A stretch of 49,711 bases of DNA, taken from the IMG/VR virus record IMGVR_UViG_3300037076_000150, positions 1 through 49,711 of that record, one strand, 5' to 3'. Below, piece after piece: positions 1 through 49,711 of the stretch (within the stretch, counting starts at the first letter, position 1; each line of letters opens with the position of its first letter). This DNA is from a virus. Below the pieces are notes generated by a model. The model was not told the DNA's origin, searched no databases, and saw nothing but the letters and a program-made list of their open reading frames with translations. The translations under genes were made by a program, and so were the position numbers.

Positions 1-165
1 TATGCACACTGGCTCTGGCGCTTTGCTAGAAAGCAAGAGGCATTGGATTATTTACTTACTCCTAACAATATGGCACCAGACTGGAAGAAGGCAGCCTTAG
101 AATGGATGCAGCGCAGAATGGCTCGCAGTATGATTGCTAAAGGGGAGCTAGTCCATGGACGCTGA
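1..165 (+). CDS. Hypothetical protein, C-terminal fragment
   Basis: The frame is open from the first base of the window and closes with TGA at 163-165, giving the last 54 residues of a gene that begins outside. The fragment is rich in Trp, Arg and Met and ends in a basic helix-like stretch (QRRMARSMIAKGELVHGR). It overlaps the start of the next gene by 11 nt, the tight packing used throughout this replication block, which supports it being coding. I do not recognise a family. Confidence 0.6.
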   Translation, partial: YAHWLWRFARKQEALDYLLTPNNMAPDWKKAALEWMQRRMARSMIAKGELVHGR

Positions 166-619
166 CGATTATCAAGTTGCGGGTAACCATTATCGGGGAG
201 GGGGTTACCAACACTGGAATCTGGTGCTTAGCTGTGACCTTGATTATCTGGCTGGGTGCTCTACAAAGTATGTGAGCCGCTGGCGTAAAAAGGATGGCTT
301 GAAGGATTTACAAAAGAGTTTGCACTATTTGAATAAGCTGGAGGAATCACGGGCTAAACCTCTGGCGCGGCTTATGACGGTAGAGGAAATATTGCGTGAG
401 GTAAATGCTTTCAGCGAAGCCAACAAACTGAGTGACCTAGAACGTAGCTACGTTCGTATGCTTAGTACGTGGCAGACCCGTGATGAGTTGAATATGGCGC
501 GAGAGTTGCTCTTCTTGTTGTTGGATGAAGCTGAGGCGCTAGAGAAGGGTGCTAAGCCAGTTCCTCTCTGTGAGGAAAATCATTATTCTGAAAGGGCTGG
601 AGAACCTCATGTTGATTGA
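155..619 (+). CDS. DUF3310-family protein
   Basis: The first 60 residues match the DUF3310 pattern found in many phages: an N-terminal G-N-H-Y motif, then K-Y-V-S-R-W-R-K-K-DG, followed by a helix with L-Q-K-S-L-H-Y-L. In the family this segment reads roughly as ...KYLWRAGKK...DLKKALWYL. The rest (residues 70-154) is a helical extension I do not recognise. The biochemical role of DUF3310 is not settled; it is often found near phage nucleotide-metabolism or replication genes, as here. The start ATG lies inside the preceding gene and the end overlaps the clamp-like gene by 11 nt, so the three are probably co-translated. Confidence 0.75.
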   Translation: MDADDYQVAGNHYRGGGYQHWNLVLSCDLDYLAGCSTKYVSRWRKKDGLKDLQKSLHYLNKLEESRAKPLARLMTVEEILREVNAFSEANKLSDLERSYVRMLSTWQTRDELNMARELLFLLLDEAEALEKGAKPVPLCEENHYSERAGEPHVD

Positions 620-1652
620 TCGTGAAGAATTTATAGCCGCGCTGACACAGCTTAAGCCTGCACTTGGCGTGAAGGGTGTAGTGCCTGAGCTAGCTCACGT
701 CTGGTTTGAGAAGGGTACAGCCCAGGCTTACGATGGTGGCTTTGGCATTAAGATACCTTTCAAGACTGATTTGATTTGTGGAGTGCCTGGAACCACTCTC
801 TTAGGCTTGCTCCAGACGTCTGCCTTAAAGCAGGCTACTCTTGAACCTAACGGTAAGGATGCTTTGCAGCTTAAGCTGGGCAAGTCACACAGCAAGCTGG
901 CTACTCTGGCGGCCGACCGCAAGGTGTGGCCCTTCCCAATTAAGTTGCCCCAGAAGACAGACCCAACAGAACTCAACGAAGAATTCATTGAGGGTTTGCG
1001 CAAGACGCTCTTTATCAAGGCTTCTCCGGCTACGCGGGTTGAGCATTATGGTGTGATGGTGCACCATGTTAAGAATGATTTGCTGCTCTACAGCACAGAT
1101 TCAGCTACCATGGTTCAGGTGATGGTTAAGGGGGCCGGTAAGGCGGCAGGCTTTGAGCGTACACTATTCCCGCGTGACTTTGCGGAGCAACTCGTAGCCC
1201 AGGCTCCAGCAGGAGCAACTCTCTACACGCCGGAGGACTGCTTCATAGCTGAAGCGGAGGGTATCTCTCTCTATTCAAACTTGTTGGATATATCCTCAGC
1301 GGACGACATTGGGGCTATCGTGGACCGGAACCTAGACCGTCACCCAGAAGAGGTACCCCTGCCTGCAGGCTTAGAGGGCGCACTGGCACGGGCTGAGATA
1401 TTGGCAGGTACACAGCAGCCTGACATTGAAGCCTCCATAGAGAAAGGTGTTCTAAAGTTGAGTGGGGATTATGCTCTGGGTACATTGCAGGAAAGTCTGC
1501 CGCTAGAGGGTAAGCATCCGGACGCCAAGATACGGTTACGGGCAGGACTAATTCGTCGTGCCCTCGTTCATGCCGATAGTTTCTCATTGACCAAGGAGTC
1601 TTTGTTGTTGTGTGGAACGCCGGGATTTGTCTATTTGGTAGCATCGTTATAA
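609..1652 (+). CDS. Probable sliding-clamp (DnaN-like) protein
   Basis: A 347-residue protein beginning MLIDREEFIAALTQL. I chose the ATG at 609 because GGAGA lies 5 nt upstream; an upstream in-frame start at 549 would overlap DUF3310 by 71 nt. Length fits a bacterial beta clamp (about 366). An A-Y-D-G-G motif near residue 40 resembles the first clamp domain (A-x-D/T-D), and the C-terminus (CGTPGFVYLVASL) resembles the terminal strand of DnaN (DGYRYLVMPL). A clamp would tether the polymerase encoded next door. Sequence divergence from cellular DnaN is high, so the call also leans on context: a clamp-loader ATPase lies 3 kb downstream. An unrelated phage protein remains possible. Confidence 0.62.
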   Translation: MLIDREEFIAALTQLKPALGVKGVVPELAHVWFEKGTAQAYDGGFGIKIPFKTDLICGVPGTTLLGLLQTSALKQATLEPNGKDALQLKLGKSHSKLATLAADRKVWPFPIKLPQKTDPTELNEEFIEGLRKTLFIKASPATRVEHYGVMVHHVKNDLLLYSTDSATMVQVMVKGAGKAAGFERTLFPRDFAEQLVAQAPAGATLYTPEDCFIAEAEGISLYSNLLDISSADDIGAIVDRNLDRHPEEVPLPAGLEGALARAEILAGTQQPDIEASIEKGVLKLSGDYALGTLQESLPLEGKHPDAKIRLRAGLIRRALVHADSFSLTKESLLLCGTPGFVYLVASL

Positions 1653-1660
1653 CGTAGCCC

Positions 1661-4240
1661 GTGTCTTCATTTCTATCACAGCAAGCCCCCGTCAATTTGC
1701 GCAATGCTAGTGATCTGGCTTTGTTGCATCAGATGGAATGTCGTGCTTGTCCATTGAATAACACAGTGGGAGGCAAGATGGCTCCTACTGGGGCTGTGCG
1801 CCCCCTCGTATATATTTTGGGAGAAGGTCCCGGTGAAGCAGAAATTGATGAGCAACAGCAGTTTGTTGGGGAATCAGGCCAACTCCTGAGGGCGCATATT
1901 CCTCGTCGTTTCAAGGATCAAATCAGATTTAACAATGTTGTGCGTTCACGGCCACCGGGTAATGCTACGCCAGACCGTATTGAAATAGAATGTTGCCGTC
2001 CGAGCGTGGTTAAGGACATAGAGCGGTCCAAGCCCAAGATTATTCTAGGCTTCGGAAATGTGCCTCTAGAGTGGGTCTCAGGTTTTAATGGGATAACGCT
2101 CTGGCGTGGACGACGCATGCCGGTTAAGGTAGGCAGCCACACGTGCTGGTACTACCCTATGCTGCATCCATCCTACTTATTGCGCCAGCGCCGTAATGAT
2201 GGCGTAGGTTCTGAAGAAGAACGCATGTTCAAGTTTGACATGAAACGTGCGTTTGACGAAGTAGAAACGCTGCCCGAGCCAATAGTGCACTCGCACGTAG
2301 ATGTTAGGCAGGGTGTAGAAATAATTGTTGAGGGTGGCGTTAGAGGAATTAATCGGGTTAGGGATGTATTAGCTTGGGCAACTGAGCAGCCAGTCATTGG
2401 AATAGACTATGAAACAAACGGAATTAGACCATATTTTGCAGGCGCTAAGGTGTTAAGTGCAGCAATAGCAACTGGTGAACGTGCTGTAGCTTTCCCTTTT
2501 GACCACCCTGAGTCCCAGTGGAATCTAGATGAGCGGGATCAAGTATGTAACCTCTGGCGGAACTTTATTTTCAAAGCTAAAGGTGTCAAGGCAGTTCACA
2601 ATCTTGCCTTCGAGTTAGAGTGGTCTGGGCATAAGTTTGGGCAGGATTTAATTAGAGCAGGTACCTGGGAAGACACTGCTACGCAAGCGTGCATTCTGGA
2701 CGAACGTGCGGGCAACAAAAAGGCCGGACCGTTCTCATTAGAATTTTTAGTACAGCAGTACTTCGGCTTCAACCTTAAGAAGCTAGCGGGGGTTGATCGT
2801 AAGAAACTTGCTGAAACGCCTATTGAAGCTGTACTGCAATATAATGCGCCAGATGCTAGGTACCATGCGTTGCTTTGGGAAAAGCAAGCAGAGCGTATTA
2901 AGGCGGAGGGACTAGAGGAGCCTTATGAGTTAGGACTTCGGCGCGTACCAACGGTAATTCTATCCCAACTTAGGGGTGTGCCTGTTGATCAGAAGGAAGC
3001 TAAGCGGCTCCAGAATAAGTACGAGGGGCAGATAGAGACTACTGAGAATTTGATAGCTGCGCTGCCAGTTGCTCAGGAGTTTAAGCGTAAGAAGGGTCAA
3101 ACATTTAATGCATTCTCTAATAAGGATGTCCTCTACGTGTTTAAGGATATGCTTCATCGCAGTGAGATTTTAGTTGAAGACAAGTATACGAAGAAACGTC
3201 ATTACTCTGCTGACGAGGGTGTGTTAGAAACGATTGATCATCCTTTGGCTAAATTGTTGGTGAAGCTGCGTAAGGCTAATAAGCGCAAGGCAACGTATAT
3301 TGACCCTCTTTGTTCAGATCATGAAGAGACGCTGATTTTCCCCGATGGGCTTCTCCACGCACAATTTAATACGTTCTTTGCATCCACTGGAAGATTATCA
3401 TGTGAGTCTCCGAATTTGCAGAACTTCCCGAAAAGGGATAGTGGTGTTGAGGGTGAGCGTAAGGATGAAGCACGTGAGGTTCGCAAACAAATTGTTGCTC
3501 CCCCAGGACATGTGATTCTTGCATTTGATGCGGGACAAATCGAGGCCCGCGTCATCGCCATGTTTACGAAGGACAAGCAGTTTTGTAAGGCACTCTGGGA
3601 ACGATACGATGTTCATATGGAATGGGCTGAGCGGTTAGCACGAGCATACCCCGCACGGGTGGGGGGGAAGAAGAATCTAACTGATAAAACGGTGATGAAG
3701 GCTTTTCGTACTGACATTAAGAATCAGTTTACGTTTCCGTTATTCTTCGGGGCACGTTTGGAGTCTGCTGCAGGATACCTAAATATTCCACCCCATATTT
3801 TGAAGCCCCATTATGATGAATTTTGGCGGCAGTTTTCTGGTGTTCGAGAATGGCAAGAGCAGCAACTAGAGTTCTACCACGAGTATGGCTATGTCGAGTG
3901 CTTAACTGGTCGGCGTAGGCACGGTCCTCTGAGTGTGAATATGGTGTATAATACACCAGTTCAAGGAACTGCAGCTGAAATAGTTATGGACATGATGGGC
4001 AGGCTTAGTGAGGGTGGTGACCCAGAATTACAACCGGAAATAAATATCCATGATGATCTTACATGGCTTCGGGTTCCTGAGAAGCGAGTAGATGATATAG
4101 CTGAGAAAATACTAAACATTATGTTGGATGTTCCATTTGATTGGGTTAACGTGCCAATTACTGTTGAAGGTAGTGTAGGAGCAAATTGGCTTGAAATGTC
4201 AGAATTTGGTGTATTTAGTTCGGATACTTGGTTCAAATGA
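1661..4240 (+). CDS. DNA polymerase I (family A) with N-terminal family-4 uracil-DNA-glycosylase-like domain
   Basis: This 859-residue protein starts at GTG 1661, 8 nt after the clamp stop. Residues 20-190 resemble family-4 UDG: a C-x2-C pair (C27, C30), a G-E-G-P-G-E motif (54-59), F-V-G-x-x-G-x-L-L (68-76), R-P-P-G-N (97-101) and a late H-P-S-Y-L-L-R. Residues 245-410 carry a 3'-5' exonuclease: D249-x-E251, HN..FE and Y-x-x-x-D. The polymerase has TGRLSCESPNLQNFP, motif A around D623 (FDAGQIEAR), a motif B-like K...FPLFFGA and motif C H797-D-D. It would synthesise phage DNA with proofreading. UDG-PolA fusions are known in SPO1-like phages. Here the third Fe-S cysteine position of UDG4 (K-C-R-P-P-G-N) reads R-S-R-P-P-G-N, so glycosylase activity is uncertain. 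The ATGA overlap couples it to the next gene. Confidence 0.93.
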   Translation: MSSFLSQQAPVNLRNASDLALLHQMECRACPLNNTVGGKMAPTGAVRPLVYILGEGPGEAEIDEQQQFVGESGQLLRAHIPRRFKDQIRFNNVVRSRPPGNATPDRIEIECCRPSVVKDIERSKPKIILGFGNVPLEWVSGFNGITLWRGRRMPVKVGSHTCWYYPMLHPSYLLRQRRNDGVGSEEERMFKFDMKRAFDEVETLPEPIVHSHVDVRQGVEIIVEGGVRGINRVRDVLAWATEQPVIGIDYETNGIRPYFAGAKVLSAAIATGERAVAFPFDHPESQWNLDERDQVCNLWRNFIFKAKGVKAVHNLAFELEWSGHKFGQDLIRAGTWEDTATQACILDERAGNKKAGPFSLEFLVQQYFGFNLKKLAGVDRKKLAETPIEAVLQYNAPDARYHALLWEKQAERIKAEGLEEPYELGLRRVPTVILSQLRGVPVDQKEAKRLQNKYEGQIETTENLIAALPVAQEFKRKKGQTFNAFSNKDVLYVFKDMLHRSEILVEDKYTKKRHYSADEGVLETIDHPLAKLLVKLRKANKRKATYIDPLCSDHEETLIFPDGLLHAQFNTFFASTGRLSCESPNLQNFPKRDSGVEGERKDEAREVRKQIVAPPGHVILAFDAGQIEARVIAMFTKDKQFCKALWERYDVHMEWAERLARAYPARVGGKKNLTDKTVMKAFRTDIKNQFTFPLFFGARLESAAGYLNIPPHILKPHYDEFWRQFSGVREWQEQQLEFYHEYGYVECLTGRRRHGPLSVNMVYNTPVQGTAAEIVMDMMGRLSEGGDPELQPEINIHDDLTWLRVPEKRVDDIAEKILNIMLDVPFDWVNVPITVEGSVGANWLEMSEFGVFSSDTWFK

Positions 4241-4872
4241 GAAAGCGCGGCCCATATAAATTTGGACTTTCAGCCGAAGAACGGTTGCTTTGGCGGTGGT
4301 TTCAAAAACATCGCATTCGTTCGTTAGATAGAGGGATTGAATTTTTGCTTACATTTGAGGAATGGCTTAAAATTTGGACTGATTCGGGTCATTTGTATGA
4401 GCGCGGGCAGGGTAAAGAAAAGTATTGTATGGCTCGGTATAAGGATAAGGGTCCTTACGCTGTTGGAAATGTACGCATCTGCAAGAACCGTGAAAATCAA
4501 GAAGAGCTTTTGGCAAACCCTGAAAAGCTGGTTGAAATTGGTTCTGCTATGCGGGGGAAGAAACATCGGATTGATACCCGAAAAAGAATGAGTCGCTCTA
4601 AGCGTGGAAATCAAAATGCAAAGGGGATGAAACATTCAGCGGAAACTAAAGAAATTATTGGGGCGAAGTCTGCAGCAAACTGGGTGGACCCTGTTTATGC
4701 TGCTCATGGTTCTGAAGTAATGCTTTCTCTCTGGGAGGATCCACAGTACCGCGCAAAAGTGAGTGCTGGTCACCAAAAAGCTTGGGATAATCCTGAGCGA
4801 CGCAGGGCTGCTAGTGAGCGTATGCGTGTGAGGAATCAACAGCGTAGGGAAGCTAAGTGTCCAACTCCTTAA
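4237..4872 (+). CDS. Homing-endonuclease-like protein with NUMOD3 motifs
   Basis: 211 residues from the ATG at 4237 that overlaps the polymerase stop (ATGA). The N-terminal half contains W...W..SGHLYERGQGKEKY and MARYKDKGPYAVGNVRI, a pattern seen in phage putative nucleases. The C-terminal half has NUMOD3-type DNA-binding elements: GKKHRIDTRKRMS, then GMKHSAETKEIIGAKSA, then helices with W-D-N-P. NUMOD3 is a modular DNA-binding motif of GIY-YIG and HNH homing enzymes. I cannot point to a complete H-N-H or GIY-YIG catalytic site, so the nuclease class is not settled. It interrupts the polymerase/clamp-loader pair, as free-standing homing genes tend to do in phage replication operons. The end overlaps the clamp loader by 16 nt. 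Confidence 0.7.
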   Translation: MRKRGPYKFGLSAEERLLWRWFQKHRIRSLDRGIEFLLTFEEWLKIWTDSGHLYERGQGKEKYCMARYKDKGPYAVGNVRICKNRENQEELLANPEKLVEIGSAMRGKKHRIDTRKRMSRSKRGNQNAKGMKHSAETKEIIGAKSAANWVDPVYAAHGSEVMLSLWEDPQYRAKVSAGHQKAWDNPERRRAASERMRVRNQQRREAKCPTP

Positions 4873-5789
4873 TCAATAAATATCGGCCAACTCAATTCTC
4901 TGAAGTCGTAGGCCACGACGCTGTTGTGCGTTCATTACAGGCTGTCCTTAAGCGCGGTTCTAGTAAGACCTTTCTATTTACTGGTCCTAGTGGGACGGGC
5001 AAAACGACTCTTGCACGTATCGTGGCTAGTGCGGTTGGCTGTGTCCCAGCGGATTTATTAGCCATAGATGCCGTAACGTACACAGGCGTAGATGATATGC
5101 GGGCTGTCACTGCTAATTTGATCTATAAACCTCTTGGTGAGGGAGCAGTGAAGGCTATCATCGTTGATGAGTTTCAAGGCTTGAGTAAAGCTGCCCTTCA
5201 GTCTCTACTCAAGATTTTAGAGGAACCACCCGCTTGGGTTTGGTGGTTTTTATGTACAACAGAGCCAACTCGCATTCCAGTAAATATTCTGACGCGTTGC
5301 ACACGTTACGACCTTAAGCCTGTAAGTGTGAGCATTCTTGGTGATTTGCTAGAAAGCATTGTCGAGCAGGAAAAGCTAGCTTCTATTGATGGTAGAATTA
5401 TTGATTTGTGTGCAAAGGAAGCGAATGGATCCCCGCGTCAAGCCATAGCCAATTTGACGGCTTGTTCTGCCGCTAAGAACTATGCAGAGGCTCAGGAATT
5501 GCTTCGTTCAGCAATTGAGAGTGAAGAAGCTGTAAATCTAGCTCGTGCGTTAGTTAAAGGGGCACAATGGGAAGAAGTTTGGAGAATTGTTAATGGCTTG
5601 CAAAATATCAACCCGGAATCGGTTCGTCATGTGGTGCGGGCGTATGTCTTACGAGTAGCTTTGAATGCTAAGAGTGAGGCGGCAGCTGGGCGTGGTCTGG
5701 AGATACTTGACGCATTCAGCGAACCGTTTAATTCGTCAGATGGTCTAGCGCCATTGTTGTTAGCTTGTGGGAGGGTTTTGTTACAATGA
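4857..5789 (+). CDS. Clamp-loader AAA+ ATPase (DnaX/RFC small-subunit-like)
   Basis: 310 residues from GTG 4857. The N-terminus NKYRPTQFSEVVGH is the RFC/DnaX box. Walker A is GPSGTGKTT (43-51), Walker B is IIVDE (D104-E105), and the sensor-1 region is CTTEP followed by T-R-C, in place of the usual S-R-C. The motif LLKILEEPP is also typical. There is no DnaX zinc-binding cysteine cluster, so it looks more like a T4 gp44 or RFC small subunit. It would load the putative clamp (609-1652) on primer templates using ATP. No second loader subunit (gp62-like) was recognised in the window. The gene starts inside the homing-like gene and ends with an ATGA overlap. Confidence 0.9.
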   Translation: MSNSLINKYRPTQFSEVVGHDAVVRSLQAVLKRGSSKTFLFTGPSGTGKTTLARIVASAVGCVPADLLAIDAVTYTGVDDMRAVTANLIYKPLGEGAVKAIIVDEFQGLSKAALQSLLKILEEPPAWVWWFLCTTEPTRIPVNILTRCTRYDLKPVSVSILGDLLESIVEQEKLASIDGRIIDLCAKEANGSPRQAIANLTACSAAKNYAEAQELLRSAIESEEAVNLARALVKGAQWEEVWRIVNGLQNINPESVRHVVRAYVLRVALNAKSEAAAGRGLEILDAFSEPFNSSDGLAPLLLACGRVLLQ

Positions 5790-6292
5790 GCATGCTAGAG
5801 CACTATCGCAATAATCTTGCCATTGATAGGGATGATCTCGACACTTGCCTAATGCGCCAGCCGGAAGTTTATTACGGAGTGGCTCAAAACGTCGCACTGT
5901 CAAATGCAGAACGCGACGCCTGTAAGCTTGACCTTGAGGAGTTGCAGGCGCAACTTGATCAGGATATTCGGGCTGAGGCTTTGCGTAAGGATGAGAAGCT
6001 TACTGAGACTTCCCTCCAGAATCGCCTTAAGACCCTCCCTAAGATGCAGGATATTCAGAGGGAGTTTCTCAAGAAGCGTCAGGAGGCTGAAAGCTGGCAG
6101 GTGCTTAAGGAGGCTTTTCAGCAGAGATCATTCATGTTACGGGAATTGGTGGCCCTCTATATTGCTCAGCGTCATGACGCGGCTATGGAAGGGGGTGCTG
6201 GTCAAGCGAGGGCTAGTTTAACGGCTGATAAGGCAGATCAGAACCGGGCTGCGGCAGGAGCAATCCGGCGTGTTAAGCGGGCCACTGTGTAG
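5786..6292 (+). CDS. Helical protein, possible UvsY-like recombination mediator
   Basis: 168 residues from ATG 5786 (ATGA overlap; GGGAGG lies 11 nt upstream). It is almost entirely helical and charged, with N-terminal order LEHYRNNLAID..DLD..L..QPEVYYGVAQN, then long coiled-coil-like helices. That N-terminal pattern resembles T4 UvsY (LEDLQEEL...ID...L...NN..LYS.WL), and its neighbours are an SSB of gp32 type and a RecA homologue, the two partners of UvsY. UvsY helps load recombinase onto SSB-coated DNA. The resemblance is by eye and weak; it could simply be an unknown helical replication accessory protein. Confidence 0.4.
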   Translation: MSMLEHYRNNLAIDRDDLDTCLMRQPEVYYGVAQNVALSNAERDACKLDLEELQAQLDQDIRAEALRKDEKLTETSLQNRLKTLPKMQDIQREFLKKRQEAESWQVLKEAFQQRSFMLRELVALYIAQRHDAAMEGGAGQARASLTADKADQNRAAAGAIRRVKRATV

Positions 6293-6315
6293 TATGGTTA
6301 CTGCAAGGAATTGAA

Positions 6316-6498
6316 ATGTTTTCTAGTGCTACTCTTGGAACAAGTCTAAGCTGGTTGGCGGGTGCTGTATTGCTCGTCATTCTTGCTTATGCAGTGACAC
6401 GTGCGGCGAGCTTTGCACACTTCCGCACTAAGCTTGAGTATCTGCGAAGTGTGCTCAGAGAAATAAATAGAGGAGGAGGTCGTAATGGCCAAGGGTAA
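6316..6498 (+). CDS. Small single-pass membrane protein
   Basis: 60 residues with one hydrophobic segment (LSWLAGAVLLVILAYAVT, about residues 10-27) followed by a basic cytoplasmic tail. The ATG at 6316 has an AAGGAA about 8 nt upstream. The 3' end overlaps the SSB gene by 14 nt and contains its ribosome-binding site (GGAGGAGG), so translation of this ORF may influence SSB expression. No family recognised. Confidence 0.55.
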   Translation: MFSSATLGTSLSWLAGAVLLVILAYAVTRAASFAHFRTKLEYLRSVLREINRGGGRNGQG

Positions 6499-7585
6499 AT
6501 TCGTGTATCGTGGTACTGCCCGTACGGTGGAGTCCGTCGTGCGCAAGTCAAAGCAGGCGGGTGGGCTTTACGACAGTTATCTCGCAGCGGAAATGCAGAT
6601 GTACAAGCCGAAGGAAGGCGAGGCCTGCGTACGCATTCTGCCTCCTACCTGGGATGACGTCGAGAAGTGGGGTGACGGCTGGGAAATTGGCGTCTATATC
6701 CACTACTCCGTTGGTCCGGACAACGGCACCTACCTCTGCCTAGATAAGATGAAGGGCGAGCCTTGCCCGGTGTGCGAAGCTAGGCGTCAGATTACGGATC
6801 AGGATGAAGCTGACCAGCTTAAGCCGGGTTATCGCTGTCTGGCCTGGGTAATTGACCGCGATAATGAGAAGGCTGGTCCTATGATCTGGTCCATGCCGGT
6901 CTCCCTTTTCCGGGATATCAATGCGCGTTCGGTAGACAAGAAGTCCAATGCGCCTATTCTGATTGACGATCCGGAGGAGGGCTACGACATCATCTACAAC
7001 CGGGAAGGTACTGGCCTCAAGACCAAGTACACGGCTGTTGAGGTCTCGCGGGAGCCGTCGCCCTTACATGACAATGAGAAGCTGCAGGCGCGCTGGCTGG
7101 AGTACATTACGGAACATCCCCTACCGGAGGTGCTTAATTTCTATGATGCTGAACACATCGAGAAGGTGTTGTTCGGAAAGACTGACCGTCGCAAGGATGC
7201 AGAAGAAGAGACGGAAGCAGAGCCGGAGACGAGGCCTTCTCGTCGTGGGCGTGCAGAGCCAGTAGAGGAGGTCGTAGAGGAGGAGGCTCCCCGTGGTGGC
7301 CATAGGGCTAGCCGTGCTGAGCCAGAGGTTGAGGATCGCCCTACCCGTGGTGGCCGCCATTCGCGTGGTGGCGCGGCGGAGGAGACAGAGGAAGAACCCC
7401 CTTTTGAGGAGAACTCTCGTACAGCCCGTCGCAGGGCCTTATTGGACGAGGGTGACGCACCAGAGGAAGGGGAGACCCAGACAAGGCCCCGTACTCGGCC
7501 AGAGACGGATGCAGAGGATGAGACGCCTGTTAAGGCTGCCCGTCGTAGCCTCGAAAGGCTTAAACCAACTGGACGGCGTTCCTAG
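6485..7585 (+). CDS. Single-stranded DNA-binding protein, T4 gp32-like
   Basis: 366 residues. The core carries a histidine-cysteine zinc pattern, H73-x11-C85-x8-C94-x2-C97, which closely matches the spacing of the gp32 zinc site (H64, C77, C87, C90 in T4). An aromatic/basic core extends to about residue 235. The C-terminal 130 residues are low complexity, alternating acidic runs (EEETEAEPE, VVEEEAP) with Arg/Gly (RGGRHSRGG). Acidic tails in this family recruit partner proteins; the added RGG-type segments are unusual. It would coat ssDNA for the polymerase and the adjacent RecA. A strong Shine-Dalgarno (GAGGAGG) precedes the ATG. Confidence 0.88.
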   Translation: MAKGKFVYRGTARTVESVVRKSKQAGGLYDSYLAAEMQMYKPKEGEACVRILPPTWDDVEKWGDGWEIGVYIHYSVGPDNGTYLCLDKMKGEPCPVCEARRQITDQDEADQLKPGYRCLAWVIDRDNEKAGPMIWSMPVSLFRDINARSVDKKSNAPILIDDPEEGYDIIYNREGTGLKTKYTAVEVSREPSPLHDNEKLQARWLEYITEHPLPEVLNFYDAEHIEKVLFGKTDRRKDAEEETEAEPETRPSRRGRAEPVEEVVEEEAPRGGHRASRAEPEVEDRPTRGGRHSRGGAAEETEEEPPFEENSRTARRRALLDEGDAPEEGETQTRPRTRPETDAEDETPVKAARRSLERLKPTGRRS

Positions 7586-7590
7586 CGCCT

Positions 7591-8622
7591 ATGAAACGGG
7601 TGAGACTGAACGGGTCGGTTAAGCGTCAGGGCGGGAACGACTATTTCCCAGTCCTGACGCCTGGTGTTGAATGCATCCCAACGGGTTGTGCTCTCTTAGA
7701 TTGCGTACTGGGAGGAGGCTGGGCACGACGACGTATTGTAAATGTTGTTGGCGATAAGAGCGTCGGAAAGTCGCTACTCGCGATTGAAGCCTGCGCCAAC
7801 TTTGCCCATCTAGAACCGAAGGGCAAGATCTTCTATCGGGAGGCTGAAGCAGCATTTGACGAGCCTTACGCTGAGGGTCTTGGGTTGCCACTTAAGCGGG
7901 TGGACTTCGGACCGGAAGGTATAGATACGGTTTGGGATACCGTTGAAGACATATTTGAGGATCTAGATGCCAAACTGGCAGAGTGCGAAAAGAATAAGAC
8001 CCCAGGACTGTATATCGTAGACTCGCTGGACGCTTTGACGTCGCGAGCGGAACTCGGGCGTAAGCCTGGTGAAGCTACTTTCGGGTTAGAAAAACAGAAG
8101 ATGATGGGCAAGTTATTCCGGCAGCTAACCCGCCGCATCAAATCTGCTGATATGTGTGTGATGATCATATCCCAGGTTCGCGATAAGATAGGCGTGGTGT
8201 TTGGGGAGAAGCATACCCGCACAGGGGGCAAGGCCCTCGATTTCTATGCCAGCCAGATACTCTGGCTCAGTCATATACAGAAGCTAACTCGCACGGTTGG
8301 CAACGTTAAGCGTACCACGGCTGTTCGCATTAAGGCTCAGTGCAAGAAGAACAAGGTATCGCTGCCTTTCCGAGAGTGCCTCTTTGAAATTGAATTTGGG
8401 TTTGGGATGCGTGACGCTGAGGCTTCCTTAGCGTGGTTAGAGGAGGTCAAGGCGCTAGGAAAGCTGGGTACAAAGGACCCTGGAGCCTTCCTGACGCATT
8501 TAGATAAGCTGTCGGGGGTTGAGCTAGCCAAGGAGCAGGAACGCTTGCGAGCGGTTGTTATAGCGGCTTGGCAGGAGGTAGAAGGACGGTTTGCTCCTAC
8601 TCGTAAGAAGTACGGGCAATAG
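7591..8622 (+). CDS. recA: RecA/UvsX-like recombinase
   Basis: 343 residues, close to cellular RecA (about 350). Walker A is GDKSVGKS (54-61), replacing the usual GPESSGKT. It is followed by IVDSLDALTSRAE, which matches RecA Walker B and the next helix, a QKMMGKLFRQLTRRI helix, MIISQVRDKIG (the QIR-type loop preceding L1/L2) and RTGGKALDFYAS (RecA GGxALKFYAS). It would form filaments on SSB-coated DNA for strand exchange and replication restart. It follows the SSB gene by 5 nt. The C-terminal domain (after about residue 280) is divergent. Confidence 0.93.
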   Translation: MKRVRLNGSVKRQGGNDYFPVLTPGVECIPTGCALLDCVLGGGWARRRIVNVVGDKSVGKSLLAIEACANFAHLEPKGKIFYREAEAAFDEPYAEGLGLPLKRVDFGPEGIDTVWDTVEDIFEDLDAKLAECEKNKTPGLYIVDSLDALTSRAELGRKPGEATFGLEKQKMMGKLFRQLTRRIKSADMCVMIISQVRDKIGVVFGEKHTRTGGKALDFYASQILWLSHIQKLTRTVGNVKRTTAVRIKAQCKKNKVSLPFRECLFEIEFGFGMRDAEASLAWLEEVKALGKLGTKDPGAFLTHLDKLSGVELAKEQERLRAVVIAAWQEVEGRFAPTRKKYGQ

Positions 8623-8678
8623 CAGCAAACTTTTAACTGCTTCTCTGCATTACCTTTACCCAGACGCATCAAACGCTT

Positions 8679-9203
8679 ATGCTCTCGGGCATGTTTGGGA
8701 ATCCTTTCTGGGTAGCCGTGAAGACAAAGCCACAGCGGGAGCAGTGGGCTGCAGATAATGTAGCTAATCAAGGCTACGAGTTTTATTTGCCTCTTACAGA
8801 GGCTCTTACTAAGCCTAAGCCTAAGAAACCTTGCTTAGTTCCTAAGCCCCAATACTTATTCCCACGCTACCTTTTTGTACAGACAGAGGGACCCTGGCGG
8901 TTCCTTCTAGGAACACGTGGGGTCATGAGTGTGATTATGTGCGGGCAGCGCCCTGCAGTTATGCTCCCAAGAGAAATTGACGAATTACGTGCACGCGAAA
9001 ATACTGAGGGATTGATCGTGTTGGAAGATAAGGAACAGTTTCGTTTTAATAATGGTGACAAAGTACGAGTTATCTCAGGACCATTTAGTACTTATGAGGG
9101 ACTTTATGACCGTGATCCCCAGAATAGAATAAGTGTACTGTTAGATGTATTGGGACGATATGTACCAGTGCCCCTTGATGAAGACGCCTTAGAAGCGGTA
9201 TGA
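8679..9203 (+). CDS. NusG/RfaH-like transcription elongation factor
   Basis: 174 residues. The N-terminal NGN domain shows WVAVKTKPQREQWAADNVANQGYEFYLP, then a basic linker, then PRYLFVQ and LLGTRGVMSVI, as in NusG/RfaH. The C-terminal KOW module begins FNNGDKVRVISGPFSTYEGLYD. Such proteins bind RNA polymerase and modify pausing and termination. A phage copy just upstream of the packaging and structural genes could act as an antiterminator for late operons (inference). An alternative start at 8691 (MFGNPFWVAV) would shorten it by 4 residues; no clear ribosome-binding site separates the two. Confidence 0.87.
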   Translation: MLSGMFGNPFWVAVKTKPQREQWAADNVANQGYEFYLPLTEALTKPKPKKPCLVPKPQYLFPRYLFVQTEGPWRFLLGTRGVMSVIMCGQRPAVMLPREIDELRARENTEGLIVLEDKEQFRFNNGDKVRVISGPFSTYEGLYDRDPQNRISVLLDVLGRYVPVPLDEDALEAV

Positions 9204-9210
9204 TGCTCAA

Positions 9211-9846
9211 ATGGTAGCCCGCGTAAAACTTAAGACCAAGCCCGCTAAACTCGAGAAGAAGCAATCTTATCCGGGGGCTAGGCGTGGGCCGAAGTCTACG
9301 TACCTCCCTCAATTTGCTAAGGTAGCCGGGGTACTGTGTTCGCGGGGTGCAACAAATGCGGACCTAGCAGACGCTTTTAGTGTTACCACAATGACCATCC
9401 AGAATTGGATGGGTATGTACCCAGAATTTGATGAAGCAGTAAGGCGGGGCAAGGCTGAGATATTTGACCCCAAGGTGGAGCGTGCTCTTGCCCAACGGGC
9501 GTTAGGCTACTCAGTAGACACTGAGGAAATACGTGTGCTTAAGGACGGCGAGGTTATTCGTGTGCCTGTCCGAAAGCATTATCCCCCAGAAACTCTTGCG
9601 TGTATTTTCTGGCTTAAGAACCGCAAGCCGGAGCAGTGGCGTGATGTGCAGAACCATCTACATTCAGGCAAGGTTGAGAATTTGACAGCAGCTGAGTTGT
9701 TGGCTGAGATACGGAAGGATGCTACTGAGTTGGGCATTCTTCCGGAGGCACTATTGCATGCTGGTGTTGTTCCGTCTGTAAAAGGCAATCGTTCAGGTAA
9801 CGGATTGAGCAACGGCAATGGTGCAAACGGAAGGACTAAGCATTGA
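9211..9846 (+). CDS. terS: Small terminase subunit (DNA-binding)
   Basis: 211 residues with a helix-turn-helix around residues 45-75 (GATNADLADAFSVTTMTIQNWM), followed by Y-P-E-F-x-x-A-V-x-x-G-K, a pattern common in small terminases. A central domain (Y-S-V-D-T-E-E-I...V-P-V-R-K-H-Y-P-P-E-T...W-L-K-N-R) follows, with a low-complexity Gly/Asn tail. The protein would recognise phage DNA for packaging. Its usual partner, the large subunit, is at 11602, separated by three inserted genes. The stop overlaps the TTG start of tnpB. Confidence 0.85.
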   Translation: MVARVKLKTKPAKLEKKQSYPGARRGPKSTYLPQFAKVAGVLCSRGATNADLADAFSVTTMTIQNWMGMYPEFDEAVRRGKAEIFDPKVERALAQRALGYSVDTEEIRVLKDGEVIRVPVRKHYPPETLACIFWLKNRKPEQWRDVQNHLHSGKVENLTAAELLAEIRKDATELGILPEALLHAGVVPSVKGNRSGNGLSNGNGANGRTKH

Positions 9847-11063
9847 TTCTAACTTACAAATATCGTCTGCTTCCTTCTAAGCGTCAGCATCGCGCGCTAG
9901 AAGAGATTCTAGAGGCGCAACGTATTTTATATAATTCTGCTTTAGAAGGTAGGATTTGGTACTATAAAAATACTCGGCAACTTCTTAGTCTTTTTGATCA
10001 GACAAAAGAGTTGACTATCTGCCGTCGAGAAATGCCAGAAATGGCGGCTATTCCTACAACAATTCAGCGTTGGACGCTGAAGCATCTTGACTGGGCTTAT
10101 CGAGGATTTTTTCGTAGAATTCGCAAAGCGCACAAAACTCCTGGCTTTCCGCGTTTCAAAAGTTATTACCGGTGGCGGTCTTTTGGTTTTAACCAGACTG
10201 TTGGCAGTTTTCGTTTTGGAGACAACAACCATATTGGTTTTAAAGGCTTTCCAGGTTGGATTCGTATCCATTATCATAGACCTCTGCCTAAAAAGGCAGA
10301 TGTTAAGTCTTGTAGCTTTACAAAGGATACTAAAGGTTGGTATATTACTTTTCAGATTAAGTTAATTGAAAAGACTAAATGTACGATTTCGTCTGCTGTT
10401 GGGATTGATCTTGGCTTAAAAGTTTTTGCTTATCAGTCTGATGGAGTAATTATTCCAAATCCAAGAGTAGCACGTAAGGCTGAAAAAGAAATGAGGAGGA
10501 GACAACGTGCTTTAGCGCGTTGTAAGAAAGGTTCTAAACGGCGAATAAAAGTGCGGGTTAGTTGTACAAGATTGAGTGCTTCAGTCACTAATGCTAGAAA
10601 TACTTGGTTACATCAGCAGTCGGCTCGTATTGTTAGATCTTACGATCTAATTGCGGTTGAAGATTTGAATGTAAAAAATATGCTTCAAAATTCTACATTT
10701 GCACGTTCAATTTCGGATGCTTCTTGGTCGGGGTTTCTAACCTTTCTCGCTTACAAGGCTGAAAGAGCTGGTAAGTACTTAGTTAGGGTGGATCCTAAAA
10801 ATACAACTAAAAAATGTTCTGGTTGCGGAGAGTTGGTTCCCAAGGCTATACTGGAGAGGACCCATTCTTGTCCTGAGTGTGGTCTAACTTTAGATAGGGA
10901 CCATAATGCAGCTAGGAACATCTTAGCGGTCGTTGCGGATCGCGGAGAGCATAACGTGGCCCAGTGGGGCGAGCGTGCTCTCGGAAACCTCAGTTTGGCC
11001 TCTAGCCAAAGTTCGAGACGTAACCTTAGTCTTGCCGTTACTAAAACTAGCAACAAACATTAA
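9843..11063 (+). CDS. tnpB: TnpB, RNA-guided RuvC nuclease (IS605 OrfB family), stand-alone
   Basis: 406 residues, the usual TnpB size, from TTG 9843 (TTGA overlap with terS). The N-terminus YKYRLLPSKRQHRALEEIL is canonical. All three RuvC acidic residues are present: D189 in GIDLGLK, E273 in VEDLNVKNM and D353 in DRDHNAARNI. A C-x2-C/C-x2-C zinc finger (CSGCG...CPECG) sits between RuvC II and III. TnpB cuts DNA guided by an ωRNA made from the 3' end of its own gene. No TnpA transposase and no recognisable left end are present, so it resembles a domesticated or homing-like copy. It splits the terminase genes, and its AT-rich codon use differs from the neighbouring terminase genes. Confidence 0.93.
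   Translation: MILTYKYRLLPSKRQHRALEEILEAQRILYNSALEGRIWYYKNTRQLLSLFDQTKELTICRREMPEMAAIPTTIQRWTLKHLDWAYRGFFRRIRKAHKTPGFPRFKSYYRWRSFGFNQTVGSFRFGDNNHIGFKGFPGWIRIHYHRPLPKKADVKSCSFTKDTKGWYITFQIKLIEKTKCTISSAVGIDLGLKVFAYQSDGVIIPNPRVARKAEKEMRRRQRALARCKKGSKRRIKVRVSCTRLSASVTNARNTWLHQQSARIVRSYDLIAVEDLNVKNMLQNSTFARSISDASWSGFLTFLAYKAERAGKYLVRVDPKNTTKKCSGCGELVPKAILERTHSCPECGLTLDRDHNAARNILAVVADRGEHNVAQWGERALGNLSLASSQSSRRNLSLAVTKTSNKH
10941..11063 (+). ncRNA. Putative ωRNA scaffold in the 3' end of tnpB
   Basis: Two clean hairpins lie in the last 125 nt of tnpB. The first pairs GAGAGCA (10945-10951) with TGCTCTC (10976-10982) and encloses a smaller GCCC/GGGC stem. The second pairs TTTGGC (10994-10999) with GCCAAA (11005-11010) around a 5-nt loop. 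Structured 3' coding ends that give rise to guide RNA are a known property of TnpB genes. The 3' boundary of the scaffold, and so the guide, cannot be placed from sequence alone; it may extend past 11063. Confidence 0.45.
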
Positions 11064-11090
11064 TGCGTGTGTTTAATTTAGGAGTTTGTT

Positions 11091-11441
11091 TTGAGGAATT
11101 CTCATGTTGATAAGCGCAGCAATCGCTACGCTGCAAGACAGTTCGTCAGTGATATTGAGTATGAACCAGTGGAGAGCTTAGCGATGGGTATCGAAACGAA
11201 TGGCAACAGCGTGACAGAGCGTTCTCAGGGAACAGTGAAGTTCTTTAATGGTGAAAAAGGCTTTGGATTTGTACGTCGAGAGAATAATGCCCCGGACGTG
11301 TTTATTCATGCGAATGAATTGAAGCGGTCTGGCATTGAAGGTGGCGTAAAAACAGGTGACCGCCTTGAGTTTGATGTTACCGCCGTAGATGGGAAAGGTC
11401 CAAAAGCAAGTTCCATCAAGTTGATTGCAGCGGCTAAGTGA
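11091..11441 (+). CDS. Cold-shock domain protein
   Basis: The cold-shock domain occupies the last 70 residues: GTVKFFNGEKGFGFV (RNP1 K-G-F-G-F-V) and DVFIHANEL (RNP2-like), with the usual end G-x-G-x-x-A-x-x-I. It binds single-stranded nucleic acid, typically RNA. The TTG at 11091 has a well-spaced AGGAG (11080-11084); an ATG at 11184 would give an 85-residue protein closer to the family size, so the first 31 residues may or may not be translated. It lies between terS/tnpB and terL. Confidence 0.88.
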   Translation: MRNSHVDKRSNRYAARQFVSDIEYEPVESLAMGIETNGNSVTERSQGTVKFFNGEKGFGFVRRENNAPDVFIHANELKRSGIEGGVKTGDRLEFDVTAVDGKGPKASSIKLIAAAK

Positions 11442-11602
11442 ACGTCCTTCTTCATGACTGGCGTGGACCGCGCATGGTCGCCCTTAAATGGTTGTCACTA
11501 AGTTGGGACTGGGGATGTTGGCACTATCACATTGATCGCTGGGGCTGTGTCATAATGCTTTGGGTCTGGGAAAAGGACGAGCACCCCCTTGAAGATGTAT
11601 AA
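11438..11602 (+). CDS. Small Trp-rich hypothetical protein
   Basis: 54 residues from GTG 11438 (GTGA overlap with the cold-shock gene) to TAA 11600-11602, whose last base starts the large-terminase ATG (TAATG). The protein holds eight tryptophans (W-x-L-S-W-D-W-G-C-W, then L-W-V-W) plus His and Cys. The exact fit between two genes by stop/start overlaps is the main evidence that it is real. No family recognised. Confidence 0.6.
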   Translation: MNVLLHDWRGPRMVALKWLSLSWDWGCWHYHIDRWGCVIMLWVWEKDEHPLEDV

Positions 11603-13326
11603 TGAGTGTTGCTGCCCCCGCCATTTCAAAGACCATCCCCGCTGAGCGCCTTACAGCATTCAGGGATAAGCTTGCGCGCTATGCCGTAGTGGAGGCTAAG
11701 GAGCGTTGCGAGGACTCTCTTATTGAGTTTCTGCAAGCTGCATGGCCTTACATAGATGCTTCTGCCTATCAGCCTTCATGGGCAATAGAAGCCATGTGCG
11801 ACCACCTTGAGGCCGTGACATTAGGGCAGATCCCACGTCTACTAATCAACGTTCCACCCCGTTGTGCTAAGACTTCTTTGTGCTCCATTATTTACCCAGC
11901 ATGGACTTGGGCTAGATCAGAAATATCCTTTCTGAGTGGCCGTCAAGTGCGGTTTCTGTGTGCTAGTTATGGCCATGCACTTTCCTTAGACAGTTCTAAT
12001 AAGTCGCGGCGGCTATTGCAAAGCCCTTGGTACCAAAAACACTGGCCTGGTCAGATTACATTTCAGCCCGATCAAAATACCAAGATGCAATTTGACAATA
12101 CAGCCGGTGGTTCACGCATAGCAACTTCTGTTGGGGGAAGTTTGCTCGGAATTGGCGGCGATATTTTGATAGCCGACGATTTGAATAATACTGAACAGGT
12201 GGAGTCTGAAGCTGAGCGGATGACAGTGGCTAATTTCTGGAATGAGTTCCACTCCACGCGCCTTAATGATCCAAAGCGGTCGGCTATTATTGCTATTCAA
12301 CAGCGTTTGCATGAGCAGGATGTATCAGGACTAATTCTAGATAGTGATGAGGATTGGACGCATTTAATGATCCCCATGCGTCATGATGAGGCTCGTCATT
12401 GTGTTACCGTTAAGCTTCCTCAATATGACGACAACGAACCTTGGTCTGATCCACGTATTGATGAAGGTGAGTTGATGTGGCCTGAACGGTTTGGTGAGAC
12501 TCAGGTGCGGTCTCTCGAAACTGCCCTTGGCCCATATATGGCAGCCGGTCGTCTTCAACAAAGCCCTACGCCGAAAGGTGGTGGTATTATTAAGCGTGAA
12601 TGGTGGCAGCCTTGGGATCAACAGGAGGCCCAGCGTTATGGGTTAGAGTGGACCGGGGAGCGTAAGGAGTTTCCACAGTTTGAATTGGTAGTAGGATCAC
12701 TCGATACTTCTTATGGCGAGAAGCAGGAGAATGACTACAATGCCTTGACGGTGTGGGGCGTCTGGATTGATCGTAATAAAAATAGACGTGCTATGTTGAT
12801 GTTTGCCTGGGCTAAGCGGTTGCCCCTACACGGCAAGGTAATATCTGCGTTGCCTAATGAAGCCAAGGTCAATTTTGAGCAGCGCCAGCGAGAACAGTTT
12901 GGGTTAATTCAATGGGTTGCGGATACGGCAAAAAGGTATAAGATTCGACGGTTGCTGATTGAGAATAAGACGCGAGGGCGTGATGTGGCTAATGAGATCA
13001 ACCGTCTTTATGCAAGAGAAAATTGGGGTGTAGAATTATTGGATCCGGTTGGGGATAAGGTGTCACGTACTCATTCAGTTGTGCCCTTGTTTACCGATAA
13101 CGTGATTTGGGCACCGGATACAAAATGGGCAGATGCTGTAATTGCAAATAGTCAAAGTTTTCCGAAGGCTGCGCATGACGATTTGCACGATACCGTAACT
13201 CAGTTTCTCAATTGGTCCCGGGAGAACGGAATTTTGTTGAGGGGTGATGAGATGAGTGCTGCACTAGAAGACGAACAAGCGTATAAGCCGCCTCAAGATT
13301 CAGTAGCACGAATGTATGGGGTCTAG
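11602..13326 (+). CDS. terL: Large terminase subunit (packaging ATPase and nuclease)
   Basis: 574 residues. The N-terminal ATPase has a Walker A-like NVPPRCAKTS (K90), Walker B ILIADD (D192-D193) and a coupling region near A-I-I-A-I-Q-Q-R-L-H. The C-terminal RNase H-like nuclease has GSLDTSYGE, LLIENKTRG and HDDLHDTVTQFLNW, giving the expected spaced acidic residues. It would pump DNA into the prohead through the portal and cut concatemers. The arrangement VPPRxxKT is typical of terminases of this type. Normally the portal follows directly; here 8.5 kb of small genes intervene. Confidence 0.95.
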   Translation: MSVAAPAISKTIPAERLTAFRDKLARYAVVEAKERCEDSLIEFLQAAWPYIDASAYQPSWAIEAMCDHLEAVTLGQIPRLLINVPPRCAKTSLCSIIYPAWTWARSEISFLSGRQVRFLCASYGHALSLDSSNKSRRLLQSPWYQKHWPGQITFQPDQNTKMQFDNTAGGSRIATSVGGSLLGIGGDILIADDLNNTEQVESEAERMTVANFWNEFHSTRLNDPKRSAIIAIQQRLHEQDVSGLILDSDEDWTHLMIPMRHDEARHCVTVKLPQYDDNEPWSDPRIDEGELMWPERFGETQVRSLETALGPYMAAGRLQQSPTPKGGGIIKREWWQPWDQQEAQRYGLEWTGERKEFPQFELVVGSLDTSYGEKQENDYNALTVWGVWIDRNKNRRAMLMFAWAKRLPLHGKVISALPNEAKVNFEQRQREQFGLIQWVADTAKRYKIRRLLIENKTRGRDVANEINRLYARENWGVELLDPVGDKVSRTHSVVPLFTDNVIWAPDTKWADAVIANSQSFPKAAHDDLHDTVTQFLNWSRENGILLRGDEMSAALEDEQAYKPPQDSVARMYGV

Positions 13327-13329
13327 GTT

Positions 13330-13530
13330 ATGAAGAAGCTTCCCTGGCGTGTGCGGGTTAGGTTAGTTGTAGAAGGTTGGGTAGATATAGAAGCCTCTAC
13401 TGCAAGTATTGCAGAAGTAGAAGCGGCTAAGCTGCCTAATGTTATTTCTGTATTTAGGGCATCAGCTACTTTAGCAAATAAGGTGGCAGGAGCAGAAGCA
13501 CCAGCCGGTGTGCAAGAAGATTTATTTTAG
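13330..13530 (+). CDS. Small hypothetical protein
   Basis: 66 residues beginning MKKLPWRVRVRLVVEGWVDIEA, a short beta-rich segment followed by an Ala/Val-rich helix (IAEVEAAKLPNVISVF). It starts 3 nt after terL. Its stop (13528-13530) abuts the stop of the last minus-strand island gene, so it marks the left edge of the island. No family recognised. Confidence 0.55.
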   Translation: MKKLPWRVRVRLVVEGWVDIEASTASIAEVEAAKLPNVISVFRASATLANKVAGAEAPAGVQEDLF

Positions 13531-13650
13531 TTAGTGTTGAGTAGATCGATAATCCCAAGACCATGATGCGCGATATGGAAAACAACGGCGTGTAGTAGCC
13601 CCTTGGTTCCGCTGAATTTCATTCATCGCATTGATCTGAGTGAGCGTCAC
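13531..13650 (-). CDS. Microprotein, last gene of the minus-strand array
   Basis: 39 codons from GTG (complement of 13648-13650) to TAA at 13533-13531. Upstream is AAAGGCC, the same AGGCC linker that precedes most genes of this array. The stop is immediately adjacent to the stop of the plus-strand gene ending at 13530. The protein (MTLTQINAMNEIQRNQG...) has no recognised family; an internal ATG is possible. Confidence 0.45.
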   Translation of the reverse strand: MTLTQINAMNEIQRNQGATTRRCFPYRASWSWDYRSTQH

Positions 13651-13688
13651 AATCGGCCTTTGATGTTGAAAGTTATAGGTTAGCGCGT

Positions 13689-13937
13689 TCAGTTGTCGAG
13701 ATAGTGGCTCTTTGGGCGCTTACATGGCCCGAGATATTCCCAGCCGCGCCGTGCAAGTTCTTGTGGCGTAATCGGCTGTGCCTCTCCGATGCAATGCCAC
13801 ACATTTCCAAGCCACTCTGCTATTCCAGGCTTGCTTGATCGCTCAGAATGAAGCCAATGGTAGGCATCCATATTGAGCATGTCGGCGGGTGGCCAGGTTC
13901 CTGGCATCGTGTGCATTGCGGTTTTGCGCAGCGACAT
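13689..13937 (-). CDS. Small hypothetical protein of the island
   Basis: 82 residues; the ATG at 13937 follows TAGAGGCCACCAA, the array's stop/ribosome-binding linker. The C-terminal part (ITPQELARRGWEYLGPCKRP) and an aromatic middle (WLGNVWHCIGEA) look like a folded small domain. A longer reading frame extends upstream but has no such signal and would overlap the preceding gene completely. Function unknown. Confidence 0.6.
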   Translation of the reverse strand: MSLRKTAMHTMPGTWPPADMLNMDAYHWLHSERSSKPGIAEWLGNVWHCIGEAQPITPQELARRGWEYLGPCKRPKSHYLDN

Positions 13938-13947
13938 TTGGTGGCCT

Positions 13948-14103
13948 CTACTGTTCCAAAGCTTCACGCGCGATCTTGCGCATTTTCCACGTCTGAGGCT
14001 CATCAACAATCGCGGTGAGGACCGCTCGCAACCGCTGACATTCAACTATGGCGTCAGCGAGCGTCATTCGGCCATATCTGATCTGTGCTTCTGCGGCTTC
14101 CAT
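13948..14103 (-). CDS. Small helical protein of the island
   Basis: 51 residues (MEAAEAQIRYGRMTLADAIV...) from ATG 14103, with GAGGA 7-8 nt upstream. Entirely helical by appearance: A-D-A-I-V-E-C-Q-R-L-R-A-V-L. The stop TAG is part of the TAGAGGCC linker of the next gene. Function unknown. Confidence 0.65.
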   Translation of the reverse strand: MEAAEAQIRYGRMTLADAIVECQRLRAVLTAIVDEPQTWKMRKIAREALEQ

Positions 14104-14150
14104 TGCCCGTCCTCAGTTGTTCGGTTTGAATAAGCGGAATCCTGTGACAA

Positions 14151-14381
14151 CTAATTGCCGCAACAAAAGTCGCAGCACGATTGATCGGGTTTGCAGTAGG
14201 CGCGGTTCGGTTTTTCCTCAGTCGGGCCACCCGCGTCGTTGTTCTCGATCAGGTCCGCTATGGCCTCAGCCTCAGTCGCCCCGGTGCCGGTCACGCCTTC
14301 CTCCATCCCGTCATAGTACGCCAGCCAATCAAAGCGGCGGATCGGGATCGGCGGATAGACATACTCGGTGACGATTTTCAC
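14151..14381 (-). CDS. Small protein with Cys-rich tail
   Basis: 76 residues from GTG 14381, preceded by TAGGCCCGCC. Opens MKIVTEYVYPPIPIRRFDW and contains a T-E-A-E-A-I-A-D-L-I-E helix. The tail holds five cysteines within 14 residues (YCKPDQSCCDFCCGN), suggesting metal binding. I recall similar short Y-P-P-I-P-I-R-x-F-D-W proteins from bacterial genomes and prophages, without a known function. Confidence 0.65.
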   Translation of the reverse strand: MKIVTEYVYPPIPIRRFDWLAYYDGMEEGVTGTGATEAEAIADLIENNDAGGPTEEKPNRAYCKPDQSCCDFCCGN

Positions 14382-14388
14382 GGCGGGC

Positions 14389-14550
14389 CTATTTCTCCAA
14401 CGCGGCGATTGCCGCATCTGCATAAATAAAACACAGGTCGCAAGCCGCAACCGGATTGTGTGGGTAGGCGCGGCGCTGCTCAGGCGTGTTCATTGGCCAC
14501 GGCTTCCCTTGGCAGTCGGGCCGCTTTGCCCAAATCGCTCGGGCGACCAT
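14389..14550 (-). CDS. Small protein overlapping the HNH gene
   Basis: 53 residues from ATG 14550 (MVARAIWAKRPDCQG...), ending AACDLCFIYADAAIAALEK. The opening E-M-V-A-R-A-I and the closing ADAAIAAL are common in small phage and rhizobial proteins. It overlaps the 3' 71 nt of the HNH gene in another frame. A start at the internal ATG (MNTPEQRRAYPHNP), with AGGGAAG upstream, would leave only a few bases of overlap, so the N-terminus is uncertain. Confidence 0.55.
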   Translation of the reverse strand: MVARAIWAKRPDCQGKPWPMNTPEQRRAYPHNPVAACDLCFIYADAAIAALEK

Positions 14551-14806
14551 TTCTCGCGGCGTGAACTTTGATTCCGTGCTCTCGTCGCCTGTTGCACTTG
14601 TAGTGTGCGAGGACAACATTTCCCTCTCCCATATGGCCTCCGTCGCGGCGACGCTTAACGTGCTCAAAGGTTGCAAAGTCTCGCGTTGGCATTCCGTTCG
14701 GACGGTGCTTGAGCTTCATTGGCTTCTGGCACCAGTGGCAAAGACTGCGTTGCTGGTCGAAAAGGCGCTGTCGCCAAGCATTCTTTCGTGCAGCAGTCGG
14801 AGACAT
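14480..14806 (-). CDS. HNH-type endonuclease-like protein
   Basis: 108 residues from ATG 14806. The N-terminal R-Q-R-L-F-D-Q-Q-x-x-L-C-x-W-C gives the first C-x2-C; ATFEHVKRRRDGGHMGEGNVVLAHYKCNRRR supplies the catalytic His region, the GG, the N and the second Cys of a compact HNH fold. Small HNH proteins in phages act as homing or packaging nickases; here it sits inside an island of microgenes, so a homing role for the island is conceivable. The C-terminal 25 residues are overlapped by the next gene. Confidence 0.75.
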   Translation of the reverse strand: MSPTAARKNAWRQRLFDQQRSLCHWCQKPMKLKHRPNGMPTRDFATFEHVKRRRDGGHMGEGNVVLAHYKCNRRREHGIKVHAARNGRPSDLGKAARLPREAVANEHA

Positions 14807-14813
14807 TCCGTGC

Positions 14814-14990
14814 CTATTCTGACTTTGGAGGGGTGAGGAATTTTTCTAGGATGTAAGCCTCGATGGTTACGGAGGCGGCGGGAGAATATCCCCTGGCCTT
14901 GATCTCGATAGATTGGGTGCTGGACGGGTTTTGCAAAGCGGCCCGAACCACAGTTTTCAGCTTTTCATATTCTTCCTGCTCATAGCTCAT
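14814..14990 (-). CDS. Small hypothetical protein of the island
   Basis: 58 residues (MSYEQEEYEKLKTVVRAALQ...) from ATG 14990 after TAGGCCCGCAAAC. Helical N-terminus, then a segment SIEIKARGYSPAASVTIEAY that reads as a short beta-alpha unit. The TAG stop lies 7 nt before the ATG of the HNH gene. Function unknown. Confidence 0.6.
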   Translation of the reverse strand: MSYEQEEYEKLKTVVRAALQNPSSTQSIEIKARGYSPAASVTIEAYILEKFLTPPKSE

Positions 14991-15000
14991 GTTTGCGGGC

Positions 15001-15270
15001 CTAATCCTTCAACGCGGCTTCAACGTCCGCGAGCTTCTGTTCGACATGCGAAATCCAAGCATCGATGGCCTCAAGAACGGTTGGCTTCGGCTCGCAACTC
15101 CAGACCGTGCAGGCGCAAACTGGCTTGTCGGTTTTGGCCAGTCCGTCACAGACGATTGACGCAAGCCAATGGTCGCGCAGGACGCGGCGCAATGGGGTAA
15201 GGGCGGCTTTGTGCTTTTCCCATGCGGCGTCGATCATCTCGTTTTCATCGGGGGTTAAGGGGCGTTCCAT
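15001..15270 (-). CDS. Small hypothetical protein with paired cysteines
   Basis: 89 residues (MERPLTPDENEMIDAAWEKH...) from ATG 15270 after TAAAGGCCCGAA. The middle contains C-D-G-L-A-K and C-A-C-T-V-W-S-C, four cysteines that may bind a metal, flanked by helices (VLEAIDAWISHVEQKLADVE). Function unknown. Confidence 0.65.
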   Translation of the reverse strand: MERPLTPDENEMIDAAWEKHKAALTPLRRVLRDHWLASIVCDGLAKTDKPVCACTVWSCEPKPTVLEAIDAWISHVEQKLADVEAALKD

Positions 15271-15279
15271 TTCGGGCCT

Positions 15280-15477
15280 TTACTGACTGGCTAGAGGGTT
15301 GAAGATCGGCGGGTAGCTGCCGAGCGGCATTCCGGCGGCGGTAAGGCCAATGATTTCCCCATCGCGGTAGACGACTGACGGTTCCAGTTCCGACACCCAC
15401 AAGCCGAGCAATGTACGTAATGTACATTCATCGCGCCGCATCTTGGCCTCGACAGCTTGCTCGATGATGCGTTTCAC
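15280..15477 (-). CDS. Small hypothetical protein of the island
   Basis: 65 residues from GTG 15477 (MKRIIEQAVEAKMRRDE...). I prefer this start over a TTG 18 nt upstream because TAGAGGCCGCC sits directly before it. A beta-rich second half reads PSVVYRDGEIIGLTAAGMPLG. Function unknown. Confidence 0.6.
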   Translation of the reverse strand: MKRIIEQAVEAKMRRDECTLRTLLGLWVSELEPSVVYRDGEIIGLTAAGMPLGSYPPIFNPLASQ

Positions 15478-15485
15478 GGCGGCCT

Positions 15486-15650
15486 CTATTGACAAGTTTG
15501 GGGTTGGTTTTTGAGATAGCCTCTTACGTTCTCGGCGCGAGATCGGTAATCGTTAGCCTGCTCCATCAATTTTGCGGCTTGGACCTCAAGGCGCTTTGCG
15601 GCATCCTCTAGGTATTGAGCGCGAAACTGCCAATCCTCTCGTTCTGTCAT
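15486..15650 (-). CDS. Small coiled-coil-like protein
   Basis: 54 residues (MTEREDWQFRAQYLEDAAKR...), almost wholly helical with heptad-like spacing (L-E-V-Q-A-A-K-L-M-E-Q-A-N-D-Y-R). ATG 15650 follows TAGGCCGCAGCC; the stop TAG opens the next gene's TAGAGGCC linker. Function unknown. Confidence 0.6.
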   Translation of the reverse strand: MTEREDWQFRAQYLEDAAKRLEVQAAKLMEQANDYRSRAENVRGYLKNQPQTCQ

Positions 15651-15659
15651 GGCTGCGGC

Positions 15660-15836
15660 CTACTCTGACAATTCGCGCATGGCTATCATGGCGGCGCGGG
15701 CTAGGGTGCGAGCGTATCGCTGCGCACTTTCATCTTCCTCGGCCAGTCCGCAAACCGGCAAGGTGCTGCCCGTGTAGCGAGCGCGGTTGATCGCATTGGC
15801 AACCTTGTCCACGGCAGCATCGGTGATGGTCTGCAT
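15660..15836 (-). CDS. Small helical protein of the island
   Basis: 58 residues (MQTITDAAVDKVANAINRAR...) from ATG 15836 after ATAGAGGCCGCCA. Two Ala-rich helices (AQRYARTLARAAMIAMREL). Its N-I-N-R-A-R pattern recurs in the protein at 16481-16657 (HINRARRKA), so the two may be distantly related. Function unknown. Confidence 0.6.
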   Translation of the reverse strand: MQTITDAAVDKVANAINRARYTGSTLPVCGLAEEDESAQRYARTLARAAMIAMRELSE

Positions 15837-15860
15837 TGGCGGCCTCTATATCCAGATTGT

Positions 15861-16061
15861 TCAACGCATTTCGTCGTAGTCGAGAAAGTAGCTTTCGCCG
15901 CACACATCGCAGCGGTAGCGTTCGCCCTCAAAGCCGCCGCCGACTTCCTTGAGGTTTGGACACTGCGACCAGTGACCCAAGCCCTGCGGATGGTTCGGTA
16001 TCGGCGTAAACACCGGCTCGCACCCCGCACTCTTTTTCGCTGGATCGCCTTTGATCGCCAT
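15861..16061 (-). CDS. Small zinc-finger-like protein
   Basis: 66 residues from ATG 16061 (MAIKGDPAKKSAGCEP...). Cysteines at C-P-N-L and C-D-V-C-G-E-S-Y form a possible zinc site typical of ribbon proteins (Y-R-C-D-V-C-G). The spacer between its AGGA ribosome-binding site and the ATG contains a run of ten C (G on the + strand), so the spacing is about 14 nt, longer than normal. Confidence 0.65.
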   Translation of the reverse strand: MAIKGDPAKKSAGCEPVFTPIPNHPQGLGHWSQCPNLKEVGGGFEGERYRCDVCGESYFLDYDEMR

Positions 16062-16062
16062 C

Positions 16063-16072
16063 GGGGGGGGGG
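16063..16072. repeat. Ten-base G/C homopolymer tract
   Basis: Ten consecutive G on the + strand (C on the coding minus strand), directly between the AGGA of the previous linker and the start codon of the 66-residue zinc-finger-like gene. Homopolymers of this length are prone to slippage in replication, and also to sequencing error. Confidence 0.8.
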
Positions 16073-16079
16073 TAATCCT

Positions 16080-16247
16080 TCAATCGTGTCCGTGTTGTTT
16101 TTGGTACTCGGCAACTTGCCGAAGAATAGCGAACGCGCCATCCGATATGGATGTGCCGGGCCAAGACAAGAGTGCTGCCACCATCGCAAGACGGAAGCTT
16201 TCTGGCCCGTATAGGTCGGGGGCGATGCCGGGCTTACGCTTTTTCAT
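16080..16247 (-). CDS. Small hypothetical protein of the island
   Basis: 55 residues (MKKRKPGIAPDLYGPESFRL...) from ATG 16247 preceded by AAAGGAGCCCCG, the best ribosome-binding site of the minus array. Helical, with F-R-L-A-M-V-A-A-L-L and A-I-L-R-Q-V-A-E-Y-Q-K-Q. The TGA stop continues into AAGGA for the next gene. Function unknown. Confidence 0.65.
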   Translation of the reverse strand: MKKRKPGIAPDLYGPESFRLAMVAALLSWPGTSISDGAFAILRQVAEYQKQHGHD

Positions 16248-16268
16248 CGGGGCTCCTTTGACAATCTG

Positions 16269-16472
16269 TTAGGCGTAGATAACGAGAGCGACTAGACCGA
16301 CAAAAACAGCGGAGCAAAGTGCGGCGGTAAATGATCCTAGCGCCCATCCGTTCACGCGGAACGTCCAGTGACTTGTCGAGTAGTCCGCGATGCTGCTGAT
16401 GGCCGCCGTCGCCACGCCTACCATTAAACTGCCGACGACCCAAACTATCCAGAGTTTTACAGGCAACGGCAT
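16269..16472 (-). CDS. Small two-segment membrane protein
   Basis: 67 residues. Two hydrophobic segments: LWIVWVVGSLMVGVATAAI (about 7-25) and FTAALCSAVFVGLVALVIYA at the C-terminus, joined by a polar loop (DYSTSHWTFRVNGWALG). ATG 16472 follows TAAGGCCCGCC. Likely in the inner membrane; function unknown. Confidence 0.7.
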   Translation of the reverse strand: MPLPVKLWIVWVVGSLMVGVATAAISSIADYSTSHWTFRVNGWALGSFTAALCSAVFVGLVALVIYA

Positions 16473-16480
16473 GGCGGGCC

Positions 16481-16657
16481 TTATTTGACAAAATCGGTTA
16501 GGGACTTTTCCACTTCGGGCCGCGACATGATTGTGGGCTTCCCGTAGAGGATCGCTTCCGCATCAATAATTACGTCCCACATCGCGCTCATACTTCCTAC
16601 CGTAGCTGCTTTGCGTCGGGCGCGGTTGATGTGATCGACTAATTCTTGATCGGTCAT
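16481..16657 (-). CDS. Small hypothetical protein of the island
   Basis: 58 residues (MTDQELVDHINRARRKAATV...) from ATG 16657. The linker upstream (TTAACAGATTATCAAGCC) resembles the one after the membrane-protein gene (CTAACAGATTGTCAAAGG), an example of a repeated spacer. Helical; function unknown. Confidence 0.6.
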   Translation of the reverse strand: MTDQELVDHINRARRKAATVGSMSAMWDVIIDAEAILYGKPTIMSRPEVEKSLTDFVK

Positions 16658-16671
16658 GGCTTGATAATCTG

Positions 16672-16851
16672 TTAAGCGACTCGATGGGGTACAGGTTTGG
16701 GCGGCGCGGCAGGTCCCGGCGGAATGCCGGTCACGTCAGCGACGGCAAGATTGATGGCCGCATGAATTTCGTATTCAAGCTGATCGCGCAGCAAACCCTT
16801 GGCATATCGGTCGGCCACTTTCTTCGCCTCGGCTTGCGCGTGGAATGCCAT
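16672..16851 (-). CDS. First gene of the minus-strand array, helical microprotein
   Basis: 59 residues from ATG 16851 (MAFHAQAEAKKVADRYAKG...). GGAGGCC lies 9-15 nt upstream; a GTG at 16866 that overlaps this site is less likely. An amphipathic N-terminal helix is followed by a Pro-rich tail (GIPPGPAAPPKPVPH). It would be the first gene transcribed leftward from the divergent control region. Confidence 0.65.
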   Translation of the reverse strand: MAFHAQAEAKKVADRYAKGLLRDQLEYEIHAAINLAVADVTGIPPGPAAPPKPVPHRVA

Positions 16852-16887
16852 TGCTGCGGCCTCCACTAACTATCTAGACATACTGTG

Positions 16888-16902
16888 TTCCGAATTACGG
16901 AA
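16888..16902. promoter_or_regulatory. Palindromic operator candidate
   Basis: TTCCG-AATTA-CGGAA, a perfect 5-bp inverted repeat with a 5-nt AT-rich centre, in the space between the two divergent arrays. It lies just downstream of the expected leftward transcription start, a position where a dimeric repressor could block the minus array. Binding protein unknown. Confidence 0.45.
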
Positions 16903-16917
16903 TAGCTTAAGCAACGT

Positions 16918-16946
16918 AGGTTACGCTTGATTTGTTAACCTGTAAA
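16918..16946 (-). promoter_or_regulatory. Candidate leftward promoter for the minus array
   Basis: On the minus strand TTTACA (complement of 16941-16946; five of six to TTGACA) is followed after 17 nt by TAACCT (complement of 16918-16923; weak -10). Transcription would begin near 16911, about 60 nt before the first minus ATG. It overlaps the rightward promoter head to head. Confidence 0.35.
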
Positions 16947-16955
16947 GCCTATTAT
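16927..16955 (+). promoter_or_regulatory. Candidate rightward promoter for the plus array, leaderless
   Basis: TTGATT (16927-16932), a 17-nt spacer, then TATTAT (16950-16955, five of six to TATAAT). The expected start point, about 7 nt after the -10 box, is the A of the ATG at 16962. There is no Shine-Dalgarno before that ATG, so the first mRNA would be leaderless. Confidence 0.55.
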
Positions 16956-16961
16956 CGTTAA

Positions 16962-17528
16962 ATGGCTGTTGAAGACACCAGATCATACCTAAATCCATTG
17001 AAACCTAGTTGGAGTGAAGTCTCTCAACGAGAGAAGCTTACTGGAGAAATATACTGTGCAGATCAGCGCGAAGCATTATTGCGATCTTTACGAAAAGGCA
17101 GTGTTGTTGAGGTAGTAGAAACTTTCTTATTGGCTAAAACAGTTGGACGTGTTGATGTTAGAAAACGTGACTTGCTGGCAATTGTTGATCAAATTGAAAA
17201 CCGAAAAGGAGTTATTCGAGAACTTGCTACAGGACATCAATCTAATATACCCAAGCAATGGCGTCAAATGCAGGCGCGGGCGTTTGCTCTTATTTCTAGT
17301 TCTGCACGAGGAAAGAACTCCGCAGTTAATGGTAAACAATCTAAAGGCAGGCCCCATAAAACATATCATGAAGACCAACTTTCTGTTATGGAAAAAGTTT
17401 GGTTTAGTCGGCGGTACAAGACAATTGCGGAACGTATGTCTTATCTAGGCGGAATTGGGATTAAGGTAAAACGTGGGTGGATGTATAGTCGTTTTGGAAC
17501 CGTTGAAAATCCCCGAGTAAAACTTTAG
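16962..17528 (+). CDS. First plus-array gene, possible DNA-binding protein
   Basis: 188 residues, basic, with AT-rich codon use unlike its GC-rich neighbours and like the phage core. The C-terminal segment GRPHKTYHEDQLSVMEKVWFS-RRYKTIAERMSYLGG resembles the helical DNA-binding ends of some phage regulators and recombinases, but I see no catalytic motif. Being the first gene, apparently leaderless and next to the palindrome, it is the best candidate for a regulator of the island (inference). No family assigned. Confidence 0.7.
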   Translation: MAVEDTRSYLNPLKPSWSEVSQREKLTGEIYCADQREALLRSLRKGSVVEVVETFLLAKTVGRVDVRKRDLLAIVDQIENRKGVIRELATGHQSNIPKQWRQMQARAFALISSSARGKNSAVNGKQSKGRPHKTYHEDQLSVMEKVWFSRRYKTIAERMSYLGGIGIKVKRGWMYSRFGTVENPRVKL

Positions 17529-17537
17529 GAGTTTGCC

Positions 17538-17876
17538 TTGCGCGCCATAGTCTGCGGAAGCCGCAACTACAAGAATTGGGAACTGCTTTATCGCGTTCTC
17601 GATGGCCTTGGAATTACCCACGTCATCGAAGGCGGCGCGCGTGGGGCGGATAGATTGGCGAGGGAGTGGGCACAGTCTCGGCTCATTCCTATGACGACAT
17701 TTGATGCGAATTGGGACACTCACGGGAAAGTCGCAGGACAGATTCGCAATCAGCAAATGCTCGATGAAGGAAAGCCTGAATTAGTGGTGGCCTTCCCCTT
17801 GGAGAAAAGCAGCGGAACATGGGATATGGTTCGCAAGGCCAGAGCCGCTGGCGTCAAAGTTGAACTGGTTGAATAA
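17538..17876 (+). CDS. DUF2493 / SLOG-superfamily protein
   Basis: 112 residues. RAIVCGSRNYKNWELLYRVLD at the start, then VIEGGARGADRLAREWA and a C-terminal KARAAGVKVELV: the YpsA-like SLOG Rossmann fold with its G-S-R and G-G-A-R-G-A-D nucleotide-binding loops. SLOG proteins bind nucleotides or their derivatives and are frequent in phages, often of unknown role. The start is TTG 17538; the preceding stop TAG is the first three bases of its TAGGAG ribosome-binding site. Confidence 0.88.
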   Translation: MRAIVCGSRNYKNWELLYRVLDGLGITHVIEGGARGADRLAREWAQSRLIPMTTFDANWDTHGKVAGQIRNQQMLDEGKPELVVAFPLEKSSGTWDMVRKARAAGVKVELVE

Positions 17877-17889
17877 TTAGGAGCGCACC

Positions 17890-18102
17890 GTGCATACTTG
17901 GAACCCACCCGTAGAAATGACAACAACCGCGCCGCAGGGCGTGACAGAATTAAAAACCATCATGCGCGACGATAATAAAATGGTAGGCGTAACAAAACTT
18001 GGCCGTACCATTCGTTCTGCCCTGTCCGAACTACGCGAAATCCACACCGATCTACCTTTTGCGATATTGACCGTAATTTTATCTGATGAACTGAATAAAT
18101 AG
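17890..18102 (+). CDS. Small hypothetical protein of the island
   Basis: 70 residues from GTG 17890 after TTAGGAGCGCACC. A central helix (TIRSALSELREIHTDLPFAILTVILS) follows a basic strand-like segment (KMVGVTKLGR). Its end, CTGAATAAATAGGAGATT, is an 18-nt linker that recurs unchanged after the gene ending at 19462. Function unknown. Confidence 0.6.
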   Translation: MHTWNPPVEMTTTAPQGVTELKTIMRDDNKMVGVTKLGRTIRSALSELREIHTDLPFAILTVILSDELNK

Positions 18103-18112
18103 GAGATTTTAG

Positions 18113-18208
18113 ATGGCATGGAAATGTAAGGAATGCGGGAAGCATAGCGGCGGGCCGTACTGCGATGAATGTGGAGCGCCACCGTCCTGCAAATCAGGCA
18201 AGAGATAA
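18113..18208 (+). CDS. Zinc-ribbon microprotein
   Basis: 31 residues: MAWKCKECGKHSGGPYCDEC followed by GAPPSCKSGKR. Two C-x2-C pairs (C5/C8, C17/C20) spaced 8 apart form a minimal zinc ribbon. TAGGAGATTTTAG precedes the ATG. Too short for default gene finders, but the linkers on both sides support it. Confidence 0.65.
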   Translation: MAWKCKECGKHSGGPYCDECGAPPSCKSGKR

Positions 18209-18218
18209 AGGAGTTTGC

Positions 18219-18416
18219 ATGACGATAGACAGCACGATGGTTCCGGCGGGTGGCACTCGCAAGGGCGATAAGGTTTACGACGCGCGAGGCCGACTGATTG
18301 AAATCTATGAGGGCGAGTGGCGCGTCGTGGTTGATGGTGGCCGGTCAGGCTGGTGGCGTTTCAACGAACACTACGACCGCGACGGCTACTGCGACAATCC
18401 CGCCCGTGGGTACTGA
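18219..18416 (+). CDS. Small basic/aromatic protein of the island
   Basis: 65 residues from ATG 18219 after TAAAGGAGTTTGC; a longer in-frame start upstream lies inside the zinc-ribbon gene and is rejected. Mostly beta: KGDKVYDARGRLIEIYEGEWRVVVDGG, then WWRFNEHYDRDGYC. Could be a small beta-barrel. Function unknown. Confidence 0.65.
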   Translation: MTIDSTMVPAGGTRKGDKVYDARGRLIEIYEGEWRVVVDGGRSGWWRFNEHYDRDGYCDNPARGY

Positions 18417-18433
18417 ATATAGAGGAGATTTTC

Positions 18434-18778
18434 GTGTCTGCATTGGATGCGCGCCAACAGGCTTTCCGAGAAATGGATCGGGGGGTGTTCAACATCCTCA
18501 AACTGGCGCTCGCCTATGACATGACCGATGATCTGTTTATCCAAGTCGCACACGACATTAGAACCACGCTGCCGCCGAACGCCCGCAAGGAGATGCTGGC
18601 CTACACAAAAGAGATTGAGATTTTTGTGAGTGGCCGCCAATGGCAGAGGGGATGGTGGTTTTGCAAAAAGACAACTTGGAAGCACATCAATGCCGAGATC
18701 ACCTTCAATCCGTACAAGGCAAGTTTGAGTTGCTGGACTGATCCAAAAGAACCGGGCGGAATTGTCTGCTTTCAATAG
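18434..18778 (+). CDS. Hypothetical protein, 114 residues
   Basis: Starts at GTG 18434 after ATAGAGGAGATTTTC. An N-terminal helical half (FNILKLALAYDMTDDLFIQV) is followed by a Trp-rich half with W-Q-R-G-W-W-F-C-K-K-T-T-W. The spacer TGAATATAGAGGAG upstream is identical to that after 19028. Function unknown. Confidence 0.65.
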   Translation: MSALDARQQAFREMDRGVFNILKLALAYDMTDDLFIQVAHDIRTTLPPNARKEMLAYTKEIEIFVSGRQWQRGWWFCKKTTWKHINAEITFNPYKASLSCWTDPKEPGGIVCFQ

Positions 18779-18797
18779 TCACAAGAGGAGAATTGGC

Positions 18798-19028
18798 GTG
18801 CTTATCGACGATCCCAACAGTGCGAGCGGCAAGCGCGTCATCGCGGACAACCCAGGCTGCATGGCACCAGACGGCGGCGAATGCTGTCCTCAATATCTAG
18901 CCCTCTCGCAAGAAAACGAGAGGATGCGTGAAATTCTAATTTGGCTTGATCGAGTTGGCGGACTTGGACTGGAAACTCATGGGCGCATTCGCAAGGCGCT
19001 CGGTTTCAAATCCGCTGCTGACGATTGA
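18798..19028 (+). CDS. Small Cys-containing protein of the island
   Basis: 76 residues from GTG 18798, with AGAGGAG upstream. MLIDDPNSASGKRVIADNPG is followed by G-E-C-C-P and a helix (YLALSQENERMREILIWLDR). An upstream in-frame ATG would put the start inside the previous gene. Function unknown. Confidence 0.6.
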   Translation: MLIDDPNSASGKRVIADNPGCMAPDGGECCPQYLALSQENERMREILIWLDRVGGLGLETHGRIRKALGFKSAADD

Positions 19029-19046
19029 ATATAGAGGAGCAAACGA

Positions 19047-19256
19047 ATGTCTGACCTTGAGGACGGTCTAGTCGCCGCAAAAAAGGCTTTGATTGATTGT
19101 GGTTTCTGTGGTGCTGGTGAACATGGCGCAGGCGATCCTGAGATTAACTCCATCGATAGGGTTATTGGTGCGCTGCGTTCTGGTCGTCGCACAGCAACAC
19201 TTGAAATGATGGGTTTCCCAGATGCGGCATCTTTTGCAAAAGACCCAACTCAATGA
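19047..19256 (+). CDS. Small hypothetical protein of the island
   Basis: 69 residues (MSDLEDGLVAAKKALIDCGF...) from ATG 19047 after ATAGAGGAGCAAACGA. C-G-F-C-G-A-G resembles half a zinc site. The TGA stop overlaps the next ATG. Function unknown. Confidence 0.65.
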   Translation: MSDLEDGLVAAKKALIDCGFCGAGEHGAGDPEINSIDRVIGALRSGRRTATLEMMGFPDAASFAKDPTQ

Positions 19257-19462
19257 GTGTGCCAATGGCCGTCAAGGTAGTCTGGGTGCTTACGTCGATT
19301 TGGTCGGTTCACAATGCTCCTGAGCATCACTATCTACAGTTCGCTTCTCACGACGAATGTAGAGACGCTGCAATTCAAGCAATCGAAGTGGGCGGCGCAA
19401 AGTTTGCGTTCTGCACTGAGGGATACGCGACGCCACTTCAATATCTGCCGTATGAACGCTGA
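19253..19462 (+). CDS. Small, possibly exported protein
   Basis: 69 residues from ATG 19253 (ATGA overlap). The start, MAVKVVWVLTSIWSVHNA after a 4-residue lead, resembles a short signal peptide; the remainder has two cysteines (DECRDAA, FAFCTEG) that could form a disulfide. Export is inferred only. Confidence 0.6.
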   Translation: MSVPMAVKVVWVLTSIWSVHNAPEHHYLQFASHDECRDAAIQAIEVGGAKFAFCTEGYATPLQYLPYER

Positions 19463-19479
19463 ATAAATAGGAGATTGTC

Positions 19480-19704
19480 GTGTCACCTGGCGAGAAGCGG
19501 CGGCGTAAAGCAAAGCGAGAGCGCGAGCAAGCAGCCTATGCCGCCGCAGTATCAGCGTTGCCGACCGGCTCTTGCTGTTGCAACTGCGCTCATCGCGGTA
19601 CGATGCCACTTTCGCGCAAACCGATCTGCACGCTCGACAGCGATTTTGCCGGCTACACAGTGGTTGAGTTGATGCACGTCTGTCCGCGATGGACTACTAA
19701 ATAA
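19480..19704 (+). CDS. Cys-rich small protein
   Basis: 74 residues from GTG 19480 after AATAGGAGATTGTC. A strongly basic N-terminus (GEKRRRKAKREREQ) is followed by C-C-C-N-C-A-H, a second Cys (P-I-C-T-L-D) and a third (HVCPRW): a likely metal site. An Arg-rich helix beside a zinc-type cluster suggests nucleic-acid or protein binding (inference). Confidence 0.65.
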   Translation: MSPGEKRRRKAKREREQAAYAAAVSALPTGSCCCNCAHRGTMPLSRKPICTLDSDFAGYTVVELMHVCPRWTTK

Positions 19705-19716
19705 ACAGGAGCGACC

Positions 19717-19947
19717 GTGGCTGAGTATCGTTGGATTGGAGACTTCGGCGGATACGGTTGGGCTATCTGCCCCACATGCAGCGGTCGTGGTCACTGGATT
19801 GGAGTAGCCACAACAACGGCTGCTGATTGTCGTACCTGTCACGGCAACGGAAAGGTGTCATGGGGGCGCTGGCCGAACTACAATCCAACGTCAGAGCATG
19901 ATGAGGGAACGAGAATGGTCCCTCCGCCATTGGCGATAACAAAATAG
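19717..19947 (+). CDS. DnaJ-type zinc-finger protein
   Basis: 76 residues from GTG 19717 after ACAGGAGCGACC. Two copies of C-x2-C-x-G-x-G: CPTCSGRG and CRTCHGNG, separated by 18 residues, the arrangement of one zinc centre in the DnaJ cysteine-rich domain. No J domain is present. Stand-alone domains of this kind occur in phages and bind zinc and perhaps unfolded proteins. Confidence 0.75.
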   Translation: MAEYRWIGDFGGYGWAICPTCSGRGHWIGVATTTAADCRTCHGNGKVSWGRWPNYNPTSEHDEGTRMVPPPLAITK

Positions 19948-19956
19948 GAGTTTTTC

Positions 19957-20130
19957 GTGTGCGACTGCAAAATCTATTGCCAAGATACAGGCAACGGAGA
20001 TTGCCGCTATATGGTCAAGTGTTCGAAGGGAACGCCGAAGTCTGACTTTGAGCATGTGCCGATGAAGGCCGCGATCGATGATACAGTCTACTGCATCCGC
20101 TGTGGACGGGAACTAGGTCTAGCGAATTAG
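19957..20130 (+). CDS. Cys-rich microprotein
   Basis: 57 residues from GTG 19957 after AATAGGAGTTTTTC. MCDCKIYCQDTGNGDCRYMV, then KCSKGTPK and YCIRCGREL: eight cysteines, of which the last C-x2-C looks like a zinc knuckle. The stop TAG forms TAGGAG for the next gene. Function unknown. Confidence 0.6.
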   Translation: MCDCKIYCQDTGNGDCRYMVKCSKGTPKSDFEHVPMKAAIDDTVYCIRCGRELGLAN

Positions 20131-20141
20131 GAGCAACCAGC

Positions 20142-20330
20142 ATGGCCGTCGATTTTTGGACCGATGTTGACCTCTACGAGCCGACTTGCGTCTTGCGCCG
20201 GTTCGGCATTGGAGATGTTCTTGAGCAGCAATGGCGCAAAGCAAAGATAGGACGGCTCGGCCACGTCGAGGGATTTTATTATGAATGGCGTCCGGTGCCG
20301 CACGTTTACGGTGAACCAAAGTCAGAATAG
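20142..20330 (+). CDS. Small hypothetical protein of the island
   Basis: 62 residues (MAVDFWTDVDLYEPTCVLRR...) from ATG 20142 after TTAGGAGCAACCAGC. Aromatic, probably beta-rich (IGRLGHVEGFYYEWRPVPH). Function unknown. Confidence 0.6.
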   Translation: MAVDFWTDVDLYEPTCVLRRFGIGDVLEQQWRKAKIGRLGHVEGFYYEWRPVPHVYGEPKSE

Positions 20331-20341
20331 GAGATTGAAAA

Positions 20342-20509
20342 ATGATCTATGTGCACCCCACCAAACCGCGCGGATTAATCGCCCGTTATGCGATGGCACC
20401 GCTGGTGTTTTTGCAAGTCCTCTACCTGCATCCGAAGAATGGCATTGGCTATGCCGCTCGTTGGGCGCGGCAGAGCACCATCGTTCCCAATGGCGTGTTC
20501 CCAAATTAG
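20342..20509 (+). CDS. Small hydrophobic protein
   Basis: 55 residues from ATG 20342 after ATAGGAGATTGAAAA. The middle (GLIARYAMAPLVFLQVLYLH) could be a membrane or amphipathic segment, followed by a basic tail. The stop merges into TTAGGAG. Function unknown. Confidence 0.55.
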   Translation: MIYVHPTKPRGLIARYAMAPLVFLQVLYLHPKNGIGYAARWARQSTIVPNGVFPN

Positions 20510-20518
20510 GAGCCGACC

Positions 20519-20743
20519 ATGAGTATGGCAGAATATGAAATCCCGCGCCGCGTCTGCCTTGATCGAATGACGGAAGCCGAGTTGGCAATTCGCCAAGCCG
20601 TGATTGAAGTCGAGAAGGTTGGTGCAGACGTTCGACTAACTGACGCCGTGATATTGCTATCGGCTGCACAGACGCGCGTAGCTGACTACGTTGATCGTGT
20701 CCCCGGCCTACGCACTGTCCCGCAACAGCTTCAAGAGAATTAG
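20519..20743 (+). CDS. Small helical protein of the island
   Basis: 74 residues from ATG 20519 after TTAGGAGCCGACC. Helical throughout (MTEAELAIRQAVIEVEKVG, then AVILLSAAQTRVADYVDRV). Function unknown. Confidence 0.6.
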   Translation: MSMAEYEIPRRVCLDRMTEAELAIRQAVIEVEKVGADVRLTDAVILLSAAQTRVADYVDRVPGLRTVPQQLQEN

Positions 20744-20753
20744 GAGCGCAGAC

Positions 20754-20858
20754 ATGAGCCGCAGCGATACCGCGATAGTGGCCTACGCTATTTTTGTCGG
20801 CATCAATATGTTGGGGCTGTGTGGTATGCTGTATTTTCGGTTTACGATAGCCAACTAA
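20754..20858 (+). CDS. Single-pass membrane microprotein
   Basis: 34 residues from ATG 20754 after TTAGGAGCGCAGAC. A hydrophobic segment (IVAYAIFVGINMLGLCGMLY) spans almost the whole protein. Function unknown. Confidence 0.55.
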   Translation: MSRSDTAIVAYAIFVGINMLGLCGMLYFRFTIAN

Positions 20859-20868
20859 GGAATTACAG

Positions 20869-20988
20869 ATGCGCGAGGCTCACGACATACCGTTTAAGGG
20901 CTGGATACCGCTCAACGCTTTTCTGTGGGTGGCCGCTGGCGCTGCGATCTGGCTTGCGCTGCCTTACATCATCAGGCCGTTTATTTAG
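20869..20988 (+). CDS. Single-pass membrane microprotein
   Basis: 39 residues from ATG 20869 after TAAGGAATTACAG. The hydrophobic segment AFLWVAAGAAIWLALPYII follows a polar N-terminus. Neighbour of another membrane microprotein; the pair could act together (inference). Confidence 0.55.
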   Translation: MREAHDIPFKGWIPLNAFLWVAAGAAIWLALPYIIRPFI

Positions 20989-20999
20989 GGGCAAATTCC

Positions 21000-21173
21000 G
21001 TGGTCACGAAAGAAGAATGGGACGCGCTAGATAAGAAAGTTAAATCGTGGCTCGATTTTCGCTGCCAACGCGAGCTAGAGGAATCTGCAAAGCGGGTGAA
21101 AGATGCGGCGCAGAAACTTCACGATGATCTGCGGCCCGATCCAGAGATTCTACGAAAGCCGACAACTATTTAA
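21000..21173 (+). CDS. Last plus-array gene, helical microprotein
   Basis: 57 residues from GTG 21000, preceded by TTTAGGGGCAAATTCC. Highly charged helices (KRVKDAAQKLHDDL). Its TAA is followed by another AAGGAGCGCGG ribosome-binding linker with no open reading frame behind it, as though a cassette had been lost. Function unknown. Confidence 0.55.
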   Translation: MVTKEEWDALDKKVKSWLDFRCQRELEESAKRVKDAAQKLHDDLRPDPEILRKPTTI

Positions 21174-21226
21174 GGAGCGCGGCAATCAATAAGGGCTGCC
21201 ATTTTAACTCATTCCCAAGCCAGTAG

Positions 21227-21255
21227 TTGCTTATTTGCCGTTTTGAGCGTATGAT
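21227..21255 (+). promoter_or_regulatory. Candidate promoter for the head module
   Basis: TTGCTT (21227-21232), 17-nt spacer, TATGAT (21250-21255, five of six to consensus). It lies in the 197-bp gap between the island and the first head-module gene, which otherwise holds only the short hairpin motif at 21287-21302. Confidence 0.45.
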
Positions 21256-21288
21256 CATTACTTGCGGGGCTTGCACAAGTTCTCACAC

Positions 21289-21302
21289 CGCAATGCGGTA
21301 GC
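21289..21302 (+). repeat. 14-nt leader motif, copy 1
   Basis: CGCAATGCGGTAGC, found again exactly at 31826-31839. In both places it lies 82-83 nt before the start codon of the first gene of a structural module. Here it belongs to the perfect palindrome ACCGCAATGCGGT (21287-21299). Confidence 0.5.
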
Positions 21303-21370
21303 ATCCGAAAATTCCCAATTGAATTTCGCAATTAGTTTGTCCCATAAAAGAATTATGAAAGGGTTGCATA

Positions 21371-21586
21371 ATGGATTTCAAATCCGTAACTAGTAGCAAT
21401 ATTGATGCTGTAGCTCATGATCCGAAAACAAACACTCTCCATGTGCGTTTCAAAGGTGGCGGTGTTTATGCGTATCAGGGTGTTGATGCAGAAAAACATG
21501 CAGCCCTGATGAATGCTGCTTCAGTTGGTTCATATTTGCATGCCCACATCAAGGGCAAACATGCACACTCGAAGATGGATGGGTAA
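21371..21586 (+). CDS. KTSC-domain protein
   Basis: 71 residues. The whole protein matches the KTSC domain: S-S-N-I-D-A-V-A-H-D-P-K-T-N-T-L-H-V-R-F, G-G-x-Y-A-Y-x-G-V, then S-V-G-S-Y-L-H-A-H-I-K-G. KTSC domains are small beta-rich modules of unknown role, often in phages and lysyl-tRNA synthetase fusions. First gene after the candidate promoter, with GAAAGGG upstream. Confidence 0.8.
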   Translation: MDFKSVTSSNIDAVAHDPKTNTLHVRFKGGGVYAYQGVDAEKHAALMNAASVGSYLHAHIKGKHAHSKMDG

Positions 21587-21592
21587 GTGTTA

Positions 21593-21844
21593 ATGAGAAA
21601 AAATGGCTGGTCTGCAAGTGATGAAGCTTGGTTGTACACACATTATTTGACCGCTTCAACACCTCTTGCTCAAAAAGTATTGAAACGAAGCAGCACAGCT
21701 ATCTCAGCACGCGCAGTTAAGTTAGGGCTTAACAAGAAAAGCTATCTTGCTAAATTGCGGATGATTGATGCGCAGGATCGTCTAAGCACGCTTCATCGTC
21801 CTAGGGTAGGTAGGTTCTATCAGTCAAGTTTTGAATTGAGCTAA
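21593..21844 (+). CDS. Small HTH/SANT-like DNA-binding protein
   Basis: 83 residues from ATG 21593 (a GTG at 21587 is an alternative). N-G-W-S-A-S-D-E-A-W-L-Y-T-H-Y, followed by V-L-K-R-S-S-T-A-I-S-A-R-A-V-K-L-G-L, is the pattern of Myb/SANT-like or GcrA-like helix-turn-helix proteins in which a second helix reads DNA. The protein at 25301 carries the same kind of motif twice. Confidence 0.6.
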   Translation: MRKNGWSASDEAWLYTHYLTASTPLAQKVLKRSSTAISARAVKLGLNKKSYLAKLRMIDAQDRLSTLHRPRVGRFYQSSFELS

Positions 21845-21883
21845 CGACTACTATCGTCCTCTTTACGTTAGGTTCTACAAAGC

Positions 21884-24439
21884 ATGAGCAACGTCTTCCC
21901 CCTAGACACTGGCCAGAACTATCGTCAACCCGGTCCTGCACCCTTAACGGGGCAGGACATTACTGTTATTACTGAGGGTGATGGTGCACCTCAGTTTGAC
22001 CAGGAGACGGGCACAACCCAGATTGAATTGCCGGATGGTGAAGTCACTATCAGCTTTGGTCCCCCTGAGCAGCCCAAGAAGGACTCCAAGTTTGACGATA
22101 ACCTAGCCAATAAGCTGTCTGAGGCTGAGTTGTCTGTCATAGCTGAGAAGCTCTTGATGGGCATAGAGCAGGATAACCAGTCCCGTTCGGCGTGGCTTGA
22201 GAATATGAGTGCAGGCATTAGTCTGCTAGGCTTGGAGATTAAGAACCCTCGTGGTGCTGCAGCGTCTGGCGCTACGCCAGCTGAGGGAACTAGTACGGTT
22301 GATCACCCTTTGCTCTTAGAGGCTGTGTTACGGTTCCAGGCTAATGCTAGGGGTGAGTTGTTGCCTTCCGACGGCCCAGTGAAGGTGCGTAATGACGGCG
22401 AAGCCAATAGTCTTTCTGATCGTCTGTCCCAGGCCTTAGAAAAGGATATGAATCATTATCTGACTAAGGTTGCGAAAGAGTACTATCCAGATACGGACCG
22501 GATGCTGCTGATGCTAGGCTTCAGCGGCATTTCTTTTAAGAAGGGCTATCACGATCCAATCAAGCGGCGTCCTGTTATTGCCTCTATTGATGCGAAGGAT
22601 TTGATTGTCTCTAATGCAGCAACTGATATTGATGGCGCTGGGCGCGTAACTCATCGTATCATGATGCGTCCTTCCGTATTAAAACGCATGATGTTATTAG
22701 GTGCTTACCGTGACATTGCGTTGCCTGTGGCTGGTCTACCTCAAATCAAGAATCCTGTTGAGGCCAAGATTGACGTTATTCAAGGTATTGCCCCGCCTAC
22801 GTATGTAGAACCTACAGACCAGGATAGAGAACTGTACGAGTGCTACTGTGAAATAGAGGTGCCGGGCTTTGAGCACGAAATGGATGGTGAAGCGACAGGC
22901 TTGCCACTGCCATATAAGGTCACGATAGATCATGAAGCGAGACGCATTCTTGAGGTCCGCCGGAATTGGACTGAGGGTGATGACTTCTGTCTTCCTCGTA
23001 ATCGCATCATTGCTTATGTGTTTATTCCTGGTCTTGGCTTCTATGGCATTGGGTTGCTCAACATTCTGGGTAATGCTACGAAAGCGGTTACAGCCGCATG
23101 GCGGCTGATGATTGATGCGGGCATGTTTGCCAACTTCCCAGGCTTCCTTTACCTTAAGCAACTCGCCAAGCAACTTACCAATCAGTTCCGTATTCCTCCT
23201 GGTGGTGGAATGCCTATTGATACCATGGGCAACGACATTCGTGCGTCAGTTATGCCCTTGCCGTACAAGGATCCAAGTGCCGTATTCATTCAGTTAATTG
23301 AGAATATTGCCACCACAGCCCAGCGGGTTGGTGGTACTGCTGAAATGCAGATAGGCGAAGGCAAGCAGGATGCCCCTGTGGGCACAACGCTGGCGCTAAT
23401 TGAGCAGGCTACGAAGCTTATGTCAGCCGTGCATAAGCGACTGCACCAAGCCCAGGGCCAAGAGTTTGATATGTTGAAGTCTTTGTTGATGGAGGATCCC
23501 GAGGCGTTGTGGCGACATAACAAGAAGTCTGCTGTGTTGGCCCAACTCACGGCGGAAATGGGGTTGCAGCCCCTTACAAACGCCCAGGACGGTGCAGAGC
23601 TAAGGCAACGGGCATTGTTCCTTACTGCCTTGCAGGACTGCGAGCTAGTCCCGGCTGCCGACCCCAATACAAGTAGCCAGACCGAACGCTACCTGAAGGT
23701 GGTGGCCATGCGGCAAATGGCTGCCACGAACCAGAATATCGACTTGAATAAGGTTGATGAGAAAGCCTTCCACACGATGGGCGTGGACAATCCGGAAGAC
23801 TTCTTTAAGCCACCACCGGATCCAAATGCACCACCGCCCCCGCCACCGCCAGAACAAGTTACGGCTATGGCTACAATGACGGCTGCGCAGGCTAGGCTGA
23901 CGGATAGCCAGACGAAAGCAATGGAGGCTAAGACCAAGGCTGCCACGGCCCAGTCCGACGCTGCCATCAAGGCACAAGAGTTGCAGTCTAAGGAGAAGAT
24001 TGCTTCGCTGGGTGTGGCCCGTGAGTTGGTCATCCACAATGACGATAAGGCTATGGCTGAACGACAGCTGGCTCAGGAGCATATGGGTCGTGCTGCTGAC
24101 CGGGCGCACGAAGCACAACAGAGTGGGGCTGATCGTGCCCATCAGGTACAACAGACGGGGGTTGATAATAATCAGCGCTCGGCCGATAGGTTGCATGCCC
24201 TTGCTCTTGCCCATATGGGGCATCAGGCTGCATTCCGGCAGAAGCAGAGTGATCAGCAGCATGGTATAGCAACAGCTGTACTAGGACATCAGGTTACGTC
24301 ACAACAGAAGGCTGCCGATCGTCAAAGTAGTATGATGCAACAGGGCGTAGCGCAAGGTCATGAAGCTACACAGAGTGAGTTGGACCGTCAGCATCAGTTG
24401 GCGCTGGCAGCGGCTAAGCCTGATGGAGTTGCACCATGA
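21884..24439 (+). CDS. Portal protein
   Basis: 851 residues, long for a portal. The core (about 80-620) has the usual layout of P22-like portals: helical wing, D-R-M-L-L-M-L-G-F-S-G-I-S-F-K-K-G-Y, central strand-rich stem, R-N-R-I-I-A-Y, and long helices R-V-G-G-T-A-E-M-Q-I-G-E. A Pro-rich linker (DPNAPPPPPPPEQ) at about 650 leads into a 200-residue Ala/Gln/His coiled-coil tail with loose repeats (ADRAHEAQQSG, ADRAHQVQQTG). The dodecamer would form the DNA port and anchor the terminase. The tail may be an extended barrel, as in P22. An ATGA overlap couples the next gene. Confidence 0.9.
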   Translation: MSNVFPLDTGQNYRQPGPAPLTGQDITVITEGDGAPQFDQETGTTQIELPDGEVTISFGPPEQPKKDSKFDDNLANKLSEAELSVIAEKLLMGIEQDNQSRSAWLENMSAGISLLGLEIKNPRGAAASGATPAEGTSTVDHPLLLEAVLRFQANARGELLPSDGPVKVRNDGEANSLSDRLSQALEKDMNHYLTKVAKEYYPDTDRMLLMLGFSGISFKKGYHDPIKRRPVIASIDAKDLIVSNAATDIDGAGRVTHRIMMRPSVLKRMMLLGAYRDIALPVAGLPQIKNPVEAKIDVIQGIAPPTYVEPTDQDRELYECYCEIEVPGFEHEMDGEATGLPLPYKVTIDHEARRILEVRRNWTEGDDFCLPRNRIIAYVFIPGLGFYGIGLLNILGNATKAVTAAWRLMIDAGMFANFPGFLYLKQLAKQLTNQFRIPPGGGMPIDTMGNDIRASVMPLPYKDPSAVFIQLIENIATTAQRVGGTAEMQIGEGKQDAPVGTTLALIEQATKLMSAVHKRLHQAQGQEFDMLKSLLMEDPEALWRHNKKSAVLAQLTAEMGLQPLTNAQDGAELRQRALFLTALQDCELVPAADPNTSSQTERYLKVVAMRQMAATNQNIDLNKVDEKAFHTMGVDNPEDFFKPPPDPNAPPPPPPPEQVTAMATMTAAQARLTDSQTKAMEAKTKAATAQSDAAIKAQELQSKEKIASLGVARELVIHNDDKAMAERQLAQEHMGRAADRAHEAQQSGADRAHQVQQTGVDNNQRSADRLHALALAHMGHQAAFRQKQSDQQHGIATAVLGHQVTSQQKAADRQSSMMQQGVAQGHEATQSELDRQHQLALAAAKPDGVAP

Positions 24440-24603
24440 ATCGGCGTGAGTTGACGCTAGGACTAGTAGCAACGGTAGCAGTACTACCGTTAGCTCCAGA
24501 TCCTTGGTGGAAAGGGGGCTGGGTTCCGATTACGAATAAGACCACGCCATGTACTGTACAAGAGTTAGAGGAGTTGCACGGGGCAATTCAAATCTTTAGG
24601 TAA
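24436..24603 (+). CDS. Small, possibly exported protein
   Basis: 55 residues from ATG 24436 (ATGA overlap with portal). N-terminus MNRRELTLGLVATVAVLPLA looks like a short signal peptide with a twin arginine; the mature part (DPWWKGGWVPITNKTTPCTV) is Trp-rich. TAAGGAG at its end serves the next gene. Function unknown. Confidence 0.6.
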   Translation: MNRRELTLGLVATVAVLPLAPDPWWKGGWVPITNKTTPCTVQELEELHGAIQIFR

Positions 24604-24615
24604 GGAGATACAACG

Positions 24616-24909
24616 ATGAGTAAAGTTCTTAAGCGGGGGTCAGGTGGTGGTGTTACACCTATACAAATTAGTCCACCGGGGACCATGAGCCAGCAACAAG
24701 CAGCAGCCAGAGCGCACATGGCTGATGTGATTGGTGCTGATTTTTCTGGTAAAGAACACAATTCCTATATTAGGGAGATGGCTATAGAGCATGGATGGAA
24801 TCCGTTTGACGAAACGTACAGTCAAAGTAAGAGTAAGGGTGGTTCAGTTGAGGGTGAAGGCTCTTCACCAAAACATCGAAACGATCGCACAAAGCGCAAG
24901 CATTCATAG
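24616..24909 (+). CDS. Small hypothetical virion-module protein
   Basis: 97 residues. A Gly-rich start, a helical middle with GADFSGKEHNSYIREMAIEHGW, and a Lys/Arg/His-rich tail (SPKHRNDRTKRKHS). TAAGGAG precedes ATG. Position between portal and scaffold suggests a head-related role, which the sequence itself does not show. Confidence 0.65.
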   Translation: MSKVLKRGSGGGVTPIQISPPGTMSQQQAAARAHMADVIGADFSGKEHNSYIREMAIEHGWNPFDETYSQSKSKGGSVEGEGSSPKHRNDRTKRKHS

Positions 24910-25101
24910 ATGGTTAAGGCTCCTCCAAATTTGCCAGAAGTTGGGGATAGAGTGAGACTGCGAGGAAATGATTGTGTTGGGAAGTTGGTTCGTCTTATAC
25001 CAGATCATCCTTGGGCGGTCGTTGAATGGGACAAGGATAAAGTCGGAGCCAGAGTTGTGCATTTACTTGAACTAGAGCAGTTGGTAGGAGTTGTGTCTTG
25101 A
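24910..25101 (+). CDS. Small SH3/KOW-like protein
   Basis: 63 residues: VGDRVRLRGNDCVGKLVRLI, then AVVEWDKDKVGARVVHLLEL, the alternating pattern of a small SH3- or KOW-like barrel. It follows the previous stop with no gap. Function unknown. Confidence 0.6.
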   Translation: MVKAPPNLPEVGDRVRLRGNDCVGKLVRLIPDHPWAVVEWDKDKVGARVVHLLELEQLVGVVS

Positions 25102-25301
25102 GTGCCCTTAGTGAGAACATGTTCAATGCTACTATCTGTAATGCTGTTGTGGCAGGCACTTGCGTGTGGATTCTAGATGAAGCAATTGTTTATGCTGGCC
25201 CAATTAAGCATTGCCCTGAGATTGTAGACGGAACATTGATGCTGCTTAATACGAAAGACTTTGAGATATTGCAGGCCCATATCAAACGGCACCAGAACTA
25301 A
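25098..25301 (+). CDS. Small hypothetical protein
   Basis: 67 residues from TTG 25098 (TTGA overlap), with AGGAG 7 nt upstream. A hydrophobic stretch (ICNAVVAGTCVWILDEAIVYAG) precedes a polar tail. Function unknown. Confidence 0.6.
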   Translation: MSALSENMFNATICNAVVAGTCVWILDEAIVYAGPIKHCPEIVDGTLMLLNTKDFEILQAHIKRHQN

Positions 25302-25828
25302 TGTTCTTCGACGGCAAAGATTACCAGATTGTTAATCCCAAACGGGTAGAAGCTCAGACGTTAAGTCATGCTCCTTTGCGTAAATTCTCAGATGCTGCCT
25401 TGCGCATAGCTTATGTCCACGACCAGACGGCAAATGGCTTAGCCAGAACACTGCATTGCAACGTAGGCACTATACGGTCACATGCTCGGCGCTTAGGCTT
25501 GGCCCTTAAGGGTAAGCCTGGTGCACGTTGGACTTCTGAGGAAGACGTTATGGTCCGTGAGTGCGGGCGTGGTTTGATCAGTGTAGGGACTATCACAAGA
25601 GTGACTAACCATTCCAGTAAATCTATTCGTATTCGTGCTTCTGAATTAGGTGTTGTGCTAGTGATTGGCGGCCAAGCCCAGCGTCCGCCCTATCAGAGCA
25701 ATCATGGTTCTACTGAGTACGATCATACAATCACAGTAGGTAAGACAGACCGGCTGCTGCTTAAGTTGCATGAGGAGTTTGGTTCGCCTCGGGACGAGGT
25801 CTATCCTGGGGTGCAGGTAAGAGCATGA
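25301..25828 (+). CDS. Double helix-turn-helix DNA-binding protein
   Basis: 175 residues from ATG 25301 (TAATG). Two related segments: LRKFSDAALRIAYVHDQTANGLA-RTLHCNVGTIRSHARRLGL (about 25-70) and ARWTSEEDVMVRECGRGLISVG-TITRVTNHSSKSIRIRASELGV (about 75-118). Each ends in the R-x-x-x-L-G-(L/V) of Myb/SANT-type helices. It is a likely DNA-binding regulator, though in the head module. Confidence 0.65.
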   Translation: MFFDGKDYQIVNPKRVEAQTLSHAPLRKFSDAALRIAYVHDQTANGLARTLHCNVGTIRSHARRLGLALKGKPGARWTSEEDVMVRECGRGLISVGTITRVTNHSSKSIRIRASELGVVLVIGGQAQRPPYQSNHGSTEYDHTITVGKTDRLLLKLHEEFGSPRDEVYPGVQVRA

Positions 25829-25920
25829 CACCACAGAGGGAACAACCCGTTCTTATCTGGATCATCATGATTGTTTTGGTTGGGGCAATTATTGTGCTTG
25901 CTTTAGGGGATTTGCCTTGA
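25825..25920 (+). CDS. Single-pass membrane microprotein
   Basis: 31 residues from ATG 25825 (ATGA overlap) to TGA 25918-25920, which overlaps the next TTG. After a short polar lead (MTPQREQP) comes an unbroken hydrophobic helix (VLIWIIMIVLVGAIIVLALG). Function unknown; holin-like size but no supporting context. Confidence 0.6.
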   Translation: MTPQREQPVLIWIIMIVLVGAIIVLALGDLP

Positions 25921-26321
25921 CCCCCACTTGGGACAACCCACGGGATAGTCTGCACCGGGAAATAGCAGAACTGCGGGAAATGGTTGGTGACAGAGACCAG
26001 CGCATTGCAGAATTAGTAGATATGTTAACGGTGCCTGACGTTGACTTGCACAGGGTTTGGCGGTTTACTCCTTGTGAGGATAGAGCCTTGCGGTTGCTTC
26101 TTAAGGGAGGGCTCAAGACAAGAGAACTCCTGATGAATTTTATGTATGACGATAAGCAGCCGACGCCCCACGTATTGGACATCTTCATTATGAGTCTGCG
26201 GCAGAAGTTGGCACCACAAGAGATTGTAATTGATACTATTTATGGGCGGGGCTTTCGTATTTCCGATAAGGACATTGCCCGTGTGAAGCACTTGTGCAAG
26301 GCACAAGAGCAGGCAGCATGA
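25917..26321 (+). CDS. Coiled-coil plus PhoB/OmpR-type winged-helix protein
   Basis: 134 residues from TTG 25917. An N-terminal charged coiled coil (LHREIAELREMVGDRDQRIA) precedes a C-terminal winged helix: FTPCEDRALRLLLKGGLKTRELL, then VLDIFIMSLRQKLAP and IDTIYGRGFRIS, matching the trans_reg_C pattern (hI..LR.KL...I.TvrG.GY.l). There is no receiver domain. It may regulate transcription of late genes (inference). Confidence 0.75.
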   Translation: MTPTWDNPRDSLHREIAELREMVGDRDQRIAELVDMLTVPDVDLHRVWRFTPCEDRALRLLLKGGLKTRELLMNFMYDDKQPTPHVLDIFIMSLRQKLAPQEIVIDTIYGRGFRISDKDIARVKHLCKAQEQAA

Positions 26322-26515
26322 TGCCTATCCTCGCTCGCATTGAGGACTGGTTAGCCTTAACCCAGATGTGTCGTTGTGTTGAGAAGTTGGCAACTCCAAA
26401 TAGCACAATGGGTTTCTGTTGCATGCGGGTAGAGCCAGGAGATATGTACTGCAAAAGGCATATGATGGCAGTCGTCAAGTTGCGCAAGTCAAACAATAAA
26501 CGCGAAGGAACATAG
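26318..26515 (+). CDS. Small Cys-rich protein
   Basis: 65 residues from ATG 26318 (ATGA). Cysteines in M-C-R-C-V-E-K, G-F-C-C-M and Y-C-K-R-H could form a zinc site. An upstream start at 26294 is less likely because the overlap start is exact. Function unknown. Confidence 0.6.
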   Translation: MMPILARIEDWLALTQMCRCVEKLATPNSTMGFCCMRVEPGDMYCKRHMMAVVKLRKSNNKREGT

Positions 26516-26519
26516 TACA

Positions 26520-26825
26520 ATGTCATATCCGGAAAAAGGCGCTGGCTATTCCCACAAGCCCAAGTTCATTGAGCGGATGAAGCGGGCGGAAGGTGGTGCT
26601 GCGCCACAGCCAAGTGATTTATACGACCCAGAGCAATTAGAAAGCATTGCTAGTCAGGAAAAGCGTTTTAATCCGCCGTCTGCGCAGGATCAGCTAGCCG
26701 CTAAGCAAGTTGATCCTAACATTGAATTATTAAATACTCCTCGCTCGTTTGGCTCCAACCCACACGGCTCTATTGACGCGCAAGGCAAAGTGCATGGTAT
26801 GAAGCGTGGCGGCCACAAAAAGTAG
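26520..26825 (+). CDS. Small protein with KRGG terminus
   Basis: 101 residues (MSYPEKGAGYSHKPKFIERM...), Pro/Gln-rich and probably disordered, ending GKVHGMKRGGHKK. The K-R-G-G ending links it to the Arg-Gly-Gly proteins at 26881 and 36483. Probably a virion or assembly component by position. Confidence 0.6.
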   Translation: MSYPEKGAGYSHKPKFIERMKRAEGGAAPQPSDLYDPEQLESIASQEKRFNPPSAQDQLAAKQVDPNIELLNTPRSFGSNPHGSIDAQGKVHGMKRGGHKK

Positions 26826-26880
26826 TTAGAGAATTTACTCAGCTGCCACTCGGTGCAGCACAAAACAGGAGACTGACCCG

Positions 26881-27699
26881 ATGGCTCACCCGATGAAGAA
26901 AGATCTAGAAGGTGTGACTGGGCATAATGCCAAGTTGCGTCGTATGACTGCTCACTATGGTGATGCAGATCCGGCAATGAAGAAGAATGCGCCGGTTGAC
27001 ATGCTCAAGAGTGAAGGCCCAGAAGATGCAGTTGGCTATGGCTCTGATTCGTCTAATAAGACCGCGAAGCGGGGCGACCGTAAAGCTAGACGTTCTACGC
27101 CCGCTAATCCGCTCGCTACTTATCGGAAGGGTGGGCGTGTGCACGCCAAGGGCAAGCGTGCTTCGGGTGGTTCCATTTCCGATATTGAGCAGGCCAATGT
27201 CGATCAGAAGTTGTCTACCCAGGGCCGCGCTCGTGGTGGCCGCACCAAGCACAAGGGCACCCATGTCAACGTGATCGTGGCTCCTCAGGGCGGCGGAGCT
27301 CCTGCAGCGCCTCCTATGCCTCCGTTGGGGGCTAACCCTGCTATGATGCCCCCGAAGCCGCCTATGGTCCCTCCAGGGGCCGGTGCAGGCCCAATGCCGG
27401 GCGGACCCATGGCTGGCGGGCCAGGAATGATGCCTCCTATGGCCCCAGGCGCACCGGGCGGTCTGCCTCCTGGCTTAATGCCGCCCCGCGCTCGTGGTGG
27501 TAAGGTGGAACACGCCGACGCGAAAGAGGACAAGGCTATGATCAAGAAGATGGTCAAGCCGGAATCACTCAAGCGTGCACGGGGTGGTCGTTTACCTAAT
27601 CAGAAGCATCACATGACTGCTGGTGCGGCCTCGGGCGATGGACGCCTGGAGAAGATTGGCAAGAAGGCCCACGACGCTGGTCGTCCGCAGACGGTCTAA
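26881..27699 (+). CDS. RGG/KGG-repeat, Pro-Gly-rich protein
   Basis: 272 residues in three parts: a basic N-terminal third with YRKGGRVHAKGKRASGG and GRARGGRTKHKG; a Pro/Gly/Met-rich middle (about 135-205) of PPMPP and GGPMAGG type; and a basic end with RARGGKVEHAD and RARGGRLPNQKHH. Recurring (K/R)-x-G-G-(K/R) is shared with the 36483 gene. AACAGGAGA precedes the ATG, and a small hairpin (26842-26859) lies in the 55-bp gap upstream. The role may be DNA or RNA binding inside the head, but this is inference. Confidence 0.65.
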   Translation: MAHPMKKDLEGVTGHNAKLRRMTAHYGDADPAMKKNAPVDMLKSEGPEDAVGYGSDSSNKTAKRGDRKARRSTPANPLATYRKGGRVHAKGKRASGGSISDIEQANVDQKLSTQGRARGGRTKHKGTHVNVIVAPQGGGAPAAPPMPPLGANPAMMPPKPPMVPPGAGAGPMPGGPMAGGPGMMPPMAPGAPGGLPPGLMPPRARGGKVEHADAKEDKAMIKKMVKPESLKRARGGRLPNQKHHMTAGAASGDGRLEKIGKKAHDAGRPQTV

Positions 27700-27905
27700 T
27701 GTCTTCTCTGAACACTCCAGCATTAACTCGTCAAGCCATCATAAGACTGGTAAAGCTTGAAAGTTTGTACTGGGGTGTTCAGTTTGTGTTTGACGATGGT
27801 GAGATTATATGGGCTACGCAGACATTTCCGACGAAGGCTGAAGCCGTTGAAGCCTTGCAGGTTTGGGTTGCGGAAAATGGAGCCCAGACTGCGACAGTTC
27901 ACTAG
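27699..27905 (+). CDS. Small hypothetical protein
   Basis: 68 residues from ATG 27699 (TAATG). Mixed alpha/beta: WGVQFVFDDGEIIWATQTF, then KAEAVEALQVWVAE. Function unknown. Confidence 0.6.
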   Translation: MSSLNTPALTRQAIIRLVKLESLYWGVQFVFDDGEIIWATQTFPTKAEAVEALQVWVAENGAQTATVH

Positions 27906-27925
27906 GCGTGGAGTATGTATAGATC

Positions 27926-28201
27926 ATGGGCCTTCTTGAACGCCATTTAGACGAAGACTTGATTGATCGCATGGCAGCGGGTTGGACGCCCTCGGCTAGA
28001 ACAGTGCCTGTCAAGAAGGGCAGGACAGCGCGGGTTGCTAAGAGCTATCGTGCTGCTAGGCGCAATGAAGCCAAAGGAACAGTCTGGGCTGGTGCTCAAG
28101 CGAAGCAGCGCTACCTACCACCCATTCGTCTTAACCGTTCCGAGAAGTGGGATGGTGTTGTCTTGACGAAGCCGTATGGCTTTCCGTATGTAAATCGATA
28201 A
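27926..28201 (+). CDS. Small basic protein
   Basis: 91 residues with a basic middle (VKKGRTARVAKSYRAARRNE) and an aromatic C-terminus (DGVVLTKPYGFPYVNR). GGAGTATGTATAGATC precedes ATG. Function unknown. Confidence 0.6.
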   Translation: MGLLERHLDEDLIDRMAAGWTPSARTVPVKKGRTARVAKSYRAARRNEAKGTVWAGAQAKQRYLPPIRLNRSEKWDGVVLTKPYGFPYVNR

Positions 28202-28217
28202 GTGTGGAGAGGCTTTC

Positions 28218-28532
28218 ATGTGTGGCGGGACAGTTACAGGCGATGCTGATGCGGCCAGAAGTCTAGTTACTCTTCTTGAGGGTTATTGCGGTAATACAAA
28301 CCTAACCTCAAAAGACTTACGACGGCTTATCCGAGAGAACTGGACTATTATTAAGGTACTTGCCCATCAAATTCATGACGAGGAAACTTCTCGCGAAACT
28401 GTACGTCGGCAATCGGCAAAGAATATAGCTGAGCTAGATGCAGAAGGCATTATGCGTATAACTGAAGGTAAAGGAACTTCGGAGATTAAGCACTCGTTTA
28501 GGATAATCACCGAAGCAATGGAAAAGGCTTAG
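28218..28532 (+). CDS. Small helical protein
   Basis: 104 residues, mainly helical (LVTLLEGYCG, KDLRRLIRENWTIIKVLAHQ, ETVRRQSAKNIAELDAEG). GGAGAGGCTTTC precedes the ATG. Function unknown. Confidence 0.6.
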   Translation: MCGGTVTGDADAARSLVTLLEGYCGNTNLTSKDLRRLIRENWTIIKVLAHQIHDEETSRETVRRQSAKNIAELDAEGIMRITEGKGTSEIKHSFRIITEAMEKA

Positions 28533-28535
28533 CTG

Positions 28536-28736
28536 GTGGTTACTCTCCCTGCCCCTTTTCAAATAAAAGAATGGGTGACGCGATATATGGCGTTGCAGAA
28601 TCCGGCAACTCAAATTCTTGTTGAACGCAACCGGCGTTACTGGCTTGATCGTACCCGGCAAGAGTTGCTTAACAATTATTGGGGCAATAATCCTGGCGAA
28701 CTAGACCGCTGGGCTGACGATGGAGGCAGAGCATAA
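28536..28736 (+). CDS. Small hypothetical protein
   Basis: 66 residues from GTG 28536, 3 nt after the previous stop. Aromatic/basic helices (IKEWVTRYMALQ, ERNRRYWLDRTRQELLNNYW). Its 3' end contains GGAGG that can serve the next gene. Function unknown. Confidence 0.55.
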   Translation: MVTLPAPFQIKEWVTRYMALQNPATQILVERNRRYWLDRTRQELLNNYWGNNPGELDRWADDGGRA

Positions 28737-28737
28737 C

Positions 28738-28998
28738 ATGCCTCCTTCTCTCCTTGATCCATTTCATCGCGCCCTACACACTCAGGTGTCTAAGACCATT
28801 GACGACCGCATGGTCAACCTAGCGCAGGGTGGTGCTGCTTCAATTGAAGGCTCAGCACAGACGGTTGCGGAAAAGTATGCAGCCCATGTGTCCTACATCA
28901 AAGCCTTATCAGATGTGCTGGGCTGGTGTGAGGAGCTAGAGCGGGAACAGTATGGGTTACGGCCTAGTGAAGAGGGCGAAGGCCAGGGCGGTGCATAA
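28738..28998 (+). CDS. Small hypothetical protein
   Basis: 86 residues from ATG 28738; an in-frame ATG at 28720 lies over the ribosome-binding site and is less likely. Helical, with an acidic Gly-rich tail (SEEGEGQGGA). Function unknown; possibly an assembly protein by position. Confidence 0.6.
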   Translation: MPPSLLDPFHRALHTQVSKTIDDRMVNLAQGGAASIEGSAQTVAEKYAAHVSYIKALSDVLGWCEELEREQYGLRPSEEGEGQGGA

Positions 28999-29112
28999 GT
29001 GACTTTACTAGCCCATGCCGTTGCGTTATGGTTGATCGGCAATGAGATTGTGTTTTTGTTGTATTTTGAGGAGAGTATAAATGCCACCTATGCTTATGAA
29101 GCACGACGCTGA
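28999..29112 (+). CDS. Putative membrane microprotein
   Basis: 37 residues from GTG 28999 directly after the previous stop; a hydrophobic segment (LLAHAVALWLIGNEIVFLLY) fills most of it. It overlaps the next gene by 32 nt, so it may be spurious; the alternative is a 79-bp spacer holding that gene's GAGGAG site. Confidence 0.35.
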   Translation: MTLLAHAVALWLIGNEIVFLLYFEESINATYAYEARR

Positions 29113-29473
29113 CCCCGCCATGGCTATTATGAAACAGGCGGGCAATCTTGATGCCTTTGAGTTATTTGGGAATCAAGTTTTGCTGGGCGTCTATATGCGC
29201 CCCAAGGTTACTAAGTCTGGTATTCACTTGGCAGACCAGACCCTCAAGGAAGACGAACATCAGGGCAAGGCTGGGCTGGTTCTCAAAAAGGGGCCAGCCG
29301 CATTTGTATCTGACGACAACTATGATTTCCGAGGTCAGGATGTGCAAGTTGGTGAATGGGTAGCCATCTTCATATCAGATGGACGTAAGATTGCCATTAA
29401 TGGGCAACTCTGCAGGCTCGTCGAAGATCATCACATTCGTTTGAAGATTCCGGCACCAGACGTAGTATTTTGA
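29081..29473 (+). CDS. GroES/Cpn10-like protein
   Basis: 130 residues. The body follows the co-chaperonin layout: N-Q-V-L-L-G-V-Y-M-R-P (GroES DRVLVK), a mobile-loop-like SGIHLADQTLKEDEHQGKAGLVLKKG, then V-Q-V-G-E-W-V and an end L-C-R-L-V-E-D-H-H-I resembling GroES YLI.EsDILAIV. Phage GroES-like proteins (T4 gp31) help fold the capsid protein with host GroEL. It lies next to scaffold and capsid genes, which fits. The first 25 residues are extra. Confidence 0.7.
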   Translation: MPPMLMKHDADPAMAIMKQAGNLDAFELFGNQVLLGVYMRPKVTKSGIHLADQTLKEDEHQGKAGLVLKKGPAAFVSDDNYDFRGQDVQVGEWVAIFISDGRKIAINGQLCRLVEDHHIRLKIPAPDVVF

Positions 29474-29504
29474 TTAAGCGTTTTTGAGGAGGAGAATAAT
29501 TCCG

Positions 29505-30626
29505 ATGGCTGACAAAAAAGATGAAGCAGTTGTGGAAGTTGCTGACGAGGGCGTTGTCACTGTGGACGTTACTGATAATCCTGACCTTGCAGACGTGGGC
29601 AAGGAAGCGGCTAAAGAAGGCGAAGAGAAAGAGCCAGTCGTCAAACTGGCTGACGAAGCCAAGCCGGAAAAGAAATCCGTTCCAAGAGTTAAGCTAGCTG
29701 AGAAGGCTGCCGTTGACGAAGCTAAGGTCGCCCTAGACCAGGCGGTTAAGACAGCGGCTGATGAACGTAAGGCCCGTGAAGCAGCTGAGGCTACAGCCCA
29801 GGCCGAGCGTAGGCGTGCTGATGCGGCCACGAGCCAGGTTACTGCCCGTGACCAGGAACTAGCGGCTAGGGCTGAGGCAGCTGATGCCCGCGAACTAACC
29901 ATCCTGGATAACGGCATTGCGTCTGCTACGGCGTTGCTGACGTCCTTACAGGACGAGAGCACGCGTCTGATGGAAGCTGGCGAGTTTGCCAAGGTTACGG
30001 CAGTTCAAACTAAGCTGGCCCGTGCAGCATCGCAACTCGATAGGCTAGAGGCTGCCAAGGCGGATTACGAATCAGGCGTGCGCACGGTGCCTACCACTGA
30101 GGGTCGTGTAGAGGCTGCAGTTGCAAGCCAACTCAATCCTCTAGATCAGTATTTGTCAGGCTTTGCCCCCAAGGCACAGACCTGGCTGCGCGCCCACCCT
30201 GAATGCATCCCAGCGTCCATAGGCGGCAACGCAGCTAAGAACGCCAAGATGATGGCGGGGCATTGGGCGGCACTTGGCGAAGGCTTGCAGGAGGGTTCTG
30301 ACGACTATTACCGGGTCATTGAGGAACATGCTGGCTATCGTACGCCCGTGTCTAAGGCGGCTGACGTTGTAGAGGCTGGTGAGGAAGAGGAAGCCCCTGC
30401 GCCTAAGAAGGCCAAGGTGCACCCCTCTGCCCCTATATCTCGTGAGGTGCCTGGCGCAGACGGCAAGGTTGCTCGTACGACTCGTTCGGTCACCTTGACC
30501 AAGGAGCAACAGGATGCCGCCAAGATGAGCTTCCCACAGTTGCCCCCGAACCAGGCCTTTGCCCAGTATGCACGCAATTTGCTGGAGCTAGAGGCAGAAG
30601 GTAAAATGGGAAGAATTACTCATTAA
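29505..30626 (+). CDS. Head scaffolding protein
   Basis: 373 residues from ATG 29505 after GAGGAGGAGAATAATTCCG. Acidic disordered N-terminus, then a long Ala/Glu/Arg coiled coil (about 75-185; DERKAREAAEATAQAERRR), then a mixed C-terminal domain with a basic stretch (PKKAKVHPSAPISRE). This composition and its place before the major capsid gene are typical of scaffolds. No protease motif is seen. A start 7 codons upstream would overlap the ribosome-binding site. Confidence 0.75.
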   Translation: MADKKDEAVVEVADEGVVTVDVTDNPDLADVGKEAAKEGEEKEPVVKLADEAKPEKKSVPRVKLAEKAAVDEAKVALDQAVKTAADERKAREAAEATAQAERRRADAATSQVTARDQELAARAEAADARELTILDNGIASATALLTSLQDESTRLMEAGEFAKVTAVQTKLARAASQLDRLEAAKADYESGVRTVPTTEGRVEAAVASQLNPLDQYLSGFAPKAQTWLRAHPECIPASIGGNAAKNAKMMAGHWAALGEGLQEGSDDYYRVIEEHAGYRTPVSKAADVVEAGEEEEAPAPKKAKVHPSAPISREVPGADGKVARTTRSVTLTKEQQDAAKMSFPQLPPNQAFAQYARNLLELEAEGKMGRITH

Positions 30627-30637
30627 AGAAACCCAAG

Positions 30638-30760
30638 ATGGAGCGCCGAAAAAGATATCGATGGGGTGGGTGCTGGCGTCGCGTTAGCACAATGATCCGC
30701 GCGTATCCGCTTAATCATCGTAGGGCTTGGATTTGGCACCACCCAAAATTCAATTCATAG
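30638..30760 (+). CDS. Very basic microprotein
   Basis: 40 residues: MERRKRYRWGGCWRRVSTMI, then RAYPLNHRRAWIWHH and a short tail. Ten Arg and six Trp suggest nucleic-acid or membrane binding. No clear ribosome-binding site. It fills the 151-bp gap after the scaffold gene; spurious coding cannot be excluded. Confidence 0.4.
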   Translation: MERRKRYRWGGCWRRVSTMIRAYPLNHRRAWIWHHPKFNS

Positions 30761-30777
30761 AATAGGAGTTCTACACA

Positions 30778-31329
30778 ATGACCGAAGCCGAACCCGTTAC
30801 CCGTCGCCGCCTTAAGACACCAGTTGTGGAGCGTCCACCGCAGCGGGCTACAGCAACTGACGCTCGTGAGCCACAGCACGAACCAGTTCATGCTGAGGCT
30901 AGGCGCACGCGCCGTCGTAAGGCCACTGTTAATGACGATATGTTCTACATCCCCATTGACGAGATCCCAGAAGGTTCCTCATACGAGTGGAAGCGCTGGT
31001 CCGTTAATGGTCTTGAGGATCCTTTCTACATTGCTCAGATGCGTGAGCAAGGCTGGGAGCCGGTCAATCCGAAGCGTCATCCAACCTGGGTTCCGCCTGG
31101 GTACAGCCAGCCGCACATCATTAAGGGTGGCCAGATCCTGATGGAACGGCCAATAGAACTCACGCGGGAAGCCCAGGCTGAGCAACGCAAGCTGGCCAAG
31201 AACCAAATGCGTGAAGCCGAGCAGCGTTTGGGTATGACTCCTAAGGATACCTTGACACGGCAGCATCCTGGTGCTGAACCTCGCATCGTCAAGGAGTATA
31301 TGCGGCCTGTGACTGCAATTGAGGAATAA
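30778..31329 (+). CDS. Hypothetical virion-module protein
   Basis: 183 residues. Basic disordered first 50 (RRRLKTPVVERPPQR, ARRTRRRK), then an aromatic domain: FYIPIDEIPEGSSYEWKRWS, then F-Y-I-A-Q-M-R-E-Q-G-W-E-P-V and R-H-P-T-W. C-terminal helix (AEQRKLAKNQMREAEQRLG). AATAGGAGTTCTACACA precedes ATG. I recall such W-K-R...GW-P-V proteins near phage capsid genes, role unknown. Confidence 0.65.
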   Translation: MTEAEPVTRRRLKTPVVERPPQRATATDAREPQHEPVHAEARRTRRRKATVNDDMFYIPIDEIPEGSSYEWKRWSVNGLEDPFYIAQMREQGWEPVNPKRHPTWVPPGYSQPHIIKGGQILMERPIELTREAQAEQRKLAKNQMREAEQRLGMTPKDTLTRQHPGAEPRIVKEYMRPVTAIEE

Positions 31330-31383
31330 CATTTACTGCTAGAATTGCTCAGGGTCTGCTGCGCGTTGGAAGGGGAACTACCA

Positions 31384-31635
31384 TTGTCAAAACCAAAGCG
31401 CCATCCATTCCGATTAATGAATGGCCGTGAGACAGATCCTGACTTTTCCCAGTACCATCATCTACGTCGTCCCATAACAACCTGGATTAGCAATGCGGAA
31501 TATGATCTGTTCCAGAGCATAGTGAAATCCCACGGGGTGACAGGTGCGGCATATTTACGGGCTGTGCTGATTGATGTAATTGCCGAGGAAGGTCCGAAAG
31601 TGAAGACGTTGTTTACGCAGGCTCTAGAAAGTTAA
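31384..31635 (+). CDS. Small protein, possible ribbon-helix-helix
   Basis: 83 residues from TTG 31384, which has GGAAGGGGAA about 8 nt upstream; an earlier TTG at 31345 lacks such a site. The second half, ITTWISNAEYDLFQSIVKSHGV-TGAAYLRAVLIDVIAE, has the strand-helix-helix pattern of Arc/MobC-like DNA-binding proteins. It could be a regulator. Confidence 0.55.
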   Translation: MSKPKRHPFRLMNGRETDPDFSQYHHLRRPITTWISNAEYDLFQSIVKSHGVTGAAYLRAVLIDVIAEEGPKVKTLFTQALES

Positions 31636-31908
31636 AACTTTTCTTTGATTACCCACTTGACTTTTTGTTTGCTTAACATCCATTACTTGATCATAGAAGT
31701 TTTCCGGCAGTCCGATAAGCTGCTGAAGGGTCTCGGAATCGAATTAGGTTCTTGACGATCAAAAGAGCAAACCTGGGTCCCGCATGGGCCTTTAAGGTGA
31801 CTCCAGCTACAAACTAGCTGCCGAGCGCAATGCGGTAGCCTCTCAACCCTGGTAGTAGTCTAGGTCAAGCTGACCCTAGCCACTAACCAAGCCTGGGACC
31901 GTATTCAA
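31636..31908 (+). promoter_or_regulatory. Non-coding leader of the capsid operon
   Basis: A 273-bp region without an ORF. A possible -35 (TTGACT, 31657-31662) has no convincing -10 partner. Downstream are two hairpins: GCTGCCG/CGGTAGC (31817-31823 with 31833-31839, one G-T pair) and CTAGGTCA/TGACCCTAG (31860-31867 with 31871-31879, one bulge). The second ends 29 nt before the ATG at 31909, which lacks a strong Shine-Dalgarno. A structured leader that controls or stabilises a very abundant late mRNA is plausible. Confidence 0.45.
31826..31839 (+). repeat. 14-nt leader motif, copy 2
   Basis: CGCAATGCGGTAGC, identical to 21289-21302 and again 83 nt ahead of a start codon. Here it forms the loop and 3' arm of the GCTGCCG/CGGTAGC hairpin. 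Confidence 0.5.
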
Positions 31909-32544
31909 ATGGCTAACGTCCTTGCACCATTTGGCTTTGCTCAGGTTGGCACCACGGGCATGCCCCCAAACTTTGCGCGTGCTGGTAGTGGTTCCCCGTA
32001 TAAGATCAAGGCTAGCTTTGTCACCCCCATCTATTATGGTGACGCGGTTCGCATGTGGATTAGTGGTGATGACAGTTCTGGCAACCCCGGTTATATTACG
32101 CCTTGGGTAGCTGCTGACGGTAGTTCACCCACTAAGATTCTCGTTGGCATTTTCCTTGGTTGTGAGTATTACTCATCCTCGCAGCGTCAAAACGTCAAGA
32201 GTCAGTTTTGGCCAGGTGGTGATGCTGCGGCCGATGGCATAGCCTACGTTTGTGACGACCCTGATTCTGAGTGGATGGTGCAGGCCGGAGTCGCTGCTAC
32301 GCCCTTCACACAAATCTATGTTGGCTCGACGGCTGATGTTGTGGTTTCCCCCACGGGCAGCACCATCACAGGCATTTCTGGGATGACTCTTGATACACCC
32401 ACGACTACGGTGTCCTTCCCATTCAAGGTGAGAAACGTAATCACGACCCCGCCGACCGCTAACGGTCGCGACCTGCTCACGGCGTACAACTACGTCACCG
32501 TTGCCTTCAACAACCAGATATACAAAGCACTCCTAGGGGTCTAA
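31909..32544 (+). CDS. Putative head decoration/structural protein, paralogue A
   Basis: 211 residues, Gly/Thr/Ser/Pro-rich and beta in character. Landmarks: APFGFAQVGTTGMPPNFARA, Y-G-D-A-V-R-M, K-I-L-V-G-I-F-L-G-C-x-Y, AYVCDDPDSEWMVQAG and VTVAFNNQIYKALLGV. It is immediately followed by a paralogue and then the major capsid gene, the usual place of decoration or capsid-stabilising proteins. No catalytic motif. Confidence 0.7.
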   Translation: MANVLAPFGFAQVGTTGMPPNFARAGSGSPYKIKASFVTPIYYGDAVRMWISGDDSSGNPGYITPWVAADGSSPTKILVGIFLGCEYYSSSQRQNVKSQFWPGGDAAADGIAYVCDDPDSEWMVQAGVAATPFTQIYVGSTADVVVSPTGSTITGISGMTLDTPTTTVSFPFKVRNVITTPPTANGRDLLTAYNYVTVAFNNQIYKALLGV

Positions 32545-32548
32545 GCAC

Positions 32549-33166
32549 ATGACTGTAAACGTCCAAGCACCCTTCGGTTTTCTCCAGATTGGCACTGCCT
32601 CTGGGCCACCGAACTTTGCCGAGAATCATAATCCACCTTATCGGATTGCGTCGGGCTATGGCACCGCCATTTATTTTGGCGACGCCGTACGCATGAACGT
32701 TTCCGGCCCTACTGGCTATATTGAGCAGTGGGCTAATGGTGATGGTGGTACTGCTACTAAGATTCTAGTTGGCATCTTCGTTGGTTGCAGCTACTTCTCA
32801 ACGGCACGAGGCTACAACGTCGAAAGTCGTTACTGGCCTGGTTCCGATGCTACTGGCGACGTTCGCGCTTATGTTGTGGACGACCCAAATAGTCAATGGA
32901 AGATACAGGCGGGCATTGGCTCAGCCATCACCCAGACCTCAATTGGTGCTTGTGCTGATATTGTAGCTACTCCGCTGGGCAGTACTGTGACGGGTCAGTC
33001 CGGCATGTGCCTTTCAACGCCAACCACAACTGTTACGCTTCCGTTCAAGGTGGTGAACGTCATCACCTCTCCGCCAGGTGCGCCGGGCACGGATCTCACG
33101 GCAGCCTACAACAACGTCATCGTGGCGTTTAACAACCAGCAATATAAAGCCCTCCTAGGAGTCTAA
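32549..33166 (+). CDS. Putative head decoration/structural protein, paralogue B
   Basis: 205 residues, aligned end to end with the preceding protein: APFGFLQIGTASGPPNFAEN, Y-F-G-D-A-V-R-M, K-I-L-V-G-I-F-V-G-C-S-Y, AYVVDDPNSQWKIQAG and VIVAFNNQQYKALLGV. A tandem duplication that has diverged but kept all landmarks, so both copies are probably under selection. It starts 4 nt after paralogue A. Confidence 0.72.
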   Translation: MTVNVQAPFGFLQIGTASGPPNFAENHNPPYRIASGYGTAIYFGDAVRMNVSGPTGYIEQWANGDGGTATKILVGIFVGCSYFSTARGYNVESRYWPGSDATGDVRAYVVDDPNSQWKIQAGIGSAITQTSIGACADIVATPLGSTVTGQSGMCLSTPTTTVTLPFKVVNVITSPPGAPGTDLTAAYNNVIVAFNNQQYKALLGV

Positions 33167-33169
33167 GCC

Positions 33170-34096
33170 ATGGCGATCAACGTCGCAGCCATCCGTGACC
33201 TTCTTCTGCCTGGCCTCCGGGGTGTCACGGGCGAATATAAGCAGTGGCCAGCTATCTGGCCAAAACTCTTCGACCAGGGCAAGTCAGAAATGGCCCAGGA
33301 GCGCACCGCTAGTATGCGCTTCCTGCCACTGGCTCAACTGAAAACCGATGGTGGTCAGACCGCCTTCGACAACAACTCCGGTGAAGCCTTCGTCTATAAC
33401 CAGTTGCATACTGGTATTGGCCTGGGCTATGGTATCACCCGTAATACGATTGCCGACAACCTGTACAAGGCTCAGTTCCGGCCATCCAATCTTGGCCTGC
33501 AACGCAGCTTTGCCCAGACGAAGGAGATCTACGCGGCGGCAGTGTTCAACTCGGCTACCACTTATGACACGACAGTGGGTGGTGATGGAGTTGCCCTGCT
33601 TAGCGCATCGCATCCCCTCCCGGCTGGTGGCTCTGGCCCGGCGACCTGGGCCAATACCCCCGGTACGCAAGTGGACCTTAACGAGTCGTCTCTGCTTAAC
33701 GGCATGATTAGCATCAAGACTGGCATGTACGACAATGCTGGGCTGCGCATGATGGCCACGGGCAAGACCCTCGTAATCCACCCGAACAACGAGCCTGTTG
33801 CGCTCCGGCTCCTGCGTGCTGAGTTGCGTCCGGGCACCGCGATGAACGACCCGAACGTGATCCCCACCGTAGCGGGCGGCGTAACGGACTACGTCGAGGA
33901 CGTGTTCTTTACCTCAGCCTTCCCCTGGTACATCAAGACCGACCAGCCCGGCATGCTCTATCTTGAACGTGAACCGTTTGAGATTGATATGCAGGTGGAC
34001 TTCACCACGGACAACCTGTTGGTGAAGGCGTGGGAGAGGTACTCCTTCAATTATAACGATCCCAGGGCTTTATGGGGATCCTCACCGACCTCATAA
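33170..34096 (+). CDS. Major capsid protein (HK97 fold, Mu gpT-like)
   Basis: 308 residues. The order MAINVAAIRDLLLPGLRGVTGEY..., R-T-x-S-M-R-F-L-P-L, G-I-G-L-G-Y-G-I-T-R, then S-A-S-H-P-L, a D-N-A-G-L-R-M-M-A-T-G-K-T-L-V-I-H-P strand, A-x-x-L-L-R-A-E, and the end D-N-L-L-V-K-A-W-E-R-Y-S-F resemble Mu-like major head subunits. It would form the capsid shell on the scaffold. The region is more GC-rich with regular codons, as expected for a highly expressed gene. Confidence 0.85.
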   Translation: MAINVAAIRDLLLPGLRGVTGEYKQWPAIWPKLFDQGKSEMAQERTASMRFLPLAQLKTDGGQTAFDNNSGEAFVYNQLHTGIGLGYGITRNTIADNLYKAQFRPSNLGLQRSFAQTKEIYAAAVFNSATTYDTTVGGDGVALLSASHPLPAGGSGPATWANTPGTQVDLNESSLLNGMISIKTGMYDNAGLRMMATGKTLVIHPNNEPVALRLLRAELRPGTAMNDPNVIPTVAGGVTDYVEDVFFTSAFPWYIKTDQPGMLYLEREPFEIDMQVDFTTDNLLVKAWERYSFNYNDPRALWGSSPTS

Positions 34097-34105
34097 CACT
34101 CCTAG

Positions 34106-34146
34106 TCTTTCATCTTAGAGTATGTTATAGTTACTAGGATGAAAGA
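34106..34146 (+). other. 13-bp hairpin before the homing gene
   Basis: TCTTTCATCTTAG (34106-34118) pairs with CTAGGATGAAAGA (34134-34146), one G-T pair, 15-nt loop. It lies between the major capsid stop and the ribosome-binding site of the endonuclease gene. There is no U-run, so it is not a classical terminator; it could protect the capsid mRNA end or restrict endonuclease translation. Confidence 0.6.
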
Positions 34147-34164
34147 TCTAAGGAGAAGGAATTG

Positions 34165-35292
34165 ATGGAACAAGAAGTTGCAAGTCCGAAAAAGAAGCAG
34201 TCGCCGACCAACGTTCGGTCCGCTGAAGTGTTGGCGATTGCTCACTCACGTGTTCTTGAGTTGTTTACTTACGCTCCCCAAAGTGGCAAACTTCTGTGGA
34301 AGATAAAAATTGCGCGTAAGGTTGTGCCCGGAACTGTAGCAGGACAGCAGAATTCTGACGGGTACTGGTACGTTGGGTTTGACGGCAAACGGTTGCCCCT
34401 ACACCATGTGATTTGGTTCTATCATTATGGTTCTTGGCCTACTGAGTACCTTGGCTTTAAGAATGGTAATTACGACGATACCCATGTAGAAAATTTGAAG
34501 TTATTAACAGCTTCAGATAAGCAGAAAATTGAAGCCCTTCAACACTTTGGTTTGAGCGCCGAACAGAAAGCTATTAAGTACAATCCTAAGCATAAGTACT
34601 GGCGTGTTCGGTTTAAGGGTGTGAAGCTTGGCAAGTTTTACACCTATGAGGCTGCGAAAGAGGTTTATGATAAAGCTCTTAGTGGGGAACTTGACTTAGC
34701 TCATCAAGCTGAAGTCAATTCTAAGATGGCGCTTTTGCGGTTGCGTACAAGCTGGCGCATGGTGCTTAAAGCTGGACCGCATGGTTGGAAATCTTTTGCA
34801 CATTTTGTTGAGACGGTTAAGGACCGTCCCGGTAAGCTTACTAAGCTCCGTCCTAAGGATTTGAATACTCTCATTGGGCCTAATAACTTTGAGTGGGAAA
34901 CTTTAACTGTTGATGAAGCCAAGGCTCGCTACCAAAGTCAAAGTACGGAAGCTTACGAAGCTTCCCGTGTTAATTGGGTAAGCCGTAAGTTTGGTGTTTC
35001 TACTGAATGGTACGATGACACGCTTAAAGCACAAGGTGGTGTTTGCGCTATTTGTGCCAAACCAGAAACTGCTGTTCGGTTAGGAAAACTTCTTCCTCTT
35101 AGTGTAGATCATGATCACGTAACCGGGAAGGTTCGAGGCCTCCTTTGTACCTCTTGTAACATCGGAATTGGTGCTTTACAGGATGATCCTACTATTATGC
35201 GTACTGCTACTAATTATGTTGAACGCTGGCGTGCAGAACATGTAGCACCTTTGCCCGAAAATGTTGTTTCTCTTAAAGACCATAAAGCTTAG
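34165..35292 (+). CDS. Homing endonuclease: HNH-like, AP2-like and endonuclease VII domains
   Basis: 375 residues from ATG 34165 (AAGGAGAAGGA upstream; a TTG one codon earlier is possible). About 20-125 is HNH_3-like: GKLLWKIKIARKVVPGTVAG, G-Y-W-Y-V-G-F-D-G-K, L-H-H-V-I-W-F-Y-H-Y-G and N-G-N-Y-D-D-T-H-V-E-N-L. About 135-170 is AP2-like (YWRVRFKGVKLGKFYTYEAA). The C-terminal 100 residues match recombination endonuclease VII: GGVCAICAKPE, LSVDHDHVTGKVRGLLCTSC, N-x-x-I-G. Such genes spread into phage DNA by cutting uninvaded alleles. Its AT-rich codons contrast with the capsid gene before it. Confidence 0.88.
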   Translation: MEQEVASPKKKQSPTNVRSAEVLAIAHSRVLELFTYAPQSGKLLWKIKIARKVVPGTVAGQQNSDGYWYVGFDGKRLPLHHVIWFYHYGSWPTEYLGFKNGNYDDTHVENLKLLTASDKQKIEALQHFGLSAEQKAIKYNPKHKYWRVRFKGVKLGKFYTYEAAKEVYDKALSGELDLAHQAEVNSKMALLRLRTSWRMVLKAGPHGWKSFAHFVETVKDRPGKLTKLRPKDLNTLIGPNNFEWETLTVDEAKARYQSQSTEAYEASRVNWVSRKFGVSTEWYDDTLKAQGGVCAICAKPETAVRLGKLLPLSVDHDHVTGKVRGLLCTSCNIGIGALQDDPTIMRTATNYVERWRAEHVAPLPENVVSLKDHKA

Positions 35293-35351
35293 CCTGGCTT
35301 GACCGGCGTAAAGCATCAACGCACTGCTCCTCCTCGCGTGTTGCTCAAACT

Positions 35352-35384
35352 CCCAGAGGGACTAATCCTCCTTCTGGGTCTTTT
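35352..35384 (+). terminator. Rho-independent terminator
   Basis: CCCAGAGGGA (35352-35361) pairs with TCCTTCTGGG (35369-35378), ten pairs including one G-T, 7-nt loop, followed by TCTTTT. It would end transcription of the capsid/endonuclease unit before the 35434 gene. Confidence 0.75.
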
Positions 35385-35433
35385 CCCGAGGACTAGCGAC
35401 GGGTAGCTCGCTGTCTAACAAAGGATCACGTAG

Positions 35434-36405
35434 ATGACTACGCCCGGTTTTAACAACCCCGCATATCTAGTTGGTCAATTCGGAATGCCGTTGTATGGCA
35501 TTTCCGGATTGCCGCCGTTTACTGGTAACTACTTCTGGGTCGACGAGACCAACGGGAGTGATGGTAATACGGGTGGTCCTACTGACGCCTTCAAGACGCT
35601 GACCCAGGCGCTGTCCCGGTGTACGTCCGGTAATAGCGACGTCATTTTCATGACCGGCTCAGTGCATACTGCGACAACTATCGCTTGGAACCTGAACAAG
35701 ACCCATCTTATTGGTCTGTCACCGCCGTCTCAGAATAGCCGGGCGCGTATCGCAATTACGAATACGGCCTCGACGACAGCGGTTACTCCGTTGGTCAATG
35801 TCACGGCATCAGGCTGCATCTTTCAGAACATCGAAGTGTTCAACGGGGTCAACGCTAACTCGGCTCAGGTTGCCTGGCTAGAAGCGGGTGGCCAGAACTT
35901 CTACCAGAACTGCAATTTCATTGGCACAGGCCATCTTACTGCCGCTGCGCATGCCGGTAATCGGGCACTCTCTGTTGCCAGTGATGAGAACTTGTTCAAG
36001 GAATGCACGATTGGTGGTGACACCATTTTGCGGGCCACGGGTAATAATGCTACGATGGACACTATTGTCAATCCAACCAGTGGTTTGGGCGCGGCGCGCA
36101 ACATCTTCCGAGATTGTGCCTTCCAGGCTTGGACGAGCAATGCTGCCGACCTTCATGTGCTGGTTGCGGCTGGCACTATCGACAGGTATCTCCTGTTCCA
36201 TCGCTGCACCTTCCTGAATGCAATCAACTCAACGGGTACGGCTATGACCGTAGGCTTCACAGTCAATGCCTCTGCGGGCGGTTCTGTGCTGCTGCAAGAG
36301 TGTGCCTCTGTTGGGGCTACCGTTTATGCCACGACTGGGCCTATCTATGTACAAGGTTCTGTGCCAACTGGTGCGACCTCTGGTCTTGCGGTTGCGGCTA
36401 CCTAA
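35434..36405 (+). CDS. Virion protein with parallel beta-helix (pectate-lyase-like) repeats
   Basis: 323 residues. After GNYFWVDETNGSDGNTGGPTDAFKTLTQAL, the standard entry to phage pectin-lyase folds, come coils with regular turns: V-I-F-M-T-G-S-V, C-I-F-Q-N-I-E-V, F-Y-Q-N-C-N-F-I-G, L-F-K-E-C-T-I-G-G, N-I-F-R-D-C-A-F and L-F-H-R-C-T-F-L. Such proteins are spikes or fibres; its place just behind the capsid block suggests a head fibre or vertex protein. No catalytic residues assigned. Confidence 0.75.
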   Translation: MTTPGFNNPAYLVGQFGMPLYGISGLPPFTGNYFWVDETNGSDGNTGGPTDAFKTLTQALSRCTSGNSDVIFMTGSVHTATTIAWNLNKTHLIGLSPPSQNSRARIAITNTASTTAVTPLVNVTASGCIFQNIEVFNGVNANSAQVAWLEAGGQNFYQNCNFIGTGHLTAAAHAGNRALSVASDENLFKECTIGGDTILRATGNNATMDTIVNPTSGLGAARNIFRDCAFQAWTSNAADLHVLVAAGTIDRYLLFHRCTFLNAINSTGTAMTVGFTVNASAGGSVLLQECASVGATVYATTGPIYVQGSVPTGATSGLAVAAT

Positions 36406-36417
36406 CCAATAACCTGA

Positions 36418-36442
36418 TCGTAAGCAGGTAACCTTCTTACGA
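36418..36442 (+). other. Near-perfect 25-nt palindrome
   Basis: TCGTAAG (36418-36424) pairs with CTTACGA (36436-36442); inside, AGG/CCT can pair around TAA, separated by a single C-T mismatch. It lies 13 nt after the beta-helix gene stop. No U-run follows, so it is either an RNA-stability hairpin or a protein-binding site. Confidence 0.55.
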
Positions 36443-36482
36443 CCGAGCCCACGGATCCGGGTCACTACGAAGGAATTCTGTC

Positions 36483-36854
36483 ATGTCTCGTTCCCGTCAT
36501 ATGAAGCGCGCCAAGGGTGGTGCTACTGTTTACGCTGGTGAAGGTTCTAACGTGCTCAAGGAAGCCGAAGAGCGCAAGCGTGGTGGCAAGGTTCACGGCG
36601 AAGGCGAAAAAGGCAAAGAACGTGGCGATCGTCGTAAGCGTGGGGGCAAGGTTGAGCGCAAAGAACACGAGCGCAAGCATGGCGGTAAAGTTGAGCATGA
36701 GAAGGAAGAGCACGAACGTAAGGCTGGCGGTGCTGTTTCCCCAGGCCGCAAGCGCGGCGGCGGTATTGGGGCGAACTTGACCCCACTTAGCACGGCTGCC
36801 CGTATCAAGGAAGTCACCAAGGGTGAGTCTTCCGAGGACGAAGGCAAGCACTAG
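36483..36854 (+). CDS. KRGGK-repeat protein
   Basis: 123 residues, extremely charged. Repeats of (K/R)-(R/A/H)-G-G-(K/A)-(V): KRAKGGATVYAGEG, ERKRGGKVHGEG, RRKRGGKVERKE, ERKHGGKVEHEK, ERKAGGAVSPG, RKRGGGIGAN, separated by E/K/H-rich linkers. About six units of 13-15 residues. Probably disordered. The same motif type is in the 26520 and 26881 genes. Nucleic-acid condensation in the head is one idea; nothing proves it. Confidence 0.65.
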   Translation: MSRSRHMKRAKGGATVYAGEGSNVLKEAEERKRGGKVHGEGEKGKERGDRRKRGGKVERKEHERKHGGKVEHEKEEHERKAGGAVSPGRKRGGGIGANLTPLSTAARIKEVTKGESSEDEGKH

Positions 36855-36873
36855 CCTTTAGGAGGCTCTCCTA

Positions 36874-37119
36874 GTGGCTAAGCTGAGCACCAAAGCCCGT
36901 AAGAAGCTGCCAGGTAAGTCATTTGCTGGGCCGGGCCGCTCATACCCCATAGAAGATGCAGCCCATGCCAGGAACGCTCTGGCAAGGGCTGCACAGCATG
37001 CCAGCCCCGAACTAGCCGCTACGATCAAGGCCAAGGTCCGCCGCCGTTACCCCGGCATAAAGGTCGAGGGCGAACCCAGCAAGCCCCGTGCTGACCGCCC
37101 CAAGCGTAAGAAGGACTGA
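36874..37119 (+). CDS. Small basic phage protein, DUF6582-like
   Basis: 81 residues from GTG 36874 after TTAGGAGGCTCTCCTA. KARKKLPGKSFAGPGRSYPI, then EDAAHARNALARAAQHASP and V-R-R-R-Y-P-G-I-K: a conserved phage module I recall as F-A-x-P-G-x-R-x-Y-P-I-x-D-x-x-H-A-R-N-A-L. It is often found in virion or assembly proteins; function unknown. Ends in a Lys/Arg tail. Confidence 0.7.
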   Translation: MAKLSTKARKKLPGKSFAGPGRSYPIEDAAHARNALARAAQHASPELAATIKAKVRRRYPGIKVEGEPSKPRADRPKRKKD

Positions 37120-37124
37120 GTTTT

Positions 37125-37781
37125 ATGCGGCCAATTGTTGTCAAGGTCGGCCCTCTAGCCGCTGCCTCACCCAATAACATTGTTACGGTACAGGCCACTC
37201 CAGCGGTTGGAGCCATTCTTCCGTTGACTGCAGGAGCCGCTGCTGGCACTATCCCAGACACAGCACGCCGTGTCCTAATAACGTCAACTGGCAACGATAG
37301 TGGCACTACAATTACTGTTTCCGGAACAGACTGGAACAATTCGCTAATAAGCGAAAATGTTACAGGTATAAATACAACTGCGTACACGGTATACGATTAC
37401 AAGACGGTTACCAGTATTGTAATTCTTTCGGCTGCCGGTGCTAACACCGTTGGCAATATTACTGTTGGTACGAACGGAGTAGCGTCAAGTCGTCCAGTTT
37501 TCCTTGATACTTTTGCTATGCCGCAGACGTCAATCCAGGTCTCGGTGTCAGGAACAATCAACTACACGGTTCGGCAGACACTGGACAATCCAAACTCGCC
37601 AAACAATCCTGTTCTTTATTCTGCAGTTACCTGGTTGAACCACCCCGATAGCAACCTTGTTGCAGCTGCAGGGAATGTGCAGGGGAATTATGCTTATGTG
37701 CCTTCAATGGTACAACTTTTGATCAATTCAAATACTAACCCCGCCTACGCTACCATGACGCTTATTCAAGCGGATGCCTAA
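37125..37781 (+). CDS. Virion structural protein
   Basis: 218 residues, Thr/Asn/Val-rich, beta in character (RRVLITSTGNDSGTTITVSG, SIQVSVSGTINYTVRQTLDN). The Asn/Pro loop D-N-P-N-S-P-N-N-P and an Ig-like feel suggest a surface or connector protein. Its last base overlaps the next ATG. Confidence 0.6.
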   Translation: MRPIVVKVGPLAAASPNNIVTVQATPAVGAILPLTAGAAAGTIPDTARRVLITSTGNDSGTTITVSGTDWNNSLISENVTGINTTAYTVYDYKTVTSIVILSAAGANTVGNITVGTNGVASSRPVFLDTFAMPQTSIQVSVSGTINYTVRQTLDNPNSPNNPVLYSAVTWLNHPDSNLVAAAGNVQGNYAYVPSMVQLLINSNTNPAYATMTLIQADA

Positions 37782-37993
37782 TGCCGGGCTTAATTGAAGA
37801 CACCACTGGTCTTTACTATGGGCAAGGACTTAGCTTTGAACCTAGCTTAGGTGGCGCTGGTTTAACTAATACATCAACAATTGATACTGTTCTGTTTACG
37901 GGGGCAGGCAACCTAGTTGCAGCCACAAAACTTCTGGTAGCTGCAAGGGCTACTTTCGGGGGTAGTGGTTCTTTCTCCGTGCATGCTTCCTAA
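37781..37993 (+). CDS. Small protein with fibre-type repeats
   Basis: 70 residues from ATG 37781 (TAATG). The second half, TVLFTGAGNLVAATKLLVAA, then RATFGGSGSFSVHAS, carries two units of the F-x-G-x-G-x-(L/F) repeat that fills the fibre proteins at 45575 and 47456. It may be a minor fibre or a duplicated fragment. Confidence 0.6.
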   Translation: MPGLIEDTTGLYYGQGLSFEPSLGGAGLTNTSTIDTVLFTGAGNLVAATKLLVAARATFGGSGSFSVHAS

Positions 37994-38002
37994 TAGGGTC
38001 TT

Positions 38003-38680
38003 ATGCCAACTTCCAATACTTTCTCCTTCAATCCTGCTATTGGAACTCTAACGCTCAATGCTTTTGCGCGTTGCGGTGTGCGACGTACTGAGCTTACCCC
38101 GCAGCACATGAGTGATGCATTTCTTGAGGCAAATTTTCTTCAAGGCGATTGGGCAGCGGATGGGATCATCTGGTGGACTGTAGAGCGTGTAGATCAACCT
38201 TTGACGGCTGGTGCACCTACTTATGGGTTACCCACTAACACAATAACGATCTTAGATTTATATATTACGGCAAATGGTCAAAACCGTTTGATTATGCCTT
38301 TCTCTCGTACGGACTATGCTAGTTTGGCTGAGCCATTACAGCAAGGGTTCCCAACTAGCTTTTGGTTTGACCGGGCACTGATACCTACTGTTACATTGTG
38401 GCCTGTGCCGGATAACAACACGACGTATTCAATGTCCTATTACGTTTATACCCAACCTGAAGATGCTTTGTTGCGGGCAGGCGGTCAGGCAGCTATTCCT
38501 TACTGGTGGTTAAATGCGTACGTGGCTGACCTATCCCATCGTCTTGCGCGGATTTATGCGCCTGCCCTAGAAGCTGCACGTAAAATGGATCGTGATGAAG
38601 CTTATCAACGGGCATGCAAACAAACTGAGCCGAGTCCACTTTTCGTAACGCCTGGACTTTCTGGCTATTTCAGAGCGTGA
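38003..38680 (+). CDS. Putative head-tail connector/adaptor protein
   Basis: 225 residues. LNAFARCGVRRTELTPQHMS, W-A-A-D-G-I-I-W-W-T-V, Y-G-L-P-T-N-T-I-x-I-L-D-L-Y-I, P-F-S-R-T-D-Y-A-S-L, F-W-F-D-R-A-L-I-P-T-V-T-L-W-P-V-P-D, then a helical end (YVADLSHRLARIYAPALEAA). This resembles phage adaptor proteins (P22 gp4/T7 gp11 type). It shares general layout with the 48642 gene. Assignment by pattern only. Confidence 0.6.
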   Translation: MPTSNTFSFNPAIGTLTLNAFARCGVRRTELTPQHMSDAFLEANFLQGDWAADGIIWWTVERVDQPLTAGAPTYGLPTNTITILDLYITANGQNRLIMPFSRTDYASLAEPLQQGFPTSFWFDRALIPTVTLWPVPDNNTTYSMSYYVYTQPEDALLRAGGQAAIPYWWLNAYVADLSHRLARIYAPALEAARKMDRDEAYQRACKQTEPSPLFVTPGLSGYFRA

Positions 38681-38758
38681 GTTTTAAGCAAACTTCTGGC
38701 AAGCCTTTATTTTGATGTTACCAAGGCGTATCAAAATCAAAACCGTGGAGGAGTGTCT

Positions 38759-38992
38759 ATGTCTGAAGTTGAGCATGCTGTAAAAGTATTACCTATCGAT
38801 AATGATCTTCAGCAAGAAGTTAAGAAACTGGAGGCTGAGGGTTGGGAGTTGATGCCTGGTATTCTGCCCGTGGCGGTCTACCACGTGGTTCGGATTAAGA
38901 ACAAGCCCCAATTTGCTCAGGCTGCTGAAGGCAACATGGGTATTGACGACACCAAGGTAGGTATCCTTCGTGATGGCAAGTTGGTGAACTAG
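38759..38992 (+). CDS. Small hypothetical protein
   Basis: 77 residues from ATG 38759 after GGAGGAGTGTCT. LQQEVKKLEAEGWELMPGIL, then YHVVRIK resembles small DUF4177-like beta-alpha-beta proteins (EGWEL...). The end is T-K-V-G-I-L-R-D-G-K-L-V-N. Function unknown. Confidence 0.6.
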   Translation: MSEVEHAVKVLPIDNDLQQEVKKLEAEGWELMPGILPVAVYHVVRIKNKPQFAQAAEGNMGIDDTKVGILRDGKLVN

Positions 38993-38994
38993 CC

Positions 38995-40068
38995 GTGAGT
39001 ATGGGGTGGGCTGCGATTTGTCGGCTGGGGGGTGTTGGTGATAATCTCATAGCAGCTTCAGTGCTGCGCCCGCTTAAACAACTTGGGTATAAGACAGAGG
39101 TAATTACTACCGAGAAGGAAACCCACACGGTCTTCCTTAACAACCCTTTCATTGATAAATTGTCATTGAAGGGTGAGAAGGATATTCCTGGGGGTGCTGA
39201 ATGGCAGAAGTGGTTTGCTGCTCGTGCCGGTGAGTACGAAGTCTTTGCCAATTTATCACATTCCTGTGAGTACCGTCACGCTTTATTTCCGGACTCAACT
39301 GCGTTCTGGTGGCCTTCAGAGTATCGCCGCAAGCTTTGCGCTGGGTCATACCTAGAAACTGTTCATGATATTGTGGGTGTCCCGCATACGTTTGGGCCAC
39401 TGTTCTTTCCTACCGAGGAAGAACAGGAACGTGCTGAACGTACCCGTGACGAACAAATAAAGGGTCGCTACATTGCCTGGGTAGTTTCTGGGTCACGCCT
39501 CGATAAAATTTACCCGTATGCGGCTATGGCTATCGGACGGCTTATTCGAGAGCTTAATGTTCCCGTGGTTATGATTGGGGTAGGAGCTAAGCAGTTTGAG
39601 ATGGCTAAGCAGATGATGGAACATGTCAATCGTCAGAATGGCACGAAGGATATGCTTCATCTGGCGTTGTCTCCTGATAATGCTGATCCTGGTGGTAACC
39701 AGGATTGGCCCATTCGTCGTTCCCTTGCGCAGGCTATGGCAGCCGACTTGGTTATTACCCCTGATACGGGTGTGGCTTGGGCGGTAGCTATGGAGAACGT
39801 ACCTAAGATGGTTATGGTCAGTCACGCCAGCGTTGAGAATATTACCAAGCATTGGGTCAACACAATTACACTGCACGCGGACCCCAACAAGGTGCCTTGC
39901 TGGCCGTGCCACCGGTTACATAATGAGATTGCTACATGCGTGCCTAATAAGGATATGGGTCAGGCGGCGGCTTGCATTAGCGATATCTCAGTGCAGACTA
40001 TCGTCGAGACTGCTGAGCGGCTTTGGAACAAGAATAATGTTATACCATTGAGAGAAGCGGCAGAGTAA
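38995..40068 (+). CDS. Glycosyltransferase family 9-like (heptosyltransferase type)
   Basis: 357 residues. The N-terminal Rossmann half starts ICRLGGVGDNLIAASVLRPLKQLGY, the GT9 G-D-x-x-x-x-x-x-L-R signature, and the second half has VSGSRLDKIYP and LVITPDTGVAWAVAMENVP (GT9 D-S/T-G-x-x-H/W-x-A). Family members move ADP-heptose or other sugars onto LPS core. It opens a six-gene sugar cassette. Start GTG 38995 or ATG 39001. A C-terminal C-W-P-C-H motif is unusual. Confidence 0.82.
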   Translation: MSMGWAAICRLGGVGDNLIAASVLRPLKQLGYKTEVITTEKETHTVFLNNPFIDKLSLKGEKDIPGGAEWQKWFAARAGEYEVFANLSHSCEYRHALFPDSTAFWWPSEYRRKLCAGSYLETVHDIVGVPHTFGPLFFPTEEEQERAERTRDEQIKGRYIAWVVSGSRLDKIYPYAAMAIGRLIRELNVPVVMIGVGAKQFEMAKQMMEHVNRQNGTKDMLHLALSPDNADPGGNQDWPIRRSLAQAMAADLVITPDTGVAWAVAMENVPKMVMVSHASVENITKHWVNTITLHADPNKVPCWPCHRLHNEIATCVPNKDMGQAAACISDISVQTIVETAERLWNKNNVIPLREAAE

Positions 40069-40069
40069 G

Positions 40070-40825
40070 ATGTTAGCCAAGACTCCACCTATTGGTAGTT
40101 GTGCTCAGGACAGCATTTCAAGTATCAAACTTGAAATTGAGGACTGGCTTTACGCAGAAGTAGGTGGCGAAGTACAGAGTGGCCCATTTGAGGGAATGAA
40201 GCTTCCAAAGGAGAAAGCTTGGCGAGAGTCCTACCTGCCTCCTATGCTCTTGGGATGCTACGAGGAAGAACTTCATGGCGTACTTACTCAACAGATTGAA
40301 CGACTGAAGAATTGGGAGCGTTTACCCAACGTAGTGGTTGTTGGTTGTGCAGAGGGTTATTACGCAGTGGGTCTTGCTCGAAGGTTACCAAAAGCTACTA
40401 TCTATGCTCTGGATATTGATGCTATGGCGTTAGAAATAGCAGCAATAGCGGCTAAAGCCAACGGTGTCTCGCTGAAAATTGGTGCGCCGTTGAATGAAGT
40501 CTTTGCTGCTCCTAATCTTATTGTTATGGATTGCGAAGGGGCTGAGGTTGATTATCTAAACTTAGATACTTTTCCTGCTTTGGCGGGTTCTTATATCATT
40601 CTTGAGGTACATAATCTACCAAACCAGAATACAGACGCTATAATTCTTGATCGGTTTCGAGGCACTCATCGTATCGATATGATTATGGAAGGTCCGCGCA
40701 ATCCTACCAATTATACGCAGCTTTGTGCCTTATCATCCACCTACCGTTGGATGGCGGTGTGTGAAGGTCGGCCTTGTCTTATGGCTTGGTACTCAATGAC
40801 GCCCAGAGGGATGAGCGTCTCATGA
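40070..40825 (+). CDS. SAM-dependent methyltransferase
   Basis: 251 residues. Motif I VVVVGCAEGYYAVGLARRLP (D/E-x-G-x-G variant), motif II region YALDIDAMALEIA, and LIVMDCEGAEVDYL, which resembles the FkbM-type D-V-E-G-x-E. It would methylate a sugar or small molecule made by its neighbours. It starts 1 nt after the GT9 stop and its TGA overlaps the next ATG. Confidence 0.75.
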   Translation: MLAKTPPIGSCAQDSISSIKLEIEDWLYAEVGGEVQSGPFEGMKLPKEKAWRESYLPPMLLGCYEEELHGVLTQQIERLKNWERLPNVVVVGCAEGYYAVGLARRLPKATIYALDIDAMALEIAAIAAKANGVSLKIGAPLNEVFAAPNLIVMDCEGAEVDYLNLDTFPALAGSYIILEVHNLPNQNTDAIILDRFRGTHRIDMIMEGPRNPTNYTQLCALSSTYRWMAVCEGRPCLMAWYSMTPRGMSVS

Positions 40826-41595
40826 AGATTGGAATTATTGGAGTAGGGGTCGTTGGTGGTACGTTGGCTTATGGCTTTAATCGTATTGGTCACGAAGTCA
40901 TTAAACACGACCTTAAATTGGCAACTAAGATTGACGTTGTTTTAGGTACACTTCTTACTTTCGTGTGTGTACCAACACTGCAGGCTGTTAACGGCTTGTG
41001 TGATACTTCTTCTGTAGAAGAAGTTGTGGCCTCCTTAGCCGAAATTGGTTATGAGGGTGTTGTTGTTATTAAGTCAACGGTTACTCCTGGAACGACGGAT
41101 AGGTTAGCAAAAGAGTTTCCTTTCCTACGCTTAGCGTTCTGCCCAGAATTCTTGCGGGAGAAGTCAACTTACAGTGATTTTGTTGAAAATCATGATGTGT
41201 GTATTATTGGAACTCTATATGACAAGGACTTTGAGTTGATCAAAGCTGCCCACGAACCTTTGCCCAAGGCGTACGAACTTTTGACCCCAATTGAGGCTGA
41301 ATTGGCTAAGTACTTCTCAAATACATTCAATGCAGCGCGAATCATATTTGCTAATCAGTTCTTTGAGGTTTGTAAGGCTGTGGGCGCTAACTATACAGCG
41401 GTCAAGAATGCAGTGTCTAAGCGTACGAATATTGGGGGTTATTACCTGGATTGTAATGAGAACTTCCGTGCATTTGGTGGTTCGTGTTTGCCGAAGGATA
41501 CTTCGGCTCTTGCTACTTTTGTAAAGGAGAAAGGGATAGACGCTCCTATGTTTGAATGGCTGCTGGCTGCAAACGAGAGGATCAAAAGCAAATGA
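40822..41595 (+). CDS. UDP-glucose/GDP-mannose dehydrogenase family, short form
   Basis: 257 residues from ATG 40822 (ATGA). Rossmann KIGIIGVGVVGGTLAYGF, P-T-L and V-V-I-K-S-T-V-T-P-G-T-T, then FCPEFLREKS, the central helix AELAKYFSNTFNAARI and the catalytic FGGSCLPKDTSAL with its Cys. These are the NAD-binding and central domains. The C-terminal UDP-binding domain (about 100 residues) of full-length enzymes (390-450) is missing, and the N-terminal domain is compact. It would oxidise a nucleotide sugar to a uronic acid, if active without that domain. Confidence 0.85.
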   Translation: MKIGIIGVGVVGGTLAYGFNRIGHEVIKHDLKLATKIDVVLGTLLTFVCVPTLQAVNGLCDTSSVEEVVASLAEIGYEGVVVIKSTVTPGTTDRLAKEFPFLRLAFCPEFLREKSTYSDFVENHDVCIIGTLYDKDFELIKAAHEPLPKAYELLTPIEAELAKYFSNTFNAARIIFANQFFEVCKAVGANYTAVKNAVSKRTNIGGYYLDCNENFRAFGGSCLPKDTSALATFVKEKGIDAPMFEWLLAANERIKSK

Positions 41596-42494
41596 TCCTG
41601 GTCACAGGGGGCATGGGTTTTATTGGCCGGGCTTTAGTCAAGGCACTTGTTGAGCGTGGTGAGAAGGTGCGGGTACTTGATAATGGCTGGCGGCACGGCC
41701 AAGGGCACAAGATGCCAAATGGCGTTGAATTCTTCAATGGTGATATTCGTGATAGTGCAACTGTCTTGCAGGCTGTGGCAGGTTGTGAAGAAGTGCATCA
41801 TTTAGCAGCGATCAATGGTACGTCAAACTTCTACAAGTACCCTGGATTAGTGCTGGACGTTGCGGTTAAGGGCATGATTAACGTGCTCGACGCTTGCAAG
41901 GTGCATGGAGTTAAGACCCTAATGCTGGCATCCTCGTCAGAGGTCTACCAGACGGCAGTGGTTATCCCAACACCAGAGGACGTCCCGCTGGTTATTCCAG
42001 ATCCGTACAACCCGCGCTATAGCTACGCTGCTGGGAAGATTATCAGCGAAATGATGTTGCTGCATTCCGCGCGTAATATCGAACGTGCTATTATCATGCG
42101 TCCCCATAATATCTACGGTCCCAATATGGGGAATGAGCATGTCATACCCCGACTGGCTAGGGACCCAAGTAACTTTACGGATGGTCAGCAGACTCGTGCA
42201 TTTTGTTATATTGACGATGCAATAGACGGTTGGATGATAGCTCGTGAGCATGGTGAACACCGTCAGGTTTATAATCTAGGTACAGACCACGAGATTCGAG
42301 TAGTTGACCTTGCTTATCGTATTGTGGCATTGGCTGGGTTTACTCCAGTAGTTTCTGCCCCTGCTCCGGCGGATGGTGGTACAGAACGAAGGTGCCCTGA
42401 TATATCGAAGTTGAGGGCGCTGGGGTACCAGCCCAAAGTTAGCCTTGAAGAGGGTTTAAGCAAATCGATGGAGTGGTATCGTGCAGCTGCATAA
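41592..42494 (+). CDS. NAD-dependent epimerase/dehydratase (extended SDR)
   Basis: 300 residues from ATG 41592 (ATGA). ILVTGGMGFIGRALVKALVE (T-G-G-x-G-F-I-G), VLDNGWRHGQ, H-H-L-A-A-I-N-G, A-S-S-S-E-V-Y and Y-S-Y-A-A-G-K (catalytic Tyr and Lys), R-P-H-N-I-Y-G-P, F-C-Y-I-D-D-A. Closest in feel to UDP-glucuronate decarboxylases and NDP-sugar 4-epimerases; the exact reaction cannot be told. It would act after the dehydrogenase encoded just before. Confidence 0.88.
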   Translation: MILVTGGMGFIGRALVKALVERGEKVRVLDNGWRHGQGHKMPNGVEFFNGDIRDSATVLQAVAGCEEVHHLAAINGTSNFYKYPGLVLDVAVKGMINVLDACKVHGVKTLMLASSSEVYQTAVVIPTPEDVPLVIPDPYNPRYSYAAGKIISEMMLLHSARNIERAIIMRPHNIYGPNMGNEHVIPRLARDPSNFTDGQQTRAFCYIDDAIDGWMIAREHGEHRQVYNLGTDHEIRVVDLAYRIVALAGFTPVVSAPAPADGGTERRCPDISKLRALGYQPKVSLEEGLSKSMEWYRAAA

Positions 42495-43704
42495 GTGTCA
42501 GAACTGTGACGAGGTAACGACTAAGATCATGTCGCTTGGCTATATGCCGCCGTGTAACGCAATGCCAAAGATTGGTGAACCCCGCCGGGCACAACGCTGG
42601 ATACCAACTGATCTGATGTTGTGTCGTTCGTGCGACCTGGTACAGCTTGCGTACGTTGAAGCGCCAACTGATGTATTTCCAGCTGATTATCCCTACGTCA
42701 GCGGATCAACTAAGATACTGCACGATAACTTTGCAAATCTGGCAAAGGAGGCTCCAGCGATTGCTGGGATGAACTTAGGAGACTTGGTGGTTGACATAGG
42801 GTCCAATGACGGAACACTGCTCTCGAAGTTCGAGGGTTATCGGCAACTTGGCATTGAGCCAACGGATACTGCAAACATTGCGATCTCGAATCACGTCCCA
42901 ACAATCCAACAATACTTCTCTGTTGGACTTGCCAAGCGTGTGGTGAGCGATTATGGAGCGGTTAAGCTTGTCACTTGCGCTAATTGTTTTGCCCATATTC
43001 CGGATGTTCACGCGGTAGTAGACGGCGTGCTTGAGTTGCTGGCACCTGACGGTGTATTTGTTACTGAGTCCCATTATTTAATGGGGCTGATTGAGCGATT
43101 ACAGTACGATACGATTTATCAAGAACACCTGCGTTATTACTCACTCAACTCGCTAACTAACATTCTGAAGCGGCATGGACTTAACGTATTTCATGCCAAG
43201 CATATCCCAAGCCACGGCGGTTCGATCCGCGTCTACGCTTCGCGAGAAGCGCGTACTGTGTCAGCATCCGCTAAGAACCTGGCAGCCAGTGAGTTGCGCG
43301 CTGATGCATTGCACGCTCGTTTGCAAACATTTGCGAGAGATGTACAGGCATCGCGTTTTGCGCTGCTTGAACGCATAGCCAATGCTAAGCGGCGTGGCCA
43401 CCAAGTTGTTGGTCTTTCAGCACCGTCGCGTGGTGGTACTGTGGTGAGCTACTGTGGCCTTGACGAAACAATGATCGACTACGTCTGTGAGATTGTAGGC
43501 TCGCCAAAAATTGGCCGCTACATGCCGGGCACCGAGATTCCGGTAGTTGACGAGAGCAGGTTATTTACTGATCAACCCGATTACGCCATAATCTTCTCTT
43601 GGCATATTGCCGATGAGTTAATACCAAAGTTGCGAGCTAAAGGTTACAAAGGTGAATTCATTTTGCCATGCAATCGTGAGAGTGATTATGCTCAAGCTGC
43701 ATAA
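42481..43704 (+). CDS. NDP-sugar C-methyltransferase-like protein
   Basis: 407 residues from GTG 42481. N-terminal zinc-binding module C-Q-N-C...C-R-S-C-D-L-V-Q (Methyltransf_13), SAM domain LVVDIGSNDGTLLSKF, T-C-A-N-C-F-A-H-I and YQEHLRYYSLNSL, and a C-terminal module VVGLSAPSRGGTVVSYCGLD, G-R-Y-M-P-G-T-x-I-P-V (Methyltransf_14). This is the three-part architecture of TylC3/NovU-like sugar C-methyltransferases used for branched deoxysugars. It overlaps the epimerase by 14 nt. Confidence 0.9.
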   Translation: MQLHKCQNCDEVTTKIMSLGYMPPCNAMPKIGEPRRAQRWIPTDLMLCRSCDLVQLAYVEAPTDVFPADYPYVSGSTKILHDNFANLAKEAPAIAGMNLGDLVVDIGSNDGTLLSKFEGYRQLGIEPTDTANIAISNHVPTIQQYFSVGLAKRVVSDYGAVKLVTCANCFAHIPDVHAVVDGVLELLAPDGVFVTESHYLMGLIERLQYDTIYQEHLRYYSLNSLTNILKRHGLNVFHAKHIPSHGGSIRVYASREARTVSASAKNLAASELRADALHARLQTFARDVQASRFALLERIANAKRRGHQVVGLSAPSRGGTVVSYCGLDETMIDYVCEIVGSPKIGRYMPGTEIPVVDESRLFTDQPDYAIIFSWHIADELIPKLRAKGYKGEFILPCNRESDYAQAA

Positions 43705-44452
43705 CCTAACCTTGGTGATGATTGAGACTCGCGAGCATGAACTTGCCGCGTTAGCGGTTGAGGATTGTCTCAAGGTTGCAGAGTTTGGTGACGTGTTGAT
43801 CCTGACTGATAGGTCAACTGCGTTCCCTCGTATTGGCACTCGTATTGAAGAAGTTCCTGACTGGTCAGACAAACTCGGTTGGGCACGTTCAATGTGGTAC
43901 GACGTGCCTCCATTGGTAAAGACCTCCCATATTCTAGCCATCCAATGGGACAGCTGGATTTGGGACCCATCAGTGTGGCGTGATGAGTTCCTAAATTATG
44001 ATTTTTGCGGAGCGCCGTGGTGGTATAAGGACGGCAAGAATGTTGGTAATAGTGGCTTCTGTCTTAAGAGCACGCGACTAGCCCGGTACCTTGCTAAGAA
44101 CCGCGACAAGTTTCCGTGTGATTCCAGTATTGAGGATGATTTGTTGTGTCGTAAGTATCGTTCTAAGTTGGAGGACGTTGGGTTTCGCTGGGCTCCTGAG
44201 AAGGTAGCTTACGACTTCTCATTTGAGGGTTGTGGGGGTAATAAGCCCACAAAGCATTTCGGTTTTCACGCGGCCATGAATTTTGGACTTGTTCTTGATC
44301 ATGACCGGCTGCTTGAACGGGCAAGGCTCATGTTCAAGTCGCTTTACATTCGAGATAGTTATATTGCGAAAGCTTTCTGTGAGAAGAATCCTGATGTTGT
44401 TAAAGAATTGTTAGATGAAGAAAACAGTCCTAAATTGAAGGAAGTGACCTAA
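43688..44452 (+). CDS. DUF5672 protein, putative glycosyltransferase
   Basis: 254 residues from ATG 43688, inside the end of the C-methyltransferase gene. L-V-M-I-E-T-R, ILAIQWDSWIWDPSVW, then Y-D-F-C-G-A-P-W-W and NVGNSGFCLKSTRLARYL follow the DUF5672 pattern (hQxDg..., G-A-P-W, V-G-N-G-G-F-S-L-R), a GT-A-like family linked to glycan synthesis. It could attach the sugar produced by the cassette. Confidence 0.78.
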   Translation: MLKLHNLTLVMIETREHELAALAVEDCLKVAEFGDVLILTDRSTAFPRIGTRIEEVPDWSDKLGWARSMWYDVPPLVKTSHILAIQWDSWIWDPSVWRDEFLNYDFCGAPWWYKDGKNVGNSGFCLKSTRLARYLAKNRDKFPCDSSIEDDLLCRKYRSKLEDVGFRWAPEKVAYDFSFEGCGGNKPTKHFGFHAAMNFGLVLDHDRLLERARLMFKSLYIRDSYIAKAFCEKNPDVVKELLDEENSPKLKEVT

Positions 44453-44454
44453 CA

Positions 44455-45153
44455 ATGCAGTATTACGTTTATGAGCATTGGAGGCCAGATACTGGATTGC
44501 CCTTTTATGTTGGGAAGGGGAAAGGTGGGAGGGTTAACTGTACTCAGCGGAACAAATACTACGTTCGCGTTGTTAATAAATTGAAGCGCAACAACCTAGA
44601 AATTGAAGTTCGTAAGGTTTTCTCTGGGCTAGACGAGGAAATGGCTTTCGCTCTTGAGAAGTCCCAAATTGCATATTGGCGTGCGCGGGGCATTGCGTTG
44701 ACAAATGCAACGGATGGTGGTGAGGGTATTTCTGGGTATAGATTCTCTGACGCACAAAAACAACATATGAGCAAAGTCATAAAGGATCTTCCCCCCGAAG
44801 TTTGGGCTGTGATTAAAGCAGCTGTTAGTAAGGCTCGAAAGAATCACACCCCTTCGGATGAGACTCGTAAGCTGATGAGCATTTCGCAAACTGGGCGGAA
44901 GCACCTTGAAGAAACAAAGCAGAAGATGCGTATTAAGGCTTTGGAGCGCGAAGCTATGAGGCGCGAGTTGGGACTTGTTCAGCAAGGGCATTTAGGATTT
45001 AAGCATAGTGCAGCTACAAAACAAGAGATGCGCCTTATTGCATTGGCAAGAGGAGAGGTCAGTGCCGCTACTAAAGAAAAACTGCGTGACGCGGTTAGTA
45101 AGCGTTCCCGTGATAGTCGCGGGCGGTTACTGCCTTTAAATAACCCCTCTTGA
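44455..45153 (+). CDS. GIY-YIG homing endonuclease with NUMOD3 repeats
   Basis: 232 residues. YYVYEHWRPDTGLPFYVGKG is the G-I-Y/Y-I-G core in its Y-V-Y/Y-V-G form, followed by K-G-G-R-x-x and a catalytic-like E (A-F-A-L-E-K). The C-terminal part has NUMOD3 elements: H-T-P-S-D-E-T-R-K-L-M-S, G-R-K-H-L-E-E-T-K-Q-K-M, G-F-K-H-S-A-A-T-K. It sits 2 nt after the sugar cassette and before the tail genes. AT-rich codons, as in the other homing genes. Confidence 0.9.
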   Translation: MQYYVYEHWRPDTGLPFYVGKGKGGRVNCTQRNKYYVRVVNKLKRNNLEIEVRKVFSGLDEEMAFALEKSQIAYWRARGIALTNATDGGEGISGYRFSDAQKQHMSKVIKDLPPEVWAVIKAAVSKARKNHTPSDETRKLMSISQTGRKHLEETKQKMRIKALEREAMRRELGLVQQGHLGFKHSAATKQEMRLIALARGEVSAATKEKLRDAVSKRSRDSRGRLLPLNNPS

Positions 45154-45170
45154 ACTAAAAGGAAAATATC

Positions 45171-45566
45171 ATGGCTAACATATCAACGTATCTTACCCGC
45201 GCGTACCTCGACTGGTGCTTGAATGGAGCTACTCCGTCGCGCCCTGGTGCGGTGTGGGCAGGCCTCGCAGCTGGTACCCCAACGTCAGTTTCTGGTTCAG
45301 AGATTGGCACGTTGACTGGCTATTCCCGTGTGACGGCCCTGTTTGGCGCTGCGGCTTCGCCTGCTGGATCAGCATCTAATACTGCGGCCATGACTTTTGG
45401 CCCGTTCTCCTCAACGGGTTCAATTCTTGGTCTGCAACTGTGGGATGGCTCGCCAGTGGCGTCGTCCGATATGCTCTGGTATGGGACGCTGCAAACCGCA
45501 CGCACCATTCTGATCGGCGACTCATTGGTTGTTGCTGCTGGAGCGTTAACGATCACGCTCTCATAA
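45171..45566 (+). CDS. Tail/fibre-associated structural protein
   Basis: 131 residues: YLTRAYLDWCLNGATPSRPG, V-W-A-G-L, T-G-Y-S-R-V, then NTAAMTFGPFSSTGSILGLQ and W-Y-G-T-L-Q-T-A-R-T-I-L-I-G-D. This is a small beta-rich family I recall near phage fibre genes (A-x-x-x-F-x-x-x-G...L-x-x-P-x-x-I-x-x-G-D). AAAAGGAAAATATC precedes ATG. Confidence 0.7.
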   Translation: MANISTYLTRAYLDWCLNGATPSRPGAVWAGLAAGTPTSVSGSEIGTLTGYSRVTALFGAAASPAGSASNTAAMTFGPFSSTGSILGLQLWDGSPVASSDMLWYGTLQTARTILIGDSLVVAAGALTITLS

Positions 45567-45574
45567 GTCAAAAA

Positions 45575-47452
45575 ATGACGGTCGAAGTCAAAACCACTAC
45601 AGGCGCTTCTACCTGGACCGTTCCTGCGGGCGTGACTTCTATACAAGTTGAGGCTATTGGCAATGGCGGCACGCCGACTATCGGCGGTGGCGCTGGTGGT
45701 GGTGCCTATGTGATGGTGGCGGCTATCCCTGTAACCCCTACCAACACAGTTTGGTTAAACATTGGTACGGCTGGGGGAACGACTCCCACTTGGTTAAATG
45801 TTGCAAGCAATGCTGCGCCAACATTAGTATCGCAAGGCGTTCTAGCCGACTACGGAAGAAATTCTGGGGGTTCAACAGGCGGCGCTGGCGGTGCTATTGC
45901 AAACTGTATTCCTACTTCCGTGGGAGGAGGCAATCTAGCGTATGCTGGAGGCACTGGTGGCGCTCGTGGAGCGTCTGGCAGTAATGGAGGTGGCGGCGGT
46001 GCTGCTGGCCCAGATGGAGCAGGACAAGTCGGTGGCGCGGGGGATGCTACTTCGGCTACTTCTGGCGGCGGAGGTGGCGGTGCAGATGGATCGTCAAGTA
46101 CCGCAGGGCAAATTGGCCAAACTTTAGCTGGTGGTGCTGGTGGTCAAGGACCCGCCGGATCAGGCTCCGGTGCTGGCGCTACATCTGTGGCGACGGCCCA
46201 AGTTGGCACTGATGGCGGCGGGGGTGGCGGTGGATTTGTAACAACAAATCCTAATGGAGCCCAAGGCGGTACGCACACAATTACTGCGTGGGGATCGGGC
46301 TTCGGTCCAGGCGGTGGCGGGGGCGGTAAAGAAGGAGCGGCAAGCAATGCCGGGGGGTCCGGTGGTACTTACGGCGGTGGAGGTGGCGCTTACCTCACTT
46401 CTGTCGGCGGCCAAGGCATCATCGTTATTACTTATACTTCTAGTACGGCTTGGACGGGTTCATTTGTAGGTTCAGGCTCAGGGACTTTTACGGGAGGCGT
46501 ACAAGCTTTATTAGTTGCTAGTACTTCTCTTTCGGGGGGAAGCAACTTAGCAGTTGATACTCAGGACTTCTTAGCTGCTACAGCTACTTTTATCAGCGTT
46601 GGTAGCCTAAGTGCTACTACTAATGTTCTGGTAGCTGCTCAGACTAATTTTGTTGGTATTGGTAATTTATCTGCAACTGCAAGTATTGTTAGTGCTACTA
46701 TATTTGTTACAGCTGCTTTTGTTGGTACTGGTTCTCTAACTGTTATTACTGCAGCAACCTTACGAACTGCTTCTGCCGCTTTTGTTGGTACTGGTTCTCT
46801 AACTGTTATTACTGCAGCAACCTTACGAACTGCGTCTGCCGCTTTTGTTGGTACAGGTCATCTATCAATAAACACAAATGCCTTACTTGCTGGGTTGGCT
46901 GCCTTTCATGGGGTAAGCTCGCTAACTGCTAATACTAAATCTTTATTCGCTGCCATTATTGCTTTCGCGGGTACTGGAAAGCTAAGTGCCGCTGCTGTTC
47001 AAAACTCTCTTGCGGTTGTAGGTTTTGCTGGATTAGGTAATCTTTCAGCTACCCTTACGGCTATATTCCCAATAGCATGTACCCTTAATGGTACAGGTGG
47101 ATTACTAACAAGCGCCACGCTTTTGCAAGTTGGGTCTGCTGCTTTTGTGGGTGTGGGGAGTTTTGCAGTCCATGTAGGAGTAAATACAGCCATTCTCGCT
47201 GCCTTTGCAGGAGCAGGACAGTTGTCAGCTACAGCAGGCGTAATATACACTATTTTTGCGACGTTTAGTGGTGCAGGTAGTCTACTAGCCAATGTTCTTG
47301 ATTTTCTGTTTAATGCCACGGCTACTTTCTCTGGGAGTAGCAAGATGTGTGCCCAAGCCATTGTTCGTTTAGGTCCAAAAGGTGTTAAAGTTAATCAATT
47401 TGTGTTTGGTTCTGGCACTGCTTTTAATCGTATTATTCAGGCTGCGAAGTAA
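45575..47452 (+). CDS. Glycine-rich tail fibre with F-x-G-x-G-S-L repeats
   Basis: 625 residues from ATG 45575; a reading frame extends 135 nt upstream into the previous gene without start signals. Residues 1-290 are a glycine-rich fibre domain (STWTVPAGVTSIQVEAIG, then GGGGG and GAGG runs). From about 300 on there are some 11-12 repeats of about 27-30 residues, each A-x-F-x-G-x-G-x-L-S-x-x-x, e.g. AAFVGTGSLTVITAATLRTA. Ends in a non-repeat tail (QFVFGSGTAFNRIIQAAK). It is probably an elongated fibre for host adsorption. Repeat number may vary. Confidence 0.75.
   Translation: MTVEVKTTTGASTWTVPAGVTSIQVEAIGNGGTPTIGGGAGGGAYVMVAAIPVTPTNTVWLNIGTAGGTTPTWLNVASNAAPTLVSQGVLADYGRNSGGSTGGAGGAIANCIPTSVGGGNLAYAGGTGGARGASGSNGGGGGAAGPDGAGQVGGAGDATSATSGGGGGGADGSSSTAGQIGQTLAGGAGGQGPAGSGSGAGATSVATAQVGTDGGGGGGGFVTTNPNGAQGGTHTITAWGSGFGPGGGGGGKEGAASNAGGSGGTYGGGGGAYLTSVGGQGIIVITYTSSTAWTGSFVGSGSGTFTGGVQALLVASTSLSGGSNLAVDTQDFLAATATFISVGSLSATTNVLVAAQTNFVGIGNLSATASIVSATIFVTAAFVGTGSLTVITAATLRTASAAFVGTGSLTVITAATLRTASAAFVGTGHLSINTNALLAGLAAFHGVSSLTANTKSLFAAIIAFAGTGKLSAAAVQNSLAVVGFAGLGNLSATLTAIFPIACTLNGTGGLLTSATLLQVGSAAFVGVGSFAVHVGVNTAILAAFAGAGQLSATAGVIYTIFATFSGAGSLLANVLDFLFNATATFSGSSKMCAQAIVRLGPKGVKVNQFVFGSGTAFNRIIQAAK
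46715..46840 (+). repeat. 63-bp tandem duplication in the fibre gene
   Basis: 46715-46777 and 46778-46840 are identical except for one base (T/G), encoding two copies of a 21-residue unit. Unlike the older diverged protein repeats around it, this copy is recent. Confidence 0.85.
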
Positions 47453-47455
47453 GTT

Positions 47456-47899
47456 ATGACAGTCCGGGCAGGATCATTTGTAAGTGTAGGCCAGAGTTCT
47501 CTTTCTGTTGCAGCTAATACAGCCTTAATAGCACAAACCGTTTTCTCTGGTACTGGTTCACTTTCTGCTAACGCTGCGCGACTCACAACCTTTGATCTAT
47601 CAGAAGTATTTGCAGGCGTAGGTTCTCTTTCTGCTTCTGCACAGACATTTATCTACTTGAGTGAAAGATTTGCAGGTGCAGCTAGCCTTTCTGTTTATGC
47701 AACAATGAATTCGGTATCTATAGTGTTTATGGGGCAAGGAGGTCTTTCTGTTACAGATAGAGCAGTCTTATCTGCGTCAGCTAGTTTTGCAGGTAATAGT
47801 AAGATTTGTGTTTTTGCTAACGTGCTTCTTGCTACCCGTGGAGTTGTTCATAATGTTATGCGTCCCGGCTCCGGCCCAACCAATAATGTGATTGTATGA
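47456..47899 (+). CDS. Second F-x-G-x-G-S-L repeat fibre protein
   Basis: 147 residues from ATG 47456. Five repeats: S-F-V-S-V-G-Q-S-S-L-S-V, VFSGTGSLSANAARL, VFAGVGSLSASAQTF, RFAGAASLSVYATM, VFMGQGGLSVTDRA, then SFAGNSKICVFANVLLATRG. The end resembles the end of the previous fibre (S-G-S-S-K-M-C-A-Q-A...L-G-P-K-G). It may be a duplicated fibre tip or a second subunit. Confidence 0.7.
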   Translation: MTVRAGSFVSVGQSSLSVAANTALIAQTVFSGTGSLSANAARLTTFDLSEVFAGVGSLSASAQTFIYLSERFAGAASLSVYATMNSVSIVFMGQGGLSVTDRAVLSASASFAGNSKICVFANVLLATRGVVHNVMRPGSGPTNNVIV

Positions 47900-48288
47900 G
47901 ACCACACGGAAATCATGCTAGAGTTAATCCGTCTGACCCGGCTGCTCTCGCAGTTTGTGATCGTTGTGGACGTTGGTTCAACCATAAGGATTTAGTTTGG
48001 CAGTTGGCTTGGGCCGGTACGCAAATTTATAACACCCAGGTTCTTGTTTGTACACAAGGGGACTGCTACGATACTCCTAATGAGCAACTTCGTACTATCA
48101 TTCTACCCCCAGATCCACCACCTATCTTGAATGCACGTGTGCCTAACTTTGCTTACGAGGAACAGACCATACGCATCACTGAATATAATTCACCTAAGAA
48201 TCCACCCTGGGGGGCAGGACCACAAATGGCACGATGCCTACAAAATGGCACCGTCTCGCGCATTTTAGAATTCAACACGAGTAGTTAA
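47896..48288 (+). CDS. Virion-module protein with zinc-knuckle-like motif
   Basis: 130 residues from ATG 47896 (ATGA). CDRCGRWFNHKDLVWQLAWA, then V-L-V-C-T-Q-G-D-C-Y-D-T-P-N-E-Q-L-R-T-I-I-L-P-P-D-P-P-P: a C-x2-C and C-x4-C zinc-type site followed by a Pro-rich strand. This arrangement is familiar from phage tail operons, but its role is not known. Confidence 0.65.
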   Translation: MRPHGNHARVNPSDPAALAVCDRCGRWFNHKDLVWQLAWAGTQIYNTQVLVCTQGDCYDTPNEQLRTIILPPDPPPILNARVPNFAYEEQTIRITEYNSPKNPPWGAGPQMARCLQNGTVSRILEFNTSS

Positions 48289-48639
48289 ATGACCGCACCC
48301 TTTATTCCGCTTGATGGCCGCATCACGAGTTTGCAAAGTCTTCCGCTTGCCTTAACAGGGGATGAAGTTATTGAGATTGTTTCCCCTGGTAACGCAACTA
48401 ATGGAAATAACTATCAGGTACTACTCAGCGTCCTTGCTGCATTCTTCTCAACGAATGTAGGGTTACAAGCGTACACAGTGACAACGTTGCCAACTCCTTC
48501 TGCTGCAGGAGCGATGGCTTACGTTACGGATGGTGACTCTGGGCTTGCTTGGGGAGATACTGTGGTAAATACTGGGGCAGGAGCTACCCAGTACGCTGTG
48601 TGGTTTAATGGAAGCAACTGGACGGTATTTGGTAAATAA
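48289..48639 (+). CDS. Small fibre/tail protein
   Basis: 116 residues. ALTGDEVIEIVSPGNATNGN-NYQVLLSVLAAFF, then AYVTDGDSGLAWGDTVVNTG-AGATQYAVWFNGSNWTVFGK: beta-rich modules common in phage fibres and tail assemblies (A-x-V-T-D-x...W-x-G-x-x-W). It starts directly after the previous stop. Confidence 0.65.
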   Translation: MTAPFIPLDGRITSLQSLPLALTGDEVIEIVSPGNATNGNNYQVLLSVLAAFFSTNVGLQAYTVTTLPTPSAAGAMAYVTDGDSGLAWGDTVVNTGAGATQYAVWFNGSNWTVFGK

Positions 48640-48641
48640 TC

Positions 48642-49352
48642 ATGGCCCTAACCTACACAACTTTTGTAACCTCGTTGGCAAACCTTTTGGTCGTACCACC
48701 AACGGACCCAAATTTTGTGCTTGTGCTCCCCAACATTATTGATGATGCTGAACAGAGAATATATCGTGAACTTGATTTGCTCTCTACCATTGTACGTGAC
48801 AATTCAGGGGTGCTAACGCCTAACAGTCGCAATTTTACTTTCCCCCAGCATTTTGTTGTAAGTGAATCAATCAATGTATTTACCCCAGTAACGGTCAACA
48901 CTTATCGCAATCAGTTAATAGCGGTCTCTCGTGAGTTCCTAGATGCTGTATACCCTGATGAAATAGCAGGAGGGTGTTGTGGTCCTGCTGTGCCAGAGTA
49001 CTACGCTATGATTACGGATCAGACAATCATTGTGGGGCCAGCGCCTGATGCAGCTTACACAATGGAAGTTGTGGGTACAATTAGGCCAGCGCCACTTAGC
49101 AATGCAAATCAGACTACGTATTTGACATTGTACTTGCCAGATTTATTCTTTACGGCTGCCCTCGTCTTCGGTTACGGCTATTTGAAAGATTATGGTGCTA
49201 GTACTGATGATCCGAATGCACCTGCTAATTGGGCAGCACATTATAATGCACTGAAGCAGTCAGCTGACATTGAAGAGAATCGTAAAAAGTACGCATCTCA
49301 GGCTTGGACGCCCAAATCGCCTGCTCCGCTTGCCACTCCACCCCGCACCTAG
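48642..49352 (+). CDS. Phage adaptor-like tail connector
   Basis: 236 residues. LPNIIDDAEQRIYRELDLLS, S-R-N-F-T-F-P, N-T-Y-R-N-Q-L-I-A-V-S-R-E-F-L-D-A-V-Y-P, P-E-Y-Y-A-M-I-T-D-Q-T-I-I-V-G-P-A-P-D and Y-L-P-D-L-F-F-T-A-A-L-V-F-G-Y are the landmarks of phage adaptor proteins that sit between portal and tail. Helix-strand-helix layout and length agree. Whether it joins the portal or the tail is not shown. Confidence 0.7.
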   Translation: MALTYTTFVTSLANLLVVPPTDPNFVLVLPNIIDDAEQRIYRELDLLSTIVRDNSGVLTPNSRNFTFPQHFVVSESINVFTPVTVNTYRNQLIAVSREFLDAVYPDEIAGGCCGPAVPEYYAMITDQTIIVGPAPDAAYTMEVVGTIRPAPLSNANQTTYLTLYLPDLFFTAALVFGYGYLKDYGASTDDPNAPANWAAHYNALKQSADIEENRKKYASQAWTPKSPAPLATPPRT

Positions 49353-49364
49353 AAGAGTTAGCCT

Positions 49365-49711
49365 ATGGCAGACCCTGTAACCAATAATTTTAGTCTCATT
49401 CAACCTACAGTTGGTGCTGACCTTAATATATGGGGAGGTGTTCTTAACAATGGTGTAGTTGCTGCTCTTGATGCTACGTTAGGGTCAAATCTAGCAGTTG
49501 CTATAACAGTGGCAGACGTCACGTTAACTGCTTCTCAGTGGCAGAATGCTATTTTTGTTGTAAGTGGTGTACTGACTGGCGCTCGGAACTTAATTCTGCC
49601 ACTCTCACCTAACTCAGCTACCGTTGCGGTAGGGGGACGCTTTGTAGTTGTCAATAATACAACGGCTGCGTATAGCCTTACTGTTAAGACTGCAGCGTCT
49701 GGCTCCACGGG
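49365..49711 (+). CDS. Tail/fibre protein, N-terminal fragment
   Basis: Open from ATG 49365 to the window end (115 codons). MADPVTNNFSLIQPTVGADL, then N-x-W-G-x-x-L-N-N-G-V-V-A-A-L-D is a frequent start of phage tail fibre or stabilisation proteins, with later beta strands (SGVLTGARNLILPLSPNSAT). Incomplete. Confidence 0.65.
   Translation, partial: MADPVTNNFSLIQPTVGADLNIWGGVLNNGVVAALDATLGSNLAVAITVADVTLTASQWQNAIFVVSGVLTGARNLILPLSPNSATVAVGGRFVVVNNTTAAYSLTVKTAASGST

Follow-up and report, generated by a model that had tools for sequence, protein, structure and literature searches.

A divergent island of tiny genes around a gene of predicted serine recombinase fold: a probable array of one-gene cassettes in phages

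The window, i.e. the whole stretch of 49,711 nucleotides analysed from the viral record IMGVR_UViG_3300037076_000150, carries an island of tiny genes (13531–21173) between the genes of the large terminase (11602–13326, plus strand; tblastn to annotated terminases, phrog_38 with E 2.8e-82) and the portal (21884–24439, plus strand; tblastn, PF23899 with E 9.8e-14). Both immediate borders are conserved in relatives: a 66-aa gene on the left (13330–13530, plus strand; 42–53% in L003 and L005–L008) and a KTSC-domain gene on the right (21371–21586, plus strand; PF13619, 2.3e-21). As the original prediction had it, the island comprises 34 small ORFs, 16 on the minus and 18 on the plus strand, which are all open from start to stop and make the region 93% coding. 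They average 66 codons in the minus row and 73 codons in the plus row (including one ORF of 188 aa). The tight spacing also proved correct, as 28 of 32 intergenic gaps measure 7–24 nt and the remaining four 38, 47, −4 and −140; ORF 14389–14619 overlaps an HNH gene by 140 nt, so that a later start is likely. A ribosome-binding site of its own, expected for each ORF, precedes many of them but is not clear at others (e.g. 16481–16657, 15861–16061 and 19253–19462).

The expected GC enrichment holds for most of the island (per kilobase, 0.54–0.575 at 14–17 kb and 0.53–0.54 at 18–21 kb, versus 0.48 at 12–14 kb and 0.455 at 21–22 kb in the flanks) but not at 17–18 kb (0.466), and GC as high is also found in other parts of the phage. 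GC3 reaches 0.617 in the minus row and 0.559 in the plus row without its first gene, compared with 0.46 (64 larger genes) and 0.44 (44 smaller genes) elsewhere in the phage. Neither an Rfam search of the island nor a megablast of 13–22 kb against phage records gave any match. Most products lack relatives in the libraries searched, as would be expected of chance ORFs or of a chimeric assembly, but such an artefact is hardly credible given the dense coding tiling with position-specific GC, the purifying selection on one ORF and the same layout in other contigs (see below). Moreover, a separately named record of 100,177 bases, possibly from the same sample, has the island in matching surroundings and shows no difference at any base compared. 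The island is a real feature.

The two rows diverge from a short region (16852–16961) that contains a promoter-like site for the plus row (TTGATT-17-TATTAT, 16927–16955) and the 15-nt palindrome TTCCGAATTACGGAA. The minus row (13531–16851) consists of 16 small ORFs reading leftwards. The plus row starts with a head gene, or leader (16962–17528, plus strand, 188 aa), which is unlike the other island ORFs in its size and its GC3 of 0.28; it is followed by the gene of a SLOG protein and by 16 further small ORFs (17890–21173, plus strand), hereafter the P row. The SLOG protein (YAcAr/DUF2493, 17538–17876, plus strand, 112 aa; PF10686, 2.5e-15) has relatives with about 50% identity in Rhodobacter phages and a Devosia plasmid. 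Among the product names proposed earlier, this one is upheld, together with the HNH endonuclease (14480–14806, minus strand, 108 aa; PF01844 with E 1.3e-5, phrog_338 with 2.8e-9) and, below the Pfam cut-off, a 76-aa protein with a DnaJ-type CxxCxGxG motif (19717–19947, plus strand; PF00684, 5.6e-4; TIGR02349, 0.0014). The other matches shown by a Pfam scan that took in 10 of the 34 proteins are marginal. The translations also include a 31-aa CxxC...CxxC zinc-ribbon-like product (18113–18208, plus strand; Pfam only at E 0.088) and a 67-aa protein with hydrophobic stretches, by eye a putative membrane protein (16269–16472, minus strand). A 114-aa product (18434–18778, plus strand) is common to another phage (G11/L055), with 80% nucleotide identity over exactly the ORF. 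The substitution check, made on this single ORF, gave a dN of 0.09 and a dS of 1.59 (NG86), which places at least this one under purifying selection. A single-protein scan of viral contigs found no relatives of ORF 13689–13937 outside the phage's own record. The proposed role in host takeover or counter-defence was not borne out by PADLOC, as the 34 proteins gave two marginal single-protein matches (E 0.0024 and 0.0039).

Each strand has a start motif of its own, an organisation that was absent from the original prediction, as was the gene of recombinase fold lying where the two rows diverge. The motif of the minus row is of the TAGGCC / TAGAGGCC type, with 8 full sites, and that of the P row of the (A)ATAGGAG / TAGAGGAG type. 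In the window, AGGCC lies upstream of 11/16 minus-row genes, 0/18 plus-row genes and 2/119 other genes, and TAGGAG upstream of 0/16, 9/18 and 12/119, respectively. Across four phages, AGGAGC[CG] stands before 20/56 P-row genes versus 6/389 other genes, AGGAG[AT][AT]TT 14/56 versus 1/389, and AGGCC 13 of 24 minus-row (M-row) genes versus 14/389; the counts of other genes are approximate, since the gene caller, a simple custom script, misses many island ORFs. The motifs reach beyond a Shine-Dalgarno site. Of 45 P sites, 11 agree with the array of another phage in at least 10 of the 12 nt preceding AGGAG, whereas resampling AGGAG genes from outside the arrays 200 times (drawn with replacement from 60 genes) yielded no such site. 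Since the motif or the leader had led to every array except that of the window, the similarity of their motifs partly reflects how they were chosen. Variants common to several contigs, e.g. TTGAAGGAATAGGCC and TTGGAGAAATAGGCCC, occur among the 26 M sites of six contigs, and one 28-nt M-site stretch matches at 27 positions between the window and G12. Conservation does not end at the upstream stop codon but reaches into the final codons of unrelated proteins (TTG AAG GAA TAG), and the TAG stop of the head gene is fused to the first motif of the plus row.

Selection on translation only might account for such motifs: the host's ribosome or an early phage factor would favour extended start signals, unrelated phages of one host group would converge on them and only duplicates ending at starts would survive. 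The motif does lie at the ribosome-binding position and contains AGGAG, and the start-associated sequences (SAS) of cluster K mycobacteriophages and cluster EF Microbacterium phages are attributed to translation initiation in the relevant sections of their descriptions (PMC3203893, PMC7302621). This explanation is nonetheless unlikely, as it accounts neither for conservation past the stop codon nor for the sub-variants matching between phages, and genes in the rest of these phage genomes do not use the motif. Furthermore, the TAGGCC core pairs poorly with the ribosomal anti-Shine-Dalgarno sequence.

Six further arrays, reached through the motif and the head gene, were found in public viral contigs (L131, L132 and L136 in the first motif scans; L272, L273 and L267 in later ones). 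A head gene of small serine recombinase fold is present at 7/7 arrays, as four divergent leaders (including that of the window) and three intact recombinases. Three scans returned 178 motif loci, seven of which have at least 4 motif hits in 4 kb. The stored stretch includes a leader or a recombinase in 5/7 of these dense loci versus 0/171 of the others (p 1.5e-8). L132 is a sixth: its stored stretch ends 98 nt into a recombinase gene, all of which is present in the complete contig. L293, with 4 motif hits, is loose and has no head gene. The second viral scan, which had no role in defining either profile, alone gives 3/4 versus 0/51 (p 1.5e-4). A motif scan of genome contigs gave 98 stretches, each with at most 3 hits of the plus-type motif in 4 kb. 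A TTGACA-TGTCAA palindrome, considered as a common feature of head promoters, is exact in G10 and G11 only and is therefore not claimed for the window.

Five large terminases were identified across the seven contigs (W, the window, and G11, G12, G13 and G14), and none of them matches another by BLASTP at E 1e-3, which makes inheritance of the island along with the backbone unlikely. The terminases of W and G12 nevertheless belong to one PHROG and those of G11, G13 and G14 to another, and the portals of W and G11 are distantly related (22–23%), so that the backbones are remote relatives rather than unrelated. The position of the array differs between genomes.

The locus itself is variable, in agreement with the accessory character proposed for it, so that the earlier interpretation is partly supported. 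Among phages with related terminases and portals, the gap between the two genes ranges from none (Roseobacter phage CRP-901) through about 1.5 and 2.7 kb (L003 and L008) to about 9.4 kb between the terminase gene and the next shared gene (L005 and L006), and it is filled with contents other than those of the window; the SLOG protein was the only island product with a match in the terminase-related loci at E 1e-3, and one further match had E 0.008. This variation, the divergent rows, the tiny genes and their tight packing would all fit a plain early host-takeover module, in which many small genes of early operons accumulated as morons without special mobility. The SPO1 module and the first-step region of T5 are examples of such modules. 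Since the array occupies different places, e.g. far from the terminase and portal genes in G12, and since the recombinase-fold head genes and the motif-bounded duplicates described below would be left unexplained, this reading is quite improbable.

The head protein of the window is predicted to have a small serine recombinase fold, followed by C-terminal helices. An AF2 model built from 3 sequences (pLDDT 68.6, i.e. moderate; 43 only in a single-sequence fold) matched serine recombinases in 12/12 Foldseek PDB matches at E ≤0.001 (best 5cy1, E 1.4e-5), and its comparison with 2gm5 by VIA gave Z 12.4 and an rmsd of 2.6 over 110 residues. In hhalign, which gave a probability of 72%, the head-gene profile scored 39.5 against resolvases, versus at most 21.1 in 100 column shuffles. 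The catalytic Ser and Arg positions are not conserved: in the alignment, YxRVS and DRLxRS are replaced in the leaders of the window, G10 and G12 by NP(L/H) and FLLA(K/P) or ACLAK; neither motif is seen by eye in the L272 leader, and PF00239 does not appear among the matches (E ≤1) of the window, G10 and G12 leaders. The window's family appears catalytically dead. By contrast, the head genes of G11, L267 and L273, which retain both motifs, are plain small serine recombinases, 81–84% identical to each other (PF00239 at 9.4e-38 for G11). The G11 recombinase is about 18% identical to the window's family in a MAFFT alignment. The G10 leader carries an additional T5orf172/MUG113 domain, and the 30 matches listed (of 89) for the N-terminal part of the leader against phage records match only this C-terminal domain. 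A single-protein scan of viral contigs found no relatives of the window's head protein outside the phage's own record, and 35 candidate stretches of genome contigs contained none of the leader family; consequently, no host is named. An IS607-type TnpA adjoining the window's TnpB was also considered and rejected, the neighbouring 9211–9846 having no Pfam match.

Duplicated cassettes occur in four contigs (G10, 202 bp, 100%; G11, 514 bp, 99.8%; G12, a split copy, 99.6–100%; G13/L272, 190 bp, 97.9%). All 8 of their ends lie inside the motif, one end running about 5 nt past it, although the 18-nt motif zones represent only 4–5% of the three P arrays measured. Left out of this count are matches outside the arrays and self matches resembling terminal repeats, which lie at the contig ends of G10, G12 and G13 and are assembly overlaps. 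Two older duplicates fit poorly with motif-bounded copying: both ends of the pair 79019/79822 in G12 (85%) lie within ORFs, and 1/2 ends of the pair 42014/43589 in G13 (88%) is in the motif. The G11 copy of 18434–18778 lies outside the G11 array and has no motif. No long internal duplicate was found in the window's own island and the one other assembly of the window is identical in everything compared; therefore, no cassette movement is seen in this genome.

Such duplicates could also result from modular shuffling by homologous or annealing recombination at the strong, near-identical ribosome-binding sites, the sole homology between neighbouring tiny genes. The agent would be a phage recombinase or template switching during replication, and the head gene a resolvase-derived regulator of the early rows, uninvolved in exchange. 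This is a serious contender: the window encodes a phage RecA (7591–8622; PF00154, 9.7e-36) and a gp32-like protein (6485–7585), its head protein lacks the catalytic motif, and the cluster K authors, in their discussion of the repeated SAS, proposed them as possible targets of homologous recombination (PMC3203893). On its own, it would leave unexplained both the presence of a serine recombinase fold at every array, intact in three, and the existence of two site types, one per row.

Taken together, the island is probably a cassette array, in which start-associated sites allow phages to gain and copy one-gene cassettes and to exchange them with each other. Its functioning can be viewed as follows: each cassette would be one tiny ORF with half a site before it and half behind, and the two rows extend outward from the recombinase-fold gene, with TAGGAG-type sites in the plus row and TAGGCC-type sites in the minus row. 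Crossover in the short core of a site, which would serve at once as stop codon, ribosome-binding site and crossover point, would lead to the gain, copying or exchange of cassettes, and we infer that such exchange is ongoing. Serine recombinases would perform or guide it, while the head protein of the window's family may instead regulate the divergent rows; the cassettes themselves would serve early host interaction. A fuller version, put forward only tentatively, is a serine-recombinase platform whose recombinase, placed between the rows, has in some lineages become a catalytically dead regulator, in one case bearing a GIY-YIG-like (T5orf172) domain; these lineages may draw on recombinase activity supplied by other phages. 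Known sites of serine recombinases are unlike the short, non-palindromic core seen here.

In our best reading, the platform works like an integron or the mycobacteriophage SAS but belongs to neither. Integrons rely on a tyrosine integrase, IntI, and on attC sites that fold as stem-loops and recombine as single strands. The island resembles them in its rows of one-gene cassettes, its repeated sites, its adjoining recombinase gene and its site-bounded duplicates; it differs in having rows on both sides, a serine rather than tyrosine recombinase fold (no integrase was found among the 34 products with PHROGs and NCBIfam), a ribosome-binding site for each cassette and short sites within the stop/start sequence. 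The SAS/ESAS, as the relevant sections of their reports describe them, are conserved 13-bp elements with AGGAG at the ribosome-binding position, present in many copies upstream of non-structural genes and sometimes including the upstream stop codon (PMC3203893, PMC7302621). The island too has a repeated conserved element at this position, but with two site types, two divergent rows, a recombinase-fold head gene, motif-bounded duplicates and several phage lineages; the cluster K consensus GGGATAGGAGCCC has no site in the window at up to 2 mismatches. In T4-like phages, PeSL cassettes are thought to mediate the shuffling of small genes through a repeated regulatory element (as cited in PMC4503421). 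PeSLs combine an early promoter and a stem-loop, for both of which most island gaps are too short; promoter-like (6 versus a mean of 7.8 in shuffles) and terminator-like sites (14 versus 9.9, sd 3.2) are close to shuffled numbers in the island. The ORFanage of cyanophage S-PM2 gathers 33 ORFans in one region that close relatives lack; its authors judged PeSL-type shuffling unlikely, with ORF synteny rarely conserved, and the passages on it mention no recombinase-headed array (PMC4503421). More widely, a search of the open-access full-text literature yielded no counterpart, in phages, of a cassette array headed by a serine recombinase. It is an open question how phages collect their tiny accessory genes, which number in the dozens and are mostly unrelated. 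If a dedicated recombinase were to build these arrays at a defined site, the gain, order and transfer of cassettes would become testable, and the motif and head gene would offer a route to accessory genes without known homology in other phages. By its predicted fold, the window's head protein also resembles the small serine recombinases, such as Tn3 / gamma-delta resolvase and the Gin and Hin invertases, its family differing from them by the loss of the catalytic motif.

The island at 13,531–21,173 holds, as the original prediction had it, 34 tiny genes diverging at about 16.9 kb (16 read leftward, 18 read rightward, coding density 93%); its placing between terL and the portal gene also stood, as did a composition unlike that of the flanks, the GC3 of the island being higher than in the rest of the phage. 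The full map of this phage comprises 100,050 bases, of which the window is half, and the record IMGVR_UViG_3300037261_000082 (100,177 bases), identical to the window in all compared parts, repeats its first 127 bases as its last 127. Relatives at 58–62% TerL identity carry both border genes, one encoding 66 aa and the other a KTSC protein, and have different gene content between or beside them. Gene content at this position is therefore variable, and the island is one filling of it. In L005, a stretch from a relative, about 9.4 kb of other genes (6382–15776) separate terL from the 66-aa border gene; the 308-aa product of one of them has a zinc-ribbon-like N-terminus and resembles a transposase by eye.

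Each row of the island has its own start motif. Rightward ORFs are preceded by (A)ATAGGAG or TAGAGGAG and leftward ones by TAGGCC or TAGAGGCC, and the TAG of the motif often serves the preceding ORF as its stop codon. The conservation of the leftward motif starts ahead of this stop codon, so that unrelated proteins share the ends L-K-E or L-E-K. Sub-variants of the sites are common to different phages: for 11 of 45 plus-type sites, at least 10 of the 12 nt preceding the core agree with a site in another phage, a degree of match found 0 times when AGGAG genes from elsewhere were resampled 200 times.

Arrays of this kind recur in other viral contigs. A first motif scan (AATAGGAGCGACCRTG) retrieved 25 stretches from viral contigs, with dense rows in three, L131 (contig G10), L132 (G11) and L136 (G12). 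G12 has the layout of the window, i.e. a leftward AGGCC-motif row and a rightward TAGGAG-motif row with, between them, a relative (27%, E 4e-7) of the 188-aa leader encoded at 16962–17528; the row of G10 is headed by another relative of this product (34%, E 9e-28) and G11 has an intact serine recombinase (PF00239, 9.4e-38) at the head position. A second scan (TTAGGAGCGACCRTG) yielded 56 stretches, of which 55 were new loci, and four loci with at least 4 motif hits per 4 kb. Three of these (L272, L273 and L267) have a leader or an intact recombinase at their head and, diverging from it, either a row of the leftward type or a remnant with one or two genes; in L273, the stop codon of the recombinase gene falls within the first motif. 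In the fourth, L293, the genes are loosely spaced and neither leader nor recombinase is present. Leader or recombinase genes thus occur in 3/4 dense loci vs 0/51 others (p 1.5e-4). When the stored stretches of three motif scans are pooled, a head gene is found in 5/7 dense loci vs 0/171 others, a count in which the L132 recombinase lies mostly beyond its stored stretch and which L131 and L136 enter partly by construction, because both defined the leader profile. In another phage contig (L117, 66% GC), three small genes in tandem (4664–5281), whose starts are of the GAATAGGAGCGACC type, are a possible minimal array; no head gene lies within the stored stretch.

Five TerLs were identified in the seven array contigs, in the window phage, G11, G12, G13 (the contig of L272) and G14 (another array-bearing contig), and no two of them matched by BLASTP at E 1e-3; L273 is a 6-kb fragment. 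By PHROG, the TerLs of the window and G12 belong to phrog_38 and those of G11, G13 and G14 to phrog_2; G10 encodes a tail sheath and a phrog_146 portal. Two contig pairs, G10/G12 and window/G11, have cassettes in common at 73–80% DNA identity. Among three island proteins initially searched in IMG/VR, only that encoded by 18434–18778 matched outside the phage's own record, in L055 on IMGVR_UViG_3300048785_000055 (G11). The 80% DNA match is limited to the ORF, with differences of 17/7/46 at codon positions 1/2/3 (dN 0.09, dS 1.59), and about 1.2 kb from this relative G11 has a tiny-gene row of its own, marked by the plus-row motif. Given these backbones, the array either moves independently of them or has been kept over very long times; movement is favoured, as site sub-variants and 73–80% identical cassettes are shared.

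Self-comparison of the array contigs revealed four cassettes duplicated at 98–100% identity, one each in G10, G11, G12 and G13. Three of them lie in plus-type rows, the other in a minus-type row. All 8 ends of these duplicates fall within the motif, one extending some 5 nt beyond, and two more diverged duplicates (85% and 88%) have the motif at 1/4 ends. The second copy in G12 is split by an insert of about 1.2 kb (85195–86382), which has inverted repeats of 24 bp without mismatch (CATGCTTATCCGGTTGACACCCAA) and a direct repeat of 8 bp (GGTCGGAC). Of the three small ORFs in the insert, one has a relative (75% aa) among the G10 array cassettes; inspection by eye revealed no transposase. The layout, the recurrence and these motif-bounded copies are direct observations, from which we infer exchange at the site core.

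An AlphaFold2 model of the window's head protein, built from three aligned leader sequences (pLDDT 68.6), has serine recombinases as its nearest PDB matches (12/12 Foldseek matches at E up to 0.001), and its residues 5–123 gave Z 12.4 to gamma-delta resolvase by VIA, unrelated entries starting from about Z 5.6. Profile comparison of the leaders with seven resolvases scored 39.5 (probability 72%), the highest score among 100 column shuffles being 21.1. The catalytic motif is absent from the window, G10 and G12 leaders. The window protein is therefore best read, from its modelled fold, as resolvase-derived and probably lacks strand-exchange activity of its own. In G10, the leader (L131 2748–3635) is a fusion with a T5orf172/MUG113 domain (5.2e-9 and 3.5e-7), as though a dead recombinase had acquired a nuclease domain. 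Exchange could take one of two routes. Serine recombinases would carry out site-specific exchange, in trans for those arrays whose own head protein is dead, a route favoured by the constant presence of the recombinase fold in the arrays. Alternatively, homologous or annealing recombination would take place between start motifs and the head protein would be a regulator, a route favoured in turn by the short and asymmetric core and the dead leader in 4/7 arrays. The two routes are nearly even, with a slight lean towards the second for the window itself.

The recognisable cassettes of the window encode SLOG, HNH and zinc-motif proteins, and those of other arrays methyltransferase-like and DUF4326-like products (both named by eye). 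Such products are compatible with early accessory genes; for the proposed role in host takeover or counter-defence, no supporting defence-family match was found. Elsewhere in the window, 9843–11063 encodes a TnpB/Cas12f1-like protein (PF07282 7.7e-24, PF01385 2.8e-21) and shares 4 nt with a 211-aa gene (9211–9846) that is common to relatives. The relatives compared yielded no TnpB match, so the TnpB-like gene may be a recent arrival that lacks an adjoining TnpA. The window also encodes a DNA polymerase A with an N-terminal uracil-DNA-glycosylase domain (1661–4240; PF03167 5.7e-17, PF00476 1.4e-56) and a NusG-like protein (8679–9203; PF02357 1e-11).
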